Below are positions 1-64,000 of a stretch of 64,000 nt of DNA, piece by piece; position 1 is the first letter of the stretch; the number at the start of each line of letters is the position of its first letter. The position numbers and the translations under genes are program-made. Below the pieces are notes generated by a model that saw nothing but the letters and a program-made list of their open reading frames with translations, was not told the DNA's origin and did not search any database. The DNA is from Roseateles hydrophilus. GTDB lineage: Bacteria > Pseudomonadota > Gammaproteobacteria > Burkholderiales > Burkholderiaceae_C. The DNA is taken from the NCBI RefSeq assembly GCF_026712245.1, contig NZ_JAPPUY010000004.1:558001-622000 (forward strand), given 5' to 3'.

Positions 1-40
1 GCGGCAACAGGTGCACGACGACAGGCGGCGTGCGGCGCAT
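1..40 (-). CDS. possible start of the gene downstream of fabF (partial)
   Basis: Reading the minus strand from an ATG at 40-38 gives an open frame (MRRTPPVVVHLLP) that runs off the left edge. It begins 13 bases after the fabF stop. Only 13 codons are visible, so no domain can be named. In related genomes a small hypothetical protein often follows fabF, which makes a gene here plausible but unproven. Confidence 0.35.
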   Translation of the reverse strand, partial: MRRTPPVVVHLLP

Positions 41-53
41 CGCCGACAGGCGC

Positions 54-1298
54 TCAGACGCGCTTGAAGATCAGCGTGCCGTTGGTGCCGCCGAAGCCGA
101 AGTTGTTCTTTGCCGCGACATCGATCTTCATCGGCCGCGCCTCGTTGGCGCAGTAGTCCAGGTCGCACTCGGGATCCTGGTTGAAGATGTTGATGGTCGG
201 CGGGGCGACCTGGTCACGGATGGCCAGCGCCGTAAAAACGGACTCGATGCCGCCCGCACCGCCCAGCAGGTGGCCGGTCATGGACTTGGTCGAGCTGATC
301 ACCATCTGCTTGGCGTGATCGCCGAAGGCCAGCTTGATCGCGTTGGTCTCGTTCACGTCGCCCAGCGGCGTGGACGTGCCGTGCGCGTTCATGTAGTTGA
401 CCTGGTCAGGGTTCATGCCCGCGTTGCGCAGCGCCGCGCGCATGGAGCGCTTCGGGCCGTCGACGTTGGGCGCGGTCATGTGGTACGCGTCCGCACCCAT
501 GCCGAAACCCGCCAGTTCGCAGTAGATCTTGGCGCCGCGCTTCTTGGCATGTTCGTACTCTTCGAGCACCAGCACCCCGGCGCCCTCGCCCAGCACGAAG
601 CCGTCGCGATCCTTGTCCCAAGGGCGGGACGCGGTCGCGGGGTCGTCGTTGCGGGTGGACAGCGCACGGGCAGCCGCGAAGCCACCGATGCCCAGCGGCG
701 AGACCGCCCCCTCGGCGCCGCCCGCGATCATCACGTCGGCGTCGCCGTACTCGATGAGGCGGCCGGCTTCACCGATCGCATGCAGGCCCGTGGTGCAGGC
801 CGTCACGATCGCCAGGTTGGGGCCCTGGAAGCCGAAATTGATGGAGACATGGCCCGAGATCATGTTGATGATCGAGGCCGGAATGAAGAACGGAGAAATG
901 CGGCGCGGGCCGCGGTTCATCAGTTCGGTGTGGGTGTCTTCGATCAGCGGCAGGCCGCCGATGCCCGACCCCACGAGCACGCCGATGCGCTCGGCCTGCT
1001 CTTCGGTCAGCTGATCCCCGGTGGGGATGCCGGAATCACGCACCGCCTGGAACGCCGCCGCCAGCCCGTAATGGATGAAGCCGTCCATGTGGCGGGCTTC
1101 CTTGGCGGGGATGTAGTCCTCGATGTTGAAGCCCTTGACCTCACCCGCGAAGTGGCAAGCCAGGTTGCTGGCATCAAAGCGGGTGACGGTGGCAATGCCG
1201 GAACGACCAGCAAGGATGTTGGCCCAGCCTTCGGCAACGGTATTGCCGACGGGACTGATGAGGCCAAGGCCGGTGACAACAACACGGCGACGGGTCAT
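54..1298 (-). CDS. fabF: beta-ketoacyl-ACP synthase II
   Basis: This cytosolic enzyme condenses malonyl-ACP with a growing acyl-ACP, the elongation step of type II fatty acid synthesis. The 414-residue protein has the usual family length. The thiolase-fold catalytic set is complete: nucleophile C168 (TACTTG), H306 (NAHGTST), and K338 and H343 (TKSMTGH). The glycine-rich GFGGTNG motif is present near the C-terminus. The ATG at 1298 gives the standard [10 protein letters not shown] opening. The gene follows acpP by 36 bases and is the last recognised gene of the fab operon. I see no damage. Confidence 0.97.
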
Positions 1299-1334
1299 GC
1301 GGTGCGGATCAGAGTTGCGAGAGAAAAAAGGCGC

Positions 1335-2464
<1,130 letters not shown>

Positions 2465-2468
2465 GGAT

Positions 2469-3413
2469 TCAGGCTCCCAGCAGGGCGCGGGCCTCGGCCA
2501 GCGAGGCGGGGTCGAACACGCAGGCGGCCTGCAGCTCGGCGTCGATGCGCTTGGCCATGCCGGTCAGCACCTTGCCGGGGCCGGCCTCGATGACGTGGCC
2601 CACGCCGCGCGCCTTGAGCGCCTGCACGACCTCGACCCAGCGCACCGGGCCGAAGGCCTGGCGGTACAGCGCGTCGCGCAGCGCATCGGCGTTGTCGGTG
2701 ATGGCCACGTCGATGTTGTTGATGACCGGAAAGGCAGCGGCGGCGAACTGCACCGTCGCCAGCTTTTCCTTCAGCCGCTCGGCGGCCGGCTTCATCAGGC
2801 TGGAGTGGAACGGCGCGGACACCGGCAGCGGCAGCGCGCGCTTGGCGCCCGCGGCCTTCAGGAGTTCGGCGGCCTTCTCGGCGCCGGCCTTGCTGCCGGC
2901 GATGACCGTCTGCTTGGGGTCGTTGAAGTTGACCGCCTCGATGGCCTCACCCGTCTCGGCGGCAGCCTGCGCGCAGCCGGCGCGCACGGCGTCGCCGTCC
3001 AGGCCCAGGATGGCGTACATCGCGCCCACGCCCACGGGCACGGCCTCCTGCATGGCCTGGGCGCGGAAGCGCACCAGCGGCAGCGCGTCGGCCAGGCTTA
3101 GCGCGCCGGCAGCTACCAGCGCCGTGTACTCGCCCAGCGAATGGCCGGCGGCAGCCACGGGCACCAGGCCCGTCTCGGCGACGAAGGCTCGCCAGCAGGC
3201 GATGCCGGCCGTCAGCATGACGGGCTGGGTGTTGGTGGTCAGGTCCAGCTGGTCCTTGGGGCCGGCATGGATCAGCGCGGCGACGTCCTCGCCGAGGGCG
3301 GCGGAGGCTTCGTCCAGCGTGCGGCGGACTTCCGGGTGGTCGCCAAAGGCGTCGAGCATGCCGACGGCCTGCGAGCCTTGTCCCGGGAAGACAACAGCAA
3401 AAGGTGCAATCAT
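2469..3413 (-). CDS. fabD: malonyl-CoA:ACP acyltransferase
   Basis: This enzyme transfers malonyl from CoA to ACP to supply fatty acid elongation. The 314-residue protein begins with the FPGQGSQ motif, carries the nucleophile S92 in GHSLGEY, a substrate-binding R117 and the catalytic H203 in SAPFHS. All key residues and the length fit the family. It lies seven bases after fabH and four before fabG in the same operon. Confidence 0.96.
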   Translation of the reverse strand: MIAPFAVVFPGQGSQAVGMLDAFGDHPEVRRTLDEASAALGEDVAALIHAGPKDQLDLTTNTQPVMLTAGIACWRAFVAETGLVPVAAAGHSLGEYTALVAAGALSLADALPLVRFRAQAMQEAVPVGVGAMYAILGLDGDAVRAGCAQAAAETGEAIEAVNFNDPKQTVIAGSKAGAEKAAELLKAAGAKRALPLPVSAPFHSSLMKPAAERLKEKLATVQFAAAAFPVINNIDVAITDNADALRDALYRQAFGPVRWVEVVQALKARGVGHVIEAGPGKVLTGMAKRIDAELQAACVFDPASLAEARALLGA

Positions 3414-3420
3414 AAAGATC

Positions 3421-4419
3421 TCAGTAGTTCAGCAGGGCAGCGCCCCAGGTGAAGCCGCCGCCGACGCCTTCCAGCATCACGGTATCGCCGCGCTGGATGC
3501 GGCCACTGCGCACGGCGGCGTCCAGCGCCAGCGGCACGGAGGCCGCCGACGTGTTGCCATGCTCGTCGACGGTGACGATGAGCTTGTCCAGCGACATGCG
3601 CAGCTTCTTGGCCGTGCCCTGCATGATGCGGATGTTGGCCTGGTGGGGGATGAGCCAGTCGATGTCGGCATCGGTCATGCCGGCCTTGTCGAGCACCGAG
3701 CGGGCCACCTTCTCCAGCACGCCGACGGCGAGCTTGAAGACGGCCTGGCCGTCCATGCGCAGCAGCGGCGAGCCCAGCACCTGGCCGCCGGACACGGTGC
3801 CGGGCGTGCACAGGATGTCGCTGTGGCGCGCGTCGGCGTGCAGCTCGGTAGCGAGGATGCCCGGCGTGTCGCTGACGCCCAGCACCACGGCGCCAGCGCC
3901 GTCGCCGAACAGCACGCAGGTGGTGCGGTCCTTGAAGTCGAGGATGCGCGAGAACACCTCGGCGCCGACGACCAGCGCCTTGTTGGCGGCGCCGCTCTTG
4001 ATCATCGAATCGGCCACGCTGAGCGCGTAGACAAAGCCCGAACAGACAGCCTGCACGTCGAAGGCCGCGCAGCCGAACGCGCCGAGCTTCTTCTGCAGCA
4101 GGCAGGCGGTGGACGGGAACACCATGTCGGGCGTGGACGTGGCGACGATGATGAGATCGAGATCGTCGGCCGTGATGCCTGCCGCCTGCAACGCCGACTG
4201 CGCGGCCGGCAGCGCGAGATCGCTGGAGGCCTGGTCAGGCGCCGCGAAATGGCGCGCGCGGATGCCAGTGCGCTCGACGATCCATTCGTCGGATGTGTCG
4301 ATGCCGTCGGCCGCGAGGCGGTCGGCGAGCGCTTGGTTGGTCAGCCTGTCGGCAGGCAGGAAACTGCCGGTGCCGAGGATGCGGGAATGGCGGGGAGAGG
4401 AGTGTGCGTTGGGGCTCAT
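3421..4419 (-). CDS. fabH: beta-ketoacyl-ACP synthase III
   Basis: This enzyme starts fatty acid synthesis by condensing acetyl-CoA with malonyl-ACP. The 332-residue protein has the full Cys-His-Asn triad: C126 in QAVCSGF, H259 in PHQAN and N289 in HGNTS. The N-terminus is about ten residues longer than in enteric FabH. The start at 4419 overlaps the plsX stop by four bases (ATGA), which supports the longer form and translational coupling. Confidence 0.95.
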
Positions 4420-5522
4420 GCAGCCTGGGCAGCGGGCGCCGCCTTGTCTCCGGCATCGGCTGCCACCGCGCCCGTGGAGGCCTGCAGCGTGGCGACGATG
4501 CGCTCGTGTACCCGGTCAAGCAGCCGGTTGCGGGCGGCATCATAAGCGCGGGCCAGCGCGTTCTCGAACGCGAACGCGTCGGCCGAACCGTGGCTCTTGA
4601 ACACCAGGCCGCGCAGGCCCAGCAGTGCCGCGCCATTGAAGCGGCGGTGGTCCACGCGACGCTTGAAGCGGTTGAGCACCGGCTTGGCCAGCAAGCCACC
4701 GAGCATGCTCAGCCAGTCACGCGTGAACTCGGCCTTGATGAAGCCGCCCATCATGCCGGCCAGCCCCTCGGAGGCCTTGAGCATGACGTTGCCGACGAAG
4801 CCGTCGCAGACGACGATGTCCGTCGTGCCCTTGAAGATGTCGTTGCCTTCGACGTTGCCGTAGAAGTTGAGCTGACCAGCACCGCCGGCAGCGCGCAACA
4901 GTTCGCCGGCCTGCTTGATGGTCTCGCTGCCCTTGATGGCTTCCTCGCCGATGTTGAGCAGGCCCACGCTCGGCTCCTCGATGCCGTCCACGGCCGACAC
5001 CAGCGCGCTGCCCAGCACCGCGAACTGCAGCAGGTTCTCGGCCGACGAGTCGACGTTGGCCCCCAGGTCCAACACCGTGGTGAAGCCCCCGTTGGCATTG
5101 GGCATGACAGCCGCGATGGCCGGGCGATCGATGCCGGCCACGGTCTTCAGCAGCACCTTGGCCACGGCCATCAGCGCGCCGGTGTTGCCGGCCGAGACGC
5201 AGGCATGCGCCAGCGGCGCCTCACCGTCGCGCCCCGCCTTCAACTGCTGGATGGCCACGCGCATGGACGAATCCCGCTTGCGGCGCAGGGCCACCTCAAT
5301 GGGATCGTCCATCGTGACCACCTCGCTGGCTGCCACGATGCGGCAACGCGGCCAGGCGACAGCCGCCTTCAGCGCTTCCGGCTGGCCCACGAGGATGAGC
5401 TCCGCCGCCGGATGCTTGTCGAGGAAGGCCCGGCAGGCGGGCAGCGTGACCGAGGGGCCGTGATCGCCGCCCATGCAGTCGACGACAAGGCGAACGGGAT
5501 CGGGCAGGGGCGCGTGGGTCAT
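4416..5522 (-). CDS. plsX: phosphate acyltransferase PlsX
   Basis: PlsX converts acyl-ACP to acyl-phosphate, the donor for the first acylation of glycerol-3-phosphate in phospholipid synthesis. The 368-residue protein carries the family opening [12 protein letters not shown] (about residues 13-24), the SAGNTGALM segment and the GFVGNVMLK segment. Its end overlaps fabH, as is usual for the rpmF-plsX-fabH arrangement. The C-terminal 20 residues are alanine-rich and probably flexible. Confidence 0.96.
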
Positions 5523-5551
5523 CGAGACGAAAGCTACTCAGAAAAGACCAA

Positions 5552-5581
5552 ACCCGGCACAGCGCTGGGCGCAGGCCGGGT
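5552..5581 (-). terminator. hairpin between rpmF and plsX
   Basis: A seven-base inverted repeat (ACCCGGC / GCCGGGT, 16-base loop) lies in the 131-base gap. Read on the minus strand, a T-rich stretch (TTGGTCTTTTC) follows the second arm. It could act as a partial terminator that sets L32 output apart from plsX. The loop is long and the T run is broken, so the call is weak. Confidence 0.3.
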
Positions 5582-5653
5582 CGGCAAATTCATCGGTGCG
5601 CGCCACGGCAGTGCAGCGCGTCAGCCTCAGGCCCGTCACAGGCCTGGCCGGGC

Positions 5654-5839
5654 TCAGGCCGCGTCGGCCTTGCTCTTCAGCACCTTGCGGCCACGGTAGA
5701 AACCGGTGGGGCTGATGTGGTGACGCAGGTGCACTTCGCCCGTCGTCGGCTCGATGGCCGTGCCCGGGGTGACCAGGGCGTTGTGGGAACGGTGCATGCC
5801 GCGCTTGGAAGGCGACTTCTTGTTTTGCTGAACGGCCAT
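5654..5839 (-). CDS. rpmF: 50S ribosomal protein L32
   Basis: This is a small protein of the large ribosomal subunit. The 61-residue sequence begins [19 protein letters not shown], the standard L32 start, and ends with the conserved [10 protein letters not shown] region. The four zinc-binding cysteines found in some L32 proteins are absent, so this is the C-minus form. The open frame extends upstream, but the ATG at 5839 is the only start that gives the known N-terminus. It lies between yceD and plsX, as in most proteobacteria. Confidence 0.96.
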
Positions 5840-6000
5840 GAAATTCTCCGAAATCTGCGGGGTTGGGGCTTGCGACCCCGGGGAGTGAGAACAAGGCTCG
5901 AACTCCAGGCCGCAGAAAAGCCCGCGAGTATAGCGCTGCTTGCTGAAGTCGCCAAGCCCCCACCGCCGCCGGACGGGCAAGCGCCCGATCGCCCATGGCC

Positions 6001-6558
6001 TCAGGCCTTGCCGCTTTGCTTCAACGCGGCCAACGCGGCGAACGGATTCGGGCGCCCATCCTCGGCGGCGTCCGGCACATCCGCATCGGGCTGCGGCAGC
6101 GGCTCGGGGCAGACCTCATGCCGAGGCACCAGCGGCAATGCCAGCAGCAACTCGTCTTCAATGAGCTCGCGTGCATCGAGGTGGCGCGGCATGGCCAGCA
6201 CATCGTCGTCGCTGTCCGCATCCAGTTCGGCGGCCTCGGCCTCGGTCTCGACGAACCGGATCCAGCGATCCACCACCAGCGACTCCTGCACCGGCTGCAA
6301 ACATCGCTGGCAGGTCTGCGCCACCTGCGCATGCGCCGCCACGTGCAGCCAAGTCTGCACCTTGCCGCCCTTGGGCTGGCGCAACTCCGCATGCAGCGAC
6401 CAACGCAACGCCGGCCACTGCGAGGCCGGGGACTCGGGCGCCCCCGACTCCGCCAAGCGCTCGAACGCCGCCGCCGGCCACTCGCCCTCCAGGCTGGCCC
6501 CATCTCGGGCAAAGGCGGCAAGGCCAAGCTTCTCGGGAACAAAGGCACGCTGTTTCAT
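6001..6558 (-). CDS. yceD: YceD/DUF177 family protein
   Basis: This 185-residue protein belongs to the DUF177 family that precedes rpmF in most bacteria. The family is linked to ribosomal RNA processing or accumulation, and its precise reaction is not known to me. The conserved CQRCLQP motif lies near residue 85, and a second conserved segment holds the acidic [15 protein letters not shown] run. The ATG at 6558 was preferred to upstream starts because it begins inside the short divergent gap with maf and gives a normal family length. Confidence 0.88.
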
Positions 6559-6590
6559 GGGCCGAAGTTTAGGCGGGCGAAAATATTGCG

Positions 6591-7166
6591 ATGCCCCGAT
6601 TGATCCTCGCCTCGACATCGCGCTACCGCCAGGAATTGCTGGCCCGGCTGCGCCTGCCCTTTGACGCCATGGCGCCACACGTCGATGAAGCCGCCCTGCC
6701 CGGCGAGGCACCGGCGGCGCTGGCCGAGCGCCTGGCGCTGGCCAAGGCCCGGGCCGTGGCGGCGCAACACCCGGGCGCCATCGTCATCGGGTCCGACCAG
6801 GTCGCCGACCTGGCGGGCGAGGCCATGGGCAAGCCGGGCACCCACGACGCCGCCGCCGCGCAACTGCGCCGCATGAGTGGCCGCGAGGTCGTGTTCCAGA
6901 CTGCCGTGGCCGTGGTTGCCCCCGGCTTCGCTGCCATCGAGCGGGCCGAGGTGCGGGTGCGGGTGCGCGAACTGAGCGACGCGGCCATCGAGGCCTACCT
7001 GCGCGCCGACACGCCCTACGACTGCGCCGGCAGCGCCAAGGTGGAGAGCCTGGGCATCGCACTGCTGGACGCTGTCGAATCCGACGACCCCACCGCGCTG
7101 ATCGGCCTCCCGCTGATCCGCACCTGCGCGCTGCTGCGCCGCGCCGGCCTGGAGCCACTGGCATGA
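6591..7166 (+). CDS. Maf/YceF nucleoside triphosphate pyrophosphatase
   Basis: Maf proteins hydrolyse non-canonical or modified nucleoside triphosphates. The opening LILASTSRYRQELL matches the YceF branch, reported to act on m7GTP, better than the canonical Maf branch. IGSDQVADL (near residue 65) and the C-terminal KVESLGI segment hold the expected acidic and phosphate-binding residues. The length of 191 residues is normal. The gene diverges from yceD across 32 bases, and its stop overlaps the next start by four bases (ATGA). Confidence 0.9.
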   Translation: MPRLILASTSRYRQELLARLRLPFDAMAPHVDEAALPGEAPAALAERLALAKARAVAAQHPGAIVIGSDQVADLAGEAMGKPGTHDAAAAQLRRMSGREVVFQTAVAVVAPGFAAIERAEVRVRVRELSDAAIEAYLRADTPYDCAGSAKVESLGIALLDAVESDDPTALIGLPLIRTCALLRRAGLEPLA

Positions 7167-7924
7167 CACGCGGACGCCTGATCCTGATGCCCAACACGCT
7201 GGACTTCGGCGTTGACGACTCGCTGGACCTGCGCGAGGTGCTGCCCCAGCGCATCATCGAGACGGCCGCGCGACTGACCCACTGGGCCGCGGAGAGCGCC
7301 AAGACGACTCGCGCCTTGCTGAAGCGGGTGGACGCCATCTCACCCCTCGCGCAGCCGCTGCAAGCCATCCAGATCAGCGAACTGCCACGGCCGCCGAAAG
7401 GTGGCAAGTCAGCCGGCGACGACACAGCCGCCTGGCGCGCGCTACTCGCCCCCGCCATGGAGGGCGCAGATCTGGGGTTGATTTCCGAGGCTGGCCTGCC
7501 GGCCGTGGCCGACCCAGGCGCACGCCTGGTCGCCCTCGCCCACGAAGCAGGCATCGAGGTGACGCCGCTGTCCGGCCCCAGCTCACTGCTGCTCGCGCTG
7601 GCAGCCAGCGGACTGAACGGACAGAGCTTTGCGTTTGTCGGTTACCTGCCGGTCGACAGCGCCAGCCGGGCCGCGCGCATCCGCGAACTGGAGTCCTTGT
7701 CAGCCAAGGCCCAGCAGACCCAGCTGCTCATCGAGACCCCATATCGCAACGACGCCATGCGCCAGGCGCTGCTGAGCGCCCTCAAGCCCGGCACACGCCT
7801 GTCCATCAGCGTCGGCCTGACGCTGCCCGGCGGCTGGACGCGCACCGCCACCGTGGCGGACTGGAAGCGCAGCAACACGGCCCTCCCCGACCGCATTCCG
7901 GCGGTGTTCGCGCTGCTGGCCTAG
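7163..7924 (+). CDS. RsmI-like SAM-dependent methyltransferase (tetrapyrrole methylase fold)
   Basis: The 253-residue protein has the tetrapyrrole-methylase fold used by RsmI, the 16S rRNA 2'-O-methylase. Diagnostic segments are GLISEAGLPAVADPG and TPLSGPSSLLLALAASG in the middle and LLIETPYRND further on. The N-terminus lacks the GNLGD motif typical of true RsmI (it reads LMPNTLDFG), so it is probably a paralogue of unknown target. It is translationally coupled to maf and converges with the helicase gene, overlapping its stop by four bases. Confidence 0.8.
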   Translation: MTRGRLILMPNTLDFGVDDSLDLREVLPQRIIETAARLTHWAAESAKTTRALLKRVDAISPLAQPLQAIQISELPRPPKGGKSAGDDTAAWRALLAPAMEGADLGLISEAGLPAVADPGARLVALAHEAGIEVTPLSGPSSLLLALAASGLNGQSFAFVGYLPVDSASRAARIRELESLSAKAQQTQLLIETPYRNDAMRQALLSALKPGTRLSISVGLTLPGGWTRTATVADWKRSNTALPDRIPAVFALLA

Positions 7925-9396
7925 CCCTCGGCAGGCGCCGGCTTCTTGGCACCAAACAACGCCGCCACCTGCCGCTTCGGCTTGATATAGCTCGACAGGC
8001 CCTTGACCGGCGAGGCAGCCTTGGCCTTTTCCCACGCCGGCGGCTCGTCGCGCGAGCTGGCCTCGTAGGGCTTGTTGAAGAACGGATCGGCCGTCGACGG
8101 CGCCGGCGTGCGCAAGGCCGGGCTTGCGGCCCGCGCCGGCCGATCCTCACGCTCGACAGACTCGTCCCGACGGCGGCGCTCGAAGCGAGGACGCTCAGGC
8201 TCCACCTCGAACGTGTCCAGCGTGATGGTGCGCTTGATCAGCTTCTCGATATCCGCCACCAGTCGAGCGTCCGACTTGGTGACCAGCGTGACCGCCAGCC
8301 CCGATGCGCCAGCGCGCCCCGTGCGGCCGATGCGATGGACATAGTCCTCCGCGTTGAATGGCACGTCGAAATTGAAGACCGCCGGCAGGTCGGCAATGTC
8401 CAGCCCACGGGCGGCCACATCGGTCGCCACCAGCAGGTCCACCTCGCCGCGCTTGAACGCATCCAGCGACTTCAGGCGCTCGTCCTGCGACTTGTCCCCA
8501 TGCAGCGCCGCCGTGCGCAAGCCATCGCGCTCGAACGAACGCGCCAGGCGCGCCACGCCGAGCTTGGAGTTGCCGAAGACGATGGCCTGGCGGATCTCAC
8601 GCTCCTTCAGGATCTGCTTGATGATGGCGCGCTTGTCGTCGTCGGTGGCGCTAATGAAGCGCTGCTCGACCGTCGATGCCGTCTGGTTGGGACGGGCAGT
8701 CTCCACGAGGATGGGGTCCTGCAGATAGCTCTGTGCCAGCCGCTTGATCTCCGGCGAGAAGGTCGCCGAGAACAGCAGCGTCTGGCGCGCCTTGGGCAGG
8801 AAGCTGAGGATGCGCTGCAGGTCCGGCAGGAAGCCGATGTCCAGCATGCGATCGGCCTCGTCGAGCACAACGTACTCGACCTGGTTCAGCACGCAGTTCT
8901 TGGCCTCGATGTGGTCCAGCAATCGCCCAGGCGTGGCGATCAGCACCTCGACGCCGGCCTTGAGCGCCGCCGTCTGCGGCTTCATGTCGACGCCGCCGAA
9001 GACAACAACCGAGCGCAGATGCGTGTGCTTGGCGTACTTCTTGACATTCTCCGCCACCTGATCCGCCAACTCGCGGGTCGGCGCCAGCACCAGCGCACGC
9101 ACCGGGTGCCGCGCCGGCGACACGCTCGAGTTCTCGTGCTTGAGCATGCGCTGCAGCAAGGGAATCGAGAACGCAGCGGTCTTGCCGGTCCCCGTCTGCG
9201 CGGCGCCCATGACATCTCGCCCCTGCAGGACGATGGGGATCGCCTTAGCCTGGATGGGCGTCATCGTCAGGTAGCCGGAATCGGCGACTGCGCGCAGGAG
9301 CTTGGGGTCGAGGGGGAGGGTGTCGAAGCGGGCCGGGGGAGCGGGCTCAGCGCCTGCGGTGTCAGGCTGGACGGACGGGGAGGCGGTGTCGCTCAT
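7921..9396 (-). CDS. rhlE: DEAD-box RNA helicase, RhlE-type
   Basis: This is an ATP-dependent RNA helicase of 491 residues with all core motifs: the Q motif near residue 47, Walker A AQTGTGKT with K72, PTREL (107-111), TPGRLLD (155-161), DEAD (179-182), SAT (210-212), ATDVAARGLDI and HRIGRTGRAG. After about residue 390 comes a charged, low-complexity tail of the kind that binds RNA loosely. RhlE is the best subgroup match but others of the family are possible. Its start overlaps the upstream transferase stop by four bases. Confidence 0.92.
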   Translation of the reverse strand: MSDTASPSVQPDTAGAEPAPPARFDTLPLDPKLLRAVADSGYLTMTPIQAKAIPIVLQGRDVMGAAQTGTGKTAAFSIPLLQRMLKHENSSVSPARHPVRALVLAPTRELADQVAENVKKYAKHTHLRSVVVFGGVDMKPQTAALKAGVEVLIATPGRLLDHIEAKNCVLNQVEYVVLDEADRMLDIGFLPDLQRILSFLPKARQTLLFSATFSPEIKRLAQSYLQDPILVETARPNQTASTVEQRFISATDDDKRAIIKQILKEREIRQAIVFGNSKLGVARLARSFERDGLRTAALHGDKSQDERLKSLDAFKRGEVDLLVATDVAARGLDIADLPAVFNFDVPFNAEDYVHRIGRTGRAGASGLAVTLVTKSDARLVADIEKLIKRTITLDTFEVEPERPRFERRRRDESVEREDRPARAASPALRTPAPSTADPFFNKPYEASSRDEPPAWEKAKAASPVKGLSSYIKPKRQVAALFGAKKPAPAEG

Positions 9397-10526
9397 ATCC
9401 GACGATTATCGCCGGTCATGCTCGCGGGCATGTTCTTGCCCGTCACCACCAGCCACTTGGGCGTTTTGAACCGGACGATTCGGCGGTAGAGCCCGACATA
9501 AATGGTCACGAACAACAGCAGGCAGACAGCCATCCAAGGCGTGGAATCCCAGAACAAGGCCGCCGGCACCAGGGACGTGATGCACAGCATCCACAGGTAG
9601 GGCGCTGTCATGGAGTTGCGCCGGGTCACGATGCGCGCATCAGCGGCCCCAATCGCCCAGCGCATCAGACGCCGATAGATCAGTGAGTGCAGGTGAATGC
9701 CGTCAGGCAACCACGTGGGCACCGAACGGATGAACTTGCGCCGGTACATCGAAAACACCGTTTCGAAGACTGGATAGATGCACACCATCAGCGGGAACAG
9801 CGGCGACACCTCAGCGTTGCGTGCCACCAGCAAAATACCGATTTCCGCCAGGTAAAAGCCTAGGAAATAGGCGCCACCGTCACCGAGAAAAATCAGACCC
9901 GCGGGGAAATTCCAGACAAAAAACCCAAGCGCTGCACCGACCCCCGCCAAGGCCCACACCGCCAGCGGCAAGTCACCCACCATGTAGGCAACGTAGGCAA
10001 ACACCAGCAGCATCAGGCTCACGCACATGGACGAGAGCCCATTGAAGCCGTCGATGATGTTGACTGAGTTGGCGACACCTGCCACGGTCAGGACAGTGAC
10101 CCCCCATCCAACTGCGGCCACAGCCAGCAGCCAGTCGAGCCCCGGGATGTCGGTCCGCGAAATGGTTGCATCCAACAACCAGATGCCAAGTGCGGCAGAA
10201 GCCGCGGTGGCGCAGAGCCGCTTGGCTGGCGACACACGCTTCGTCAGGTCTTCGATCAGTCCTGCAGCAAACGCCGGCAAACCGCACACCAACAGCAACG
10301 CCCCCAACGCCCACTCAGCGCGATTTGTCATCGCTGCGGCGCCGACACAACACACCAAGCCCGTGAACATTCCCACGCCGCCGATGCGAGGCACTGGCGC
10401 GGCATGAAACTTTTGCGGCCCGGACAGGTCGGCATCGGCCGAAAAATGCGCGTGGCTACGGGAGGAGTGGATGACCAGCAAGGTCACCACGGCAGCCACG
10501 AAGAACGACACCAGGAGGTAAAGCAT
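9393..10526 (-). CDS. polyprenyl-phosphate sugar-1-phosphate transferase (WecA/MraY family)
   Basis: This multi-span membrane enzyme should load the first sugar phosphate onto undecaprenyl phosphate. Family marks are PVPRIGGVGM near the N-terminus, IEDLTKRVSP with catalytic acidic residues, NIIDGFNGLSS, and IFLGDGGAYFLGF. The 377 residues contain about ten hydrophobic segments. It diverges from the export gene wza-like across 104 bases, so it probably starts glycan assembly for the locus, with an alternative role in general cell-surface polymers. A second, unrelated initiating transferase lies at 21855-22439. Confidence 0.88.
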   Translation of the reverse strand: MLYLLVSFFVAAVVTLLVIHSSRSHAHFSADADLSGPQKFHAAPVPRIGGVGMFTGLVCCVGAAAMTNRAEWALGALLLVCGLPAFAAGLIEDLTKRVSPAKRLCATAASAALGIWLLDATISRTDIPGLDWLLAVAAVGWGVTVLTVAGVANSVNIIDGFNGLSSMCVSLMLLVFAYVAYMVGDLPLAVWALAGVGAALGFFVWNFPAGLIFLGDGGAYFLGFYLAEIGILLVARNAEVSPLFPLMVCIYPVFETVFSMYRRKFIRSVPTWLPDGIHLHSLIYRRLMRWAIGAADARIVTRRNSMTAPYLWMLCITSLVPAALFWDSTPWMAVCLLLFVTIYVGLYRRIVRFKTPKWLVVTGKNMPASMTGDNRRI

Positions 10527-10630
10527 TGGCGCTAGTGTAAGTAGCGGAACAGCCTAAGGCAGCCCTCACGCGACCACTAGAATTCACCTCACCCTCGGCG
10601 GCGTGTCACGCCCGCCACAGCCAGCCATAA
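10527..10630. promoter_or_regulatory. divergent promoter region of the polysaccharide locus
   Basis: This 104-base gap separates the minus-strand initiating transferase from the plus-strand export gene, so promoters for both must lie here or just inside the genes. I could not pick out convincing -35/-10 pairs or an operator. Confidence 0.4.
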
Positions 10631-12484
10631 ATGACTCCGCCATCGATGACACTACCCAGCCGGCCCCACATCTTCGGCCACCTGGCGGCCGCAGTGATTG
10701 CTCTCGCTGCGCTGGCCAACACAGCTTCTGCAGCGGAAGATTCCGAGCAAGCGGCAACTGGGCCGATTCGACTCGTCGATAGGGCGACTTCAGCGCCTCC
10801 TGCAGCACAGCCCAGCGAACTGATTCATCCGGAACCCCTCAAACCCGCGCCGCTCAGCGAGTTCGAGGCGTATGTCAGCGGCCTCGCCGGTACAAACGTC
10901 CGTCGTTTAGGCGTCGAATTGATGCTGCCCCAACGAAACGCTTCGCTGGTTGAATCAAATCGCCAGGTGCCACCAGACTACGTGGTCGGCTTTGGCGATG
11001 AGATTCAACTGACGACCTGGGGATCGGTGGACGCGGATCTGCGTCTCACCGTGGATCGCGCCGGTCGGATCGTGATCCCCCGCGTTGGCCCTGTGGTGGT
11101 AGCCGGAGTGCGGCACGGCGACCTGAATGAACTGCTGACGCGCCGTGTCGGCCAAGTGTTCAAGAACTTCCAACTCAGCGCAACGCTGGGTCGACTGCGC
11201 AGCATCCGTTTTTATGTGACCGGCTTTGTGGTCAAGCCTGGCGCGCATAGCGTCAGCAGTTTGGCAACAGTATTGACCGGCTTGGCACAATCCGGCGGCC
11301 CGTCAGCGGCAGGCAGTTTCCGCAACATCGAATTGCGGCGGAGTGGCCAGACGATCGCACGCTTCGACCTGTATGACTTGCTGGTGCGGGGCGACAAGAA
11401 GGGCGACATTCCGCTGCAAGGCGACGACGTGCTGCACGTCGGCCCCGTCGGGCCGCAGGTTGCACTGATCGGCAGCGTCAACAAGCCGGCTGTTGTGGAG
11501 CTCAAGCCGAACGACAGCGTCGATGACGCCATCAATTACGTGGGTGGCCTTTCAGTCGTTGCCGATGCGGCTCGCATCGCCATGGAACGACTGAGCGACC
11601 GCAATGACCGGCGCGTGACGGAGCTCACACTGCCCCGCGACGGCGGGCTGAAGGTCGTCAACGGCGACGTGCTGCGAGCCTTCAACAACGTCTCTGCCGT
11701 ATTGCCTCAGGCAAAGCAATTCAAGCGGGTCTTTGTGGAAGGCGAAGTGGCGCGACCAGGCGACTATGTCCTTCCTCCTACGAGCACGTTGATGGATGCC
11801 GTGCAGGCGGCGGGCGGGCTGACTTCGCAGGCTTATCTGTTCGGCACCGACCTCTCCCGCGACAGCGTTCGCCGCATACAGGAAGCGCAGTACGAGCGCG
11901 CGCTGCGCGACCTTGAGACTGAGTTCGCACGCAACGCCTCATCGAAGAAGGTCAGCAGCGCTGACGATGCACTTGTCAGCGGCCAGGGGCAGGCCAATAC
12001 GAGCCGGCTGATCGAACGTCTGCGCAACGTGAAACCTACGGGACGGATCGTGCTGGACCTGAAACCGACCTCGCGAGAACTCCCCACGCTCTCGGTTGAG
12101 GACGGTGACCGCATCTACGTTCCGGCGCAGCCCACCGCCGTCGGCGTGTTCGGCAGCGTCTTCAACGGCGGCAGCTATCTCTACAAGGCTGGCGCGTCCG
12201 TGGACGACATGCTGCGGCTCGCGGGCGGCCCCACGAAGGGCGCGGACAAGGGCAGCATCTTCGTGATCAGGGCCAACGGATCGGTGAGCAGTGCTCGCAG
12301 CAATAGCAGCGGCTGGCTGAGCACCGGTTCCAGCTTGTCCAGCCTGCAGGCGCTGCCCGGCGACACGGTGTTCGTGCCGGAAGAAATGAACAAGACCACC
12401 TTCATGCAAGAAGCTAAGGACTGGACACAGATCATCTATCAGTTCGGCTTGGGTGCTGCGGCGCTGAAGACCATCAAGAACTGA
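10631..12484 (+). CDS. polysaccharide export outer-membrane protein (Wza-like, SLBB domains)
   Basis: The protein should form or feed the outer-membrane channel that exports the polysaccharide. A signal peptide is visible (HLAAAVIALAALANTASA, cleavage near residue 35), without a lipobox cysteine. The polysaccharide-export domain begins with DYVVGFGDEIQLTTWG near residue 116, followed by SLBB-type beta domains with VFVEGEVARPGDYVL and VGVFGSVFNGGSY. At 617 residues it is much longer than Wza because of extra SLBB repeats. No strong ribosome site precedes the ATG at 10631, and the ATG at 10646 is an alternative start. Confidence 0.9.
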   Translation: MTPPSMTLPSRPHIFGHLAAAVIALAALANTASAAEDSEQAATGPIRLVDRATSAPPAAQPSELIHPEPLKPAPLSEFEAYVSGLAGTNVRRLGVELMLPQRNASLVESNRQVPPDYVVGFGDEIQLTTWGSVDADLRLTVDRAGRIVIPRVGPVVVAGVRHGDLNELLTRRVGQVFKNFQLSATLGRLRSIRFYVTGFVVKPGAHSVSSLATVLTGLAQSGGPSAAGSFRNIELRRSGQTIARFDLYDLLVRGDKKGDIPLQGDDVLHVGPVGPQVALIGSVNKPAVVELKPNDSVDDAINYVGGLSVVADAARIAMERLSDRNDRRVTELTLPRDGGLKVVNGDVLRAFNNVSAVLPQAKQFKRVFVEGEVARPGDYVLPPTSTLMDAVQAAGGLTSQAYLFGTDLSRDSVRRIQEAQYERALRDLETEFARNASSKKVSSADDALVSGQGQANTSRLIERLRNVKPTGRIVLDLKPTSRELPTLSVEDGDRIYVPAQPTAVGVFGSVFNGGSYLYKAGASVDDMLRLAGGPTKGADKGSIFVIRANGSVSSARSNSSGWLSTGSSLSSLQALPGDTVFVPEEMNKTTFMQEAKDWTQIIYQFGLGAAALKTIKN

Positions 12485-12491
12485 ACACGTT

Positions 12492-13610
12492 ATGGAGAAT
12501 TCTTTGAGCCACGCAGGCCAGAACCGGAACGCAGAGGGAAAGAATGGAATCTCGCTACCGACGATGCTGGCCATTTATGCCAAACGCTGGAAGCTGCTGA
12601 TCGCCGGATCGATCGCCGCCGGCATCGTCGGGTATGCAGGCTCTTACTTGATCCCACCGACCTTCACTTCTCGCACCCTGTTCCTCCCCCCACAGCAATC
12701 GCAGACGGGCGCAGCATCAGCTCTTGCCAACCTCGGAGCACTCTCCGGACTCTCCGCGGCAGGGTTGGGGGCCAAAAACACGGGTGATCAGTACGTAAGC
12801 CTGCTTCAAAGTGCAAACATTCAGGATCAACTGATCGACCAGTTCAAGCTCATGTCGGAATACGACACGGAGTTTCGGATGGTTGCTCGCAAGGAACTCA
12901 GCCAGAACGTCCGCATCACGCTCGGAAAGAAGGACGGTCTGATAAGCATCGAGGCTGACGCCAGCAGTCCCAAGTTGGCCGCGGACCTCGCCAATGCACA
13001 CATCGCAGAACTGCGTCGGCTGACCAGCCAGTTGGCTCTTACCGAGGCACAGCAGCGTCGGGTCTTCTTCGAGACGGAGTTGAAGCGCACGCGTGACCGT
13101 CTCGCGGAAGCACAACTGGCGTTGCAAGAGAGTGGATTCAATCCTGGCGCACTGAAGGCGGAGCCCAAGGCTGCAGCCGAAAGCTACGCCCGGCTTCGGG
13201 CCGAAGTCACGGCCGCGGAGATTCGGCTGCACTCTGCTCGCCGCATGCTTGCCGACAATGCACCGGAGGTTCAGCAGCAAGCAGCAATACTGGGCGCGTT
13301 GCGGGCACAACTGAGTAAGCTCGAAGCCAGCGCGCATGGTGAACCGACCGACGGCGGCTATGTCAAGCGCTATCGCGACTTCAAGTATCAAGAGACGTTG
13401 TTCGAGCTGTTCTCGCGCCAATACGAGTCCGCCCGGCTGGATGAAAGCCGGGAGGGCGGACTGATCCAGGTCGTGGACACTGCAACCCCGCCGGAGCGCA
13501 AGAGCAAGCCCAGGCGCGCCGTTTTTGCCGTCGGCGCCATGGCCATCGGTTTTGCTGGATTGACGTTTTGGATTCTGAGCGGCGTATTGCGCGACCGCCG
13601 AACAAGCTGA
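12492..13610 (+). CDS. chain-length determinant / polysaccharide co-polymerase (Wzz-like)
   Basis: This 372-residue inner-membrane protein probably controls polymer length and connects polymerisation to export. It has a transmembrane helix near residues 34-54, a periplasmic region with long coiled-coil helices (about 150-300), the PPERKSKPRR motif just before the second membrane helix, and a second helix near 342-362. There is no C-terminal tyrosine kinase domain, so it is the kinase-free type. It begins seven bases after the export gene. Confidence 0.9.
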   Translation: MENSLSHAGQNRNAEGKNGISLPTMLAIYAKRWKLLIAGSIAAGIVGYAGSYLIPPTFTSRTLFLPPQQSQTGAASALANLGALSGLSAAGLGAKNTGDQYVSLLQSANIQDQLIDQFKLMSEYDTEFRMVARKELSQNVRITLGKKDGLISIEADASSPKLAADLANAHIAELRRLTSQLALTEAQQRRVFFETELKRTRDRLAEAQLALQESGFNPGALKAEPKAAAESYARLRAEVTAAEIRLHSARRMLADNAPEVQQQAAILGALRAQLSKLEASAHGEPTDGGYVKRYRDFKYQETLFELFSRQYESARLDESREGGLIQVVDTATPPERKSKPRRAVFAVGAMAIGFAGLTFWILSGVLRDRRTS

Positions 13611-13757
13611 AGAGGTTCAACAAGTGTGTCTGGCGAGCTTGCTGACGTTGCTGCAGCGAGGCCCCAAGGTTGCAGTGTCTCTTTCGCGTATGAACGCCTC
13701 CTCAGCCTTCGATTCGCGAGATGTTTGTGAGCCTCGGTACTGGTCGAGCGCCGCCAT

Positions 13758-14828
13758 ATGAAAAACGCCATTAGTCCGAAGCTGGCCGCCGCCGCCGACC
13801 TTGGCGCGCTGATCATGTCAGGCCTCTACACCGTGTTCTATCTGAGCTACGTGGCCCGGCACTTGGTCGAGGGGCGCGCCAACTCTCTGGCCGAGCTTTA
13901 CGACCGGGACGCCGCGTTCAATTCTGCGGCGCTCGCGCTGCTCGTCTCCTTGGTCGTTTTTGTGCACCTGGCGCGCGCCTGCACCAGGATCCGCACCCCT
14001 ATCACCCCCTCGACCGAAATCGACCCAGGTCAGGCTGGGCTTGCAGCGCTCGCTGTCTTGGCACTTTCCACGATCTATGTGTCGAGCCCATCCACCTCCT
14101 ATGAAGGGCTGCACCAGCACATTGGCGAGAGCAGCCTGGGGAAGCTGCTCTATGTGCCGTACATCTACTACTCCTATCTGCTTGCGAGAGGCATAGAAAG
14201 GAAGCCGTCGTTGCAGCAGGCGACGACCGAGTTCATCGTACTGTCGCTTGGATTCACGCTATTGGTACCGATGCGCAGCCCCATGCTGACCCATGCGCTT
14301 GTGCTGCTCATCATCTACCGACCACCTGCCAGGAAGTTCCTTATTGCCACCGTGCTTATCGCCGTTGCCTTCCTTGCGATCGCGATAGGGCGTGGTGCGA
14401 CAGGCGCTATCGATCAAGACCAGCTCATTGACGCAGTTGGGATGCTGATCTTCGGCCCGTCGCTGCAGATCGACCTCTATGAGATCGCCAAGGCGGATGG
14501 CTATGGCACGGCCAAAGACCTCTACGAATTCCTGGCGACACGCTACGAGGAATATTTCGACGAGGGGGGTGGCTTTGGGAGTTTCATCACGCTCGAAGTC
14601 GAGCAGTACCTGCCAGGCAATGGTCTGGCACCAATCGTCATCGCGCTCGTCCCGTTGGTTCTGCGGGGTATCGGGCGGCTGACGCCGGTCACAAACGCGC
14701 TGGTGGTCGTCGCAGGTATCCAGGCCCTCACCATCTTGAGAAACCCGATCTCTTCTTGGCTCAATGGTTACATCGTCTCCCTGCTCTTCTATGCAATCTT
14801 CCAGAAAAAGAGCCAACCTGATCATTGA
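13758..14828 (+). CDS. putative polysaccharide polymerase (Wzy-like membrane protein)
   Basis: The 356-residue protein has about ten hydrophobic segments and hydrophilic loops but no sequence motif I can assign with certainty. Its place after the exporter and co-polymerase, with a large loop around residues 220-295, fits a Wzy-type polymerase that joins repeat units at the periplasmic face. The ATG at 13758 is the first start after an in-frame stop at 13728, and no clear ribosome site precedes it. Base composition is less GC-rich than the fab region. The 147 bases before it show no gene. Confidence 0.6.
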   Translation: MKNAISPKLAAAADLGALIMSGLYTVFYLSYVARHLVEGRANSLAELYDRDAAFNSAALALLVSLVVFVHLARACTRIRTPITPSTEIDPGQAGLAALAVLALSTIYVSSPSTSYEGLHQHIGESSLGKLLYVPYIYYSYLLARGIERKPSLQQATTEFIVLSLGFTLLVPMRSPMLTHALVLLIIYRPPARKFLIATVLIAVAFLAIAIGRGATGAIDQDQLIDAVGMLIFGPSLQIDLYEIAKADGYGTAKDLYEFLATRYEEYFDEGGGFGSFITLEVEQYLPGNGLAPIVIALVPLVLRGIGRLTPVTNALVVVAGIQALTILRNPISSWLNGYIVSLLFYAIFQKKSQPDH

Positions 14829-15867
14829 CGGAATCATCTTTGGCTTGCAGCAGGCTGGCGGCATCTCGCGCGTCTGGAGTACGCTGATTCCCGAATTTCT
14901 GGCCCAGGGCGTCGAGTTCAGGTACGTCGAACCACTTGTCGCAGACGAGAACATTTACCGAGCTTCTTTGGACCTTCCGGCCGCGCAGAAGGAGTCGCTG
15001 CACAAGTTCAGCAAGTTCACTCATCAGACGTTGATTGACGAGGCGGGGATCTACGTCCCCACCTACTACCGCCCCGCGTCCAAGAAGCAGCGCAGTATCC
15101 AGGTGTGTCACGACACCATCCGCGAAGAGTCGATCAGCAAGCTTTTGCTGCCCCCCCTGAAGGCACGGCGCAGGTATCTCTATGACCGCGCTGAGCGGAT
15201 CATCTGTGTGTCCAACGCCACCCGCGAGGATCTGCTGGGACACTACGGGGAGCCCATCTACCGGAAGGCCGTCGTGATCCCGAATCCCCTGGATTCGACC
15301 AAGATGGCCAGCATGGCGGCGGTAGGCACGGAAGCCCCCTTCAAGGACATGCCCGGTGAGCCGCCCATTGCGCTGTACATCGGCAAACGGGACGGTGCGA
15401 AGAATTTTTCGGAATGCCTTACATTGCTGTCCCAGACCGTTGCGTCCGGCCTGTGTCTCGCAGTCGTCGGCACGCCGTTCAGCGAAGACGAAGAACGCGT
15501 TCTGGCCCCCTACCGCACCCGCGTCTTCAACCTGGGACGGCTTTCGGACAACGAGCTCGCCAAAGCGATGGCAGCTGCAAGTTTTCTCTTTCTACCTTCC
15601 AAGAAAGAGGGCTTTGGCTTCCCCACGGTTGAGGCACTGTCGCTGGGCACGCCCGTCGTATGCACCGACACGCCTATCAATCGTGAAGTTGCGCTTGAGC
15701 TCGCGAACTTCTATCCGACAGGTTCAGCCGAAGCCCTTCTCGCCGCTGTCAACACGGCACTAGGCAGGGGCCGACTGAGCAGCGATGAATCACGGCGCAT
15801 CCGCGACGCCTACGACCCAAGACGGATTGCAACCCGCTACCTGGCCTGCTTCAATGAACTTGCGTAG
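14791..15867 (+). CDS. glycosyltransferase, GT4-type
   Basis: This 358-residue GT-B enzyme should transfer one sugar from a nucleotide donor onto the lipid-linked repeat. The GT4 signature EGFGFPTVE is followed by ALSLGTPVVCTDTP. A phosphate-binding segment IALYIGKRDGAKN opens the C-terminal domain. The ATG at 14791 gives a natural start (MQSSRKRANLIIDG), so the gene overlaps the polymerase end by 38 bases. An in-frame ATG at 14764 would add nine residues. Donor and linkage are not predictable. Confidence 0.85.
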   Translation: MQSSRKRANLIIDGIIFGLQQAGGISRVWSTLIPEFLAQGVEFRYVEPLVADENIYRASLDLPAAQKESLHKFSKFTHQTLIDEAGIYVPTYYRPASKKQRSIQVCHDTIREESISKLLLPPLKARRRYLYDRAERIICVSNATREDLLGHYGEPIYRKAVVIPNPLDSTKMASMAAVGTEAPFKDMPGEPPIALYIGKRDGAKNFSECLTLLSQTVASGLCLAVVGTPFSEDEERVLAPYRTRVFNLGRLSDNELAKAMAAASFLFLPSKKEGFGFPTVEALSLGTPVVCTDTPINREVALELANFYPTGSAEALLAAVNTALGRGRLSSDESRRIRDAYDPRRIATRYLACFNELA

Positions 15868-17026
15868 TCTGCTGCGCATCGGCACCCAGATCGCTGCGGC
15901 TGCATCAGCAGCCGTATTGCCTTTTGCCGTGATCGCAATCTTTGGCCAAGACGGATTCAGGCACTTCTCTTCCGCCTACACCATCTACACCCTTGCGCTC
16001 TTTCTGGGCACCTTGGGCCTCGACTTGGCCATGGCTAGGCTGGACATTTCGCTCTGGCGGGCCTGCACCTTTCTCGCAGTGACAGTTGGAAGTGTCGGCG
16101 CCCTTCTTTCACTTGGCTCTAGCAATCCCATCAGCACGCAGGTCAGACTGTGCGTCATCGCGACGGCCCTTACAGGTGCATGGGGGTCCTACCTGACCAA
16201 TCGCATCTACTTTCGCCAAACTGCCGCCGGTATCAAGGCAATTGCCTGGATCCGGATCGCCACAGCGTTGGTAGGTGTGAGCGCACTGGTCACCCTCGCC
16301 AATCCGCTGGACGGCATCTACGTCGTCTTGGCACAAAACATCGTCATCGCTTCGACTGCGCTCATCTACGCCAGGGGCACTACGCCTGCGACGCAGATTT
16401 CGACGTCAATGTCCAAGCTGCCGGCCCACGCGGTTACGGCGTTGGCCTCATTCTTCACGTTCTCCTTTGCCGGACTCTTACAGGCCTACGAACGCTATAT
16501 CGCAGCCGCGATTGACCATCCTTTTGTTGGCACTTACCTAGTCTTCTCTACCTACCTCTCTGCATTGACCTATCTAGGCACAGGGGTCGAGCGGTCCGAA
16601 TACACCAAGCCACAAACGACGCGAAGAATCTTGAAATCCTTCGGCCGACTCGGCCTGCTCGCGTTCTCGATCGGATTACTCACACTGCTCATCATCTACA
16701 TGCGCGCGCAACCATACATGGATCTGGGTTTTCTCGCAGTCCTGGCCTACATCACGTTGGCCACAACCGTTCACATCGCAAGCTATTTCTCGGCCGCGCC
16801 ATTCGTGTTCATTTCCTTCTCGGAAGCTGACATCAAACGGCTGGCCTTGACCAACGTCTGCGTTGCGGCCATGCCTTTGGGCATCGTCACCGCCATCTCC
16901 GTCACCGGCTTGCTCGGCAGCGAGAGCGCGATCCTAGTACTGGCATTGACGATACCGACGGCGGTTTGGATGAGCTCGCTCATCCGAATGCGATTCGCAA
17001 TCCACAAGATCAAAACGACGACATGA
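15854..17026 (+). CDS. polysaccharide flippase-like membrane protein
   Basis: The 390-residue protein has about twelve hydrophobic segments and begins MNLRSLLRIGTQIAAAASAAVL, resembling the Wzx/MATE-type transporters that flip lipid-linked repeats. The ATG at 15854 overlaps the previous gene by 14 bases. An upstream ATG at 15785 would place 23 unlikely hydrophilic residues ahead of the first membrane helix. Its stop overlaps the next start by four bases (ATGA). A second flippase lies at 29277-30473. Sequence match is only general. Confidence 0.65.
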   Translation: MNLRSLLRIGTQIAAAASAAVLPFAVIAIFGQDGFRHFSSAYTIYTLALFLGTLGLDLAMARLDISLWRACTFLAVTVGSVGALLSLGSSNPISTQVRLCVIATALTGAWGSYLTNRIYFRQTAAGIKAIAWIRIATALVGVSALVTLANPLDGIYVVLAQNIVIASTALIYARGTTPATQISTSMSKLPAHAVTALASFFTFSFAGLLQAYERYIAAAIDHPFVGTYLVFSTYLSALTYLGTGVERSEYTKPQTTRRILKSFGRLGLLAFSIGLLTLLIIYMRAQPYMDLGFLAVLAYITLATTVHIASYFSAAPFVFISFSEADIKRLALTNVCVAAMPLGIVTAISVTGLLGSESAILVLALTIPTAVWMSSLIRMRFAIHKIKTTT

Positions 17027-17865
17027 TCACGATAGCTATTCGCACGTTTAACGAAGAAGCAAATATCACTCAATGCCTTCGCGCAGCGTGTCAGTCCTTT
17101 GACGACGTAGTGGTCATCGACCAAGAATCGAAGGACCGCACTCTCGAGTTGTGCAAGGAATTTCCTGTCAGGGTGCTAAGTATCCAAAAGTTTCACTCGG
17201 AAAGCGAGCAACTGCAGTGGATCGCGCAGCACGCACCCACGCCAAATGGATGGATCTATTTCTGTGATGCGGATGAAATCATTCCGCCCGATCTCGGCGC
17301 CGAGATTAAGGCAGCCATCGTGGCAGCGGAATCCGACGTCGTCGCGTTTGCGCTGCGCTACAAGAACTATTTCTGCGGGCGATGGATCAAGCACTGCGGG
17401 ATCTACCCCGTCTGGGTTACACGGCTTTTTAAGGTTGGTCACGTGCATTGGGAGCGTGTGACCAACACTCGCGCCATCGTTAAAGGCAGGACTGAGTACC
17501 TCGACGGGCATTTTGAGCACTACAGCTTTCGCAAAGGCATCGAGAACTGGGTCGCGAAACACAATCTGTACTCCACCGGCGAGGCGATCGAGGAGGCGAA
17601 AGCCTCGATCAACATGAGTGGATTAGCGCTTGTTCGCGACAGTGTGAGACGGCTTCGTCTGCGTCACGATCGGCGGCAGGCTCTGAAACAGCTCGCCACG
17701 CTTGCTCCGTTTCGCCCGATGCTCAGGTTCATATATATGTATGTGCTGAAGCGGGGATTTCTCGACGGGCTCGCAGGGTTTCACTACTGCATGCTGCTCG
17801 CGTTCTACGAGTACATGATCACACTTAAGCGTAGAGAGATTTCTTCGCCGCCGTTTGGGCGTTGA
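17023..17865 (+). CDS. glycosyltransferase family 2
   Basis: This 280-residue enzyme resembles the WaaE/KdtX-like GT2 group that adds glucose or similar sugars to surface glycans. It opens with MITIAIRTFNEEANI, has VVIDQESKDRT, and the metal-binding FCDADE motif near residue 80. It ends with a hydrophobic C-terminal segment. The ATG at 17023 overlaps the previous stop, which fixes the start over the ATG at 16966. Confidence 0.88.
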   Translation: MITIAIRTFNEEANITQCLRAACQSFDDVVVIDQESKDRTLELCKEFPVRVLSIQKFHSESEQLQWIAQHAPTPNGWIYFCDADEIIPPDLGAEIKAAIVAAESDVVAFALRYKNYFCGRWIKHCGIYPVWVTRLFKVGHVHWERVTNTRAIVKGRTEYLDGHFEHYSFRKGIENWVAKHNLYSTGEAIEEAKASINMSGLALVRDSVRRLRLRHDRRQALKQLATLAPFRPMLRFIYMYVLKRGFLDGLAGFHYCMLLAFYEYMITLKRREISSPPFGR

Positions 17866-17869
17866 CCGC

Positions 17870-19234
17870 ATGCAACTTGCTACTCGGTTCGCGAGATCAC
17901 CGGCGGCGCGGATTTCGGTGCTATTCCTTTTGCTGAACGCGCCGATCACATGGGCCACCCTCGACTGGGGCTTGTCTAGACCCTTGTTGAATCTCGACTA
18001 CCTGCTGCCGATTTTTCTGGCCATATTCTCCGCAGTTGGCGCTTTGCTTCTATTCCTAGGGCTGTATCTCATCGATGTCGTCTCGTCGCTATCGATCGCA
18101 TATCACTTCGACAGCCCCTCGAATTTCATCCGCTCGGCAAACGCCACGCCCGCAATCGTCAAGACGCTCACAACGGAACCGCGCCTCCTGTTTCTGACAG
18201 TGCCACCTGTGTTCTGGCTGCTGATCTTGAAGTGGCAACCCTCGATCAAAGCCTCTCTGCGCAACGCGCTGCGCGAAATCGTCCCGATGGCGGCGATTGT
18301 GGTTCTGCTTGTCATCGCAGACGTCAATGTCGGCGCCTCGATGCTAGACACTAACGACCAAACCAAGACGGGACCGAACATTGCCGGCAGCCCGTTGGCG
18401 TCGCAATCCAAGCGAGCCCTCACCTATGGATCGTCGCCTGCGCCCACGCCCACGCACGCCACAATCTTCGATGCTGATCGCGCGGCATTGTTCGCGCGCG
18501 ATGGGGCGGTGATGCTGGTCGCCGTAGAGTCCATGGGGCTGCCGCTCTCCCCGCAAGCCCGGCAATGGCTTGACGCGATGGCCCGCTCAGCCCCACCCAA
18601 CCAAGTAACGCAGCGACAGGTAGACTTCAAAGGATCCACCGTGGCGGCAGAGCTTCGCCATCTCTGCGCCACGGTCAGCTCAGTGCCGGACGACGTGGCG
18701 CCGGATCAATGCCTGCCTATGCTGGCTCGAGCCGCTCATCGACGCTCCTTTGCCGTCCATGGCAATTCGGGCAACACGTTCAATCGCAGCCAGTGGTGGC
18801 CTCGGCTGGGATTCGACCAGGTGTTCTTCAGAGAGAACCTGATCCCCAGGCATGCGGAGCTCTGCGACTTTGCTTATAAGGCCGTGTGCGATCGTGCCTT
18901 GATCGATTTCATGTTTCGTGAGCTCAAGTCCAATGACTTCGCATATGGCCTCACGGTATCGACACACCTGCCGATTCCAAGGCTGGATACAGACGCCACA
19001 GAAGATTTTTGCAATGGGATCCGCGTCAAGTCGACGCCGTGCCGGATCATCTGGCAGCACGGCCAGGTGCTCGCATACATTGCAGCAAAGGTCAGAGACT
19101 CTCGTGCGCCAATGGTTGCCTATGTCGTAGGCGACCATGCCCCCCCATTTCTGTCAACTGCAAACAGAGCAGCCTTCTCAGCCAAGCAGACCATCGGCTG
19201 GAAGATTGAGAACACGTCAGGCACGACCCCATGA
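17870..19234 (+). CDS. sulfatase-fold membrane protein, possible phosphoglycerol/phosphoethanolamine-type transferase
   Basis: The N-terminal part has four hydrophobic segments (to about residue 155), followed by a periplasmic domain of the alkaline phosphatase superfamily. LVAVESMGLP holds the first metal ligand, T257 in GSTVAAELR is the likely nucleophile, LGFDQVFF is a family marker, and VVGDHAPPF carries the second metal cluster. Related enzymes (LtaS, EptA, OpgB) transfer phosphoglycerol or phosphoethanolamine, so decoration of the polysaccharide is a fair inference. A TTG at 17855 is an alternative start. The stop overlaps the next gene by four bases. Confidence 0.75.
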   Translation: MQLATRFARSPAARISVLFLLLNAPITWATLDWGLSRPLLNLDYLLPIFLAIFSAVGALLLFLGLYLIDVVSSLSIAYHFDSPSNFIRSANATPAIVKTLTTEPRLLFLTVPPVFWLLILKWQPSIKASLRNALREIVPMAAIVVLLVIADVNVGASMLDTNDQTKTGPNIAGSPLASQSKRALTYGSSPAPTPTHATIFDADRAALFARDGAVMLVAVESMGLPLSPQARQWLDAMARSAPPNQVTQRQVDFKGSTVAAELRHLCATVSSVPDDVAPDQCLPMLARAAHRRSFAVHGNSGNTFNRSQWWPRLGFDQVFFRENLIPRHAELCDFAYKAVCDRALIDFMFRELKSNDFAYGLTVSTHLPIPRLDTDATEDFCNGIRVKSTPCRIIWQHGQVLAYIAAKVRDSRAPMVAYVVGDHAPPFLSTANRAAFSAKQTIGWKIENTSGTTP

Positions 19235-19968
19235 AAATCAGCGTCATCACCGTCTGCTTCAACAGCGCCAAGACGATCAAGGACACCCTTGACTCTGTCC
19301 GCGATCAAACGCACCCAGATGTGGAACACATCGTGATCGACGGCAACTCGCGTGACGCGACGAAGTCCTTGATCGAGCAACACGGCTCGCACGTTGCCAT
19401 CTTCAAGTCCGAGCCCGACAAAGGCATCTATGACGCCATGAACAAGGGCTTGGCGCTCGCGACGGGCGACATTGTTGGGTGTCTGAATGCGGACGACATG
19501 TTGGCATCGAAGGCGACCCTTGCCCATATCGCGGCGGCGATGGAGACTCAGTTCGATATGATCTACGGTGATCTGGTCTATGTTGACGCCGAAAGGACTG
19601 ACAAAGTCGTCAGGCATTGGGATAGCGGCGAATTTTCGACATCTCGTTTGCGCCATGGCTGGATGCCGCCACACCCCACTTTCTATGTGCGCCGCAACCT
19701 GATTCAAGGCGAGAAGTATGATCTGCGATACCGCATTGCGGCAGATTACGACTTCATGCTGCGCTGTCTGAAAAAATCACCTACCCGTGTGCAATACCTC
19801 CCAGAAGTGTTGGTGCACATGCGCAATGGGGGGGCTAGCAATCGATCGCTTCAAGCAATGTTGCGCAAATCGCAAGAAGATCTGGATGTCATTCGGAGAA
19901 ACTCAGCGGGCGGGGTCTTAACTCTCGCCGCAAAGAATCTTCGGAAAATCCCGCAATTCTTCAAGTGA
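19231..19968 (+). CDS. glycosyltransferase family 2 (WcaA/colanic-acid type)
   Basis: This 245-residue GT-A enzyme opens with MKISVITVCFNSAKTI, has HIVIDGNSRDAT, the SEPDKGIYDAMNKG motif typical of this subgroup, and the metal-binding LNADD motif near residue 88. HPTFYVRR lies in the acceptor half. It is the last plus-strand gene of the locus and its end overlaps the convergent dehydratase gene by eight bases. Confidence 0.88.
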   Translation: MKISVITVCFNSAKTIKDTLDSVRDQTHPDVEHIVIDGNSRDATKSLIEQHGSHVAIFKSEPDKGIYDAMNKGLALATGDIVGCLNADDMLASKATLAHIAAAMETQFDMIYGDLVYVDAERTDKVVRHWDSGEFSTSRLRHGWMPPHPTFYVRRNLIQGEKYDLRYRIAADYDFMLRCLKKSPTRVQYLPEVLVHMRNGGASNRSLQAMLRKSQEDLDVIRRNSAGGVLTLAAKNLRKIPQFFK

Positions 19969-21844
19969 ATGCGTTCGCACTCCCGCCAGGGTATTCTTTC
20001 CCGAGCAGTTGCCGCAACTGACTGCGTAACTCTTGGTCCGACGGATTAGTCATCACCGCCACCTGACGAAGCCAATGTGCTGCATCCGCGTGGTCGGCGA
20101 AGTTGTTCAGCCTGGCAACCCGGAGTGCTTTGATCGGAGTTGCAACAGTGACGTCGCTGTCGGCCAGCAGTTCCTCATAGAGCTTCTCACCTGGCCTCAA
20201 CCCGCGTACCTCGATCCCGATATCTGATGGGCTGCGCCCGGAGAGTCGAATCATGTCGCGTGCGAGATCGATGATCCGCACAGGCTCTCCCATGTCGAGA
20301 ACCAGCACTTGACCGCTCTCTCCAATGACGGCTGCCTGCACGACCAGACGCGCAGCTTCCGGGATCGTCATGAAATACCGCGTCATCTCCGGGTGCGTCA
20401 CGGTGACCGGGCCGCCCCTGGCAATCTGCCCCTTAAATTTCGGGATCACGCTGCCGCTGGAGCCCAGCACATTGCCGAAGCGCACGGCCATGAAGCGAGT
20501 CGCGTGCCCCTGTCCCGCCATGTGACTGATGACCAGCTCGGCAGCGCGCTTGGTAGCACCCATCACGTTGGTAGGGTTCACTGCCTTGTCAGTGCTGATC
20601 AAAACAAAACGCTCGGCGCCATGCTCAGCAGCTGCCTGGCAAGCGTTGTAAGTTCCCAGCGTGTTGTTCCTCAACGCCGCCCACGCGTTCTCCTCCTCCA
20701 TCAGGGGCACATGCTTGTACGCCGCCGCATGGAACACGATCTGCGGCTTGTACTTGCCGAAGACGTAGCGCAGGTGCTCCAGGTCCTTCACATCGCCGAT
20801 CAGCCGCACCAGCGGGATGTGCGGGAACTTCTCACTCAGTTCCTGCTCGATCGTGTACAGCGCGAACTCGCTGAGTTCGTACAGCACGATCTTTGACGGG
20901 CCATAACGAGCCACCTGCCTGCACAGCTCAGAGCCAATCGAGCCGCCCGCGCCTGTGATCAGCACCACCTTGCCGTTCAGGCATTCGCTGATGCCGCCTT
21001 CGTCCAGTTCCACCGGTTCACGACCGAGCAAGTCCTCGGGTTCGATGTCTCGCACTTGGTCGACATGGCGGCCAGCCAGCAGTTCCTGGCTGCTGGGCAC
21101 CGTCAGCACGGGCAGGCCAGCCTGGCCCGCGAGATCCAGCGCACGGCGGCGCTGCGCCGCGGTGGCTGCTGGCATCGCGACGACGATGTGCGTGATGCCA
21201 TGCAACTCCGCGAAGCGCGGCAGATCCTCCAGCGTGCCCAGCACCGGCACACCGGCCACGCGGGCGCCGCGTTTCTCAGGCGCGTCGTCGAGAAAGCCGA
21301 CCACCACCCAGCCCTGGCTGTGCTGGATGCCGGCCACCAGCAACCGGCCTGCATCCCCTGCCCCCATCACCAGCGCACGCCGCTGCTCCTCGGCGCTGCC
21401 GCTGATGCGGCTGCGCATGTGCTCGTACAGCATGCGGTAGCCCATGCGCATCATGGCCAGCGCCATCAGCGTGAAGACCGGGTGCAGCGCCAGCACCGCG
21501 CGCGGCACCTTGGCCAACTGGGCCATCAGCACGGCGACAGACACGACCAGGCCGGCAGCTAGGCAGACAACGGCCAGCCGCTTGATCTCGCCAAAGCCGC
21601 TGAAGCGCCACATGCCCTTGGGCACCTTCAGCAGCTTCAACAGCACGGCGTAGACAGCGACGACGCCCAGCAGAACCCAGTGGTCGTAGTCGGGCCGTGC
21701 GCTGAACCAGCGCTCGAAGCCGAGGCGGAACAGGTAGGTGGCCTGCCAAGCGACGGCAACGGCCACCATGTCCAGCGCGAGCGCCAGCACTTCCCGGTGG
21801 GGGCGGATGCGCGTCAGCCAGGCATCCAGGGACAACCAGTTCAT
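19961..21844 (-). CDS. membrane UDP-sugar 4,6-dehydratase (CapD/WbpM family)
   Basis: The 627-residue protein has four N-terminal membrane helices (to about residue 130), then a Rossmann-like domain with GAGDAGRLL, then an extended SDR domain with TGAGGSIGSELCRQ. The catalytic region reads STDKAVNPTNVMGATKR, where methionine replaces the usual tyrosine, as is known for WbpM-type enzymes. It makes 4-keto-6-deoxy sugars from UDP-HexNAc, a substrate for the aminotransferase at 22447-23607. It lies ten bases after the initiating transferase. Confidence 0.92.
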   Translation of the reverse strand: MNWLSLDAWLTRIRPHREVLALALDMVAVAVAWQATYLFRLGFERWFSARPDYDHWVLLGVVAVYAVLLKLLKVPKGMWRFSGFGEIKRLAVVCLAAGLVVSVAVLMAQLAKVPRAVLALHPVFTLMALAMMRMGYRMLYEHMRSRISGSAEEQRRALVMGAGDAGRLLVAGIQHSQGWVVVGFLDDAPEKRGARVAGVPVLGTLEDLPRFAELHGITHIVVAMPAATAAQRRRALDLAGQAGLPVLTVPSSQELLAGRHVDQVRDIEPEDLLGREPVELDEGGISECLNGKVVLITGAGGSIGSELCRQVARYGPSKIVLYELSEFALYTIEQELSEKFPHIPLVRLIGDVKDLEHLRYVFGKYKPQIVFHAAAYKHVPLMEEENAWAALRNNTLGTYNACQAAAEHGAERFVLISTDKAVNPTNVMGATKRAAELVISHMAGQGHATRFMAVRFGNVLGSSGSVIPKFKGQIARGGPVTVTHPEMTRYFMTIPEAARLVVQAAVIGESGQVLVLDMGEPVRIIDLARDMIRLSGRSPSDIGIEVRGLRPGEKLYEELLADSDVTVATPIKALRVARLNNFADHADAAHWLRQVAVMTNPSDQELRSQLRQLLGKEYPGGSANAFT

Positions 21845-21854
21845 CGTCAGGCTT

Positions 21855-22439
21855 TCAGTTCTTCAACGCGCCCAGCGTCGCCAGGATCAGCCGCACATCG
21901 CCCATCAGGCTGGCACTGCGCACATAGTCGGCCGCCAGCCGCAGCTTGGTCGGCAACACGACCTCGACGTACTCGCGCTCTGGGTCGACGGCGTTTGCGA
22001 GCAGTTCACTCTCGTTACGAAAGCGCAGCGACGCAGGATCGGTGATGCCCGGCCGCACCGACAGCACCACCTCGCGCAGCTCAGCCGGGTACAGCGCCAC
22101 GTAGCGGGGCACCTCGGGGCGCGGGCCGACGAGGCTCATCGCGCCGCGCAGCACGTCCCACAGTTGCGGCAGTTCGTCGAGCTTGGTGGCGCGCAGCAGA
22201 CGGCCGGCGCGCGTGATGCGCGGGTCGGCGCCGACCGTGATCTGGGCGCCCTGCCCGACCTGCATGGTGCGGAACTTGTGGATGGTGAACGGCACGCCGA
22301 AGCGGCCGACGCGGGTCTGGCGGAACAGCGCCGGCCCCGGCGAGTCAAGCTTGACCCAGACCGCTGCAGCCAACAGCAGCGGCGCCAGCAGCAGCAAGCC
22401 CAGCCCCGCGCAGATCACGTCGAACAAGCGTTTGGCCAA
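21855..22439 (-). CDS. undecaprenyl-phosphate sugar phosphotransferase (PglC/WcaJ C-terminal type)
   Basis: This small monotopic enzyme starts the glycan by moving a phosphosugar to undecaprenyl phosphate. It has the hydrophobic N-terminal hairpin, then KFRTM, the conserved TKLDELPQLWDVLRG and MSLVGPRPE segments with catalytic acidic residues, and RPGITDPAS. A TTG at 22439 gives the usual short family start (MAKRLFD) and removes a 50-base overlap with the upstream gene. An ATG at 22496 would give 213 residues. Together with the dehydratase and aminotransferase it suggests an amino-dideoxy sugar as the first residue. Confidence 0.88.
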   Translation of the reverse strand: MAKRLFDVICAGLGLLLLAPLLLAAAVWVKLDSPGPALFRQTRVGRFGVPFTIHKFRTMQVGQGAQITVGADPRITRAGRLLRATKLDELPQLWDVLRGAMSLVGPRPEVPRYVALYPAELREVVLSVRPGITDPASLRFRNESELLANAVDPEREYVEVVLPTKLRLAADYVRSASLMGDVRLILATLGALKN

Positions 22440-22446
22440 GGTCGGG

Positions 22447-23607
22447 TCAAGCCAGCAACGCGCGCACGGCCGCAATGACACGCTCAACATCCGCATCGCT
22501 CATCGCCGTGTACAGCGGCAAGCTGACCGTGCGCTCGAACGCCTTCTGCGACTGCGGGAACTGCTCTGGTGTCAGGCCGTAGCGGTCACGCCAGTACGGG
22601 TGCAGGTGCAGCGGCACGTAATGCACGCTGCAGCCGATGCCGGCAGCAAACATGCCTTCGATGAAGGCATCACGCGTGATCGGTGCGTCGTCAGCCAGCC
22701 GCACGACGTACAGGTGCCAGGCGTGGGTATCACCCTCGGGCGCAACGGGTGGCAGGATCAGCGGCAGGTCAGCAAACGCGCCGTTGAAGCTCGCCGCAAT
22801 CTGCTCGCGACGGGCCTGAAAGGCAGGCAGGCGCTTGAGCTGGTGCAGCCCCAATGCCGCCGCGATGTCGGTCAGGTTGTACTTGAAGCCCGGCGCGACG
22901 ATCTCGTAATACCAGCTGGGCACCTTGGCCGTGAAGCGGTCGAACGCGTCGCGGCTCATGCCATGCAGGCGCATGATGCGCGCACGCTTGGCGATCTCCG
23001 GGTTGCGGGTGACCAGCATGCCACCCTCGCCCGTGGTCATCGTCTTGTTGGCGTAGAAGCTGAACACCGTGGCGTCGGTGCCCAGCGTGCCGATCAGCTC
23101 CTTTTCCAGCGTGGTCGGCAGCGCGTGCGCCGCGTCGTCAATGACGCGCAGGCCGTGCCGACGAGCGATGTCCAGCACCGCGATCATGTCCACCGCCAAG
23201 CCGGCATAGTGCACCGGCATGATGGCCTTCGTGCGTGGCGTGATCGCCGCCTCGATGGCCTTGACGTCGATGTTCAGCGTGGCGGGGTCGATGTCCACCA
23301 GCTTCACGTCGGCGCCAAGGTAGCGCACCACCTCGGCCGTGGCCGTGAAGGTGTGCGTCGTCGTGATGACCTCGTCGCCCGGGCCCAGGCCGATGGCCTC
23401 CAGCGCCAGATGCAGGCCGGCGGTCGCCGAGTTGACCGCGATGCATTCGATCTGTGGGTCGCCCAGGAACTCGGCGAAGGCCTGCTCGAAGCGTTTGGCC
23501 TTGGGGCCGGTCGTGATCCAGCCGGATTTCAGCGTGTCGACCACCTCGGCGATCTCGTCGTCGCCGATGTCGGGCAGGGCAAAGGGCAGAAAGGGTGATT
23601 GGCCCAT
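22447..23607 (-). CDS. DegT/DnrJ/EryC1-type sugar aminotransferase
   Basis: This PLP enzyme aminates a 4-keto sugar nucleotide, most likely the product of the neighbouring CapD-type dehydratase. The PLP lysine is K188 in [14 protein letters not shown], and the conserved VIDDAAHA segment (about 155-162) holds the aspartate that contacts the cofactor ring. The ATG at 23607 gives 386 residues. A TTG at 23613 overlaps the fcl stop and is an alternative. The family is certain and the exact sugar is not. Confidence 0.92.
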
Positions 23608-23609
23608 GA

Positions 23610-24551
23610 TCAACCGGACACGCGTCTATGGAAGTCAGCGTAGGCCAACGCAATCCCTTCACGCAAGTGCATCGTGGCCCGCCAACCCCGGCTCGCCAGC
23701 AAGCTGACATCCATCAGCTTGCGTGGCGTGCCATCGGGCTTGCTGGTGTCAAACACCAGCTGACCTTCAAAGCCCACCACCTCGCAGACCAAGGTGGCCA
23801 AGTCTCGGATGCTCACATCCTCACCCACCCCGACGTTGACCAGCACGTCTTCGGCGCCCGTTTCCATCAAGTAGACGCAGGCATCCGCCAGGTCGTCGAC
23901 GTAGAGGAACTCGCGCAGCGGCGAGCCCGTGCCCCAGACCACCAGTTCCTTGTCGCCGCGCAGCTTGGCTTCGTGGGCCTTGCGGATCAGCGCGGGCAGT
24001 ACATGGCTGTTGTTGAGGTCGTAGTTGTCGTTGGGGCCGTAGAGGTTGGTGGGCATCGCGCTGACGTACTGGCGCCCGTACTGGGCGTTGTAGGCCTCGC
24101 AGAGCTTGATGCCGGCGATCTTGGCGATGGCGTAGGGCTCGTTGGTGGGTTCCAGCGGGCCAGTCAGCAGGCTCTCTTCCTTCAATGGCTGCGGCGCGAG
24201 CTTGGGGTAGATGCAGCTGGAGCCCAGAAACATGAGCCGCTGAACGCCCGCAAGGTGCGCGCCGTGGATCAGGTTGGCCTCGATCATGAGGTTCTGATAC
24301 AGGAACTCGGCGCGGAAGGTGTTGTTGGCGTGGATGCCGCCCACCTTGGCGGCAGCAATGAACAGGTAGTCGGGCTTGTTGGCCTGCAGCCAGGCGTGCA
24401 CGGCACGCTGGTCCAGCAGGTCAAGCTCGCTGCGGCCGGCGGTCAGCACTTGCGTGTAGCCGCCGGACTGCAGGCGGCGCACCAGTGCCGAGCCGACCAT
24501 GCCACGGTGGCCGGCCACGAAGATGCGTGCATCCTTGGGCAGTGTGCTCAT
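23610..24551 (-). CDS. fcl: GDP-L-fucose synthase
   Basis: This NADPH-dependent epimerase/reductase converts GDP-4-keto-6-deoxymannose to GDP-L-fucose. The 313-residue protein has the cofactor motif [10 protein letters not shown] (near residue 14), the catalytic GSSCIYP segment with S111 and C113, and Y140 with K144 (YAIAK). The ATG at 24551 was chosen because it lies just after the gmd stop and gives a standard N-terminus, whereas the open frame runs on into gmd. Confidence 0.95.
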
Positions 24552-24559
24552 GGCCGGGC

Positions 24560-25684
24560 TCACTCGTTGTAGTCGTAGGCTTGGAAGCCGGCGGCCTTGA
24601 CGAGGCTGTCGCGGCGGGCGGAGGTGTAGTCGGCCTCCACCATTTCGGCCACGAGTTCTTTCAGCGTGGTCTTGGGCACCCAGCCAAGCTTTTCCTTGGC
24701 CTTGGTGGGGTCGCCCAGCAGGGTTTCCACTTCGGTGGGGCGGTAGTAGCGGGGGTCCACACGCACGATGACGTCGCCGACTTTGCACTTGGCCTTGTCG
24801 CCTTCGACCTTGATCACGCGGCCCACTTCCTGCTCGCCCTCGCCCTCAAAGGCGAGGGTGACGCCCAGCTCGGCCGCAGCGAACTCCACGAACTGGCGCA
24901 CGCTGTATTGCACGCCGGTGGCGATGACGAAGTCTTCGGCTTGCTGTTGCTGCAGCATCAGCCATTGCATTTCGACGTAGTCCTTGGCGTGGCCCCAGTC
25001 GCGCAGTGCGCTCATGTTGCCCAGGTACAGGCAGTCTTGCAGGCCCAGCGCGATGCGAGCGATGGCGCGCGTGATCTTGCGGGTGACGAAGGTTTCGCCG
25101 CGCAGCGGGCTTTCGTGGTTGAACAGGATGCCGTTGCAGGCGTAGATGCCGTAGGCCTCACGGTAGTTGACCGTGATCCAGTAGGCGTACATCTTGGCCA
25201 CGGCGTACGGGCTGCGCGGGTAGAAGGGGGTGGTTTCCTTCTGGGGGATTTCCTGCACCAGGCCGTACAGCTCGGAGGTGGAGGCCTGGTAGAAGCGGGT
25301 CTTCTTTTCCAGGCCCAGGATGCGGATGGCTTCCAGCAGGCGCAGGGTGCCGATGCCGTCGGCGTCAGCGGCGTACTCGGGCTGGTCGAAGCTCACGGCC
25401 ACATGGCTCATGGCGCCCAGGTTGTAGATCTCGTCGGGCTGGGTTTCCTGGACGATGCGGATCAGGTTGGTAGAGTCGGTCAGGTCACCGTAGTGCAGCT
25501 TGAAGCGCTGGTTGTCCACGTGCGGGTCCTGATACAGGTGGTCCACGCGGTCGGTGTTGAACAGCGACGAACGGCGCTTGATGCCGTGCACCTCGTAGCC
25601 CTTGGACAGGAGCAATTCAGCGAGGTAGGCGCCGTCTTGGCCGGTGATGCCGGTGATAAGGGCTTTTTTCGAGGCTTGACTCAA
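24560..25684 (-). CDS. gmd: GDP-mannose 4,6-dehydratase
   Basis: This SDR enzyme makes GDP-4-keto-6-deoxymannose, the substrate of the adjacent Fcl. The 374-residue protein has [15 protein letters not shown], the GDLTD and STSELYG segments, and the catalytic Y-x3-K in SPYAVAKMY. No ATG is available at the right place. The TTG at 25684 gives [12 protein letters not shown], a normal Gmd start, while the longer frame upstream translates shadow sequence of the methyltransferase. The lipid-linked glycan therefore probably contains fucose or a related 6-deoxyhexose. Confidence 0.94.
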
Positions 25685-25740
25685 AGTATGACTCCGCTGA
25701 CTGTTCTGGTGGCAAACCCTGAATGATAGAGGTCCACCAC

Positions 25741-26415
25741 CTACTTCTCGATCAGCACCAGCCGATGCGTCCTCAGCCACGGCAGCAGATTGAGCCAACC
25801 ATAGGCAGCCGGCAGCGCCCGCGCCAGCGGTGGCGCCAGCGTCACGCGGCGGGCGGTGAAGCGGCCCTGCGGGAACAGCGCACGCACGCGCGCCAGCGGC
25901 ACGCCGCGCACGTCCGGGTTGCGCGGGTTGTTGACGGTGAAGTCGTACCAGACGATGGCCCCGCCGGGCTTGAGCCAGCGCCACATCGCGTCGGCCACGC
26001 GCTGCTGCAACGCGTCGTCGAGGATGGACGAGAACACGGTGGACTGCAGCACCAGGTCCTGGCTGCCGGCCGCAACGTCGGCCGCCGCAGCATCGCCGGC
26101 CAGCAGGCGCACGCCCTCGGGCAGCGCAGCGCGTGCGGCGGCCAGGCGCTCGGGCAGCAGTTCGATGCCGGTTAGATGGGCGGGCCGCAGGCCCAGACGC
26201 AGCAGGTCCAGCAGGTTGCCGCCGGCGCCGCAGCCCACCTCGGTGGCGCGCCAATCCGCAGGCAAGCCAGGGCGCTGCGCCAGCAGCTTTAGCAGCGCAC
26301 GCTGGCGCTCCTGCCACATCTGCCAGACCTCGGGGCGCAGCAGGCTGTAGCAGTCGCCCTCAACGTGTTGCGCGCGGCGCGCGTAGCGCTGGGCGATCTG
26401 GTCCAACTCGGTCAT
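25741..26415 (-). CDS. class I SAM-dependent methyltransferase
   Basis: The 224-residue protein has a Rossmann-type methyltransferase core: [13 protein letters not shown] near residue 62 (SAM-binding motif I), an acidic GIELLPERL segment after it, LAGDAA, and a [10 protein letters not shown] segment near residue 155. It probably methylates a sugar or chain end of the polysaccharide, judged from location only. Its start overlaps the upstream glycosyltransferase stop by four bases. Confidence 0.82.
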
Positions 26416-27638
26416 TGCAATGCCTCGATGAAGCGAGCAGCCAGTACCGGGTAGGCGTGGTGGGCCATCGCAAAGGCACGGCCGCGCTCGCCCATGGCGG
26501 CGTGTTCGCCGTGCGACAACACCGCCAACTTCAGCAAGCCGTCGGCGACGGCCTTGGGATCCTCGGGCGCCACGGTGAGCCCGGCACCGGCCTCGGCGAC
26601 CGGGTCATTGCCCGCCTCCACCGAGTGCAGCACGGCGCGCCCGGCCATCAGGTAATCGATGAGCTTGTTGGGCGCGATGCCGAAGCGGTAGATGGGCGTG
26701 CGCTGCCAGCCGATGTAGGCGATGTCGAAGTGGCCCAGCAGCGTCGGGATCTGCGCCTTCGGAATCGGGGCGAACAAGCGTACGTTCGCTAGGCCCTCGG
26801 CGGTGACACGGGCGGCCAGCCGCTCGGCTTCGTGGCCGCTGCCGACAAGCACGAAGCTCAGCGGCGCATCCTTGAGTTTGGCCGCCGCATCCAGCAGCAC
26901 GTCCAACGCGTTGGGCAGGCCCATGGAGCCGGCGTAGCCGACCACGACGCGGCCCGCAGCGCGCTCGGCGTCCAGGTGCGCCTGCAGCGTCACGCCCAGC
27001 GGCGCCGACGCGCCCTGCCATTCCTCGGGCGCAAAGCCATTGGGCACGATGTGCAGCTTGCGCAGATCCAGGCCCCGGGAGGCCATGTGCTCATGCACGC
27101 AGGGCAGCATGGAGACGACCACATCGGCGTCACGGTAGGCATCGGCCTCGGCCTTGCCGCACATCAGCGCGAACGGGTGGCGCGGCGACATGCCGGACAG
27201 CTCGATCAGCGACAGCGGCCACAGGTCGTGCACCTCGTAGACCAGCTTGGCTTTGGCGAGCCTGGCCAGCTTCTTGGCCACCCACACGTCCATCGGGTAG
27301 GTGCTGGACGCGATGACCACATCGGGCCGGAACTCGCGCGTCAACCGCCAGGCGTCGGCGCGCAGCTGGCGCAGGAAGGACAGGATGTTGCGCAGGCGGC
27401 CCACGCCGTTGCCGGCGTAGTGCGGCGTGGGCAGCCAGCGGTACCGGATGCCGTCGATGAACTCCTCCACCGGCTGGCCCGGCACCTCGGGCTGCACGGC
27501 GCGCACATGCGAGTACGACGCGGCGACGATGGTGACCTCGTGCCCCGCCCTCACCCACTCGCGGGCCAGGTAGTAAGGGCGGAACTCCATGCCGTGGCGC
27601 GGCGAGCCGGCGTAGTGGTTGACGAGCAGCAGCCTCAT
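26412..27638 (-). CDS. glycosyltransferase family 4 (WbuB-like)
   Basis: This 408-residue GT-B enzyme opens with MRLLLVNHYAGSPRHGMEFR, the form seen in WbuB-type transferases that often use amino-dideoxy sugars. The donor-domain segments VVGYAGSMGLPNALD and YRFGIAPNKLIDYLMAGR follow. The catalytic acidic site is the usual later EAG-type region. Both ends overlap neighbours by four bases, so four genes are translated as a coupled set. It adds one residue to the repeat, and the sugar is unknown. Confidence 0.87.
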   Translation of the reverse strand: MRLLLVNHYAGSPRHGMEFRPYYLAREWVRAGHEVTIVAASYSHVRAVQPEVPGQPVEEFIDGIRYRWLPTPHYAGNGVGRLRNILSFLRQLRADAWRLTREFRPDVVIASSTYPMDVWVAKKLARLAKAKLVYEVHDLWPLSLIELSGMSPRHPFALMCGKAEADAYRDADVVVSMLPCVHEHMASRGLDLRKLHIVPNGFAPEEWQGASAPLGVTLQAHLDAERAAGRVVVGYAGSMGLPNALDVLLDAAAKLKDAPLSFVLVGSGHEAERLAARVTAEGLANVRLFAPIPKAQIPTLLGHFDIAYIGWQRTPIYRFGIAPNKLIDYLMAGRAVLHSVEAGNDPVAEAGAGLTVAPEDPKAVADGLLKLAVLSHGEHAAMGERGRAFAMAHHAYPVLAARFIEALQ

Positions 27639-28711
27639 GCCGGGGTCAGCTCCTTCAGGCGGGTCAGAAAGCGCTGCACATGCGGCTCGAACAGGCCGTT
27701 CGCGGCGACCCAGTCGCGGTTGATGGGGCCGAGCCTGGCTGCGTCCAACGCGTCCATGCGCGCGGGCAGGTCCTCCAGTGCGCCGACGATGAGCCCGCGC
27801 GCGGAGTCACCGATCACCTCACGGTTGGCCGGCAGGTCCGACAGCAGCGGCACGCAGCCATGCGCCATCGCCTCCAGCACCGACACCGACACCGAGTCGC
27901 TCTCGGGCAGGCTCAGGAACCACGTCGACCGAGCGTAGTGGGCCGCCTGCGCCGCCGCGTCCAGCCGGCCCACGAACGTCACCTTGTCCGCCAGGCCGCG
28001 TGCCGACACGTCAGCCTCTAAGGCCTGCCGCAACGAGCCGTCGTTGGCCACCACGAGGCGGGCCTCGGGCTGCGCGGCGGCGATGCGCGCGAACGCGTCG
28101 ATGACGAGCTGTGGCCGGTAGATCGACTCCAGGCCGCGGTTCGCGAAGCACAGCCAGGGCTGCTTCTTCGCGTTCTGCTTGGGCAGCGCTTCCAGACCGA
28201 ACGGGAAGGTCATCACCTCACCCGCGCCCAGCTCGCGCATGCGCTCGGTCATGTAGAGCGAGTCTGACGTGGCAAGCGCGCAATGCCGCAGCACCTTCTT
28301 CGTCATCCAGCGCCAGGCGCCACCACGCTGCGGCGTGACGAGGATGTCGCTGCCCCAGGCCGAGCCGGCGATCTGCGCGCGCAGCCGCCAGCCGAGCTTG
28401 GCCGCCCAGGCCAGCGAGCCGTGCGAGGTCAGGTAGTGCGCATGCAGCCAGTCGGCATCCACGGCGGCCAGCCACTGGCCCATGCGCGGCAGCTGCTTGA
28501 TCAGCGCGACATTGCCGCCACCATGGTCGGGCTCGGTGTTCAGCGCCAGCCGCTGCGCGTCGGGCAGCAGCTGCAGGAACTCGGGCAGAAAGCCACGCGA
28601 CGAGATCGCATACAGCTGCACCCGTGGCTTCAGCGCACGGGCCCACTTCAGCAGATGCGGACTCTCGCCGTCGCCGATCAGCACCAGCTTCAGGCCACCA
28701 CCGAGACTCAC
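27635..28711 (-). CDS. glycosyltransferase family 4
   Basis: This 358-residue GT-B protein has ARSTWFLSLPESDSVSVSVLE, the modified E-x7-E region of GT4, followed by AMAHGCVPLLSDLPANREV. The acceptor half carries the WLHAHYLTSHGS segment. The start is a GTG at 28711 that overlaps the acyltransferase stop (GTGA). Upstream in-frame starts would only translate shadow of the neighbour. Specific substrate is not predictable. Confidence 0.85.
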   Translation of the reverse strand: MSLGGGLKLVLIGDGESPHLLKWARALKPRVQLYAISSRGFLPEFLQLLPDAQRLALNTEPDHGGGNVALIKQLPRMGQWLAAVDADWLHAHYLTSHGSLAWAAKLGWRLRAQIAGSAWGSDILVTPQRGGAWRWMTKKVLRHCALATSDSLYMTERMRELGAGEVMTFPFGLEALPKQNAKKQPWLCFANRGLESIYRPQLVIDAFARIAAAQPEARLVVANDGSLRQALEADVSARGLADKVTFVGRLDAAAQAAHYARSTWFLSLPESDSVSVSVLEAMAHGCVPLLSDLPANREVIGDSARGLIVGALEDLPARMDALDAARLGPINRDWVAANGLFEPHVQRFLTRLKELTPA

Positions 28712-29277
28712 AGCATGCCCTTTCCAGCCCAGCCTTCGTAGGCAGCACGCAGCTCCGGGTACTTGGCCAGCAGCGCCGCATCGCGCTGGCGCGTGTCGCC
28801 TACTTGGCGGGCAGGCTGGCCGGCCATGATGGCGAAGTCCGGCGCCACACCGCGCAGCTGCGAATAGGCACACAGCATGGCGCCCTTGCCCAGCACGCTG
28901 CCGGGCTCGATGAGGCTGTGCGGGCCCACAAAGCTGTAAGCGCCCAGGCGCACTGCCGCCTTGACGTAGCCCGGCGGCTCGCCGCCAAGCGTCGCAAAGC
29001 GCCGGCCGTTGATGCGCAGCGCGTTGTGGGTGCTGTGGGTCACGATGGAACAGAAGTTGGTGATCTGCACGCCTTCCTCGATGAGGAGGCCGGCGCCGGC
29101 GTCGATGAAATTGAACTGGCCGATGAACACGTGGTCGCCCAGCGCCAGGCCCGCCTCGCCCTCGATGCAGGTGCTGGGCGCGATGCGCGAATGCGGCGCA
29201 CCTGCCTCGCCGAAGAGCATGCGAAAGCCGATCAGCCGCACGAGGCGGCGCCGCAGGCGATTGAGGAAGACGCGCAT
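28708..29277 (-). CDS. hexapeptide-repeat acyltransferase
   Basis: The 189-residue protein shows left-handed beta-helix repeats, with isoleucine or valine every six residues, as in the CysE/WcaF group (for example the GLLIEEGVQITNF and AAVRLGAYSFVGPHS stretches). A His in IVTHSTH is a candidate catalytic base. It probably O-acetylates or N-acetylates a sugar of the polysaccharide. The ATG at 29277 shares one base with the flippase stop, which supports this start over the longer frame. Confidence 0.83.
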   Translation of the reverse strand: MRVFLNRLRRRLVRLIGFRMLFGEAGAPHSRIAPSTCIEGEAGLALGDHVFIGQFNFIDAGAGLLIEEGVQITNFCSIVTHSTHNALRINGRRFATLGGEPPGYVKAAVRLGAYSFVGPHSLIEPGSVLGKGAMLCAYSQLRGVAPDFAIMAGQPARQVGDTRQRDAALLAKYPELRAAYEGWAGKGML

Positions 29278-30473
29278 CAGTCCCAGGTCCAGAGCGACCA
29301 GAAAAAGTAGCCGAAGTAGAGCAGCATCGCCGCCGACACGCCCCAACCGGCGCCGGCCAGGCCGCCCAGTTGCAGCCCGACAGCCAGCCCGCCGGTGAAC
29401 ATCACCTGCCCCACCAGCGCCAACTTCAGCGCCCAGGCCTGCGCGCTCCAGGCCATGGGCACGACGGACAGCGGCGATGCGATGAAGTGCAGCGCGATGT
29501 AGGGCGCCAGCGAACGCGCCAGCTCACCGGCACCGCGCCATTCCGGGCCGAAGACGGTGGCGAACAGCCACGGCCCGAAGGCCAGCAACACCCCCATCAA
29601 CGGCAGCGCGATGGCAGCCAGCAGCAGCAGGTTGTGGCGCACCAGCCTGCGGGCTTCGGCCGGCGTCGCGGCCTGCGTGAGCCGCGGGTACAGCGCCTGC
29701 GACAGCGAACCGCCCACCAGCGACGCCGGCGCCTTCAGGTAGCGCAGCGCCAGCGCCCACGCGCCGGCCTCGGGCGCCCCCAGCCAGGCCGTCAACAGCG
29801 CGATGGCCAGCGTGTCCTGCAGCGCGCCGGCGAAGGCGTGCGGCGTGTTCAGCAGCGGGAAGTCGCGATGCTTGTGCGCCATCTCACGCAGCGGCTGGGG
29901 CCTCAGCAGGCCGCGCCAGCCACCGGCCGGCGCGGGCCGGGCTTGCAGCATCGCCGCCGCCGCCGCGGCCAGCGTGGCGCCGCCCACCAGGCCCCAGGTC
30001 CCGGCCTGCGCGAGACCAAAGGCCACCTGCCCCACGGCACCGCCGCCCCATTGCATGACACGTGCCCACGCCAGCGTGGCGTACTCGCCCGCTCGCGCCG
30101 CCCATTGCGCCAGCGCCTGGCTGGCCGCCAGCGCGAGCACGGCCAGCGGCAACGCGGCGGCGACCGACAGATCGGCCCAGAACATCCATGCGCCGCCGAC
30201 GACGATGGCCGTCGCCGTCATCGCCAGCAGCACGCGCAGACACAGCGCCAGCAGCGCTGCAGCGCCCTTGTCGCCGGGCTCCAGCGCCAGCGCGAACTCA
30301 TAGCGCGCGCAGCCCACGACGGCCAGGTTGCTGGCCACCGTCCACAGCAACGAGAACTGCCCGTACTCGGCCGGCGTGTACAGCCGCGCGATCCACGGCC
30401 CCAGCAGCAGCGGCAGGGCCTGGGCCAGCGCGCTGCCGGCAAGAAGGGTGAGAGTGGCGCGCGTCAGGCTCAT
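29277..30473 (-). CDS. polysaccharide flippase (Wzx/PST family)
   Basis: The 398-residue membrane protein has about twelve hydrophobic helices. The N-terminal region reads GSALAQALPLLLGPWIARLYTPAEYGQFSL, close to the polysaccharide-transport flippases that move lipid-linked repeats across the inner membrane (shown here in two pieces: GSALAQALPLLLGPWI and ARLYTPAEYGQFSL). It is the first gene of the minus-strand arm and diverges from lysS over 46 bases. Confidence 0.85.
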   Translation of the reverse strand: MSLTRATLTLLAGSALAQALPLLLGPWIARLYTPAEYGQFSLLWTVASNLAVVGCARYEFALALEPGDKGAAALLALCLRVLLAMTATAIVVGGAWMFWADLSVAAALPLAVLALAASQALAQWAARAGEYATLAWARVMQWGGGAVGQVAFGLAQAGTWGLVGGATLAAAAAAMLQARPAPAGGWRGLLRPQPLREMAHKHRDFPLLNTPHAFAGALQDTLAIALLTAWLGAPEAGAWALALRYLKAPASLVGGSLSQALYPRLTQAATPAEARRLVRHNLLLLAAIALPLMGVLLAFGPWLFATVFGPEWRGAGELARSLAPYIALHFIASPLSVVPMAWSAQAWALKLALVGQVMFTGGLAVGLQLGGLAGAGWGVSAAMLLYFGYFFWSLWTWD

Positions 30474-30489
30474 AGAGGGCGCGAGATTC

Positions 30490-30495
30490 TAGAAT
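30490..30495 (+). promoter_or_regulatory. possible -10 box of lysS
   Basis: TAGAAT, inside the palindrome GATTCTAGAATC (30485-30496), lies 24 bases before the lysS ATG. I found no convincing -35 box. Confidence 0.25.
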
Positions 30496-30519
30496 CCCGG
30501 GTTCGACTGAAGGCCCGCA

Positions 30520-32025
30520 ATGACCACGACCCCTCCCACCCCCGCCGCCGACGACAACCAACTGATCGCCGAGCGCCGCGCCAAACTGGCCGCGCTGCGG
30601 GCGGCGACGGCCGTGCCCTTCCCCAACGACTTCAAGCCCCAGCACCGCGCCGAGCCGCTGCAGGCCCAGTACGGCCAGGTGCCCAACGAGGAGCTGGAGC
30701 CGCAAGGCGTGAAGGTCAGCGTGGCCGGCCGCATGATGCTCAAGCGCATGATGGGCAAGGCCAGCTTCTGCACGCTGCAGGACGCCACCGGCCGCATCCA
30801 GCTGCGCGTGACCATCGACAACGTCGGCGCCGAGGTCTACGACGCGTTCAAGCACTGGGACCTGGGCGACATCCTGGGCGCCGAAGGCACGCTGATGCGT
30901 ACCAAGACCGGCGAGCTGTCGGTGGCCGTCACGACGCTGCGCCTGCTGACCAAGAGCCTGCGCCCGCTGCCAGACAAGTTCCACGGCATGACCGACCAGG
31001 AACAAAAGTACCGCCAGCGCTATGTCGACCTGATCACCGACGAGGACGCCCGCAAGCGCTTCGTCGCGCGCAGCCAGGGCGTGTCGGCCATCCGCAGCTT
31101 CATGGTGGACCACGGCTTCCTGGAAGTCGAAACACCCATGCTCCACCCCATCCCGGGTGGCGCGAACGCCAAGCCCTTCATCACCCACCACAACGCGCTG
31201 GACCAGGAGATGTTCCTGCGCATTGCACCGGAGCTGTACCTGAAGCGGCTGGTGGTGGGCGGCTTCGAGCGCGTGTTCGAGATCAACCGCAACTTCCGCA
31301 ACGAAGGCATCTCGGTCCGGCACAACCCCGAGTTCACGATGATGGAGTTCTATGCGGCCTACTGGACGCATCACGACATCATGGACTTCACCGAAGCCGT
31401 GCTGCGCCATGCCGCGATCGCGGCCACCGGCAGCGCCGCGCTGACCTACGCCGGCAAGCCGGTCGCGCTGGACAAGCCCTTCGCCCGCCTGTCGGTGCGC
31501 GACTCGCTGATCCAGTTCGCCGGCCTGAGCGGTGAAGAGGCCGACAACGCCGACGTGCTGCGCGCAAAGATCATCGCCGCCGGTGAGCAGGCGCCCGCCC
31601 GCTGGAGCCTGGCCGAGCTGCAGTTCGGCCTGTTCGAGGCCGTTGTTGAAGAGAAGCTGTGGGAGCCCACGTTCATCATCGACTACCCCGTCGAGGTGTC
31701 GCCGCTGGCCCGCGCGTCCGACGCTGATCCCAAGATCACCGAGCGCTTCGAGCTCTTCATCACCGGCCGCGAGTACGCCAACGGCTTCTCCGAGCTGAAC
31801 GACGCCGAAGACCAGGCCGCGCGCTTCCAGGCCCAGGTGGCCAACAAGGACGACGGCGACGAAGAGGCGATGTACTTTGATGCCGACTTCATCCGCGCGC
31901 TGGAGTACGGCATGCCCCCAACCGGCGGCTGCGGCATCGGCATCGACCGGCTGATGATGCTGATCACCGACAGCCCGTCGATCCGCGACGTCATCCTGTT
32001 CCCGGCGCTGCGTCGGGAGTCGTGA
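30520..32025 (+). CDS. lysS: lysyl-tRNA synthetase, class II
   Basis: This enzyme attaches lysine to its tRNA. The 501-residue protein has the OB-fold anticodon-binding domain (about residues 60-170) and the class II catalytic domain. Motif 2 is [20 protein letters not shown] near 265-285, and motif 3 is [12 protein letters not shown] near 467-478. No missing residues are evident. The gene stands alone between the polysaccharide locus and the sugar importer. Confidence 0.97.
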
Positions 32026-32088
32026 TCTCGCGGGCCCTGCGCCGCGAATCCTGAGTTCGCCGGGCGAGCCGGCGAGCTCTGCTGACGA

Positions 32089-32841
32089 TCAGCCGGGCAG
32101 GCAGGCGGCTGCGGGCTTGCCCGCAATGATCATCGCCAGCACCTCGTCCTCGGTCACTGCGGCCGTCTGCGTCATCCCGACCAGGCGGCCGTTTTTCATG
32201 ACCATCAGCCGGTTCGACAGCGCGAACACGTCCGGCATGTCGTGCGTGACGAGCAGGATGCCCACCCCCTCGGCCGCGAGGCGGCGGATGAGGTCGTGCA
32301 CCATCGCCGTCTCGCTGGGCCCCAGCGCCGCGCAGGGCTCGTCCATGATGAGCACGCGGGCCTTGAACTGCAGCGCCCGCGCAATCGCGACGACCTGACG
32401 CTGGCCACCGGACAGCGACTGCACCGGGTCGGCGATGTTCTTGAAGTTGGGGTTCAACCGGGCGAACAGCGGCACGGCGGCGGCGCGCATGGCGGCGTCG
32501 TCCAGCAGGCCGAAGCGGGTGCGCAACTCGCGCCCGAGGAACAGGTTGGCGACCGAGTCGAGGTTGTCGGCCAGGGCCAGCTTCTGGTGAATGGTCTCGA
32601 TGCCCGCCGCACGGGAATCGGCGGGGCTGGCGAACTTCACCGGGCTGCCGTTCAGCAGCAGTTCGCCGCCGTCAAACGGCAGCGCGCCGGCCAGCATCTG
32701 CATCAGCGTGGACTTGCCCGCGCCGTTGTGGCCCAGCACCGCCAGCACCTCACCGGGCGCCAGGCTCAGCGAGACACCATCGACCGCGTGCACGCCGCCA
32801 AACGATTTGCGCGCACCGCGCACTTCCAGCAACGCATTCAT
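32089..32841 (-). CDS. sugar ABC transporter ATPase, single-domain
   Basis: This ATPase energises the adjacent sugar importer. The 250-residue protein has one complete nucleotide-binding domain: Walker A GHNGAGKST (near residue 37), signature LSGGQRQ and Walker B VLIMDEP. XylG and RbsA usually carry two such domains in about 500 residues, so this is a half-size, FrcA-like form that must work as a homodimer. The start overlaps the permease stop by four bases. Confidence 0.9.
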   Translation of the reverse strand: MNALLEVRGARKSFGGVHAVDGVSLSLAPGEVLAVLGHNGAGKSTLMQMLAGALPFDGGELLLNGSPVKFASPADSRAAGIETIHQKLALADNLDSVANLFLGRELRTRFGLLDDAAMRAAAVPLFARLNPNFKNIADPVQSLSGGQRQVVAIARALQFKARVLIMDEPCAALGPSETAMVHDLIRRLAAEGVGILLVTHDMPDVFALSNRLMVMKNGRLVGMTQTAAVTEDEVLAMIIAGKPAAACLPG

Positions 32842-33977
32842 TTCTGCACCACGCGATCAAACACCACGGCGGCCACCAGCACCTGGCCCAGCACCACCAT
32901 GCGCCAGCCAATGGACACATCGGTCAGCAGCAGGCCGCTGTCGATGCTCTGGATGATGAGCGCGCCCAGCACGGTGCCGGCCACGCTGCCGCTGCCGCCC
33001 GCGAGCGACACACCGCCGATAACGGCCGCGGCGATGACGGTGAGCTCCATGCCCGTGCCCATCGAGTTGGTACCGGCATTCAAGCGGGCCATGGCCACGA
33101 CTGCCGCCAGCGCGACGAGCGCAGCCAGCAGCAGGTTCAGCTGGATCATCACGCGCCGGACCGGGATGCCGGCGAGCCGCGCGGCGTCGGGGTTGCCGCC
33201 GATGGCGTAGACGTAGCGGCCGAAGCGCGTTTGCTTCGCGATGAAGGCGAGCACGATGACGACGGCCACCCAGATGACGAGCGGCAGTGGCAAGCCCTGG
33301 CCCTGCTCCTGACCCTCGATCCTGTAGGCGTTGAACACCGCGACGACGACGATTACGGCCAGCGTGCCGAGCACGCCGGGGATGAGACCAGCCCTGCCGT
33401 CGGGCGTGCCGCCGGCACGCACCAGCGCCCGGCGCTGCACGAGCTGCCAGGCCCAGATCAGCGCGATGAGCGCTGCCCCGAGCAACCAGCTGCCGCGCTC
33501 ACCGAGCGACCCGTCCAGCCCGCCGCCCAGCGCCAGCAGCCAGGGCTCGGTGACCGGCTGCGTCTTGCCGTCGGCGATCAGGAAGGCCGCGCCGCGCAGC
33601 GACACCAGCCCGCCCAGCGTGACGACGAAGGACGGGATGCCGATGACCGCCGACAGCCAGCCCTGGAACAGGCCGATCAACAGCGCGAAGGCCAGCCCCG
33701 CCAGCAGCGAGGCGCCGACCGACCAGCCCTGCGTGTACTGCAGCCAGGCCATCAGCACGCCGACGGCGCCCAGCAGCGAGCCCACGGCGAGGTCGATCTG
33801 GCGCGCCACGATGACCAGCGCCATGCCGCTGGCGACGATGCCGACCACCGCTGTCTGCTGCGCGATGTTGTAGAGGTTCTCTGCCGTCAGAAAGCTGCCG
33901 GTGAGCGCATGAAAGCCGATGGCGATCGCCACCAGCACGGCCGCCATGACGGCGAGCCGCTGGGTCTGGGCGTTCAT
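32838..33977 (-). CDS. xylH: sugar ABC transporter permease (XylH-like)
   Basis: The 379-residue inner-membrane permease has about ten helices. Family marks include GMALVIVARQIDLAVGS near residue 52, GIPSFVVTLGG and RFGRYVYAIGGNPDAARLAG. It should form the channel for the sugar caught by the binding protein next to it. The long glycine-rich insert around residues 150-170 is typical of XylH. The symbol rests on similarity to the xylose system. Confidence 0.9.
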   Translation of the reverse strand: MNAQTQRLAVMAAVLVAIAIGFHALTGSFLTAENLYNIAQQTAVVGIVASGMALVIVARQIDLAVGSLLGAVGVLMAWLQYTQGWSVGASLLAGLAFALLIGLFQGWLSAVIGIPSFVVTLGGLVSLRGAAFLIADGKTQPVTEPWLLALGGGLDGSLGERGSWLLGAALIALIWAWQLVQRRALVRAGGTPDGRAGLIPGVLGTLAVIVVVAVFNAYRIEGQEQGQGLPLPLVIWVAVVIVLAFIAKQTRFGRYVYAIGGNPDAARLAGIPVRRVMIQLNLLLAALVALAAVVAMARLNAGTNSMGTGMELTVIAAAVIGGVSLAGGSGSVAGTVLGALIIQSIDSGLLLTDVSIGWRMVVLGQVLVAAVVFDRVVQK

Positions 33978-33985
33978 CGCAGTCC

Positions 33986-35020
33986 TTATTTGCAGGCGGC
34001 CGGCGCCTTGGCGGCGTCCACACCCTTGCAGACCACGGCCTTGGGCGCCCAGCCGGCGGCAATCACGTCGCCCAGGTTGGCCTGCGTGATGGCCACGGGC
34101 GCGAGGAACTTGGCCTGCAGGCTGACCTTGCGCTCGCCGCCGGCCCAGGTGGCTGCGCCCGGCACCTTCTGGCCGCTGGCCAGTTGCACGGCAGCAGCGG
34201 CCGCTTCCTTGCCGAGCGTGCGCGAGTCCTTCCAGACGGTCACGGTCTGCGTGCCCAGGGCCACGCGGTTCAGCGCGGCATGGTCGGCGTCCTGGCCGCT
34301 GACGGGCACGCCCTTGATGCCCTTGCCGGCCAGCGCGGCGATGGCGCCGCCGGCAGTGCCGTCATTGCTGGCGACCACCGCGTCCACCCCACCCTTGAGC
34401 TTGGTGAGGATCTGCTCCATGTTCTTCTGCGCCACCTCGGGCTTCCAGCCGTCGGTGTATTCCTCGGCGACGATCTTGACGTCGCCCTTCTTCACCGCCT
34501 CGGCCAGCGCATCTTGCTGGCCGGCGCGCAGGAAGTCGGCATTGGGGTCGCTGGGCGAGCCCTTGATCATCACGTAGCGGCCCTGCGGCTTGACGGCCAG
34601 CACCGCCTTGGCCTGCAGGCGGCCGACCTCGCGGTTGTCGAAGGTCAGGTAGAAGACTTCGGGCGCTTCGATGAGGCGGTCGTAGGCGACGACCGGCACC
34701 TTGCGCGCCTTGGCCTTGTTCAGCGCGGGCTGGATGGCGTCCTTGTCCATGGCAAGGATGATGAGCACCTTGGCGCCCTTGGCCAGCAGGGACTCGACGT
34801 CACCGATCTGCTTCTCGGGCGAGCCGCCGGCATCGGCGCTCACGTAGCTGGCACCCAGGCGCGCCAGCTCGGCCCTGATGGCGGCCTCGTCGGTCTTCCA
34901 GCGCTCTTCCTGGAAGTTGGACCAGCTCACGCCCACCACGGGGCCGGCAGCCAACGCTGTCATCGAGGCCAGGGAACCCATCACCAGCGTTGCCGCTGCC
35001 CACATCTGCTGTCTGCGCAT
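33986..35020 (-). CDS. xylF: D-xylose-type periplasmic binding protein
   Basis: This periplasmic protein captures sugar, probably xylose, for the ABC importer. A signal peptide runs to about residue 25 (MTALAAG). Segments matching XylF are [47 protein letters not shown] and PVSGQDAD, and the RAGQQDAL segment lies between them. The ATG at 35020 follows GGAG by about seven bases and gives 344 residues. The longer frame upstream lacks a signal peptide at its own start. A cysteine pair near the C-terminus may form a disulfide. Confidence 0.92.
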
Positions 35021-35084
35021 CTTGTCTCCATCGCCCGTGATTGAAGGTCTAGGCCGGGCGGCGGATTCTAGGAACGCAGGACGC

Positions 35085-35108
35085 AAAAAAGCGACCCTCG
35101 CGGGTCGC
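35085..35108 (-). terminator. intrinsic terminator after the DUF4148 gene
   Basis: The stem GCGACCC/GGGTCGC (35091-35097 and 35102-35108) closes a four-base loop. On the minus strand a run of six T follows it (35085-35090), the classic form. It ends transcription of the 35136-35519 gene and keeps it apart from xylF. Confidence 0.75.
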
Positions 35109-35135
35109 CTTTCGACAGCTTGAAACCGCTTTGTT

Positions 35136-35519
35136 TCAGCGGCCGGCCAGCACGGGCGTGCGGCGGACGTTGGGCTGCGGGAAATCCCCCAGCTCGCGGG
35201 CCGCGTTCTCGCCATGGTCGACGGCCAGCGCGGCGGCGGACTTCTCGCTGCGCACCTCGGTCGGCTTGACGGTCAGCACAGCCTGGCGCGGCAGCGCGCC
35301 CGTGGCAACGGGCGTCACCTTGGCAGGGCTCGCGCCGTCGACACCAGCTTCGCCGCGGATGCGATCCAGCTCGCCGCTGCTGCGGGCGGCCACCAGCTCG
35401 GCAATGACTTGCTCACGGGTCAGCGGCTTGGCCTCTGCCGCCTGGGCGGAGGCGCTGCCGGCAGCGATCAGCAGGGCGGCGGCAAGGGTCGCATTCACGG
35501 TGGCGAACAGGGTGTTCAT
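35136..35519 (-). CDS. DUF4148 family exported protein
   Basis: This 127-residue protein has a signal peptide ([20 protein letters not shown], cleavage near AQA, residue 27) and then the [20 protein letters not shown] motif that defines DUF4148, a family common in Burkholderiales. Its function is unknown to me. It is followed by a strong terminator, so it is a single-gene unit. A ribosome site (AGGAG-type) precedes the ATG at 35519. Confidence 0.85.
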
Positions 35520-35708
35520 GGCGGGCTCCTTCGGGACTTGGCAGGCGCGGCCTGCCTCGGGTCAGTCAGACAACGCGACCGCGCTGTCCATGCCCTGCAC
35601 TGTAGGGAGCCAATCTCAGTAGAAACACCAGGGCCGCCGGAACTGACTATTCACACAACGCAAACAGTTGAGCAAAACCCATCGCCGTTATGCCCTATTT
35701 TCCATACA

Positions 35709-36497
35709 TCAACGGTGCTGGAACTGCGGCGCCCGCTTGGCGAGAAAGGCTTCCATGCCCTCACGCTGGTCGTGGCTGCCGAACAGCGCGTGGAAGTAGC
35801 GCCGCTCCACGGCCACGCCGTCGCGCAGCGGGGTCTGGTAGGCCAGGTTGACGAGCTCCTTGACCAGCGCCACCGACGGCGCGCTGAAGCCGTTGATGGT
35901 CTCGGCCGCCGCCAGCGCCTCGTCGATCAGCGTGGCCGCGGGCACCACGCGCGACACCAGCCCGGCGCGCTCGGCCTCGGCAGCATCCATCATGCGGGCG
36001 GTCAGCAGCATGTCCATGGCTTTGCTTTTGCCAATGGAGCGCGGCAGGCGCTGCGTGCCGCCGGCGCCGGGTACCACGCCCAGCTTGATCTCCGGCTGGC
36101 CGAACTTTGCCGTGTCTGCCGCGATGATGAAGTCGCACATCATGGCCAGCTCGCAGCCGCCACCCAGCGCAAAACCTGCCACCGCCGCGATGACAGGCTT
36201 GCGCACCTGCAGGATGGTTTCCCAGTTCTTGGACAGCAGCCCGCTCTTGAACGCGCTGGCGAAGGTGTGCGGCAGCATGGTCGGGATGTCCGCACCGGCC
36301 GCGAACGCCCGCTCGGAGCCCGTCAGCACGATGCAGCCGATGCCGTCATCGGCATCGAAGGCCAGCAGCGCCTCGCCCAGCTCGTCCATCAGCGGGTCGT
36401 TCAGCGCATTCAGGGCCTTGGGGCGGTTCAGCGTGATCAGCGCGGTCTTGCGCGGGCCGTCGCCATGCACGGCGGTCAGGATGCATTCGTAGGTCAT
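35709..36497 (-). CDS. enoyl-CoA hydratase
   Basis: This crotonase-fold enzyme hydrates trans-2-enoyl-CoA in beta-oxidation or a related acyl-CoA pathway. The 262-residue protein has both catalytic glutamates: E116 in [11 protein letters not shown] and E136 in GQPEIKLG. The oxyanion hole is in FAAGADI and in GFALGGG, and [11 protein letters not shown] follows. The ATG at 36497 overlaps the DUF3108 stop. The actual pathway substrate is not visible from the context. Confidence 0.92.
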
Positions 36498-37591
36498 GGG
36501 CTCAGCCTCCGGGGGATGTCGTTGGGTGATTCTGGCGCCGCCTGCAGGGGCGCGCTCTTGAGCGTGAGGTCGATGACCGTCTCGGCGCTCTGGCGGATGA
36601 GCAGGCGCACCGGCAGGTATTGCAGCGCCGGCGCCACCCACAGCTCGGCCGCCAGGTCGCCGCCGACCATCGGCTGCGTGGGCCGCAGGTGCCAGCTGGC
36701 GAGCGGCCCCATCGGCGTGTCCACCATGGTCTCGCCCACCACCTCGTACTGCCAGGCGTACTGCCGGCGCGGCAGCACCAGCGGGAACTCGACCCGGCGC
36801 CCCGCCTGCAGCGCCTCGCGGCCGGTCAGGAACAGCCAGGTCAGCTGCACGAACTGGCTGGCCGAGTCTTGCGCGCCGCGCGCCAGCGGCTGGCGCACGC
36901 CGTGGGCCAGCTGCACCTCCGCGCCGAGGAAGAAGACCGTGGCGCGCGAGCCGTCCAGCAGGACGCGCTTCTCCTCCTCGTCATAGCGCTGCGGCGCGAT
37001 GCCGTCCGGCGTGAGCTGCCCCTGGCTGCTGATGCGCCGCGTGAAGAAGGGCGCGAAGCTCGGGCCGGCGCTGACGTCCAGATGCACCTGATACGCCGCC
37101 CCCTGGCGCAGCCATTCCACGTGCGCCTGGCCGTGGATGGGGCCACCGCGGAAGCTGCCGGTCATCGCGTAGCTCAACCGCGTGGACAGCGGCCACTCGG
37201 GGCCGGGCTCGTCGCTGGCCGGGCCGGAGGCGGCCACGGCAGCCGGCATGACAGGGCCGGCGGGCGCGGAGGCCGCGTCAGCCGCGCTGGCCACCACAGG
37301 CGCCGACGCGGCGGGTGCAGGCGGCGGGGGCAGGTCTTGCGCGGGCACATCGGCCGCGGGCGACCGGGGCGCCGGCACGCGCACGGGCACCGGCGGCGCA
37401 GTGGCCACACGCCGCGCCGGCGGTGGCAGCTGCAGCTGCATTTCCTGCACGAACTCGACCTGCAGGCGACGCGGCATGGGCGGACCGTCGTGGCGCCAGC
37501 CGTCCTGAATGCGCTGCACCTCCTGGCCCAGCAGCAGGTGCAGGGCCAGCACGGCCAGCACCAGCACGGCCGGCGGCCGCGGCGTCTTCAC
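36494..37591 (-). CDS. DUF3108 domain protein
   Basis: The 365-residue protein has a short N-terminal hydrophobic anchor (about residues 8-24), a proline/alanine-rich linker, and a C-terminal DUF3108 domain (from about residue 135, [14 protein letters not shown]). The linker and anchor suggest a periplasmic, membrane-anchored protein. Its biochemical role is unknown to me. It overlaps the M61 peptidase stop and the hydratase start by four bases each, so the three genes are coupled. Confidence 0.82.
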
Positions 37592-39306
37592 GCCGCCGAG
37601 GCGCCCAGCCAGCGCTGGCGGCCGGCATGCTCGCCGTCAGCCAGCGCCAGCGCTGCGGCCGCCGGGCCGGGCGGCGGCAGCGCGACGCTCAGCTCGACAA
37701 GGCGCTGGTCGCGGCTCACGAGCAGGCGCAGCGTCGCGTCCTGCGGCGGCAGCAGCGCGGCGGCGTCGTCCAGCCGGCGCAGCCGCCAGCCGTTGCAGCC
37801 CAGCAGCTCGTCCCGGGCGTTGACGCCTCCGGCCTCGGCCGCACCACCGGCCAGCACGTGGCTGACCTGGATGCCGGTCAGTGCCCCCTCGCGCACCCAC
37901 AGGCCCAAGCGCTGGGCCACCGTCTGCCGGCCTTCATCGCGCCAGGCCACACCGTGGCTGCTGAGCAGCTCGCGCAGCGGCAAGTCGTCGGTGCCGTGCA
38001 CCCAGGCCTGCAGTTGCCCGGCCAGCGCGTCGCCGCCCAGCGCGGCCACGGCCGCCAGGATGTCCGCCTCGCTGACCGGCCCGCCGCCATGCACGCGCCA
38101 CAGCTGGCGCATCAGCAGGTCGAGGCTGGCGTTGCGCTCACGCAGGCTCAGGTCCAGGCACAGCGCCACCAGCGCGCCTTGCGCGTAGTAGTTGCTCGTC
38201 GTGTTGGGGCTGTTCTCGTCGGGCCGGTAGTACTTGGTCCAGGCCTCGAAGCTGGCGCTGCTGAGCGGCTGCACCCGGCGCCCCGGCGCCGCCAGCACAC
38301 CGTTGACGGACGCCGCCAGCAGCTTCAGGTAGCGGCTTTCGTCCACCAGGCCGGCGCGGCGCAGGAACAGCTCGTCGTAATAGCTCGTGAAGCCCTCGAA
38401 GAACCACAGCAGCTCGGTGTAGTTTTCACGCTGGTAGTCGAAGCGGACGAACTCCGCGGGCCGCAGCCGCTTGACGTTCCAGGCGTGAAAGTACTCATGG
38501 CTGAACAAGCCCAGCAGCCGCGCGTAGGGCTCGCTGGGCGAGGCGCCTTCCTGCGCGGTGGGCAGTTCGCGGCGGGCGCAGATCAGCGCCGTGCTGTCGC
38601 GGTGCTCCAGGCCGCCGTGGCCGTCGTCCACCGCCCACAGCAGGAAGCTGTAGCGCGGGAACGGCGCCTCGCCCCAGAAGGCGATCTGGGCCTCGCAGAT
38701 GCGCTGCACGTCGGCCAACAGGCGCTGGCCATCGAAGCTGGGCCAGGAACCCGCCACGACGATGCGGTGCGGCACACCCGCCGCCGTGAAATCGCCCTGC
38801 CAATGCGCGCCGATCTCGAACGGGTGGTCCAGCAGCTCGTCGTAGTCCGCCGCCTCGAAGCTGTCGGCGTCGGCCCGCATCTCCGTGGCCACACGCCAGC
38901 CCTCGGGCACGCCCGCCAGCGCGAGGCGGTGCACCTGAGCCTCGCGCCCATGCGCGCGCAGGCACAGGCTGCTGGGGTTGAAGAACGCGCGCTCGCTGTC
39001 CAGCCAGGCGGTGCGCACCGACGCGTCGAAGGCGTAGACGTCGTAGCTCAGCACCAGTGGCGCGGCGCCGTCGCAGCACACGCGCCAGCTGGCCTTGTCC
39101 CGCTGCTCGACAGCCCGGGGCTGCCCGCCCTGGTGGGCCGTCAGGCCGCTCAGGTGCTTGGCGAACTCGCGCACCAGGTAGCTGCCCGGAATCCACACCG
39201 GCAGGCTGAACACTTGCTCCGCCGCGGGCGCTGGCAGGGTCAGGGTGACGCGGTAGCGGTGGGCTGCCAGGTCGGCCAGCTCGACGACGTAGCCCGGCCC
39301 GGCCAT
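37588..39306 (-). CDS. M61-family glycyl-type aminopeptidase with PDZ domain
   Basis: This zinc peptidase of 572 residues has HEYFHAWNVKR with H270, E271 and H274. GGLEH (231-235) is the substrate-binding motif. The N-terminal beta domain begins VELADLAAHRYRVTL, and a PDZ-like domain occupies about residues 465-545. M61 enzymes remove N-terminal glycine or alanine. No signal peptide is visible, so it may be cytoplasmic. The ATG at 39306 shares one base with the DUF3429 stop. Confidence 0.9.
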   Translation of the reverse strand: MAGPGYVVELADLAAHRYRVTLTLPAPAAEQVFSLPVWIPGSYLVREFAKHLSGLTAHQGGQPRAVEQRDKASWRVCCDGAAPLVLSYDVYAFDASVRTAWLDSERAFFNPSSLCLRAHGREAQVHRLALAGVPEGWRVATEMRADADSFEAADYDELLDHPFEIGAHWQGDFTAAGVPHRIVVAGSWPSFDGQRLLADVQRICEAQIAFWGEAPFPRYSFLLWAVDDGHGGLEHRDSTALICARRELPTAQEGASPSEPYARLLGLFSHEYFHAWNVKRLRPAEFVRFDYQRENYTELLWFFEGFTSYYDELFLRRAGLVDESRYLKLLAASVNGVLAAPGRRVQPLSSASFEAWTKYYRPDENSPNTTSNYYAQGALVALCLDLSLRERNASLDLLMRQLWRVHGGGPVSEADILAAVAALGGDALAGQLQAWVHGTDDLPLRELLSSHGVAWRDEGRQTVAQRLGLWVREGALTGIQVSHVLAGGAAEAGGVNARDELLGCNGWRLRRLDDAAALLPPQDATLRLLVSRDQRLVELSVALPPPGPAAAALALADGEHAGRQRWLGASAA

Positions 39307-39737
39307 CAGCTGCCCGCCGCGGCCAGGAAGCAGCTCAACGAGGCCACCAGCGTCAGCCGGAAGCGCAAGGTGAGCCAGTCGGCCACGCCCAGCAGCGGGT
39401 ACATCCGGCGGTCCATCAGGTAGCAGGCGATCAGCACCGCACCATGCAGCGCGAGGCCGCCGTACGGCAGCATGAGCACGCCCACCCAGCCCAGCAGCGA
39501 AGCCGCGATGCCCCAGATCAGCGACGGCCGCACCGGCAAGCCGCGCGCGAAGGACAGGCCCCACTGGATGCCGCCCAGGAAGGAGATGATCAGCGCCGCA
39601 TAGGCCGACAGCGCCAGGCTGACGAAGGCATGGGCCTCCGGGTGCACGACCAGCCAGATCAGCAGGCAACCCAGCACGAAGGGCAACAGCCCGGCATAGG
39701 CCAGGCGATGGGCCAGTTGGCGGTTCTCGGCAGTCAT
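39306..39737 (-). CDS. DUF3429 membrane protein
   Basis: The 143-residue protein has five hydrophobic segments and the conserved ISFLGGIQWGLSFA stretch, which marks DUF3429. It is an inner-membrane protein of unknown function. The ATG at 39737 gives a sensible start six bases after the dsbC stop. The longer frame would read through dsbC. Confidence 0.82.
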   Translation of the reverse strand: MTAENRQLAHRLAYAGLLPFVLGCLLIWLVVHPEAHAFVSLALSAYAALIISFLGGIQWGLSFARGLPVRPSLIWGIAASLLGWVGVLMLPYGGLALHGAVLIACYLMDRRMYPLLGVADWLTLRFRLTLVASLSCFLAAAGS

Positions 39738-39742
39738 GGCGT

Positions 39743-40477
39743 TCAGGACTTGCTGGCCGGCGCGGCCAGCAGTTGCAGGCGGCGCTCCAACTCGACGGCG
39801 CCCACGGCGCCGGGGATGCGGTTGCCGTCTTCCAGCAGGATGGCGGGCGTTCCGCTCACGTGGATCTTGCGCGACAGGGCCAGGTTGCGGTCGATGGCCG
39901 TGCTGTCGCAGTTGGCGGCGGCCTTGGGCGGCGCCTCGCTGCGCAGCATCCAACCCTGCCAAGCGCCGATGCGATCCTTGGCGCACCAGATGGCGCGCGA
40001 CTTCTCGGGCGAGTCGCCGCCCAGGATGGGCAGCAGGAAGGTGTAGACCGTGACGTCCTTGAGCTCTTGCAGCGAAGCCTCGAAGCGCTTGCAGTAGCCG
40101 CAGTTCGGATCGGCGAAGACGGCGATGCGGCGCTTGCCGTTGCCGCTCTTCCAGACCACGGCGTCCTTGAACGGCAGCGTCCCGAAATCCACGCGGTTGA
40201 TCTGGTTGACGCGCTCCTCGGTGAGGTTCTTCTTCGCCTTCAGGTCGATCAGCTCACCCTCGATGAGGAAGGCGCCGGTCGGGTCCATGTAGCGGATCTC
40301 GTTGCCGATGCGGATCTCCCACAGCCCCGGCATCGGCGAGGGCTTCACCTCGTCGATCTTGGGGGCGTTGGGCATGCGTTCGGCAATGGACTTGCGGATG
40401 ACGGCCTCGTTGGCCAGAGCAGGCAAACACGCGGCGGCCAGCAAGCCGGTCAGGAGGCGGGCGAGTGGGAACTGCAC
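39743..40477 (-). CDS. dsbC: periplasmic disulfide isomerase DsbC
   Basis: DsbC rearranges wrong disulfide bonds in the periplasm. A signal peptide is present (LLTGLLAAACLPALA, cleavage near residue 22), then an N-terminal dimerisation domain, then the thioredoxin domain with active-site C126-GY-C129. The conserved GTP segment in VSGTPAILL carries the cis-proline. Two further cysteines (near 164 and 189) probably form the structural disulfide. It is downstream of the ubiH-like gene, as in many Burkholderiales. Confidence 0.94.
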   Translation of the reverse strand: MQFPLARLLTGLLAAACLPALANEAVIRKSIAERMPNAPKIDEVKPSPMPGLWEIRIGNEIRYMDPTGAFLIEGELIDLKAKKNLTEERVNQINRVDFGTLPFKDAVVWKSGNGKRRIAVFADPNCGYCKRFEASLQELKDVTVYTFLLPILGGDSPEKSRAIWCAKDRIGAWQGWMLRSEAPPKAAANCDSTAIDRNLALSRKIHVSGTPAILLEDGNRIPGAVGAVELERRLQLLAAPASKS

Positions 40478-40501
40478 GATGGGATGAAAAGAGCGTTTGG
40501 C

Positions 40502-41623
40502 TTAGAGCCCGAGCGCGCGATGGGTCAACCAGCGCTTGACGGGAGTGAGTTGATTGAGCGCGTCCAGGCCGCGATTGCGCAGGCCGTGAGCCGCGGGCGA
40601 TCCGTGCGCGAACAGGCGCTGCAGCGCATCTGTCAGCTCGCCCATCGCCAGCGTGGGCGCGAGACGCTCCCGCGCATAACGGCGCAGCAGGCGTTCATCG
40701 CCCAGCGGCCGCCAGGCTTCGCGCCCGGCCAGCACCCGCGACAGCGCCGCCACGTCGGCGAGCCCGAGGTTCAAGCCCTGGCCCGCCAGCGGATGCACGA
40801 TGTGGGCGGCATCGCCCAACAACACCCAGCCAGCGCCGCTGACCACATCGGCACGGGCCAGCGCCAGCGGCCACGTCGCACGCTCGCTGCCCAACGTCAG
40901 CAGGCCGGCAGCGCCGCCGGTTGCACGATTCAGCTCGTCCTCGAAGTCGGCGGCAGGCATGCGCTTCAACGCGTCTGCCCGGGCATGCTCGCAAGACCAG
41001 ACCAGCCCATAGGACGCCCCGGCCGTCGGCTGCTCGAAAGGCAACAGTGCCAGCACCTCGCCGCCCGCGCCGAACCATTGCCGGGCAACGCCCTGGTGAC
41101 CACGGTCGGCACTGAGGCGCGCCGCCAGCGCATGGTGGCCATAGGCCTTGGGCTCGAATTGCACGCCGAGGGCAGCGCGCGCGGCCGACTCGCGCCCCTC
41201 GCACAAAGCCGTCAATGCAGCCGGCGTGTCGTCAGCGACGGCACGCACATGGGGAGAGAAACGCAAGGCTGTCGCGAGTTGCGCATCGAGGGCTGCCGCG
41301 TCCACGATGACGGCCAGTTCGCGCAAGCCCTGCTGCCACGCAGAGAAACTCAGCCGCCCGCCTGGACGCCCTGCGCTCGCGTCGCCGCAGACCACCATGT
41401 CGTACACGGGGCAGATGGCTGATGCCGGCAGGCCATCCCACACCTTCAATTCGGCCAGCAACTCCACGGACGCAGCGTTGAGCGCATAGGTGCGCACATC
41501 GCCTGCGCGCTCCGGCAGGGCAGAACCAGCCAAGCCCACCGTCAATCCCTGGGCGGCCAACGCGAGCGCAAGGCTGCTGCCCACGGCACCCCGCCCCTTG
41601 ATCAACACATCCACACTTTGCAT
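40502..41623 (-). CDS. UbiH/UbiF-family FAD-dependent hydroxylase
   Basis: This flavoprotein hydroxylates a ring carbon during ubiquinone synthesis. The 373-residue protein has the FAD-binding GRGAVGSS (residues 10-17) and GDAAHIVHPLAGQGLNLG (near 276-293). The family is certain. Which hydroxylation step it performs (UbiH, UbiF, UbiI or a broader UbiM-like activity) cannot be told here. It lies divergent from ychF and 24 bases before dsbC. Confidence 0.87.
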   Translation of the reverse strand: MQSVDVLIKGRGAVGSSLALALAAQGLTVGLAGSALPERAGDVRTYALNAASVELLAELKVWDGLPASAICPVYDMVVCGDASAGRPGGRLSFSAWQQGLRELAVIVDAAALDAQLATALRFSPHVRAVADDTPAALTALCEGRESAARAALGVQFEPKAYGHHALAARLSADRGHQGVARQWFGAGGEVLALLPFEQPTAGASYGLVWSCEHARADALKRMPAADFEDELNRATGGAAGLLTLGSERATWPLALARADVVSGAGWVLLGDAAHIVHPLAGQGLNLGLADVAALSRVLAGREAWRPLGDERLLRRYARERLAPTLAMGELTDALQRLFAHGSPAAHGLRNRGLDALNQLTPVKRWLTHRALGL

Positions 41624-41688
41624 GCGCCGATTGTAGGCAGCGGGGTATGACCGAATGAGCGGCCTGCAGCATGGCCCGCATGCCCGAC

Positions 41689-41694
41689 TAAAAT
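41689..41694 (+). promoter_or_regulatory. possible -10 box of ychF
   Basis: TAAAAT lies 61 bases before the ychF ATG in the divergent gap with the ubiH-like gene. No good -35 box is visible, so this is tentative. Confidence 0.25.
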
Positions 41695-41754
41695 CACACC
41701 CTTCGGCGCCTGCTCAGCTCGGGCGGCCAGCACTCCCCACCAGAAAGCCCCGCC

Positions 41755-42846
41755 ATGAGCCTCAAATGCGGCATCGTGGGCCTGCCCAACGTCGGCAAGT
41801 CCACGCTCTTCAACGCCCTGACCAAAGCCGGCATCGCCGCCGAGAACTACCCGTTCTGCACGATCGAGCCCAACGTCGGCATCGTCGAGCTGCCCGACCC
41901 TCGCCTCGCAGCGCTGGCGGACATCGTCAAGCCGGAGCGCGTGCTGCCGGCGGTGGTCGAGTTCGTCGACATCGCAGGCCTCGTCGCTGGCGCCAGCAAA
42001 GGCGAAGGCCTTGGCAATCAGTTCCTCTCGCACATCCGCGAGACCGACGCGATCGTCAACGTCGTCCGCTGCTTTGAAGACCCGAACGTGATTCACGTCA
42101 ACGGCAAGGTCGATCCGATCTCCGACATTGAGGTCATCCAGACCGAACTCTGCCTGGCGGACCTCGGCACCGTTGAGAAGAGCCTGCATCGCTACAACAA
42201 GGTTGCCCGCGCTGGCGACAAGGATGCCATCGCGTTGGTGAAGGTGCTGGAGAAGTGCCAGGCCGCGCTGGACCAAGCCAAGCCGGTACGCACCATCGAC
42301 TTCAGCAAGGAAGAGCTCGCCATCCTCAAGCCGCTGTGCCTGATCACGGCCAAGCCGGCCATGTTTGTGGGCAACGTGTCGGAAGACGGCTTCGAGAACA
42401 ACCCCTTCCTCGACCGCCTGAACGAATATGCAGCGGCCCAGAACGGCCCGGTCGTCGCGATCTGCGCCAAGACCGAAGCCGAACTTGCGGAGATGGACGA
42501 CGAAGACCGCGCAATGTTCCTGGCCGAGATGGGTCAGGACGAGCCCGGCCTGAACCGGCTGATTCGCGCCGCCTTCAAACTGCTGGGCCTACAGACCTAC
42601 TTCACCGCTGGCGTGAAGGAAGTGCGCGCCTGGACCATCCGCATCGGCGACACGGGGCCGCAGGCCGCTGGCGTCATCCACACGGACTTCGAACGCGGCT
42701 ATATCCGCGCCCAGACCATCGCCTACGACGATTTCATCCAGTACCGCGGCGAGCAGGGCGCCAAGGACGCCGGCAAGATGCGCGCGGAAGGCAAGGAATA
42801 CGTTGTCAAGGATGGCGACGTGCTGCACTTCCTGTTCAATGTCTGA
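41755..42846 (+). CDS. ychF: redox-responsive ATPase YchF (OLA1 family)
   Basis: This universal P-loop protein binds ATP rather than GTP and contacts ribosomes. It has 363 residues. The Walker A motif is GLPNVGKST (residues 8-16), [17 protein letters not shown] follows near residue 75, and the TGS domain occupies the last 80 residues. The island begins directly after its terminator, and the coding end is intact. Confidence 0.97.
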
Positions 42847-42906
42847 TTCAAGCAAGCCATTTCAGGCGATTGCACATGCTTGCAAGTGCATCACTGGAAT
42901 CGACTC

Positions 42907-42931
42907 AAAGCCCCGTAGATACGGGGCCTTC
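42907..42931 (+). terminator. ychF terminator hairpin
   Basis: The inverted repeat CCCCGTA/TACGGGG (42911-42917 and 42920-42926) lies 64 bases after the ychF stop. It is followed by CCTTCTCATTT, a modest pyrimidine tail. It marks the end of the core chromosome before the integrase. Confidence 0.65.
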
Positions 42932-42941
42932 TCATTTCAGC

Positions 42942-42957
42942 TCGTTGCATGCAACGA
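42942..42957. repeat. 16-base perfect palindrome before the integrase
   Basis: The sequence TCGTTGCATGCAACGA is identical on both strands. It sits between the ychF terminator and the integrase promoter. It could be an operator, an excisionase/integrase arm site or part of the attachment site. Confidence 0.5.
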
Positions 42958-43002
42958 CATCTGATGGCGCTGCGCAAGTGAATACGGGAGTGTATATGGA
43001 TC

Positions 43003-43030
43003 TTGCGCCAGGTTGATGAAGGTGTATACG
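43003..43030 (+). promoter_or_regulatory. likely integrase promoter
   Basis: TTGCGC (43003-43008) and TATACG (43025-43030) are spaced by 16 bases and lie 35 bases before the integrase ATG. CTTGCGC (43002-43008) also forms an inverted repeat with GCGCAAG at 42972-42978, a possible regulator site across the -35 box. Confidence 0.4.
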
Positions 43031-43064
43031 ATGAAGCCCTGAGGACGAACAGGAGACCTTCACG

Positions 43065-44249
43065 ATGCTGACAGACGCCCAGTGCCGAGCCGCCAAGCCT
43101 AGAGAAGGCATCTACCGCCTCAATGACTACAAGGGGCTGTACCTAGAAATCAAACCCAACGGCATCAAGGCTTGGCGCTATCGCTTCAAGCTCAATGACA
43201 AGGCCTCGTGGTTCGCACTTGGCGACTACCCCAGCGTGACGCTCGGCGAGGCCAGAGAGAAGTGCGAGGCGGCGCGGAAGCTGGTCAGGGAGGGCATCAA
43301 TCCCGTCCAGAATCGCCAGATCGAACGCATCAAGCGCGAACAAGACTCAGCGAACACGTTCGAGGCCGTCGCCAAGGAGTGGCTGGGCCTGAAGGACTGG
43401 GAGGACGTGACCAAAAAGCGACGGCTCGACATGCTGGAGCGCGTGGTCTTCCCGTCGATCGGCAAGCTGCCGGTACGTCAGATCACTCCGGTCCATGTCC
43501 TCGACATTCTCAACAAGACGGTCAAGCGGGGTGCACCAACGGTGGCAGCTGAAGCCAAGCGCACGATGTCTGGCGTGTTCGAGCATGCGGTCGCCACTCT
43601 GCGGGCTGACACTGACCCCGTTTGGCCGGTTCGCAAAGCGCTGCCGCCCAACAAGACGCAACACAAGCGCGCCCTCAGCGCGGAGGAAGTCGGCCAGCTA
43701 CTAAACGACTTTGATGGACATGGTGGCAACTTCCAGACCATCAAGGCCTTCCAGCTCATGTGGCTGACGCTCAGTCGCCCGAATGAGTCCGTCCAAGCTG
43801 AGTGGGCAGAGTTCGACCTGGAAAAGGCGCTGTGGACCATTCCGGCACGTCGGATGAAGGCACGGCGGGAGCACGTCGTTCCGCTACCAAGTCAGGCGGT
43901 CGAACTTCTCAAAGCCATGCATCCGATCACGGGACACACGAAGTTCGTTTTCCCGAACCGCGATGACCGCCAACGCCCCATGGCCGACGCAGCTCTGCGG
44001 CAGGCGCTCAAGAAGCTCGGTTGGGCAACCAAGTACAGCCCACATGGCACTCGCACCACGGGCAGCACACGGCTCAATGAAATGGGCTATCGGCCGGATG
44101 CCATCGAGGCCCAGCTTGCACATGCTGAGCCGAATAGCGTTCGACGCACATACAACCATGCCTCCTATTTGGATGAGCGCAGGTCCATGATGCAGGATTG
44201 GGCGCACAAACTAGACCAATGGAAGTCGATCCACTCCAAAGGCCAATAG
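43065..44249 (+). CDS. int: P4-type tyrosine recombinase / integrase
   Basis: This enzyme integrates and excises the island. The 394-residue protein has the N-terminal DUF4102 arm-binding domain (LTDAQCRAAKP, YLEIKPNGIKAW), a SAM-like middle domain, and a catalytic domain with R238, K265, H327-x2-R330, H353 and nucleophile Y363, all present. AGGAGA precedes the ATG by eight bases. It converges with the radical SAM gene, leaving seven bases between them. It looks functional. Confidence 0.95.
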   Translation: MLTDAQCRAAKPREGIYRLNDYKGLYLEIKPNGIKAWRYRFKLNDKASWFALGDYPSVTLGEAREKCEAARKLVREGINPVQNRQIERIKREQDSANTFEAVAKEWLGLKDWEDVTKKRRLDMLERVVFPSIGKLPVRQITPVHVLDILNKTVKRGAPTVAAEAKRTMSGVFEHAVATLRADTDPVWPVRKALPPNKTQHKRALSAEEVGQLLNDFDGHGGNFQTIKAFQLMWLTLSRPNESVQAEWAEFDLEKALWTIPARRMKARREHVVPLPSQAVELLKAMHPITGHTKFVFPNRDDRQRPMADAALRQALKKLGWATKYSPHGTRTTGSTRLNEMGYRPDAIEAQLAHAEPNSVRRTYNHASYLDERRSMMQDWAHKLDQWKSIHSKGQ

Positions 44250-44256
44250 CTAAACA

Positions 44257-44838
44257 TCACCTTATCAAAAATGGCCAGCCGTTGAAGACCAATCGTCCAT
44301 CATCGCGAATGCGCAACTCCAGCTGTCTTTCCAGAACATCTACGCCTTCAATCGAAGAGTTGTACCGGTCAGTCAGGTAGTGAAATCGCTGGTTTGTTGA
44401 GCCGACCCAGTTTCTTGAGCGGTCTGGGTTCGAGGCTTCGTAGGGACCATCGACAAGCACATCGGTCCACGCCAACAAGCCACGAGTGCCCGGGAGTGAC
44501 AAATCTTTCAGCTCCTGAAGCGTGTAGCCGCTGAACGTCATGACCGACAACCCCGCACGAGATACCGCCTCGGCAACTACAGCAAGTCCCTGCGCCTGAA
44601 GAAATGGTTCGCCACCAAGAAACGTGACCCCCTCCAGACCCCACTCCTCGTGTGCCGCCAGCAAGCGTTCAATCATGGTCTCCGAACTCAGAATGTCACG
44701 TTCCACGATCTTCAGGTAGCCTGGATTGCAACACCCGACACAACGCTTGTCGCAGCCTTGGACCCAGAGTGCCGCACGTCTTCCGGGCCCCTCAACTTCC
44801 GTGCAAGGTATCCATGACGCCAGATTCAACCAAGACAC
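44257..44838 (-). CDS. NrdG-like radical SAM protein (4Fe-4S activase type)
   Basis: The 193-residue protein has the radical SAM cluster motif C29-x3-C33-x2-C36 (GCDKRCVGC) and the SAM-binding GGEP at 75-78, in the compact layout of NrdG/pyruvate-formate-lyase activases. No glycyl radical enzyme is found nearby. It starts with GTG at 44838, four bases after the AAA+ gene, with GGAG about seven bases upstream, so it is the last gene of a coupled operon. The chemistry and substrate are unknown. It may modify a partner protein, nucleotide or RNA. Confidence 0.85.
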   Translation of the reverse strand: MSWLNLASWIPCTEVEGPGRRAALWVQGCDKRCVGCCNPGYLKIVERDILSSETMIERLLAAHEEWGLEGVTFLGGEPFLQAQGLAVVAEAVSRAGLSVMTFSGYTLQELKDLSLPGTRGLLAWTDVLVDGPYEASNPDRSRNWVGSTNQRFHYLTDRYNSSIEGVDVLERQLELRIRDDGRLVFNGWPFLIR

Positions 44839-44841
44839 AGG

Positions 44842-46695
44842 TCACTCCAGCTCGAAGTCGAAGTTCGGTTTAGACCCAGCTTGTACAACCCTAATGGTTC
44901 GACCTTGGGATCTGTCTGGCGAGCCGACCTGACCAAATAGGAACTGAGCTAGTGGGTCGAACAAGTAAATTGTCAGCGCGTTGAGAACACCGCGCCCTCC
45001 GCTGCTTCGATCGACCATGCCAACGATCGACTGCAGCGCCTTGGTCTCGTCAACGAATTGCAGCGCAGAGACTCCCCATTTTTCGCTGAGGCGGTGTCGT
45101 AGTGGCTCGAGCTTCGATCGAGCAATGTCGACGAGAAACTTGTCATCCGCCATAAAGTTGAAGGGGATGATGTTCCCCTCGCCGATACGGCCAAGCAATT
45201 CCGGCCGCTTCAGTTCATTCACAAAGTGCGCACGGACTTTCTCGACAAAGGCTGATCGCGCGTCCGGGTTGCTCGGTTCGATTTGTGCCGCCCCAATGTT
45301 CGACGTGAACACGATAACGGTGTCGGAAAACAGAACGGTATCGCCTTTACCGTCAGTCAGTCTTCCGTCCTCCAGGATCTGAAGAAACTTATCAAGAATC
45401 CTCGGGTGCGCCTTTTCGATCTCGTCGAACAAAAGTAAGGAGAATGGGCGCTTCTTCACTGCATTGGTGAGCTGCCCCCCTTCTTCATAGCCAACGTAGC
45501 CTGGAGGCGCTCCGACCAAGCGCTGATCAGCATGCTCGTGATTGAACTCCGACATATCGAATCGGAGACAGGCCTCATCATCACCGAACAGAAACTGCGC
45601 GAGGGCCTTGGCCAGCTCCGTCTTGCCCACGCCAGTAGGACCGACAAAGAACAATACGCCTTTCGGTGTTCTTTGCTTGCTGGAATGCTGCAGCCCCGAC
45701 AATCCGGTGTATGCCCGAACTAGGATCTGATTAACTGCATCGATTGCTTGATCTTGGCCTTTGACTCGGACTTTCAGTGTCTCGACAGCCTTGCCAAGTT
45801 TGTCCCGGTTTAATTGCTCCCACGGGCTATGGCGTTCACCGTAGCGATACATGCTGACTAACGACTCAGCGCTCATCTTCGGCAACTGGCGCGAAAGCTT
45901 CGCAAGATTGTGAATGTCGCGAAGTGTGAGCCCCTCTAGGGAGTCGACAATATCTGCGAGGACTCGGCTCTTAGGAAGCACTGGCGGCTCAACACTGAGT
46001 ACAGAAGAAAGCTGAAGCACGGCAGCCTCCCGCACGACACGAGATGGCAGGGGGACATTGATTTCTTTGAACAGCGGGTTATTCAGATAGAGCGATGGCG
46101 GCAAGACAGAGAGCCCCTGACACAGGAAGACCATCAGTGTTTGCGGCCTATCTACATCGGCTGGACTGAGCGTAATTTGCGCATCCCTGGTCGCCTTGCC
46201 CATCATCAGCAACCATCCTCTTTCGGCTTCGCTCAAGGCATTGGCTTGTCCAAACAAGAGGTGTGACCAGTCCAAAACGAACGCAACGCGATCTGGACCA
46301 GGCTGCTTCATCAGCCGCGAAACCACCGACAGAAAGTCCTGCGGGGTTACCTCAAGTGAACCCGTGTCCTGAACTTGGCGACTGGGGGCTAGCGGTTCGC
46401 CCATATCGTAGTCTTCTCCTGCCGCAGGAGGCGCAGTGGCAACGGAAGCTGCCGCCAGCTCTCGCCAGGTTCTCGAGTCGACGCCGGAAACTCCTGCAAC
46501 ACGATCCCAGCGGATCACGTGACGATATCCACGCTGCTTGAGAATAGTGTCCACTGCGTCGGGCACGCTCTGCCAACGATCAAGCGAGCTTGGATCAGCC
46601 ACCACATCGACAACATTGCCGTGCAGGATGATCCCTCTCCGAATGCCGCATTCCCGGAGGAAAGCGTCTTGCCAAGATGTTTGTCCAGATGCCAT
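44842..46695 (-). CDS. ClpB/ClpA-like AAA+ ATPase with divergent N-terminal AAA-like half
   Basis: The C-terminal half (from about residue 310) is a Clp-type AAA+ module: Walker A GPTGVGKTEL with K358, GAPPGYVGYEEGG (pore-loop region), Walker B FDEIEKAH with D424 and E425, and FTSNIGA. It probably remodels or unfolds protein complexes. The N-terminal half has GIILHGNVVDVV (residues 21-32), FVLDWSHLLF (139-148) and a lid-like helical end but no Walker A, so it may be an inactive AAA+ copy. The start directly follows the coiled-coil gene stop (TAAATG). The Clp N-terminal domain is missing. Confidence 0.87.
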   Translation of the reverse strand: MASGQTSWQDAFLRECGIRRGIILHGNVVDVVADPSSLDRWQSVPDAVDTILKQRGYRHVIRWDRVAGVSGVDSRTWRELAAASVATAPPAAGEDYDMGEPLAPSRQVQDTGSLEVTPQDFLSVVSRLMKQPGPDRVAFVLDWSHLLFGQANALSEAERGWLLMMGKATRDAQITLSPADVDRPQTLMVFLCQGLSVLPPSLYLNNPLFKEINVPLPSRVVREAAVLQLSSVLSVEPPVLPKSRVLADIVDSLEGLTLRDIHNLAKLSRQLPKMSAESLVSMYRYGERHSPWEQLNRDKLGKAVETLKVRVKGQDQAIDAVNQILVRAYTGLSGLQHSSKQRTPKGVLFFVGPTGVGKTELAKALAQFLFGDDEACLRFDMSEFNHEHADQRLVGAPPGYVGYEEGGQLTNAVKKRPFSLLLFDEIEKAHPRILDKFLQILEDGRLTDGKGDTVLFSDTVIVFTSNIGAAQIEPSNPDARSAFVEKVRAHFVNELKRPELLGRIGEGNIIPFNFMADDKFLVDIARSKLEPLRHRLSEKWGVSALQFVDETKALQSIVGMVDRSSGGRGVLNALTIYLFDPLAQFLFGQVGSPDRSQGRTIRVVQAGSKPNFDFELE

Positions 46696-47829
46696 TTACT
46701 TCTCCCTTGTCATGCCAGGCTGTGGCTTGGCATCGCTGTCCTTGTCATCCGGGTTCTTCCAAATCGTGCGTTCGGTGGAAAGCTGTATTCCATAGATTGA
46801 TTGCAGTCGCGGCAGGACCGTATCAATGTCTTTTTTGCACGCAGACCCGCGATAGTGATCAAACTTGTAATTCAGCTTTCCACTGAGCTCAACCTTGAAC
46901 TCTGCTTGAGCACCAGCGGGACGTTTTCCGCGAATCACTACTTCGTTGGAGCTACCTTCGCGAACGAGTCGAGGCTTTTCCGTGACAAACCCGGCGTCCT
47001 CCAGTGCGCGGTAGACAGCCTGCACAACCTCCCGCCTGCAACTCTCATCAACCACGACAGCATCGAGGTCGCGGGTAACTTCAACCAATCGCTTAGAAAC
47101 ATATTCGGGCGACATCGCGCTGGTTGAATCGAGCAACGATCCCAATGCTTGAGCGCGCTCTGCTGCTCCTCCGCCGACGGATGCGATCTGCTCACGACAA
47201 AATTGCAATGCATCCGCTGACGCACTTTCCTCTGCGGCTTTGGACTCCTTCTCTCTGATCTGCCGAGAGCGCTGCTCGTACTCGGACTTGATCGTCCCAA
47301 TCGCCGTTCGCAGCTCAGCGATCGACGTTCGGCTATTCGCCCCCATCAGGCGTGTCCGCACTTCGGACAGCGCTTTGAAAGCCAATTGTCTGGCCAATGG
47401 GTCGGCCCAACTCGTCAACTCGTCTTGCCACGCGGTTTCCAACTCGTCCCGCACTTTAGCCTCTTGTTCGACTCTACGGCGAGCCTCTTCTCTGGCGGCT
47501 TCTTCGGCTTGGCGTTGTGCTTCGACGTATGCCTGTCTCATTCCGCGTGCATGTCGTGGCAGTGCATGCACCAGTCGCCCCAACTCAATACTGCGGTCAC
47601 GCGCAGCGGCAGGATCGCTCTCGACAAGGCGAGTCAGGCTTGCCAGCTCCTTCTCCAGCTCAGAGAACTCTGCTTGAACATATTCGTTGAGCCCCTGGCT
47701 TTGCACATCCTCAAGAATGCCGCGATATCGAGCGAGGTAAGTGCGAGTCGTTTCTCGAACACGCTGGTTAAAAAGATCCTGACGCCGTTGGCGTTCGATC
47801 TGATAGCGTGCCTCGTCATGTCTGCTCAT
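46696..47829 (-). CDS. coiled-coil protein of unknown function
   Basis: I do not recognise this 377-residue protein. Long charged helices fill residues 1-80 and 95-205, with an Arg/Glu/Gln-rich EAQRQAEEAAREEARRR run typical of a coiled coil. The C-terminal third (about 255-350) looks like a small mixed alpha/beta domain. It probably joins other proteins of the operon. Its ATG overlaps the PIN gene stop and its stop abuts the AAA+ start, so it is coupled on both sides. Confidence 0.8.
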   Translation of the reverse strand: MSRHDEARYQIERQRRQDLFNQRVRETTRTYLARYRGILEDVQSQGLNEYVQAEFSELEKELASLTRLVESDPAAARDRSIELGRLVHALPRHARGMRQAYVEAQRQAEEAAREEARRRVEQEAKVRDELETAWQDELTSWADPLARQLAFKALSEVRTRLMGANSRTSIAELRTAIGTIKSEYEQRSRQIREKESKAAEESASADALQFCREQIASVGGGAAERAQALGSLLDSTSAMSPEYVSKRLVEVTRDLDAVVVDESCRREVVQAVYRALEDAGFVTEKPRLVREGSSNEVVIRGKRPAGAQAEFKVELSGKLNYKFDHYRGSACKKDIDTVLPRLQSIYGIQLSTERTIWKNPDDKDSDAKPQPGMTREK

Positions 47830-50258
47830 TTACGTTTTCCTCCTGCGTCTCGACGTCCTGTCTGATTTGGACTTCCACCCCTGTACTCTTCCGGCAGCAT
47901 GGCAGTGATGTTCTCTGCACGCGCCTTGTTTCTGAAGTTTCTGTCGCCGGTCACCACGATGACGTCACTCAGCCGGAGATAGAGCGCCACCGACAAGATT
48001 CGATTGTCTGCTGATGGCTCCCAGTCTGGCGGCAAAAGATCCAGCACCTCAGACTCGTAGCGAATGGCTTGCCCGGCACGCTCCAAAGAACGAATTGCGG
48101 CCCGAGCCTTCTGGGCTCTTTCCTCTTCGGAAGATTCCTTGATTCCGTCCAGTTCTTCAAGCACGCGTCGGGCAACAACAGGAATGTCGTTTCGACGCAT
48201 GGTAGTGAGCAGATCGGGGGCCAACATCAAGGCATTGGTATCAAGCACGATTAGTCTTTGGCCAGGCGTTGTCGGGTACGCAAGTTTCTGCACTGCCAGT
48301 TCGCGCCATGAACCGACCAACTCATCAAATTGATGAATCGGCAAAAGTGTGTCGCCCGTGAGTGAGCTCCGCATATTAAGAACGTTCTTGCAAGCCTCCT
48401 GCCACTTTGAGACGCTGACCAGAGCAGAAGTCTTCACGCCTTGAAGGCTAAGGCTTCCCTTGGAGGCATCCTGAAGGGATTTCAGGCCAACATCGCGCAG
48501 CACCGCTTGATGAGCGGACCTAATCGCCGTCAGTGGTTGTGAATATGAATGGGGGCCATGAAGGGCCAAACTGGAATCGGCCAGGACTTGGGCGACCCAG
48601 GTCCGCAGAAGCGCATCGCCAATCACGGCATCAGGCAGGGGTAGTGATGGCCCGACAGCTCTGCGGAGCGATTCCAGCGACTCGGTATCAGAAATCGGAC
48701 GGCAGTGCTTCAAAAGAGCAGATTTGATCTCATCCGACTGATTTGGCATCAGCCGATCGACTTCTGCGAGATAGCCCAAGACCTCGGCGAGATCAATATC
48801 ATCTGTCAAGCGCTCGATCGCCGACATCAGGCGGTCCGCCAAGGCACTAAGCCAGCCAGCTCGCCAATCATCTCCAGCGTCGGGTGAAAAGCGCTCCAGC
48901 GCGGTAATGAAGTCAGCGGCGTCTGTGAGCAACTCGCCGATAGGCAATGCCTCGACTCGCGATCGCCAGCGCAGAATGGTTTCCTGTGGCGCTTCCCACA
49001 GCGAAGCGATCGCATAGACGTCAGCAGGCTGTGCCGAACTTAAGGCGGCACTCAACTCGGTCTGCACAGTATCCCAAACACGCGCGCTGGAACCTTTCTC
49101 GGCGGTCAGCGTGAGCACTGCACGACGCTCCTGGCCCGCCCAAAAGACTCGCGACGATCCAGTCATTCGCACCTCTGGTGCGTGATCGTCTTTGCGAAGC
49201 ACCAATCCGTCGAATCCTGTCGGCAGATCCGATGGCGGAGCCATTTCAAGCCAGATCGTTCCCTTTTGAGATGGCAGCCGACGAAGGCCGTGATCTACAC
49301 CTTTGAACAGGGCCGTCAGTCGCTGGAATACATGACCATCTTTCTTCAGCAGAACGATGTCTTCGCCACTGTGATTTCCCAACTGCTCCTCATCAACCAG
49401 CACGCGCAGCGCTACTCTCGAAGTGGTCACCTTGTTACGATCCACTGGAGAGTCTGCGCCCTGCGGAGCAATCGCAACAGCACTGCGGATGCTTGCTTCA
49501 CTGAGCGCTGGCCAGTCGGGAGCGGCCTCACTGGCGAGGATTGGCTCTAGAACGTGCTCCCAGATCACTTCGGGATTTGCCGCTGCTAGCCATCGCTGAA
49601 AGTCAGGCGCCCCCTTCGCGCTGACAGCAAGCACGCCTGACTCATCACACTCCAGCGTGACTTGATGCTGCTCCCAAGCAACTCCGACAACTTGGGGTTG
49701 AACGGAGTGAATCTCAGTATTCGGCGTTCTCCAAGCATGCCGCTCTTTTTCGACTGACTCCCGAACCAACGCGGAACAATCGGAAGGCTCAAGCACTGCA
49801 CCTGCGATGAACGGACGGCTAGGTGATCTTGATAGCCGATTTTCACTTCGATGAGGCTTGATCGAATTGGAAAGCGGAAAATACAAGTGCGATACGGTCG
49901 TTTGCTGAGACCGGCTAGGCAAACGATCTCGCTCGAGAAATGTCACGCCATCGGCAGTAAGCGCAAGCTCTGCGAGCCGAAGATCCATATAGTCTTGCGA
50001 TGTTGGGCCGCTCAAGACGCCCATGTAGATCAGATTTTCAACGCTTGGCCCGACCAGTTCATTGGCCGAAGCCACACCTAGTTGATTCTCAAAAATCTGA
50101 GACAGCGTCATGTCAGAGAGCCCCGGGGTCGCCCGATAGCTACCGCATAGCTTCATTACCGTCCGCTCAAATACTGTCGGCGTGCGCACGGTCTGGTACG
50201 TCACCTCCGACTCCACTTCGTAAAGCGGCATGCCGACAGAGAAAGAACCCAACTTCAT
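47826..50258 (-). CDS. large protein with C-terminal PIN nuclease domain
   Basis: The 810-residue protein ends in a PIN domain of the PIN_4/PhoH-associated type (about 665-800): LIVLDTNALML with D673, VLEELDGIKE with E701/E702, DNRILS with D751, and VTGDRNFRNKA with D772. The four acidic metal ligands of an active ribonuclease are all present. The N-terminal 110 residues look like a winged-helix fold (TLSQIFENQLG, LALTADGVTFL). The middle 550 residues are unrecognised. Both ends overlap neighbours by four bases. RNA cleavage is a reasonable inference but unproven. Confidence 0.85.
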   Translation of the reverse strand: MKLGSFSVGMPLYEVESEVTYQTVRTPTVFERTVMKLCGSYRATPGLSDMTLSQIFENQLGVASANELVGPSVENLIYMGVLSGPTSQDYMDLRLAELALTADGVTFLERDRLPSRSQQTTVSHLYFPLSNSIKPHRSENRLSRSPSRPFIAGAVLEPSDCSALVRESVEKERHAWRTPNTEIHSVQPQVVGVAWEQHQVTLECDESGVLAVSAKGAPDFQRWLAAANPEVIWEHVLEPILASEAAPDWPALSEASIRSAVAIAPQGADSPVDRNKVTTSRVALRVLVDEEQLGNHSGEDIVLLKKDGHVFQRLTALFKGVDHGLRRLPSQKGTIWLEMAPPSDLPTGFDGLVLRKDDHAPEVRMTGSSRVFWAGQERRAVLTLTAEKGSSARVWDTVQTELSAALSSAQPADVYAIASLWEAPQETILRWRSRVEALPIGELLTDAADFITALERFSPDAGDDWRAGWLSALADRLMSAIERLTDDIDLAEVLGYLAEVDRLMPNQSDEIKSALLKHCRPISDTESLESLRRAVGPSLPLPDAVIGDALLRTWVAQVLADSSLALHGPHSYSQPLTAIRSAHQAVLRDVGLKSLQDASKGSLSLQGVKTSALVSVSKWQEACKNVLNMRSSLTGDTLLPIHQFDELVGSWRELAVQKLAYPTTPGQRLIVLDTNALMLAPDLLTTMRRNDIPVVARRVLEELDGIKESSEEERAQKARAAIRSLERAGQAIRYESEVLDLLPPDWEPSADNRILSVALYLRLSDVIVVTGDRNFRNKARAENITAMLPEEYRGGSPNQTGRRDAGGKRK

Positions 50259-53200
50259 CGCTGATTACCTCGATTGCCGTTGCTGGGTCGCGGCGTGAAC
50301 TTGCGCTGACCAGGGTTATCGTTTCGCATGAGTCGGCTCGCTGGAATCAGACGGGCGTCTCTATCCAGCTGATCGAGAATGTCCTTATAGACCGTGCGTG
50401 TCGTTGAGCCCTCTCGATCCATATGCGGTAGCGTTACCTCATATGACTCGTACATACTTCTTGCACCAAAAACAATCAGTAGCTCCTGCGCTCGAGAGAA
50501 GGCTACGTTGATGAACTCGTATCGTGCGACATTCGCACGGCTAGACCTGCGCCTTGCCATTCCCTGACTTCTGGTATCGATTCCGTCATTGCGAACCAGA
50601 CTAACCAGGATGATTGGCTTCTCCTTGCCCTGATACCGTATTACGGTGTTGACCTCTACATCCAGGCATTCGAATCGCCCGGAAGGTTTGACCGCACGGA
50701 TCGCCTCGCGGATTAACCTACATTGACGCGCGTAGAAGGAAACAACGCCGACTTGACGCCGCTTTTGAGGTGAATATCCAAGAAGGGCGCTCTGCTTGTC
50801 GAGTTGAAGCAGTGTGTGGGCAATCAACTGTGCTTCGAGGCGGTTGCTGCGCGCAGGTTTACCGGCTGCGTCCATGTCCTCTTTGTGGATCTGCCCTTCC
50901 AGATTGCGAGATGTATCCACCCACAGGACGTGGTCACCCTCGTGAGCGACTTTCTCTTTTTCTTCACGAGGAATTTCTGACGACGGCAAACTGATGTTTT
51001 TGGGAATTCGATTGCCCTCGCCGTCAAGCGCGGGCTTGATGATGGTCTTCCCATCCGCGTCGACCAGCACCAGTCCATGATTTCGATCGAAATTTGGGAA
51101 CGCTAGCCCGCAGGTCAGGCGGCGCTCATAGAAATGGTTCACCATCGTCATGATCTGCGGATGCATACGGAACTGAACCTCGAGGCGTGCGCGGATCGCA
51201 TCGTCGGCCGCTTCAAAGTGCGACTTGAACAAGGATGCCGTAACCATCTTTTCAAATCGGAGGAGGTTCAGCCGCGTCAAGGCCGTTCGACTCTCTTGCT
51301 CGTCTTGCTCCGCTTCGTCAACAACATCGCTGAATGTCTGGGCATCTGCCCCCTCCTGAAACAGTGGCGGAAGCTGACGGTGGTCACCCACCAAGATCGA
51401 GCGCCGCGCCCGCATTAGGGGCAGCAGCATCTCCAGAGGAGTCGCCTTGCTGACTTCATCGATGATCGCAACGTCAAAACTTACCTGGCCAGAGTCTTCG
51501 AGCGTTTGTTCACGTTCATTGCATGTGATGGCGACGACGTTGCACTGCGGCACATAGACTTCTTTGAAGTGCTCCCAGTCAGACTGGGCTGATGCAGGCC
51601 TGCGAAGATCATTCACCCAGTCTTGGAGCAGTTGCCCCCAGACATACTGCTCATCCTTCTGATTTTGTATTTGTTCCTCCAGCGTGCGGGCCTCGCCCTG
51701 GCGAACCAAGATTTCTTGACTGAGCATGGCAGCGACATCGACCTGTTTGTCGTTCGCGGAGCTTTCTGCTGCCTGCGCAAGAAAAAGCTCTGATGCACGG
51801 GCAAGGGAACTTGTCAGAGACTGATTTACCCTCGGCTCTGTCCTGATGTGCTGCTCGAGCTCCTGTTCACGCTGCCGCCACTCAGATTCATCGATTTCCG
51901 GAACCTCACAGAGATCAATGAGCCTGTGCACCTCTGCAATCAGTCGTTCCAAAGCCTGATCAATGGCCGCATTGCTGGTACGCAATGCGGCCAAACGATC
52001 GGCAAGCTCTGCGCCGACCTGTTCTGCGTTGTCTATGGCGGCACACCAGCGATCAGCGTCCACGAAGAGATCGCTGTACAGATCTGCACTCAGCCCACCG
52101 GCAGAACTGTTTCGAAGTTGCTTGATCTCCTGTCGCTTGGCTCTCCAGGCCGAGACCAAGCTATCGTCATCGTCAACCCGCTCAGCCAGGGCCTTTTCTT
52201 CTGCCTCCAGTTCCGCAATGCGAATAGCCACATCAGGACTTTGTAGAGATCGGGGCCCCGCCGCATACAAGCGAGCCACATCTCTCTCCAGTTCCGGTTC
52301 ACGTGTCCTCAACTTGCGCCAACACCTCACCAGTCCTGCAAGCATTTGAGGACGTTGTTGTGGCACGGCGTCCCAATCGGCCTTCGAGACCGGGAGCTTT
52401 GTTCGCGCTGCCGTCAACCCGAAGAGGCTGAAAGCTAGCTCTGATGACAGTGGTTCAGGCAGCGGGCACCCATCTGCAACATCCTCTTCGCCTGTCACCA
52501 AGAATTCCCTTAGGGTCGAAAGGCGGTTCCGCTTTCGTTTCGCGTCCTCGTGCTTCTGTGCCTGCTCCTGCAGCCTTTGCCAGGCCAAGTCTCTCTCAAG
52601 CTTTGCCCGGACACGACCTTGCTCATATAGATCAACACCTCTTTGTGCTTCGACAATGTCGCGGCGCACATATTCGGCTCTGTTCAGCCAGGACTGAAGC
52701 TGGCTCATCCGATCGGCAGTTTCACGCCAAGGCTTCAAGAATCGGTCGCTCGCATGCTCCGCCAGGGATGAGTAATACCGGGACAAAGCCGCTTGCTGGA
52801 CAAAGGACTTTCCATCACCAGAGACTTTATCCAGGTCGCGTGCTAAACGAATGACCCGCAAATCAGGATGCTTGCCGAGCCGTTCTAGAGCGTTGTCAAC
52901 GGCCGTGTGGGCTTGACTGGCCAGCAGTACGCGCTCACCGCGACGGGCCAATTGCATGATGGCTTCTGCGATCACGGTTGTCTTCCCTGTACCCGGCGGC
53001 CCTTGAATCAGGCACAGGTCAGGCGCGGTCAAGATCTTCTCGACTGCATCTTTCTGGAACGGGTTCAGATCATCTCGGAACCAGTGCGTGATCGATTCTT
53101 TGGCTGAAGGCTTCTTAGCTTGTCGGGCATCAAACAGGTAGGAGGAGAGGTAAGGGGCATAGCCTCCCTGATCTTGCAAGCGCTTGATCGCCATTTCATG

Positions 53201-54199
53201 GCGGCGAATCAAAGCAAGATCACCCGCAGCCGATACGGACAAGAACCCTTGCTCGGGGATTCTGGAAAGGATCATCTGGCGAATGTTTGCCAAGTCTTCC
53301 GCAACTGTTAGCTGATTCTGGTCGTCTTCAGAGAGAGCAACCACGACTTCAGCGAGGTGTGGCTCATTCCATTCGCAGTCCTTGATCTTGTCCTTGTGTG
53401 GAGCGATCTTCGCCATCGCCTCAGGTTGGCCGAGCTCAAAACCTCTCGGAGCACGCTTTGCCCCTTCCCGATCGCTGATTCGAAAGGTCCAGGGATCGAC
53501 AGACACATTAAGGTCAAATGCCATCACGTCTTGACGTGAGAGCGACCGATGAACTTCACGCAGGGACTGCTCGCTCTCGCCAATCACTCTGAAGACGATC
53601 CTGTCCTCTTGCCACTCGCGCTGAATGAACCTCAACCCACGGGTTTTCTCCGACACGAGCTTGCGCTTCCACTTCAGGAATTCGGTCCAATCGACCAGTT
53701 TCTCCCGGGTGGTGATTGAAATGGGAGGTAGCTCGAATGCCAACTCGCGGGTCAAGGCATTGTTGTTGCGTTGGATTCGTGGCAGCTGCGGGTTGTCCTG
53801 ATACACCACCACCGAAAGGCTGCGCTCGTAGCTGTGCCCAGGCGCATCAGCGACTTCAAACAAGTCCTGAACCATGAACACAGGGCTGGGAACGCGAGTC
53901 GGCCAGAAGCCCCTTACCGCCAACGAACATCCCCTGGGAAACGGCCAGGGCTGCTCCGGGTTGATGACCGGGCGAAGAGCAAGGCTCAAGTTATCGTCAG
54001 GGCGGTTCTCGATACTGAGGTTTGCCGCGTAGTACTCCATCGGCAGGCCATGTGGGAAAAGCAAATTCAACATCCCCTCGATGCGATCGCCCCCAGTGAG
54101 GAAGTCCCGGAGCTGAGGATGTCGGCGAGCCAGTTCTCCTACCGTGCGCGAAACGCGTTCGCGATTTCTGTCGTCAACCCATATGTACAGATTGGCCAT
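50255..54199 (-). CDS. SF1 UPF1/DNA2-like helicase with long helical insert
   Basis: This 1314-residue helicase has Walker A GPPGTGKTT with K406, the DEVS Walker B form with D914/E915, GDHRQLPPLF, QFRMHPQIM, TVIRYQGKEKPIILVS and NVAFSRAQELL. About 440 residues between the first two motifs are mostly charged helix, probably coiled coil. The N-terminal 350 residues are unknown. The ATG at 54199 follows GGGAGGA by 12 bases, and a TTG at 54208 is an alternative. It opens the five-gene operon. RNA or DNA could be the substrate. Confidence 0.9.
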   Translation of the reverse strand: MANLYIWVDDRNRERVSRTVGELARRHPQLRDFLTGGDRIEGMLNLLFPHGLPMEYYAANLSIENRPDDNLSLALRPVINPEQPWPFPRGCSLAVRGFWPTRVPSPVFMVQDLFEVADAPGHSYERSLSVVVYQDNPQLPRIQRNNNALTRELAFELPPISITTREKLVDWTEFLKWKRKLVSEKTRGLRFIQREWQEDRIVFRVIGESEQSLREVHRSLSRQDVMAFDLNVSVDPWTFRISDREGAKRAPRGFELGQPEAMAKIAPHKDKIKDCEWNEPHLAEVVVALSEDDQNQLTVAEDLANIRQMILSRIPEQGFLSVSAAGDLALIRRHEMAIKRLQDQGGYAPYLSSYLFDARQAKKPSAKESITHWFRDDLNPFQKDAVEKILTAPDLCLIQGPPGTGKTTVIAEAIMQLARRGERVLLASQAHTAVDNALERLGKHPDLRVIRLARDLDKVSGDGKSFVQQAALSRYYSSLAEHASDRFLKPWRETADRMSQLQSWLNRAEYVRRDIVEAQRGVDLYEQGRVRAKLERDLAWQRLQEQAQKHEDAKRKRNRLSTLREFLVTGEEDVADGCPLPEPLSSELAFSLFGLTAARTKLPVSKADWDAVPQQRPQMLAGLVRCWRKLRTREPELERDVARLYAAGPRSLQSPDVAIRIAELEAEEKALAERVDDDDSLVSAWRAKRQEIKQLRNSSAGGLSADLYSDLFVDADRWCAAIDNAEQVGAELADRLAALRTSNAAIDQALERLIAEVHRLIDLCEVPEIDESEWRQREQELEQHIRTEPRVNQSLTSSLARASELFLAQAAESSANDKQVDVAAMLSQEILVRQGEARTLEEQIQNQKDEQYVWGQLLQDWVNDLRRPASAQSDWEHFKEVYVPQCNVVAITCNEREQTLEDSGQVSFDVAIIDEVSKATPLEMLLPLMRARRSILVGDHRQLPPLFQEGADAQTFSDVVDEAEQDEQESRTALTRLNLLRFEKMVTASLFKSHFEAADDAIRARLEVQFRMHPQIMTMVNHFYERRLTCGLAFPNFDRNHGLVLVDADGKTIIKPALDGEGNRIPKNISLPSSEIPREEKEKVAHEGDHVLWVDTSRNLEGQIHKEDMDAAGKPARSNRLEAQLIAHTLLQLDKQSALLGYSPQKRRQVGVVSFYARQCRLIREAIRAVKPSGRFECLDVEVNTVIRYQGKEKPIILVSLVRNDGIDTRSQGMARRRSSRANVARYEFINVAFSRAQELLIVFGARSMYESYEVTLPHMDREGSTTRTVYKDILDQLDRDARLIPASRLMRNDNPGQRKFTPRPSNGNRGNQR

Positions 54200-54208
54200 A
54201 ACAAACAA

Positions 54209-54322
54209 AGTCCTCCCAGACCCAACGGCTCAGCTCCCACAAGGTGTGGGGTGGCTTCCGCGCTTTTTCTATAGGTTGTGTCTGTTCTTGATGAATAGAT
54301 ACTGTCAAGGACAGCGCGTAGT
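54209..54322 (-). promoter_or_regulatory. leader and possible promoter of the helicase operon
   Basis: The 114-base gap after the MAD8 gene is the only break on this strand in the island. On the minus strand it holds TATAGA (54268-54273), a possible -10, with only a weak -35. CTGTC-CTT-GACAG (54302-54314) is an inverted repeat containing TTGACA, but its spacing to TATAGA is 29, too long for a pair. CCCACA/TGTGGG (54236-54250) can form a hairpin upstream of the start. The left module may therefore have its own control. Confidence 0.4.
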
Positions 54323-57300
54323 TCAGTCCTTCACGGCCACCCGAGTTGCCCCACCGTGCTGCGTAACCCTGGGTCTGCACCGAAGCTTGACGGCCCCTTT
54401 GGAAAACGACTCATCCGTCGCCTTGCTTGACCACACATAAGCCTCTCCGGCTTTCAGCAGGGCCATGCGCTCTGGCGTCAGGTTGCCGAGTGCGGCGTTG
54501 GCTTTCTGGATGTGCTTTAACCAAGCAGGCGAATTGAACTTGTGCATGATGATCTGGCTGGACAGCTCGATCAGGCTGACAGGCACAGATGGTGGGTCTT
54601 GGCTTGCGACCATGATGCTGACGCCCTTGTGCCGCATCTCTCGGACCACTTCGATGAGCCCGGCAACCAGGTCGGGACTCTCGATGTATTTGTGGGCCTC
54701 ATCGAACACCACCAGCTTGTTGAAGCTGCGCCCATCGATGCGCGCATCTGCGAACAACTGCAAGAGCACGACGAACAGTCCGAGGGCTTCGTCCTTCTCG
54801 ATGAATTCGTCCCGCAGGTCCACGATGATCAGTCGGCCTGGCCTCACCACCTCAGTGAGCGAGGTTCCGTCGTTGATGTACTCAGCGGCCAGGTCGAGGC
54901 GCATCCGAGCCAGCTCCTTGAGGTGATCGGGGACCGACGATGCATCGATGCCTGCACGCAAGCCCTCAAGGGTGATGTCGTCGCGCATCGCCTTCATGAT
55001 GCGCATGATCTGGCGGATGTAGGTGGCCTGATTGCCCACGGCACCCATCAAGAACTTCCAGTGCGAAGCTTTCAGCTCTGATGCCGAGAACTGCAAAGGC
55101 CGCACTTCGATGTCGGGGTACTCGGCCTGACGCTCTTGGATCTTGTCGGCTGGCACGAGAAGCAAGACATCCGCGAGCGCCTTCGGCTCCGCGCCATACA
55201 CTTCCTTCAGCGCACGAACCTGATCCTCCACCGAGTTCGCCCCCACCATCGACGTGAACTCGGGCTTGTAGTCCATCGTCGGGCTGTAGTGGAAGATCAC
55301 CGTGGACAGCGGCTCGGGAAGGCAGTTGATACCAGGGATCGGCAGCGAAGCCATCTCTGCCACGCTACCCAAGGTGTAGCTCTTGCCGCCGCCCTGAACG
55401 CCGAACAGGCTGATGGTGTGGGTCTGATTGAGGTCGAGTGCCACCTTGCGCCCAGACACCTCGCCAATCAGGCCGTACTGCGGTGTTGCTCCCGTGGCAC
55501 CGAGCATGATGTCGTAAGCCACGCGGCTATCGGTAGCCTCGGCATCTTGAGTCTGCGGCCGTGTAACCGACGCACTCTGGGGAGCCTCCTCCGCCGCAAC
55601 AAGAATCGATGCAGGCGCCTGTTCCGCAACCGCAACCGCATCAGCACTCGGCTCGTCTGCTGGCGGTGGTGGCGTGTCAGTGCTTGCAGCCAGCACGGAG
55701 CCAACTTGCGGAGGAGCCACCTGCACCAAGGCGGCGGGTTCCGGCTCCCTCACGGGCACGCTGGAAACCACCTCATGCTGCGCGTACCTGACCCTCGGAC
55801 TGTCGTCCCACGCGAGTGTTCGATCCCGTGGCGGGCTGAGGAAGGCTGCCGTTTCAAAAGTAGGAACGGCAGGCGCCAATTCCCTGCGACGAAGCAGTTC
55901 TTGCGTGACCTCTCGCGCTGTGTCGGCAGAGCGCGCGTACTGGACGCTAGCCACCGTTTCAGTGTCCGTCACGGCCGATTCCACCAACTGCCGAATCAAA
56001 TCACTACCGATCCGATAGAACTCGATGCCGTTTTCATGCTCGGCGGGCTCAGTACCTGGCTTGCTGAAGTCAAACACCACGGCACTTCGTGTGAACTGAA
56101 GGGTGTAAGGCCGCTCATCAAGGCGTCGCAGGAAGTAGTGCGCCTCTTCGGCGGCTTCTGGCAAGACCACGCCGTAGCGCTCGGATCGGTCTAGGTAGAA
56201 GCCCAGCAGTGCAGCAAGATCGCGGTTCTTGATGGGGCGGTCAGGCCGATCTACGTCAGCCATCCTGGGGTCGAAGTGATAGGCCAGGACGTGCTCGGAC
56301 TGAGCGATCTGGTCAGCAATGGAGGCTTTCAACTGCGCGTAGGCAGCCACATCACCTACTTGGCTGTAGCACTTCACTTCGACCAGCCGACATGTCACCA
56401 CACGGCTTGCTGGGTCGAGGTCGAACAGGGCAAGGTCAGTCCGACGGAAGCTGACTTCATCGCCCATTTCCTCAGCGCTTTGCTTCAACGCCTTGTACAA
56501 CTCCAAGTGCGCGTCCAACGGCACGACGACCTGGTTCTGGAAAACGCCTTGGTGTTCGAGGAACAAACGCGAGAGCGCCAAGCCCATCGCCTCGGCCCGC
56601 TGGGATGAAGAGGACAGCAGCTTCAAGGCCAACCGTCCGGACAACGATCGAAGCTGATCCAGCATCACCAAGGCGTGTCGGCCCGTATTAGGCAGCCCGT
56701 AGTCCCCCAAGATGGGAATCAGCAACGACTCAAGCTCAGCAACGGAGCGCGAGGTGATCGCCAATCGATGGCTCATGGCGCTCGCCATGTCGGGCGAGTG
56801 GTCGATCAGATAGTCTGGCCGCGTGGCATGGCGACGATGGTCGAAGAACTCGATCCCCAAGTTCCGATCAATCGTAAGCACCCAATCACTGACCTCATGA
56901 ACCTGATGAAGCATGGCACGCTCGTCTGCCGACAGGCTCAGCGCCACAACAGGGCGCGCATGCGGCAGGTATTGACTGCGAGCAACGGTCGCCACTGCGA
57001 CCGAGACAGCACGGGAAACACCCCCCATGAGGTCGGATAACGCCTCTGCTCCCTCCAGCGGCTGCGCCGCGCCATGAAGCGGACGACGCAGCCAAGTGAT
57101 GGACTGCTCGTCTTCCAGATAGTCCACTTCGAAGGGCTGAACCAGACCATGGACAAACGAAGAGTCGTCACTGTCCTGAACATCAACTGCTCGAATTTCC
57201 TCAGCAGGGAACAAGTCGAACAAGAAGGACAGATGCGCCGCATGTAATTCCGGATCGTCACGGAATTCCTTGATCGCACGAATGGCCAGTCGCAGCTTGG

Positions 57301-59905
57301 GGTGCAAATGACTGTTGGTCGGCGTCGAAAAAGCGTCTGCTTCCTTGGCACTCGTTCCCGAGTCTGGCGACAAGAGTTCCAGCAACGCCTCCCCGGTCGA
57401 GGGGGCTGCAGGATCAAGCACGAAGAGTCGGATGTCGTAACGCAGATCGGCGAAGTCAGGATTTCGCTGGAGTGCCAGCAGCACCTCGGCCATTGCGCCT
57501 GCGCGCCCCGCGTTGAATGCGTTGATCGTCAGCGTCTCCACATACGGGTGCTGGACCAGATAACGCTGCACGCGCGCGGCAAGATAAGCACTATCGATCG
57601 TTGCCCCGCCTATGGCTGGCTCTGGCAAGCCCAAGGCAGCGCAAACCTCCCCGATCAGGCCACGAGGGTCCTTTTCATCGGTCGCCGCGTACAAGGACCA
57701 GAACGGGTTGATGTTGTCCACAGCCAGCGCTGTCCGCCCCAGCTCCTCACCGAAGGGAACAACCGGCGGAAATGCCGCTGGCGCAAGCTGCTTGATCACT
57801 GCGTCACGTGTCGGGATCACGAACTCTTTGTTGCTAGCCCGGCTCTGCTCCATCCAGGCCTGGCCGAGATGGCTCCACGCAACATGCCAGTTGGCACGCA
57901 AAGGATGCGTTGGGCCCAACAGCACAGCATCTCGTCGCCTGCCTTGGTAGTCTTCCAGCACGAGGGCCACTGAATCGATGGTGAGCGCGTAGCGAAGCTC
58001 ATCCATCGCTTGCCGCGCAACGGCCGTCTCTGTGGAGCTGGCACGTGCAAGCGCTGTGTCGATCCAAGCCAAGTAGGCGGACGCGTAGTTCTGAGCCGGC
58101 TCCTGAAGGGACAGAAGATCGCTGGCCTGCATGATCAGCCGTTGGTCTCCCTTGAGCACTGCGGCGAAGAACGACTGCCGAGCCTCTCGGAATCGAGTGA
58201 CCTCGTCCGAGACTGGCCACTTGAATGACGTCGTAGATCGGGTGGCAACACCCGAAGCGCTGATCGAAAGTCTCAAGCGGTTAAGACCTTCCGGGTCTTC
58301 AAGAAACGCCCGCTCCAGGTTGGCCAAAAGGCTAGACACCAAGACGTTCGCCTTACCCTCCTTGCCAAGGCGAATTTCCAAGGTTTCGCCGCTGGCCACT
58401 GCCTTGCTACTGCGCTCCACCCAGCCGCAGCCGGTCACAGTAACGGTTCCAGGATCACGATCCTGAGTCACCGCCGCAAAACGTGCACGCAGCAATGCAT
58501 GCATCAAGCTAGCCTCACGCGGGACCGCACGCTGCGGTGGTTCTACCTCGACCTCGTCGTCGGTGACCACGTAAAAGAGGTCACTTTCGTTGGGGCTGGC
58601 GTGCGTCTCAGCTGCATCCGTGTTGAACCGGATGGGATTGCCTTCTCCGTCCGCGAGCGGGATGCGATCACCGTCCTCGGTCTCTGCATACACCCGCACG
58701 TAGTGCCAGCCTTCCTCCCAGTCGATCTTGCCAATCGACGAAAAAGCAATCGCGCCGGAGTCGGTTCCTTTGGTCCAGGCGGCTTTTCGCCTACGCAGGC
58801 CTGTCGGACCGTTGTCGCGCGACACAACCTCTGCCACAAACCGCGACAACCCTTCGACCTTGGACGGCACCGGTTCAACACGGAAAGAGACACTGAACTT
58901 CTTGAGGCCGGTTTTTGAGATGGGAAGCACCTTGTGCCCGATCAACTCAGCCAACCGGGGGTCTTCGTTGTCATCCTTCACCACGGGCAAGTCAGGCAGT
59001 GCGACATCGCCGATGTAGATGGCGTCGGGGTTGACTCCGCCGTCCTCGAACAACCATTTGTTGAACGCAAGTGGCCAATTCACACGGTCACGAACGATGG
59101 CTTGCGTCCACTCCTTGGGATTGGAGACACCGATGCGGGAGAAGAACTCGCCAAGCTGCTTGCAGAACACAGGGTCGAGCAAGCCCAACTCAAGCGCGCG
59201 AACGCGCTCCGTCTTGGTCGACCAGGTCACGCGTTCAACGCACTCACGGTTGCGCGCCACCCTTGCAGGCGCACGCTCGGCCTGCTGGAACAACTCAAAG
59301 TCCGGCACCAGAGCAAGTTCAAACAGCGCTGCGCCCATCGCGTCCGGATCAAACTCATTGATCTGGCAGGTGAGCAGGTAACGAGCCACAGCAGCGTCAT
59401 CGGCATACCGCCACCGGCTATCACGCCGCCGCAACTCGCTCAAGCAGGCCTCCACGGCCATCCGCAAGTTGGCAGGAACCTGAGCCAGCAACTGCCCATT
59501 CAGCTCCGCATACGCACCATCGATCGAGACCTCTTCGAACGTTGCGACGCCAAAAGAATCTTCCGCTGAAGCACGCAGGTCGTTCGGCACGAAGACCAGC
59601 AATGGGGGCCGAAGCTCATCGTTCGGTAGCGGATTCCGCAGCTCAACCAGCTTGGTGCTGCTGACAGCCATGTCCGGCGCCATCGCTCGCAAGCCCTCGT
59701 CCGCCAGCACCACGACGTTCGCTGCCGGCACTGCAGCCCGCAGGCCGCCAGCCAAGCGGATCATCAGCTCTCGATCCAAGTCTGTGACCCGCATGCAATG
59801 CCCAAGCTCGCGAGCGGCAAGCAGCTGGGATAGCTTTGGAAGCAGAACCGATTCCAGCGCGGCGTTCAGTTCTTGATTGGTGAGTTCACGCAGTCCCTGA
59901 CTCAT
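54323..59905 (-). CDS. mad8: methylation-associated defence ATP-binding protein MAD8
   Basis: This 1860-residue protein ends in a HerA/FtsK-like ATPase: Walker A GVQGGGKSYT with K1508, Walker B VVFDEAHKY with D1735/E1736, then ASQDPPSVPVSLIELSS. The large N-terminal part is unrecognised. A PD-(D/E)xK-like site is visible within it: D1157 in RTDLALFD and E1176-x-K1178 in LVEVKCY. Order, size and kinase partner fit MAD8 of the methylation-associated defence system, as I recall the family. ATGA overlap joins it to MAD7. Confidence 0.8.
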   Translation of the reverse strand: MSQGLRELTNQELNAALESVLLPKLSQLLAARELGHCMRVTDLDRELMIRLAGGLRAAVPAANVVVLADEGLRAMAPDMAVSSTKLVELRNPLPNDELRPPLLVFVPNDLRASAEDSFGVATFEEVSIDGAYAELNGQLLAQVPANLRMAVEACLSELRRRDSRWRYADDAAVARYLLTCQINEFDPDAMGAALFELALVPDFELFQQAERAPARVARNRECVERVTWSTKTERVRALELGLLDPVFCKQLGEFFSRIGVSNPKEWTQAIVRDRVNWPLAFNKWLFEDGGVNPDAIYIGDVALPDLPVVKDDNEDPRLAELIGHKVLPISKTGLKKFSVSFRVEPVPSKVEGLSRFVAEVVSRDNGPTGLRRRKAAWTKGTDSGAIAFSSIGKIDWEEGWHYVRVYAETEDGDRIPLADGEGNPIRFNTDAAETHASPNESDLFYVVTDDEVEVEPPQRAVPREASLMHALLRARFAAVTQDRDPGTVTVTGCGWVERSSKAVASGETLEIRLGKEGKANVLVSSLLANLERAFLEDPEGLNRLRLSISASGVATRSTTSFKWPVSDEVTRFREARQSFFAAVLKGDQRLIMQASDLLSLQEPAQNYASAYLAWIDTALARASSTETAVARQAMDELRYALTIDSVALVLEDYQGRRRDAVLLGPTHPLRANWHVAWSHLGQAWMEQSRASNKEFVIPTRDAVIKQLAPAAFPPVVPFGEELGRTALAVDNINPFWSLYAATDEKDPRGLIGEVCAALGLPEPAIGGATIDSAYLAARVQRYLVQHPYVETLTINAFNAGRAGAMAEVLLALQRNPDFADLRYDIRLFVLDPAAPSTGEALLELLSPDSGTSAKEADAFSTPTNSHLHPKLRLAIRAIKEFRDDPELHAAHLSFLFDLFPAEEIRAVDVQDSDDSSFVHGLVQPFEVDYLEDEQSITWLRRPLHGAAQPLEGAEALSDLMGGVSRAVSVAVATVARSQYLPHARPVVALSLSADERAMLHQVHEVSDWVLTIDRNLGIEFFDHRRHATRPDYLIDHSPDMASAMSHRLAITSRSVAELESLLIPILGDYGLPNTGRHALVMLDQLRSLSGRLALKLLSSSSQRAEAMGLALSRLFLEHQGVFQNQVVVPLDAHLELYKALKQSAEEMGDEVSFRRTDLALFDLDPASRVVTCRLVEVKCYSQVGDVAAYAQLKASIADQIAQSEHVLAYHFDPRMADVDRPDRPIKNRDLAALLGFYLDRSERYGVVLPEAAEEAHYFLRRLDERPYTLQFTRSAVVFDFSKPGTEPAEHENGIEFYRIGSDLIRQLVESAVTDTETVASVQYARSADTAREVTQELLRRRELAPAVPTFETAAFLSPPRDRTLAWDDSPRVRYAQHEVVSSVPVREPEPAALVQVAPPQVGSVLAASTDTPPPPADEPSADAVAVAEQAPASILVAAEEAPQSASVTRPQTQDAEATDSRVAYDIMLGATGATPQYGLIGEVSGRKVALDLNQTHTISLFGVQGGGKSYTLGSVAEMASLPIPGINCLPEPLSTVIFHYSPTMDYKPEFTSMVGANSVEDQVRALKEVYGAEPKALADVLLLVPADKIQERQAEYPDIEVRPLQFSASELKASHWKFLMGAVGNQATYIRQIMRIMKAMRDDITLEGLRAGIDASSVPDHLKELARMRLDLAAEYINDGTSLTEVVRPGRLIIVDLRDEFIEKDEALGLFVVLLQLFADARIDGRSFNKLVVFDEAHKYIESPDLVAGLIEVVREMRHKGVSIMVASQDPPSVPVSLIELSSQIIMHKFNSPAWLKHIQKANAALGNLTPERMALLKAGEAYVWSSKATDESFSKGAVKLRCRPRVTQHGGATRVAVKD

Positions 59906-61575
59906 GCGCGCGCTCCTTCGTTTCGTTCTGCAATCGTGTAGCGCGGCACCACGGTCTGGGTCACGTAGGCATCAGACAAATCTCGATAGAAGCCAATCTC
60001 ACGGAGGCGTCCGGTGAATGCCTGCACATTGCTGCGCAGTGCCTTCCGTTCGTCGATGGTCGGAGCGCTGAACCCCTCACCGGGCGGCAGCTGATCGATG
60101 TAGAGCCCATAACGTTCACGCAAGAACGACAGCAAGTCGTCGATCCGCATCTCGCCGGTGAAGTAGCCTTGGTCCCCACCGGGTCGCAATACTGCGATCT
60201 GCAGCAACACTTCCAGCAGGCGACTCTCCAGCACAAATCGTCGAGGTGCGTTCCGCGCGCGGGTCTGCGCAAGCAGCGCCCCCGACTTGTTCTTCAACAT
60301 CGTCGCGTCCAGAGACTCGATGATGTACTTCCGATGGAAGGCACCACGCAGAGCCACCAAAATCTCGATGTAGGTCTCGAAGTCCGAGAGCCCCATCTTT
60401 GTGATGGCCTCGACTTCTGCGTCAAGCCCCGCGTCACCCTCAGACAAGGATTCCAGCAGCCCGGCCAGCCGCTCACCAAAGAACTTGTCCCGCTCTTCCG
60501 CGAACGGCTCTCCTTGCAGACCGTAGAGTTCACCGACCGAGAACACGGAATTCAAGGGCCGGATCAGTTTCCCTCTCCGAACGAGGTGCTCAGAAAATTC
60601 GTCTAGCTTCTTGGCGACGAAGTACGCTCGCACAAAGCTAGGAATGCGCCGGTAGTAGCCATCTGCGCTGCGCTCTGCCAGCGCTGCTGTAGAGGACTCT
60701 GAGCTCCCCGACAGATCAACGAACAAGCTGAGCTTGTAGGGGCAGTCCCCCTGAGGCTCGCGTTGCTCGCGGGGCTTCATAGGGCATGCCGATTCAGCGC
60801 ACAGCGAGTTGGCGCCCTCCAGCTTTTGCCAGGCAGGCAGCAGCTTCAGCAGGCGAAGGTGATACAGCGCCAAGTGGAACGACAACAGCACCTTCAGGTA
60901 CTCCACCATCACCGAGCGCGGCATGAAGGGCTTGTAGAACAGCAGTCGCTGAATGTCCTCGGCCATCAGATCGGCTGAGCCGATGCATACAGGCGCGAAC
61001 CGGTCTCCGCCCGCGCGCGTGTCCGCCGTGTCCTTCCTCTGAGACAGAAAGTGCAGCAGCGTCGCTGTCTCAATGTCTGTCAGCGCCTTGTCGTTCAGCT
61101 CTCTTGTGAGCTTGTCGAACCCGTCGAAGAAGAAGCCTTTGAGATGCTCGATCGCCTTGTGGCCGGCGAGGTGGCGCGCGTGGTGCAGCATCTGGTAAAG
61201 ATGCTGTGCAGCCCCGTAGTCACGCGAGTGCTTCGGATTGCGAAAGCGATAGGTATAGCCATGCAGCGGTCGCGGCCCTGCCACGGCGGCGTTTTTCTTA
61301 CCTCGGTTCACGATGTCCATCAGGTGGGTTTCCACCCAGCGTTCCACCATGTCCCGGTGCTGAGTGAAGCCCAAGAACTTGTCGCTGGCATCCAGGATGT
61401 CATCAACGAACTTGTCCACCGTCAGCTCGCGCTTGTCGCGGAAAACACTCGGATAGCCCCCATGCTCCAGCCGCTCGAACAAGCCCGTGAGCACCCGATC
61501 CATCTCGATGGTCTTGAAGTCGAGATAGCTGATCTTCGGGAGTCGGAATTCCCTGTCCTTTTTCTGCAATGCCAT
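59902..61575 (-). CDS. mad7: methylation-associated defence protein MAD7
   Basis: This 557-residue protein has no catalytic motif I recognise. It is mostly helical, with an unusual cysteine patch near residues 265-285 (LCAESACPMKP, GDCPYKL) that could bind metal. Name and role rest on its position between the kinase/ATPase and MAD8 genes and its length. The ATG shares one base with the MAD6 stop and the stop overlaps the MAD8 start. The C-terminal 120 residues (PTIDERKAL and following) might be a winged-helix or nuclease-like fold, but I cannot support either. Confidence 0.75.
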   Translation of the reverse strand: MALQKKDREFRLPKISYLDFKTIEMDRVLTGLFERLEHGGYPSVFRDKRELTVDKFVDDILDASDKFLGFTQHRDMVERWVETHLMDIVNRGKKNAAVAGPRPLHGYTYRFRNPKHSRDYGAAQHLYQMLHHARHLAGHKAIEHLKGFFFDGFDKLTRELNDKALTDIETATLLHFLSQRKDTADTRAGGDRFAPVCIGSADLMAEDIQRLLFYKPFMPRSVMVEYLKVLLSFHLALYHLRLLKLLPAWQKLEGANSLCAESACPMKPREQREPQGDCPYKLSLFVDLSGSSESSTAALAERSADGYYRRIPSFVRAYFVAKKLDEFSEHLVRRGKLIRPLNSVFSVGELYGLQGEPFAEERDKFFGERLAGLLESLSEGDAGLDAEVEAITKMGLSDFETYIEILVALRGAFHRKYIIESLDATMLKNKSGALLAQTRARNAPRRFVLESRLLEVLLQIAVLRPGGDQGYFTGEMRIDDLLSFLRERYGLYIDQLPPGEGFSAPTIDERKALRSNVQAFTGRLREIGFYRDLSDAYVTQTVVPRYTIAERNEGARA

Positions 61576-64000
61576 CAGTTCCCCCTGGCGCCGCTCTCTG
61601 CGGCTTCTTCTTGGCGAGCGCCTTTCACCGGACCGTGCAGTAAACGCATCTCCACCCGACCATCGTCATGGCGGGCCAAGCGGTAGAAGTCGTGCCCCGT
61701 GGTGGTCAGCAGGATTTCGCGGTAAGGCTGAGCGTTGAGGCTGTTCTTGAACACGCCAAGGCAGAGATAGAACCCCTGCATCTCTTCAACGCTAGGCCGA
61801 TAGCCTTCATTCAGCCGCACCAGCATCTCGAACACGTCGAGGTTGATGATCAGCTCGCTGCTGATGGCACCTGCGCCTTGGCCTTGGTACTTCAGCAGCA
61901 GACCGGTCGGCAGGTGTTCAACGAAGCGCGCCTTGGCCGCAAAGTCTTGTACCTGCAGCCCAAAGCCCTCCACGGGGAAGAGCCGGTAGCTCCGAACCGT
62001 ACCGTGTTCGACCTGCCGCAACTGCAAGGCCAGGCTGGCTCCAAGGCGTTCCGGGCGCTGCAGCCCCTCGCCTCGGTTGATGGCATGCAGGATTTCGCTC
62101 GTGAGTTCGTCGATGGGCATTTCGCCTCGAACGATCTCCACCATGCGTTTGGCGGAGCGATAGGGCAGCATCTTTTCCCAGCTGGCGTCACGCCGCTCAA
62201 AGAAATGCTTGCGGCGAGCCATGGCCACGTACTCGCGATGCTTCCGCGCCCGGTGGCGAACTGACGAGTCAGACACGCCACGCGGCAGATCGCCGAACAG
62301 GCGCTTCAACACCTCGAAGTCAAACTGCCCTCGGCGCTCGAAGCGGAACAGGGCGCGGTCATCCGGCTGAACAAAGTCCAGGCCTCGGTCGAAGCGGGGG
62401 TCCTCCTGCTTGCCAACATCCAGATCGCTCAGCAGCGTCAGCAGCCGGTCCGAGGTGGCTTGCCCGCCCCCCATCCAGCTGTTGAAGTAGAAGCTGCGTG
62501 CCACGTCATCGTGCTTGCCTGAGGCGTAGAGCGCATGAATCTCGCCACAGTCGCGGTTGCCAATCAGCATGAACGACAGCGCTGAACGCAGGTCGCGCAT
62601 CGTGATGTGCAAGCGCCCGCGCAAGTGCGCCATCGTGTAAAGGGTCTTGATGCGTTCCAACAAGCGCGGCCCGGCAATCTCATCCTGGAAACTGCGCGCG
62701 TTGTGCAAGGCGTAGCAACTGTCTTTCAAGTCACACTGCTCACAAGCCGCCCAGTTCTCCGGGCGGACGATGCTTCGCAGCGTGCGCTCCAGAATCGAGC
62801 CGCCCTCAGCATGGCTGGCGTCATCGGCCACAACGCTGCGCAGATTCAGATTCACCACCGCCACGCCAGACTCCGCTTCCCCCGTGGCGAATGCACGCCG
62901 AACCAGGGCCGTGAGTGCCGGGAAATCACGTTCATGCGCAGCAAGGAAGTCCACCAGGCGACCTTCGTTGATCGCAATCAGTCGTGTCTCTTGGGGCCTC
63001 CAGGATGCTGCATCGTTGCCCTTGAACGGTGCCAGGAAGTCCAGCAACACCTGGTTGTTGTCTTTATTGCCCTCGTCTTGGCTGCCGTCGTAGTTGATCA
63101 GGTAGCGCTTGCCGTCCAAGCTCAGCTCACTGCCGTTTGCCAAACCACGATTAACGGCCCCGCCGCGCGCTTCCACCTCTTTCTCCAGGCGTTGCAAGAA
63201 AGCGGTCTTGCCATCACCAGCGTTGCCAGAGATCAAGACAAGCCGGAACTCCGCTTGCAGCACAGCAGGCAACAAGGCACGGTCTAGCGCGGTGTCCACA
63301 TAGGCGGAGAACCCAAGCGCGTCCATGCCCCGCGTACCCGCATTGCTGCGCCTGCTTTGGCTGTAGAGCGTCAGCAGGTGTGATACGAACGCATTGGTGT
63401 TGGGTGCCGATTCAGCCAAGGCGGGCTGCCCGCTGCTCACCGCCGTCACCATGGCGGCTAGGCTGACCGTCTGCACACGACGTGCATGGCGAACTTCTGC
63501 CAGCGCATCGCGGAAATCGACGGCCGTGTGGAAGCGCTCGGCCCTGCGCGGCGCAATGGCCTTAAGCACCACATTCACCAACTCTGGCGCCAAGTCGGCA
63601 AAGCCCGACAGCTCACGCGGGTCGGGCGCAGGCTTGTTGATGGGCGGCTCCGTGGTGTCCCACGGGTAGCGGGCGGTCAATGCCTCGTACAAAGTCAGGC
63701 CCAGCGCATACAGATCACGGTCAGCGCGCTCGCCGTTGTGCGGAATGACCTCTGGGTCAAAGTCCGGCGGCAAATAGCGCCGCGAGCCCCCGCCGCGCGA
63801 CTCCTTGTCGTCGGCCCGCACCGACACATTGAAGTCAATGATCTTGGCGCCCTTCTGAGTCCACAAGAGGTTGCGCGGCTTGATGTCGCAGTGATGGAAG
63901 CCCTGCGCATGCAGATGCACCAGACCCTCAATCACCTGCTTGCCCAGCTCCAGCGCATCCTCGGGGGACAGCAGGCGATCGTGAATCATGTCGCCGACAT
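61575..64000 (-). CDS. mad6: methylation-associated defence kinase/ATPase MAD6 (5' end outside window)
   Basis: The visible part opens inside a Ser/Thr protein kinase domain: HCDIKPRNLL is the catalytic loop (HRD changed to HCD), IIDFNVSV replaces DFG with DFN, and DRDLYALGLTLYEAL follows. The N-lobe lies beyond the right edge. A second domain has P-loop GNAGDGKT (about 63201-63225), and CEQCDLKDSC may bind metal. The remainder (61575-62600) is unrecognised. Frame continues to 64000 without a stop. The kinase-plus-ATPase pairing next to MAD7 and MAD8 is what points to MAD6. Confidence 0.8.
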   Translation of the reverse strand, partial: VGDMIHDRLLSPEDALELGKQVIEGLVHLHAQGFHHCDIKPRNLLWTQKGAKIIDFNVSVRADDKESRGGGSRRYLPPDFDPEVIPHNGERADRDLYALGLTLYEALTARYPWDTTEPPINKPAPDPRELSGFADLAPELVNVVLKAIAPRRAERFHTAVDFRDALAEVRHARRVQTVSLAAMVTAVSSGQPALAESAPNTNAFVSHLLTLYSQSRRSNAGTRGMDALGFSAYVDTALDRALLPAVLQAEFRLVLISGNAGDGKTAFLQRLEKEVEARGGAVNRGLANGSELSLDGKRYLINYDGSQDEGNKDNNQVLLDFLAPFKGNDAASWRPQETRLIAINEGRLVDFLAAHERDFPALTALVRRAFATGEAESGVAVVNLNLRSVVADDASHAEGGSILERTLRSIVRPENWAACEQCDLKDSCYALHNARSFQDEIAGPRLLERIKTLYTMAHLRGRLHITMRDLRSALSFMLIGNRDCGEIHALYASGKHDDVARSFYFNSWMGGGQATSDRLLTLLSDLDVGKQEDPRFDRGLDFVQPDDRALFRFERRGQFDFEVLKRLFGDLPRGVSDSSVRHRARKHREYVAMARRKHFFERRDASWEKMLPYRSAKRMVEIVRGEMPIDELTSEILHAINRGEGLQRPERLGASLALQLRQVEHGTVRSYRLFPVEGFGLQVQDFAAKARFVEHLPTGLLLKYQGQGAGAISSELIINLDVFEMLVRLNEGYRPSVEEMQGFYLCLGVFKNSLNAQPYREILLTTTGHDFYRLARHDDGRVEMRLLHGPVKGARQEEAAESGARGN

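Follow-up and report, generated by a model that had tools for sequence, protein, structure and literature searches.

In the CoCoNuTs, type IV restriction systems for which an RNA target has been predicted, UPF1-like helicases are found with coiled-coil proteins and nucleases, and the text of the paper describing them makes no mention of radical SAM, ClpB or NrdG (PMC11090510). The NTP-dependent conflict systems of Kaur et al. 2020 have a chaperone-like NTPase pair as a switch (the cores being MoxR-vWA and DO-GTPase-GAP1) with exchangeable effectors that include a superfamily-1 helicase with PIN, and radical SAM is named there once, for FtsH ternary systems (PMC7159879). MkoA of the Mokosh system is the closest known helicase to that of the locus described here, a five-gene cassette which an earlier note had read as possibly an undescribed defence system, a reading that is partly supported by our analysis.

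A coupled cassette of five genes

The window (the whole stretch of 64,000 nucleotides of Roseateles hydrophilus DNA that was analysed) carries five coupled open reading frames on the minus strand at 44257-54199, and their extent, as given in the earlier note, proved exact to the base, with junctions as described (two ATGA overlaps, an abutting TAA/ATG and a 3-base gap ahead of the GTG of gene 5). They encode a UPF1/IGHMBP2/DNA2-like superfamily-1 helicase of 1314 amino acids (gene 1, 50255..54199; Pfam, PADLOC and PDB matches), an 810-amino-acid protein with a C-terminal PIN nuclease domain (gene 2, 47826..50258), a helical protein of 377 amino acids with a conserved C-terminal domain (gene 3, 46696..47829, hereafter CC), a two-domain ClpB-like AAA+ protein of 617 amino acids (gene 4, 44842..46695) and a 193-amino-acid NrdG-like radical SAM protein with a GTG start (gene 5, 44257..44838). 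The longest helicase reading frame starts with TTG at 54208, and the alternative ATG at 54199 was preferred because similarity to Zoogloea sp. 1C4 begins there. Pfam confirmed the domains that had been claimed (AAA_11/AAA_12 helicase, PIN_4, AAA_2 and Fer4_12/Radical_SAM), and the residues proposed for single-site mutation, K406, D673, K358 and C33, are all invariant members of active-site motifs. Promoter-like sites were rarer than in shuffled sequences (2 against a shuffle mean of 5.0) and terminator candidates were near the mean of the shuffles (18 against 14.1), so that neither scan gave a usable signal.

The integrase and the known defence module said to flank the cassette are both real. 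A tyrosine integrase gene on the plus strand (43065..44249; Pfam Phage_integrase, 2e-24, with an arm-binding domain) is convergent with the cassette, 7 bases separating the two, and on the other side PADLOC and NCBIfam identified a MADS module on the minus strand at 54323..64000 (mad8 54323-59905, mad7 59902-61575 and the 3' part of mad6 from 61575), of which mad2-mad6 extend beyond the window edge. A search for attachment repeats gave just one 14-base inverted match, taken as chance.

Recurrence and mobility

The same five genes, in the same order and strand, were found in ten loci from eight divergent lineages (the window and two Zoogloea; Moellerella, Polaromonas, Photobacterium, Acinetobacter and Leisingera plasmids; and two further genomes). 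The genes are not dispersed: among ten plasmid records with the CC protein, all five examined, including one of six from Moellerella, carry the complete set, as do the two further genomes detected by the CC profile, and the remaining five Moellerella records gave matches to the helicase, PIN, CC and AAA proteins. Identities between lineages fall as low as 19% (for the PIN protein) with the catalytic residues invariant, and dN/dS values of 0.07-0.21 between near relatives indicate purifying selection on the cassette genes, which together with the ten loci of identical order shows that the set is more than a chance association. Identity matrices for seven loci were correlated between genes, most closely for helicase and AAA (r 0.96) and helicase and PIN (0.95) and least for CC and radical SAM (0.51). 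The AAA and radical SAM proteins of genome G328 are far closer to those of the window (69% and 78% identity) than are its helicase (49%), CC (39%) and PIN (28%) proteins, arguing that the two halves of the cassette are exchangeable.

Distribution is patchy: among 399 genomes of the order 3 carry the cassette, and among 20 of the genus just 1 (the present genome included). No relative was found in viral contigs with the CC profile (14 pattern matches), the best 80 of 559 viral loci from an AAA alignment match only within residues 211-612, mostly as general Clp ATPases, and among the phage records none of 119 reaches 80% coverage of the AAA protein. By DNA-level comparison, no locus in any of 5,426 E. 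coli genomes covers 80% of the Moellerella AAA gene.

The Zoogloea sp. 1C4 copy is 95-97% identical to the window in DNA across genes 1-4 and 91% across gene 5, with similarity setting in at the helicase ATG, fading over the final 16 bases of gene 5 and flanked by unrelated sequence. This nearly identical cassette adjoins BREX rather than MADS, showing that the cassette is mobile as a unit and is not a part of MADS. The five genes might otherwise have been taken for an extension of the MADS system which adjoins them in the window and in Zoogloea ramigera, as the cassette lies 123 bases downstream of mad8 on the same strand, Z. ramigera is arranged alike, and G130 has, some 3 kb from its cassette, an SspH-like protein that also matches mad8 (6e-47, compared to 4e-61 for SspH). 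However, the 1C4 locus has no mad8 in the 6 kb upstream and no MADS gene is annotated at the five plasmid loci (PADLOC having been run on part of the flanks), and of the mad1-mad8 models mad8 is the only one to match any of the five cassette proteins, around the P-loop (helicase 1e-7, AAA 2e-3; PADLOC). MADS was rejected as a required partner, an extension of MADS is extremely improbable, and the cassette is independent of the adjoining module. The integrase has a 97% identical counterpart in the same place in Z. ramigera and no match at the 1C4 locus, where the available sequence runs no more than about 300 bases past gene 5.

The other cassettes have different neighbours: BREX and DarT in Acinetobacter, SspF in Polaromonas, the SspH-like gene in G130, a Fic/SoFic-like gene in G328 and PDC-S26 in Moellerella. 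In Photobacterium the only such neighbour is a weak NsnC match (1e-12), and beside the Leisingera cassette, where two flank proteins were scanned, no known defence gene was seen. The cassette is thus mobile, patchy and close to known defence systems, as defence systems in general are, and its genomic context supports a defence role. Recurring in fixed order beside different antiviral systems in distant bacteria, it looks like an unnamed mobile defence unit. That it is not chiefly antiviral but instead serves plasmids and islands as a stability or competition module, in addiction or the exclusion of rivals with the PIN protein as toxin, would suit the integrase beside the window copy and the plasmid location of five of the eight lineages, although these five came from a search of plasmids. 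We consider this improbable given that no small antitoxin gene is present among the five, that the cassette comprises 10 kb of conserved enzymes, and that it lies repeatedly near BREX, MADS, Ssp and other defence genes.

The helicase and PIN proteins

The helicase (core at about residues 378-1247, 50459-53068) matches AAA_11 (7e-39) and AAA_12 (5e-30) in Pfam, and its K406 and D914-E915 are invariant in eight loci. Its best PDB matches are SMUBP-2 (5e-26), DNA2 (8e-25) and UPF1 (2e-15), and as it is about equally close to the first two and less so to the third, its sequence is compatible with either RNA or DNA as substrate. The PADLOC MkoA profile matches it at 6e-101 over the helicase part, and two relatives at 8e-93 and 1e-99.

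The PIN protein is the fastest evolving of the five (19-34% identity between the window and six other lineages). Its PIN_4 domain (3e-19; residues 670-787, 47898..48251 as derived from residue numbers) contains four acidic residues, D673, E702, D751 and D772, that are among just 15 positions invariant in seven sequences; the L031 gene, read as two overlapping reading frames, was omitted from this alignment. PIN domains are found in toxins and DNA nucleases too, and the best PDB match of the PIN profile is the PIN domain of EST1A/SMG6 (5e-8), two names for one protein, which cuts RNA in nonsense-mediated decay. A single-sequence structure model of the whole protein was of low confidence (mean pLDDT 38.8).

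The CC, AAA+ and radical SAM proteins

For the CC protein no Pfam family reached its cut-off and the profile gave no PDB match with E up to 1. A single-sequence AlphaFold model (pTM 0.40) has long helices to about residue 217, of which only the N-terminal ones are good (ten-residue mean pLDDT >90 for residues 11-120). Its C-terminal domain (residues 246-377, 46699..47094) also occurs directly upstream of the AAA gene at one cyanobacterial, one mycoplasmal and two other proteobacterial loci.

The AAA+ protein (Pfam AAA_2, 6e-50) has a degenerate AAA domain as its N-terminal half, for which the profile matches a VCP-like ATPase (1e-4), and an intact ClpB-type ring domain as its C-terminal half. 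Walker A, Walker B and the pore-loop GYVG are retained at all eight loci, at each of which the N-terminal half is without Walker A. ClpB disaggregase, in comparison, has two active AAA domains, and the NCBIfam model for it scores 262 bits against a cut-off of 1232, only the second ring domain being matched (1e-77).

The radical SAM protein (Fer4_12 5e-31, Radical_SAM 1e-8) has a CxxxCxxCC cluster, with C29, C33, C36 and C37 invariant at eight of eight loci, and a GGEP motif. It scores 86.9 bits for NrdG, below the NCBIfam cut-off of 126.1, and the cassette has no NrdD and, by Pfam, no glycyl-radical family. The NrdD of this genome is encoded elsewhere, on a different contig where a weak NrdG match (1e-4) immediately follows it, and a role for gene 5 as a housekeeping ribonucleotide-reductase activase was therefore rejected. 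It could be supposed that the protein makes a small antiviral nucleotide, as prokaryotic viperins do, and that the other genes form a separate system, for which there is a weak similarity to the pVip profile (window 1e-4, Photobacterium copy 4e-8). The viperin model, however, reaches only 17.4 bits against a cut-off of 180, far below the NrdG score, and the radical SAM gene stands immediately after the AAA gene in the eight cassettes laid out and adjoins it in 7 of 16 sibling loci, so that this proposal is very improbable.

Related loci with other effectors

Relatives of the AAA and radical SAM genes pair with different effectors in other bacteria. The radical SAM gene is present at 10 of the 16 other AAA loci. 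It gave no match at six. Limited sequence may account for three of these, since L036 begins within AAA itself and L131 and L135 are complete contigs only 8-10 kb long, but no such excuse applies to L015, L033 and L034. In Aristaeella, Rhizobium, G762, G255 and G942 both relatives share a locus with a ProA/Hhe-type DUF4011 helicase, the related helicase of L013, L032 and L132 carries an MTES_1575 restriction-type nuclease as a fusion, and a decayed mycoplasma relative has, between helicase and CC domain, a DUF4145/HEPN-like domain (2e-4; 21.6 bits, just under the cut-off of 23.1) with an RNxxxH motif. Neither half of the PIN protein found a match in any of 18 sibling loci (best E 0.27), and a likeness seen by eye between a short mycoplasma reading frame and the N-terminus of that protein was not supported by this search. 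AAA and radical SAM, in some cases with the CC C-terminal domain, thus make up a wider module that is paired with other effectors. The weak AAA matches L038 and L039 (27-28 bits) and the CC match in G562 (3e-4, coiled-coil part only) were omitted from the counts, and plasmid AAA matches H22-H24, H26-H28 and lower and phylum matches G1001 (4e-9) and G1090 (7e-4) lie outside them.

Proposed function

On balance we favour the cassette being a mobile, self-contained antiviral system in which the helicase and PIN proteins act on RNA under the control of the CC, AAA and radical SAM proteins, its defence role being suggested by genomic context and its mechanism by protein families. The UPF1/MkoA-like helicase and the PIN protein would be the acting arm. 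Like UPF1 and SMG6 in the RNA surveillance of eukaryotes, the helicase would load on foreign nucleic acid, RNA most probably, and the PIN domain would cut RNA at the helicase site. Through the CC protein, the ClpB-like AAA+ ring may remodel or reset the helicase-PIN complex, so that the nuclease is kept silent or released; CC is a plausible link to the ring as its C-terminal domain adjoined the AAA gene wherever it was found. The product of the radical SAM gene, which immediately follows that for AAA, may modify a component or substrate of the complex.

The sequence support for an RNA target is that the PIN domain is nearest to SMG6/EST1A. The same defence cassette could act on DNA, the helicase being a DNA2-like translocase that works on phage replication intermediates and the PIN domain a structure-specific DNA nuclease (compare Hachiman), since DNA2 is almost as close to the helicase as SMUBP-2 and the MTES_1575 nuclease fused to the three helicase relatives is expected to cut DNA. 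The PIN_4 and SMG6-type matches, in contrast, indicate RNA, and the domain of the mycoplasma relative, although just below its cut-off, is of an RNase type, and we regard DNA as an unlikely substrate. Returning to RNA, it is possible, and we suggest it tentatively, that this is a bacterial RNA-surveillance immunity resembling nonsense-mediated decay, in which a UPF1-type helicase and an SMG6-type PIN nuclease are held or released by an unfoldase (AAA+ with a CC adaptor) dependent on radical SAM modification. The CC, AAA and radical SAM proteins would then be an exchangeable, undescribed control core, shared wholly or partly by defence systems of proteobacteria, Bacillota, cyanobacteria and mycoplasmas whose effectors are quite different.

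Comparison with known systems

No NCBIfam model reached its cut-off for any cassette protein and PADLOC gave a strong match for the helicase only (MkoA). The earlier note knew of no named system with this set, and the five families together were likewise absent from the described systems in NCBIfam, PADLOC and the literature on the set or its parts, as searched.

Mokosh (MkoA/MkoB, MkoC) shares the logic of a helicase with a nuclease, and PADLOC could well label the cassette helicase MkoA. However, the N-terminal part of MkoA, apparently kinase-like from the matches of its profile to kinase regions, is absent from this helicase (no kinase match with E up to 0.1), and none of the five proteins matches MkoB, which the same library does find in Cyanobacterium HL-69, whose Mokosh-like pair includes the sole plasmid helicase with E below 1e-40 outside the cassettes. 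The cassette has instead a PIN domain and three additional genes. In Pfam the window helicase matches neither DUF4011 nor a kinase nor MTES_1575, and it falls far short of the ProA/Hhe models (53.1 bits against 1500 for ProA, and 33.6 against 2000) and of the PLuB helicase-like model (150 against 999). What brings the ProA/Hhe-type helicases and the PADLOC candidate PDC-S37 near to the cassette is that such helicase loci contain AAA and radical SAM relatives. Of Dodola, DolB matches over part of a protein (3e-19) and DolA has no match.

The CoCoNuTs are alike in that coiled-coil proteins and nucleases accompany a UPF1-like helicase, but the cassette lacks the McrC family of CoCoNuT/McrBC and its AAA protein is of AAA_2/ClpB type rather than the McrB-type AAA_5 (4e-9). 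The conflict systems resemble it in general plan, but it has no vWA or DO-GTPase match in Pfam. With eukaryotic UPF1 and SMG6 it shares the helicase family and the type of PIN domain, a resemblance limited to parts, with no sign of common descent as a pair. If protective, the cassette would enlarge the list of known defence systems by one of five genes and would be, by the searches made here, the first to couple a UPF1/Mokosh-type helicase and PIN nuclease to an unfoldase and a radical SAM protein, making it testable how a strong RNase stays harmless without a classical antitoxin and why non-viperin radical SAM enzymes occur in defence loci, and the shared AAA and radical SAM module predicts more systems built on this logic around other effectors.

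Recurrence and mobility of the cassette

The five minus-strand open reading frames at 44257-54199 (genes 1 to 5, encoding an SF1 helicase, a PIN protein, the coiled-coil protein CC, an AAA protein and a radical SAM protein) and their junctions matched the earlier note's description, and the helicase start it proposed, ATG 54199, was upheld by alignment to Zoogloea sp. 1C4, since similarity begins at that ATG. On its question whether the five genes recur together elsewhere, plasmids of all five organisms read (one record each from Moellerella, Polaromonas, Photobacterium, Acinetobacter and Leisingera) carried helicase, PIN, CC, AAA and radical SAM genes in this order on a single strand. A tblastn search of 72,556 plasmid records with the PIN protein matched 10 (6 Moellerella, Polaromonas, Photobacterium, Acinetobacter and one Aeromonas, the last confined to the PIN part and covering 16% of the query); CC also matched 10 (6 Moellerella, Polaromonas, Photobacterium, Acinetobacter and Leisingera), and the helicase, at E < 1e-40, found these 10 CC-positive records and one Mokosh-like locus. 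In searches of whole genomes, the CC profile was found in 1/20 genomes of the genus (its own), in 3/399 of the order (its own, G328 and G130) and, among 369 of the class, in its own with one weak coiled-coil match besides. Both G328 and G130 hold the whole cassette, the G130 PIN gene as two overlapping ORFs, and two Zoogloea genomes hold near relatives in addition.

Identity to the window across seven other lineages was 31-49% for the helicase, 32-44% for CC, 45-69% for AAA and 47-78% for radical SAM, and 19-34% across six lineages for PIN. In G328 the AAA (69%) and radical SAM (78%) proteins are far closer to those of the window than are the helicase (49%), CC (39%) and PIN (28%), a sign of exchange between two cassette halves. 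Values of dN/dS (helicase 0.09-0.11, PIN 0.12-0.21, CC 0.14-0.16, AAA 0.07, radical SAM 0.12) show that all five genes are under purifying selection.

The Z. ramigera cassette lies between mad8/mad7 on one side and an integrase on the other, as in the window, whereas in 1C4, whose DNA is 95-97% identical to the window in genes 1-4 and 91% in gene 5 (first 566 of 582 bases), WYL, BrxF and BrxC (BREX) genes lie upstream in the opposite direction, and the ~300 bases downstream are unrelated to the window, with no integrase match where that of the window begins. By this comparison, the defence system that adjoins the cassette varies within a single genus, and the limits of the unit coincide with those of the five genes. 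In Z. ramigera NBRC 15342 the PIN gene is broken near codon 200 by two contig ends (the end of L004 and the start of L003) with 8 bases in common, as after an insertion-sequence hit, the remaining four genes being open. A scan of the rest of the window (1-43000, otherwise listed for ORFs) found no tRNA genes.

The defence genes seen near the cassette, partly by PADLOC on chosen flanking proteins, were MADS in the window and Z. ramigera, BREX in 1C4, BREX and DarT within 10 kb in Acinetobacter, PDC-S26 in Moellerella (where annotation also shows ardA, an anti-restriction gene, and a piece of HsdS), SspF (2e-227) at ~8.5 kb in Polaromonas, an SspH-like protein (4e-61) at ~3 kb in G130, and Fic (PDC-S04/SoFic) adjoining the helicase in G328. 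On the Photobacterium flank, a protein annotated as HsdR N-terminal has no PADLOC match, and there is a weak NsnC match; no known defence gene was seen beside the Leisingera cassette, where the PADLOC scan covered two flank proteins. The mad6 product of the window (61575-64000; L029:1575-5750) has 1391 aa, against the 659 positions of the PADLOC model, and resembles SspF in its C-terminal part. Additional genes annotated as radical SAM adjoin the Photobacterium (L007:7661-9729) and Acinetobacter (L008:21097-23079) cassettes.

Predicted functions of the five proteins

The closest solved relatives of the helicase are SMUBP-2 (5e-26), DNA2 (8e-25) and UPF1 (2e-15), and its nearest defence model is MkoA of Mokosh (6e-101, covering the helicase part). 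Gene 2 has a C-terminal PIN_4 domain, and its six-sequence profile gave EST1A (SMG6) as top solved relative (5e-8); all four PIN acidic residues are among 15 invariant positions in an otherwise fast-changing protein. Judging by these families and invariant acids, helicase and PIN would form the acting arm. The SMG6-type match favours RNA as its probable target, as does, weakly, a DUF4145/HEPN-like domain (2.2e-4, below cut-off) between the helicase and CC domain of a decayed mycoplasma locus.

CC is a helical protein whose C-terminal domain is conserved and matches no known family. Gene 4 combines a degenerate AAA domain, with a VCP-like profile match (1e-4), and an active-looking ClpB-type ring domain, the pore loop GYVG and Walker motifs being present in 8/8. 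IGF-type tripeptides mark ClpP binding; in a scan, 6/8 of these proteins had none and 2/8 had a single one within the first half, so that nothing points to a ClpP partner. Gene 5 encodes an NrdG-like protein that has CxxxCxxCC and scores below the NrdG cut-off, and no glycyl-radical family was found among the Pfam families of the five proteins. C331 in the CC C-terminal domain aligns across eight cassettes, is missing from the cyanobacterial and G765/G920 relatives, and is a possible candidate for the radical SAM target. The residues the earlier note chose for mutation (K406, D673, K358 and C33) all lie within invariant motifs.

A wider AAA and radical SAM module

Relatives of the AAA gene gave 18 non-cassette loci, five on plasmids and 13 from an AAA N-terminal profile (8/369 genomes of the class and 9/398 of the phylum, own counted in both; two phylum hits were left out of the loci read). 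Sixteen were counted, two with weak AAA matches alone being set aside; L011 and L013 are almost the same Rhizobium locus, and L131 and L135 belong to one genus. A radical SAM match occurred in 10/16 (7 directly beside the AAA gene, 3 at ~2-9 kb), a helicase match in 7/16, the CC C-terminal domain in 4/16 and a PIN match in 0/16. These helicases resemble those of the cassettes at shared-motif level (1e-7 to 1e-14), with the exception of the mycoplasma (2e-39); those of Aristaeella, Rhizobium, G255, G762 and G942 are DUF4011-type, and the Rhizobium, G255 and G762 proteins are fusions that also contain a kinase and an MTES_1575 nuclease. This suggests that the helicase-nuclease parts may be exchangeable.

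The iterated CC C-terminal profile reached proteins of a cyanobacterium (L014), a mycoplasma (L015) and G765/G920, all encoded directly upstream of the AAA gene, in loci that AAA itself had brought in. Among 396 phylum genomes searched without that preselection, the domain occurred in 3, beside AAA in 3/3, all three among the profile rows. CC may thus serve the AAA ring as an adaptor, and their linkage suggests that AAA and CC would form the control part.

Several of these loci have features of their own. That of Mesomycoplasma hyorhinis (L015:3455-11340) is a decayed relative with helicase, unknown protein, DUF4145/HEPN-like domain (RNxxxH), the C-terminal domain of CC and a disrupted AAA gene, in which no radical SAM match was found. 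Operons at L013:9650-19746, L032 and L132 join AAA and radical SAM to a giant kinase-DUF4011-helicase-MTES_1575 protein (in L013 matching PADLOC candidate PDC-S37, 9e-139), and look like a sibling defence system. An Aristaeella lactis plasmid (L012:1-16999) encodes, in a single run, a DUF4011 helicase resembling ProA (1017 of 1500 bits) together with Ser/Thr kinases, an FHA-zinc ribbon protein, radical SAM, AAA and a phosphatase; a literature search did not find the source paper of the NCBIfam name 'anti-phage protein ProA'. The G765 pair of CC and AAA genes (L131:4669-6624) has as its neighbour the gene of a Mu-like prophage I protein, and a phage may therefore carry this form. An FGE-sulfatase gene, a part of other conflict systems, and a kinase lie near an AAA-radical SAM pair (L133:1120-9934), and the AAA gene at L014:3731-11980 lies near a double-GTPase gene, likewise such a part according to the text available of PMC7159879.

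Comparison with known systems

The five-gene set is not described in the text available of PMC7159879, PMC12458937, PMC11090510, PMC10853773, PMC11514479 or PMC10250203, nor in the literature searched, which lay mostly outside subscription journals, and it may be named elsewhere; in the libraries searched it has no name. The cassette is real, conserved and mobile and, as a prediction, very probably a defence system. Of the known kinds, Mokosh-like helicase-nuclease defence comes closest; the cassette uses another nuclease and adds three genes.
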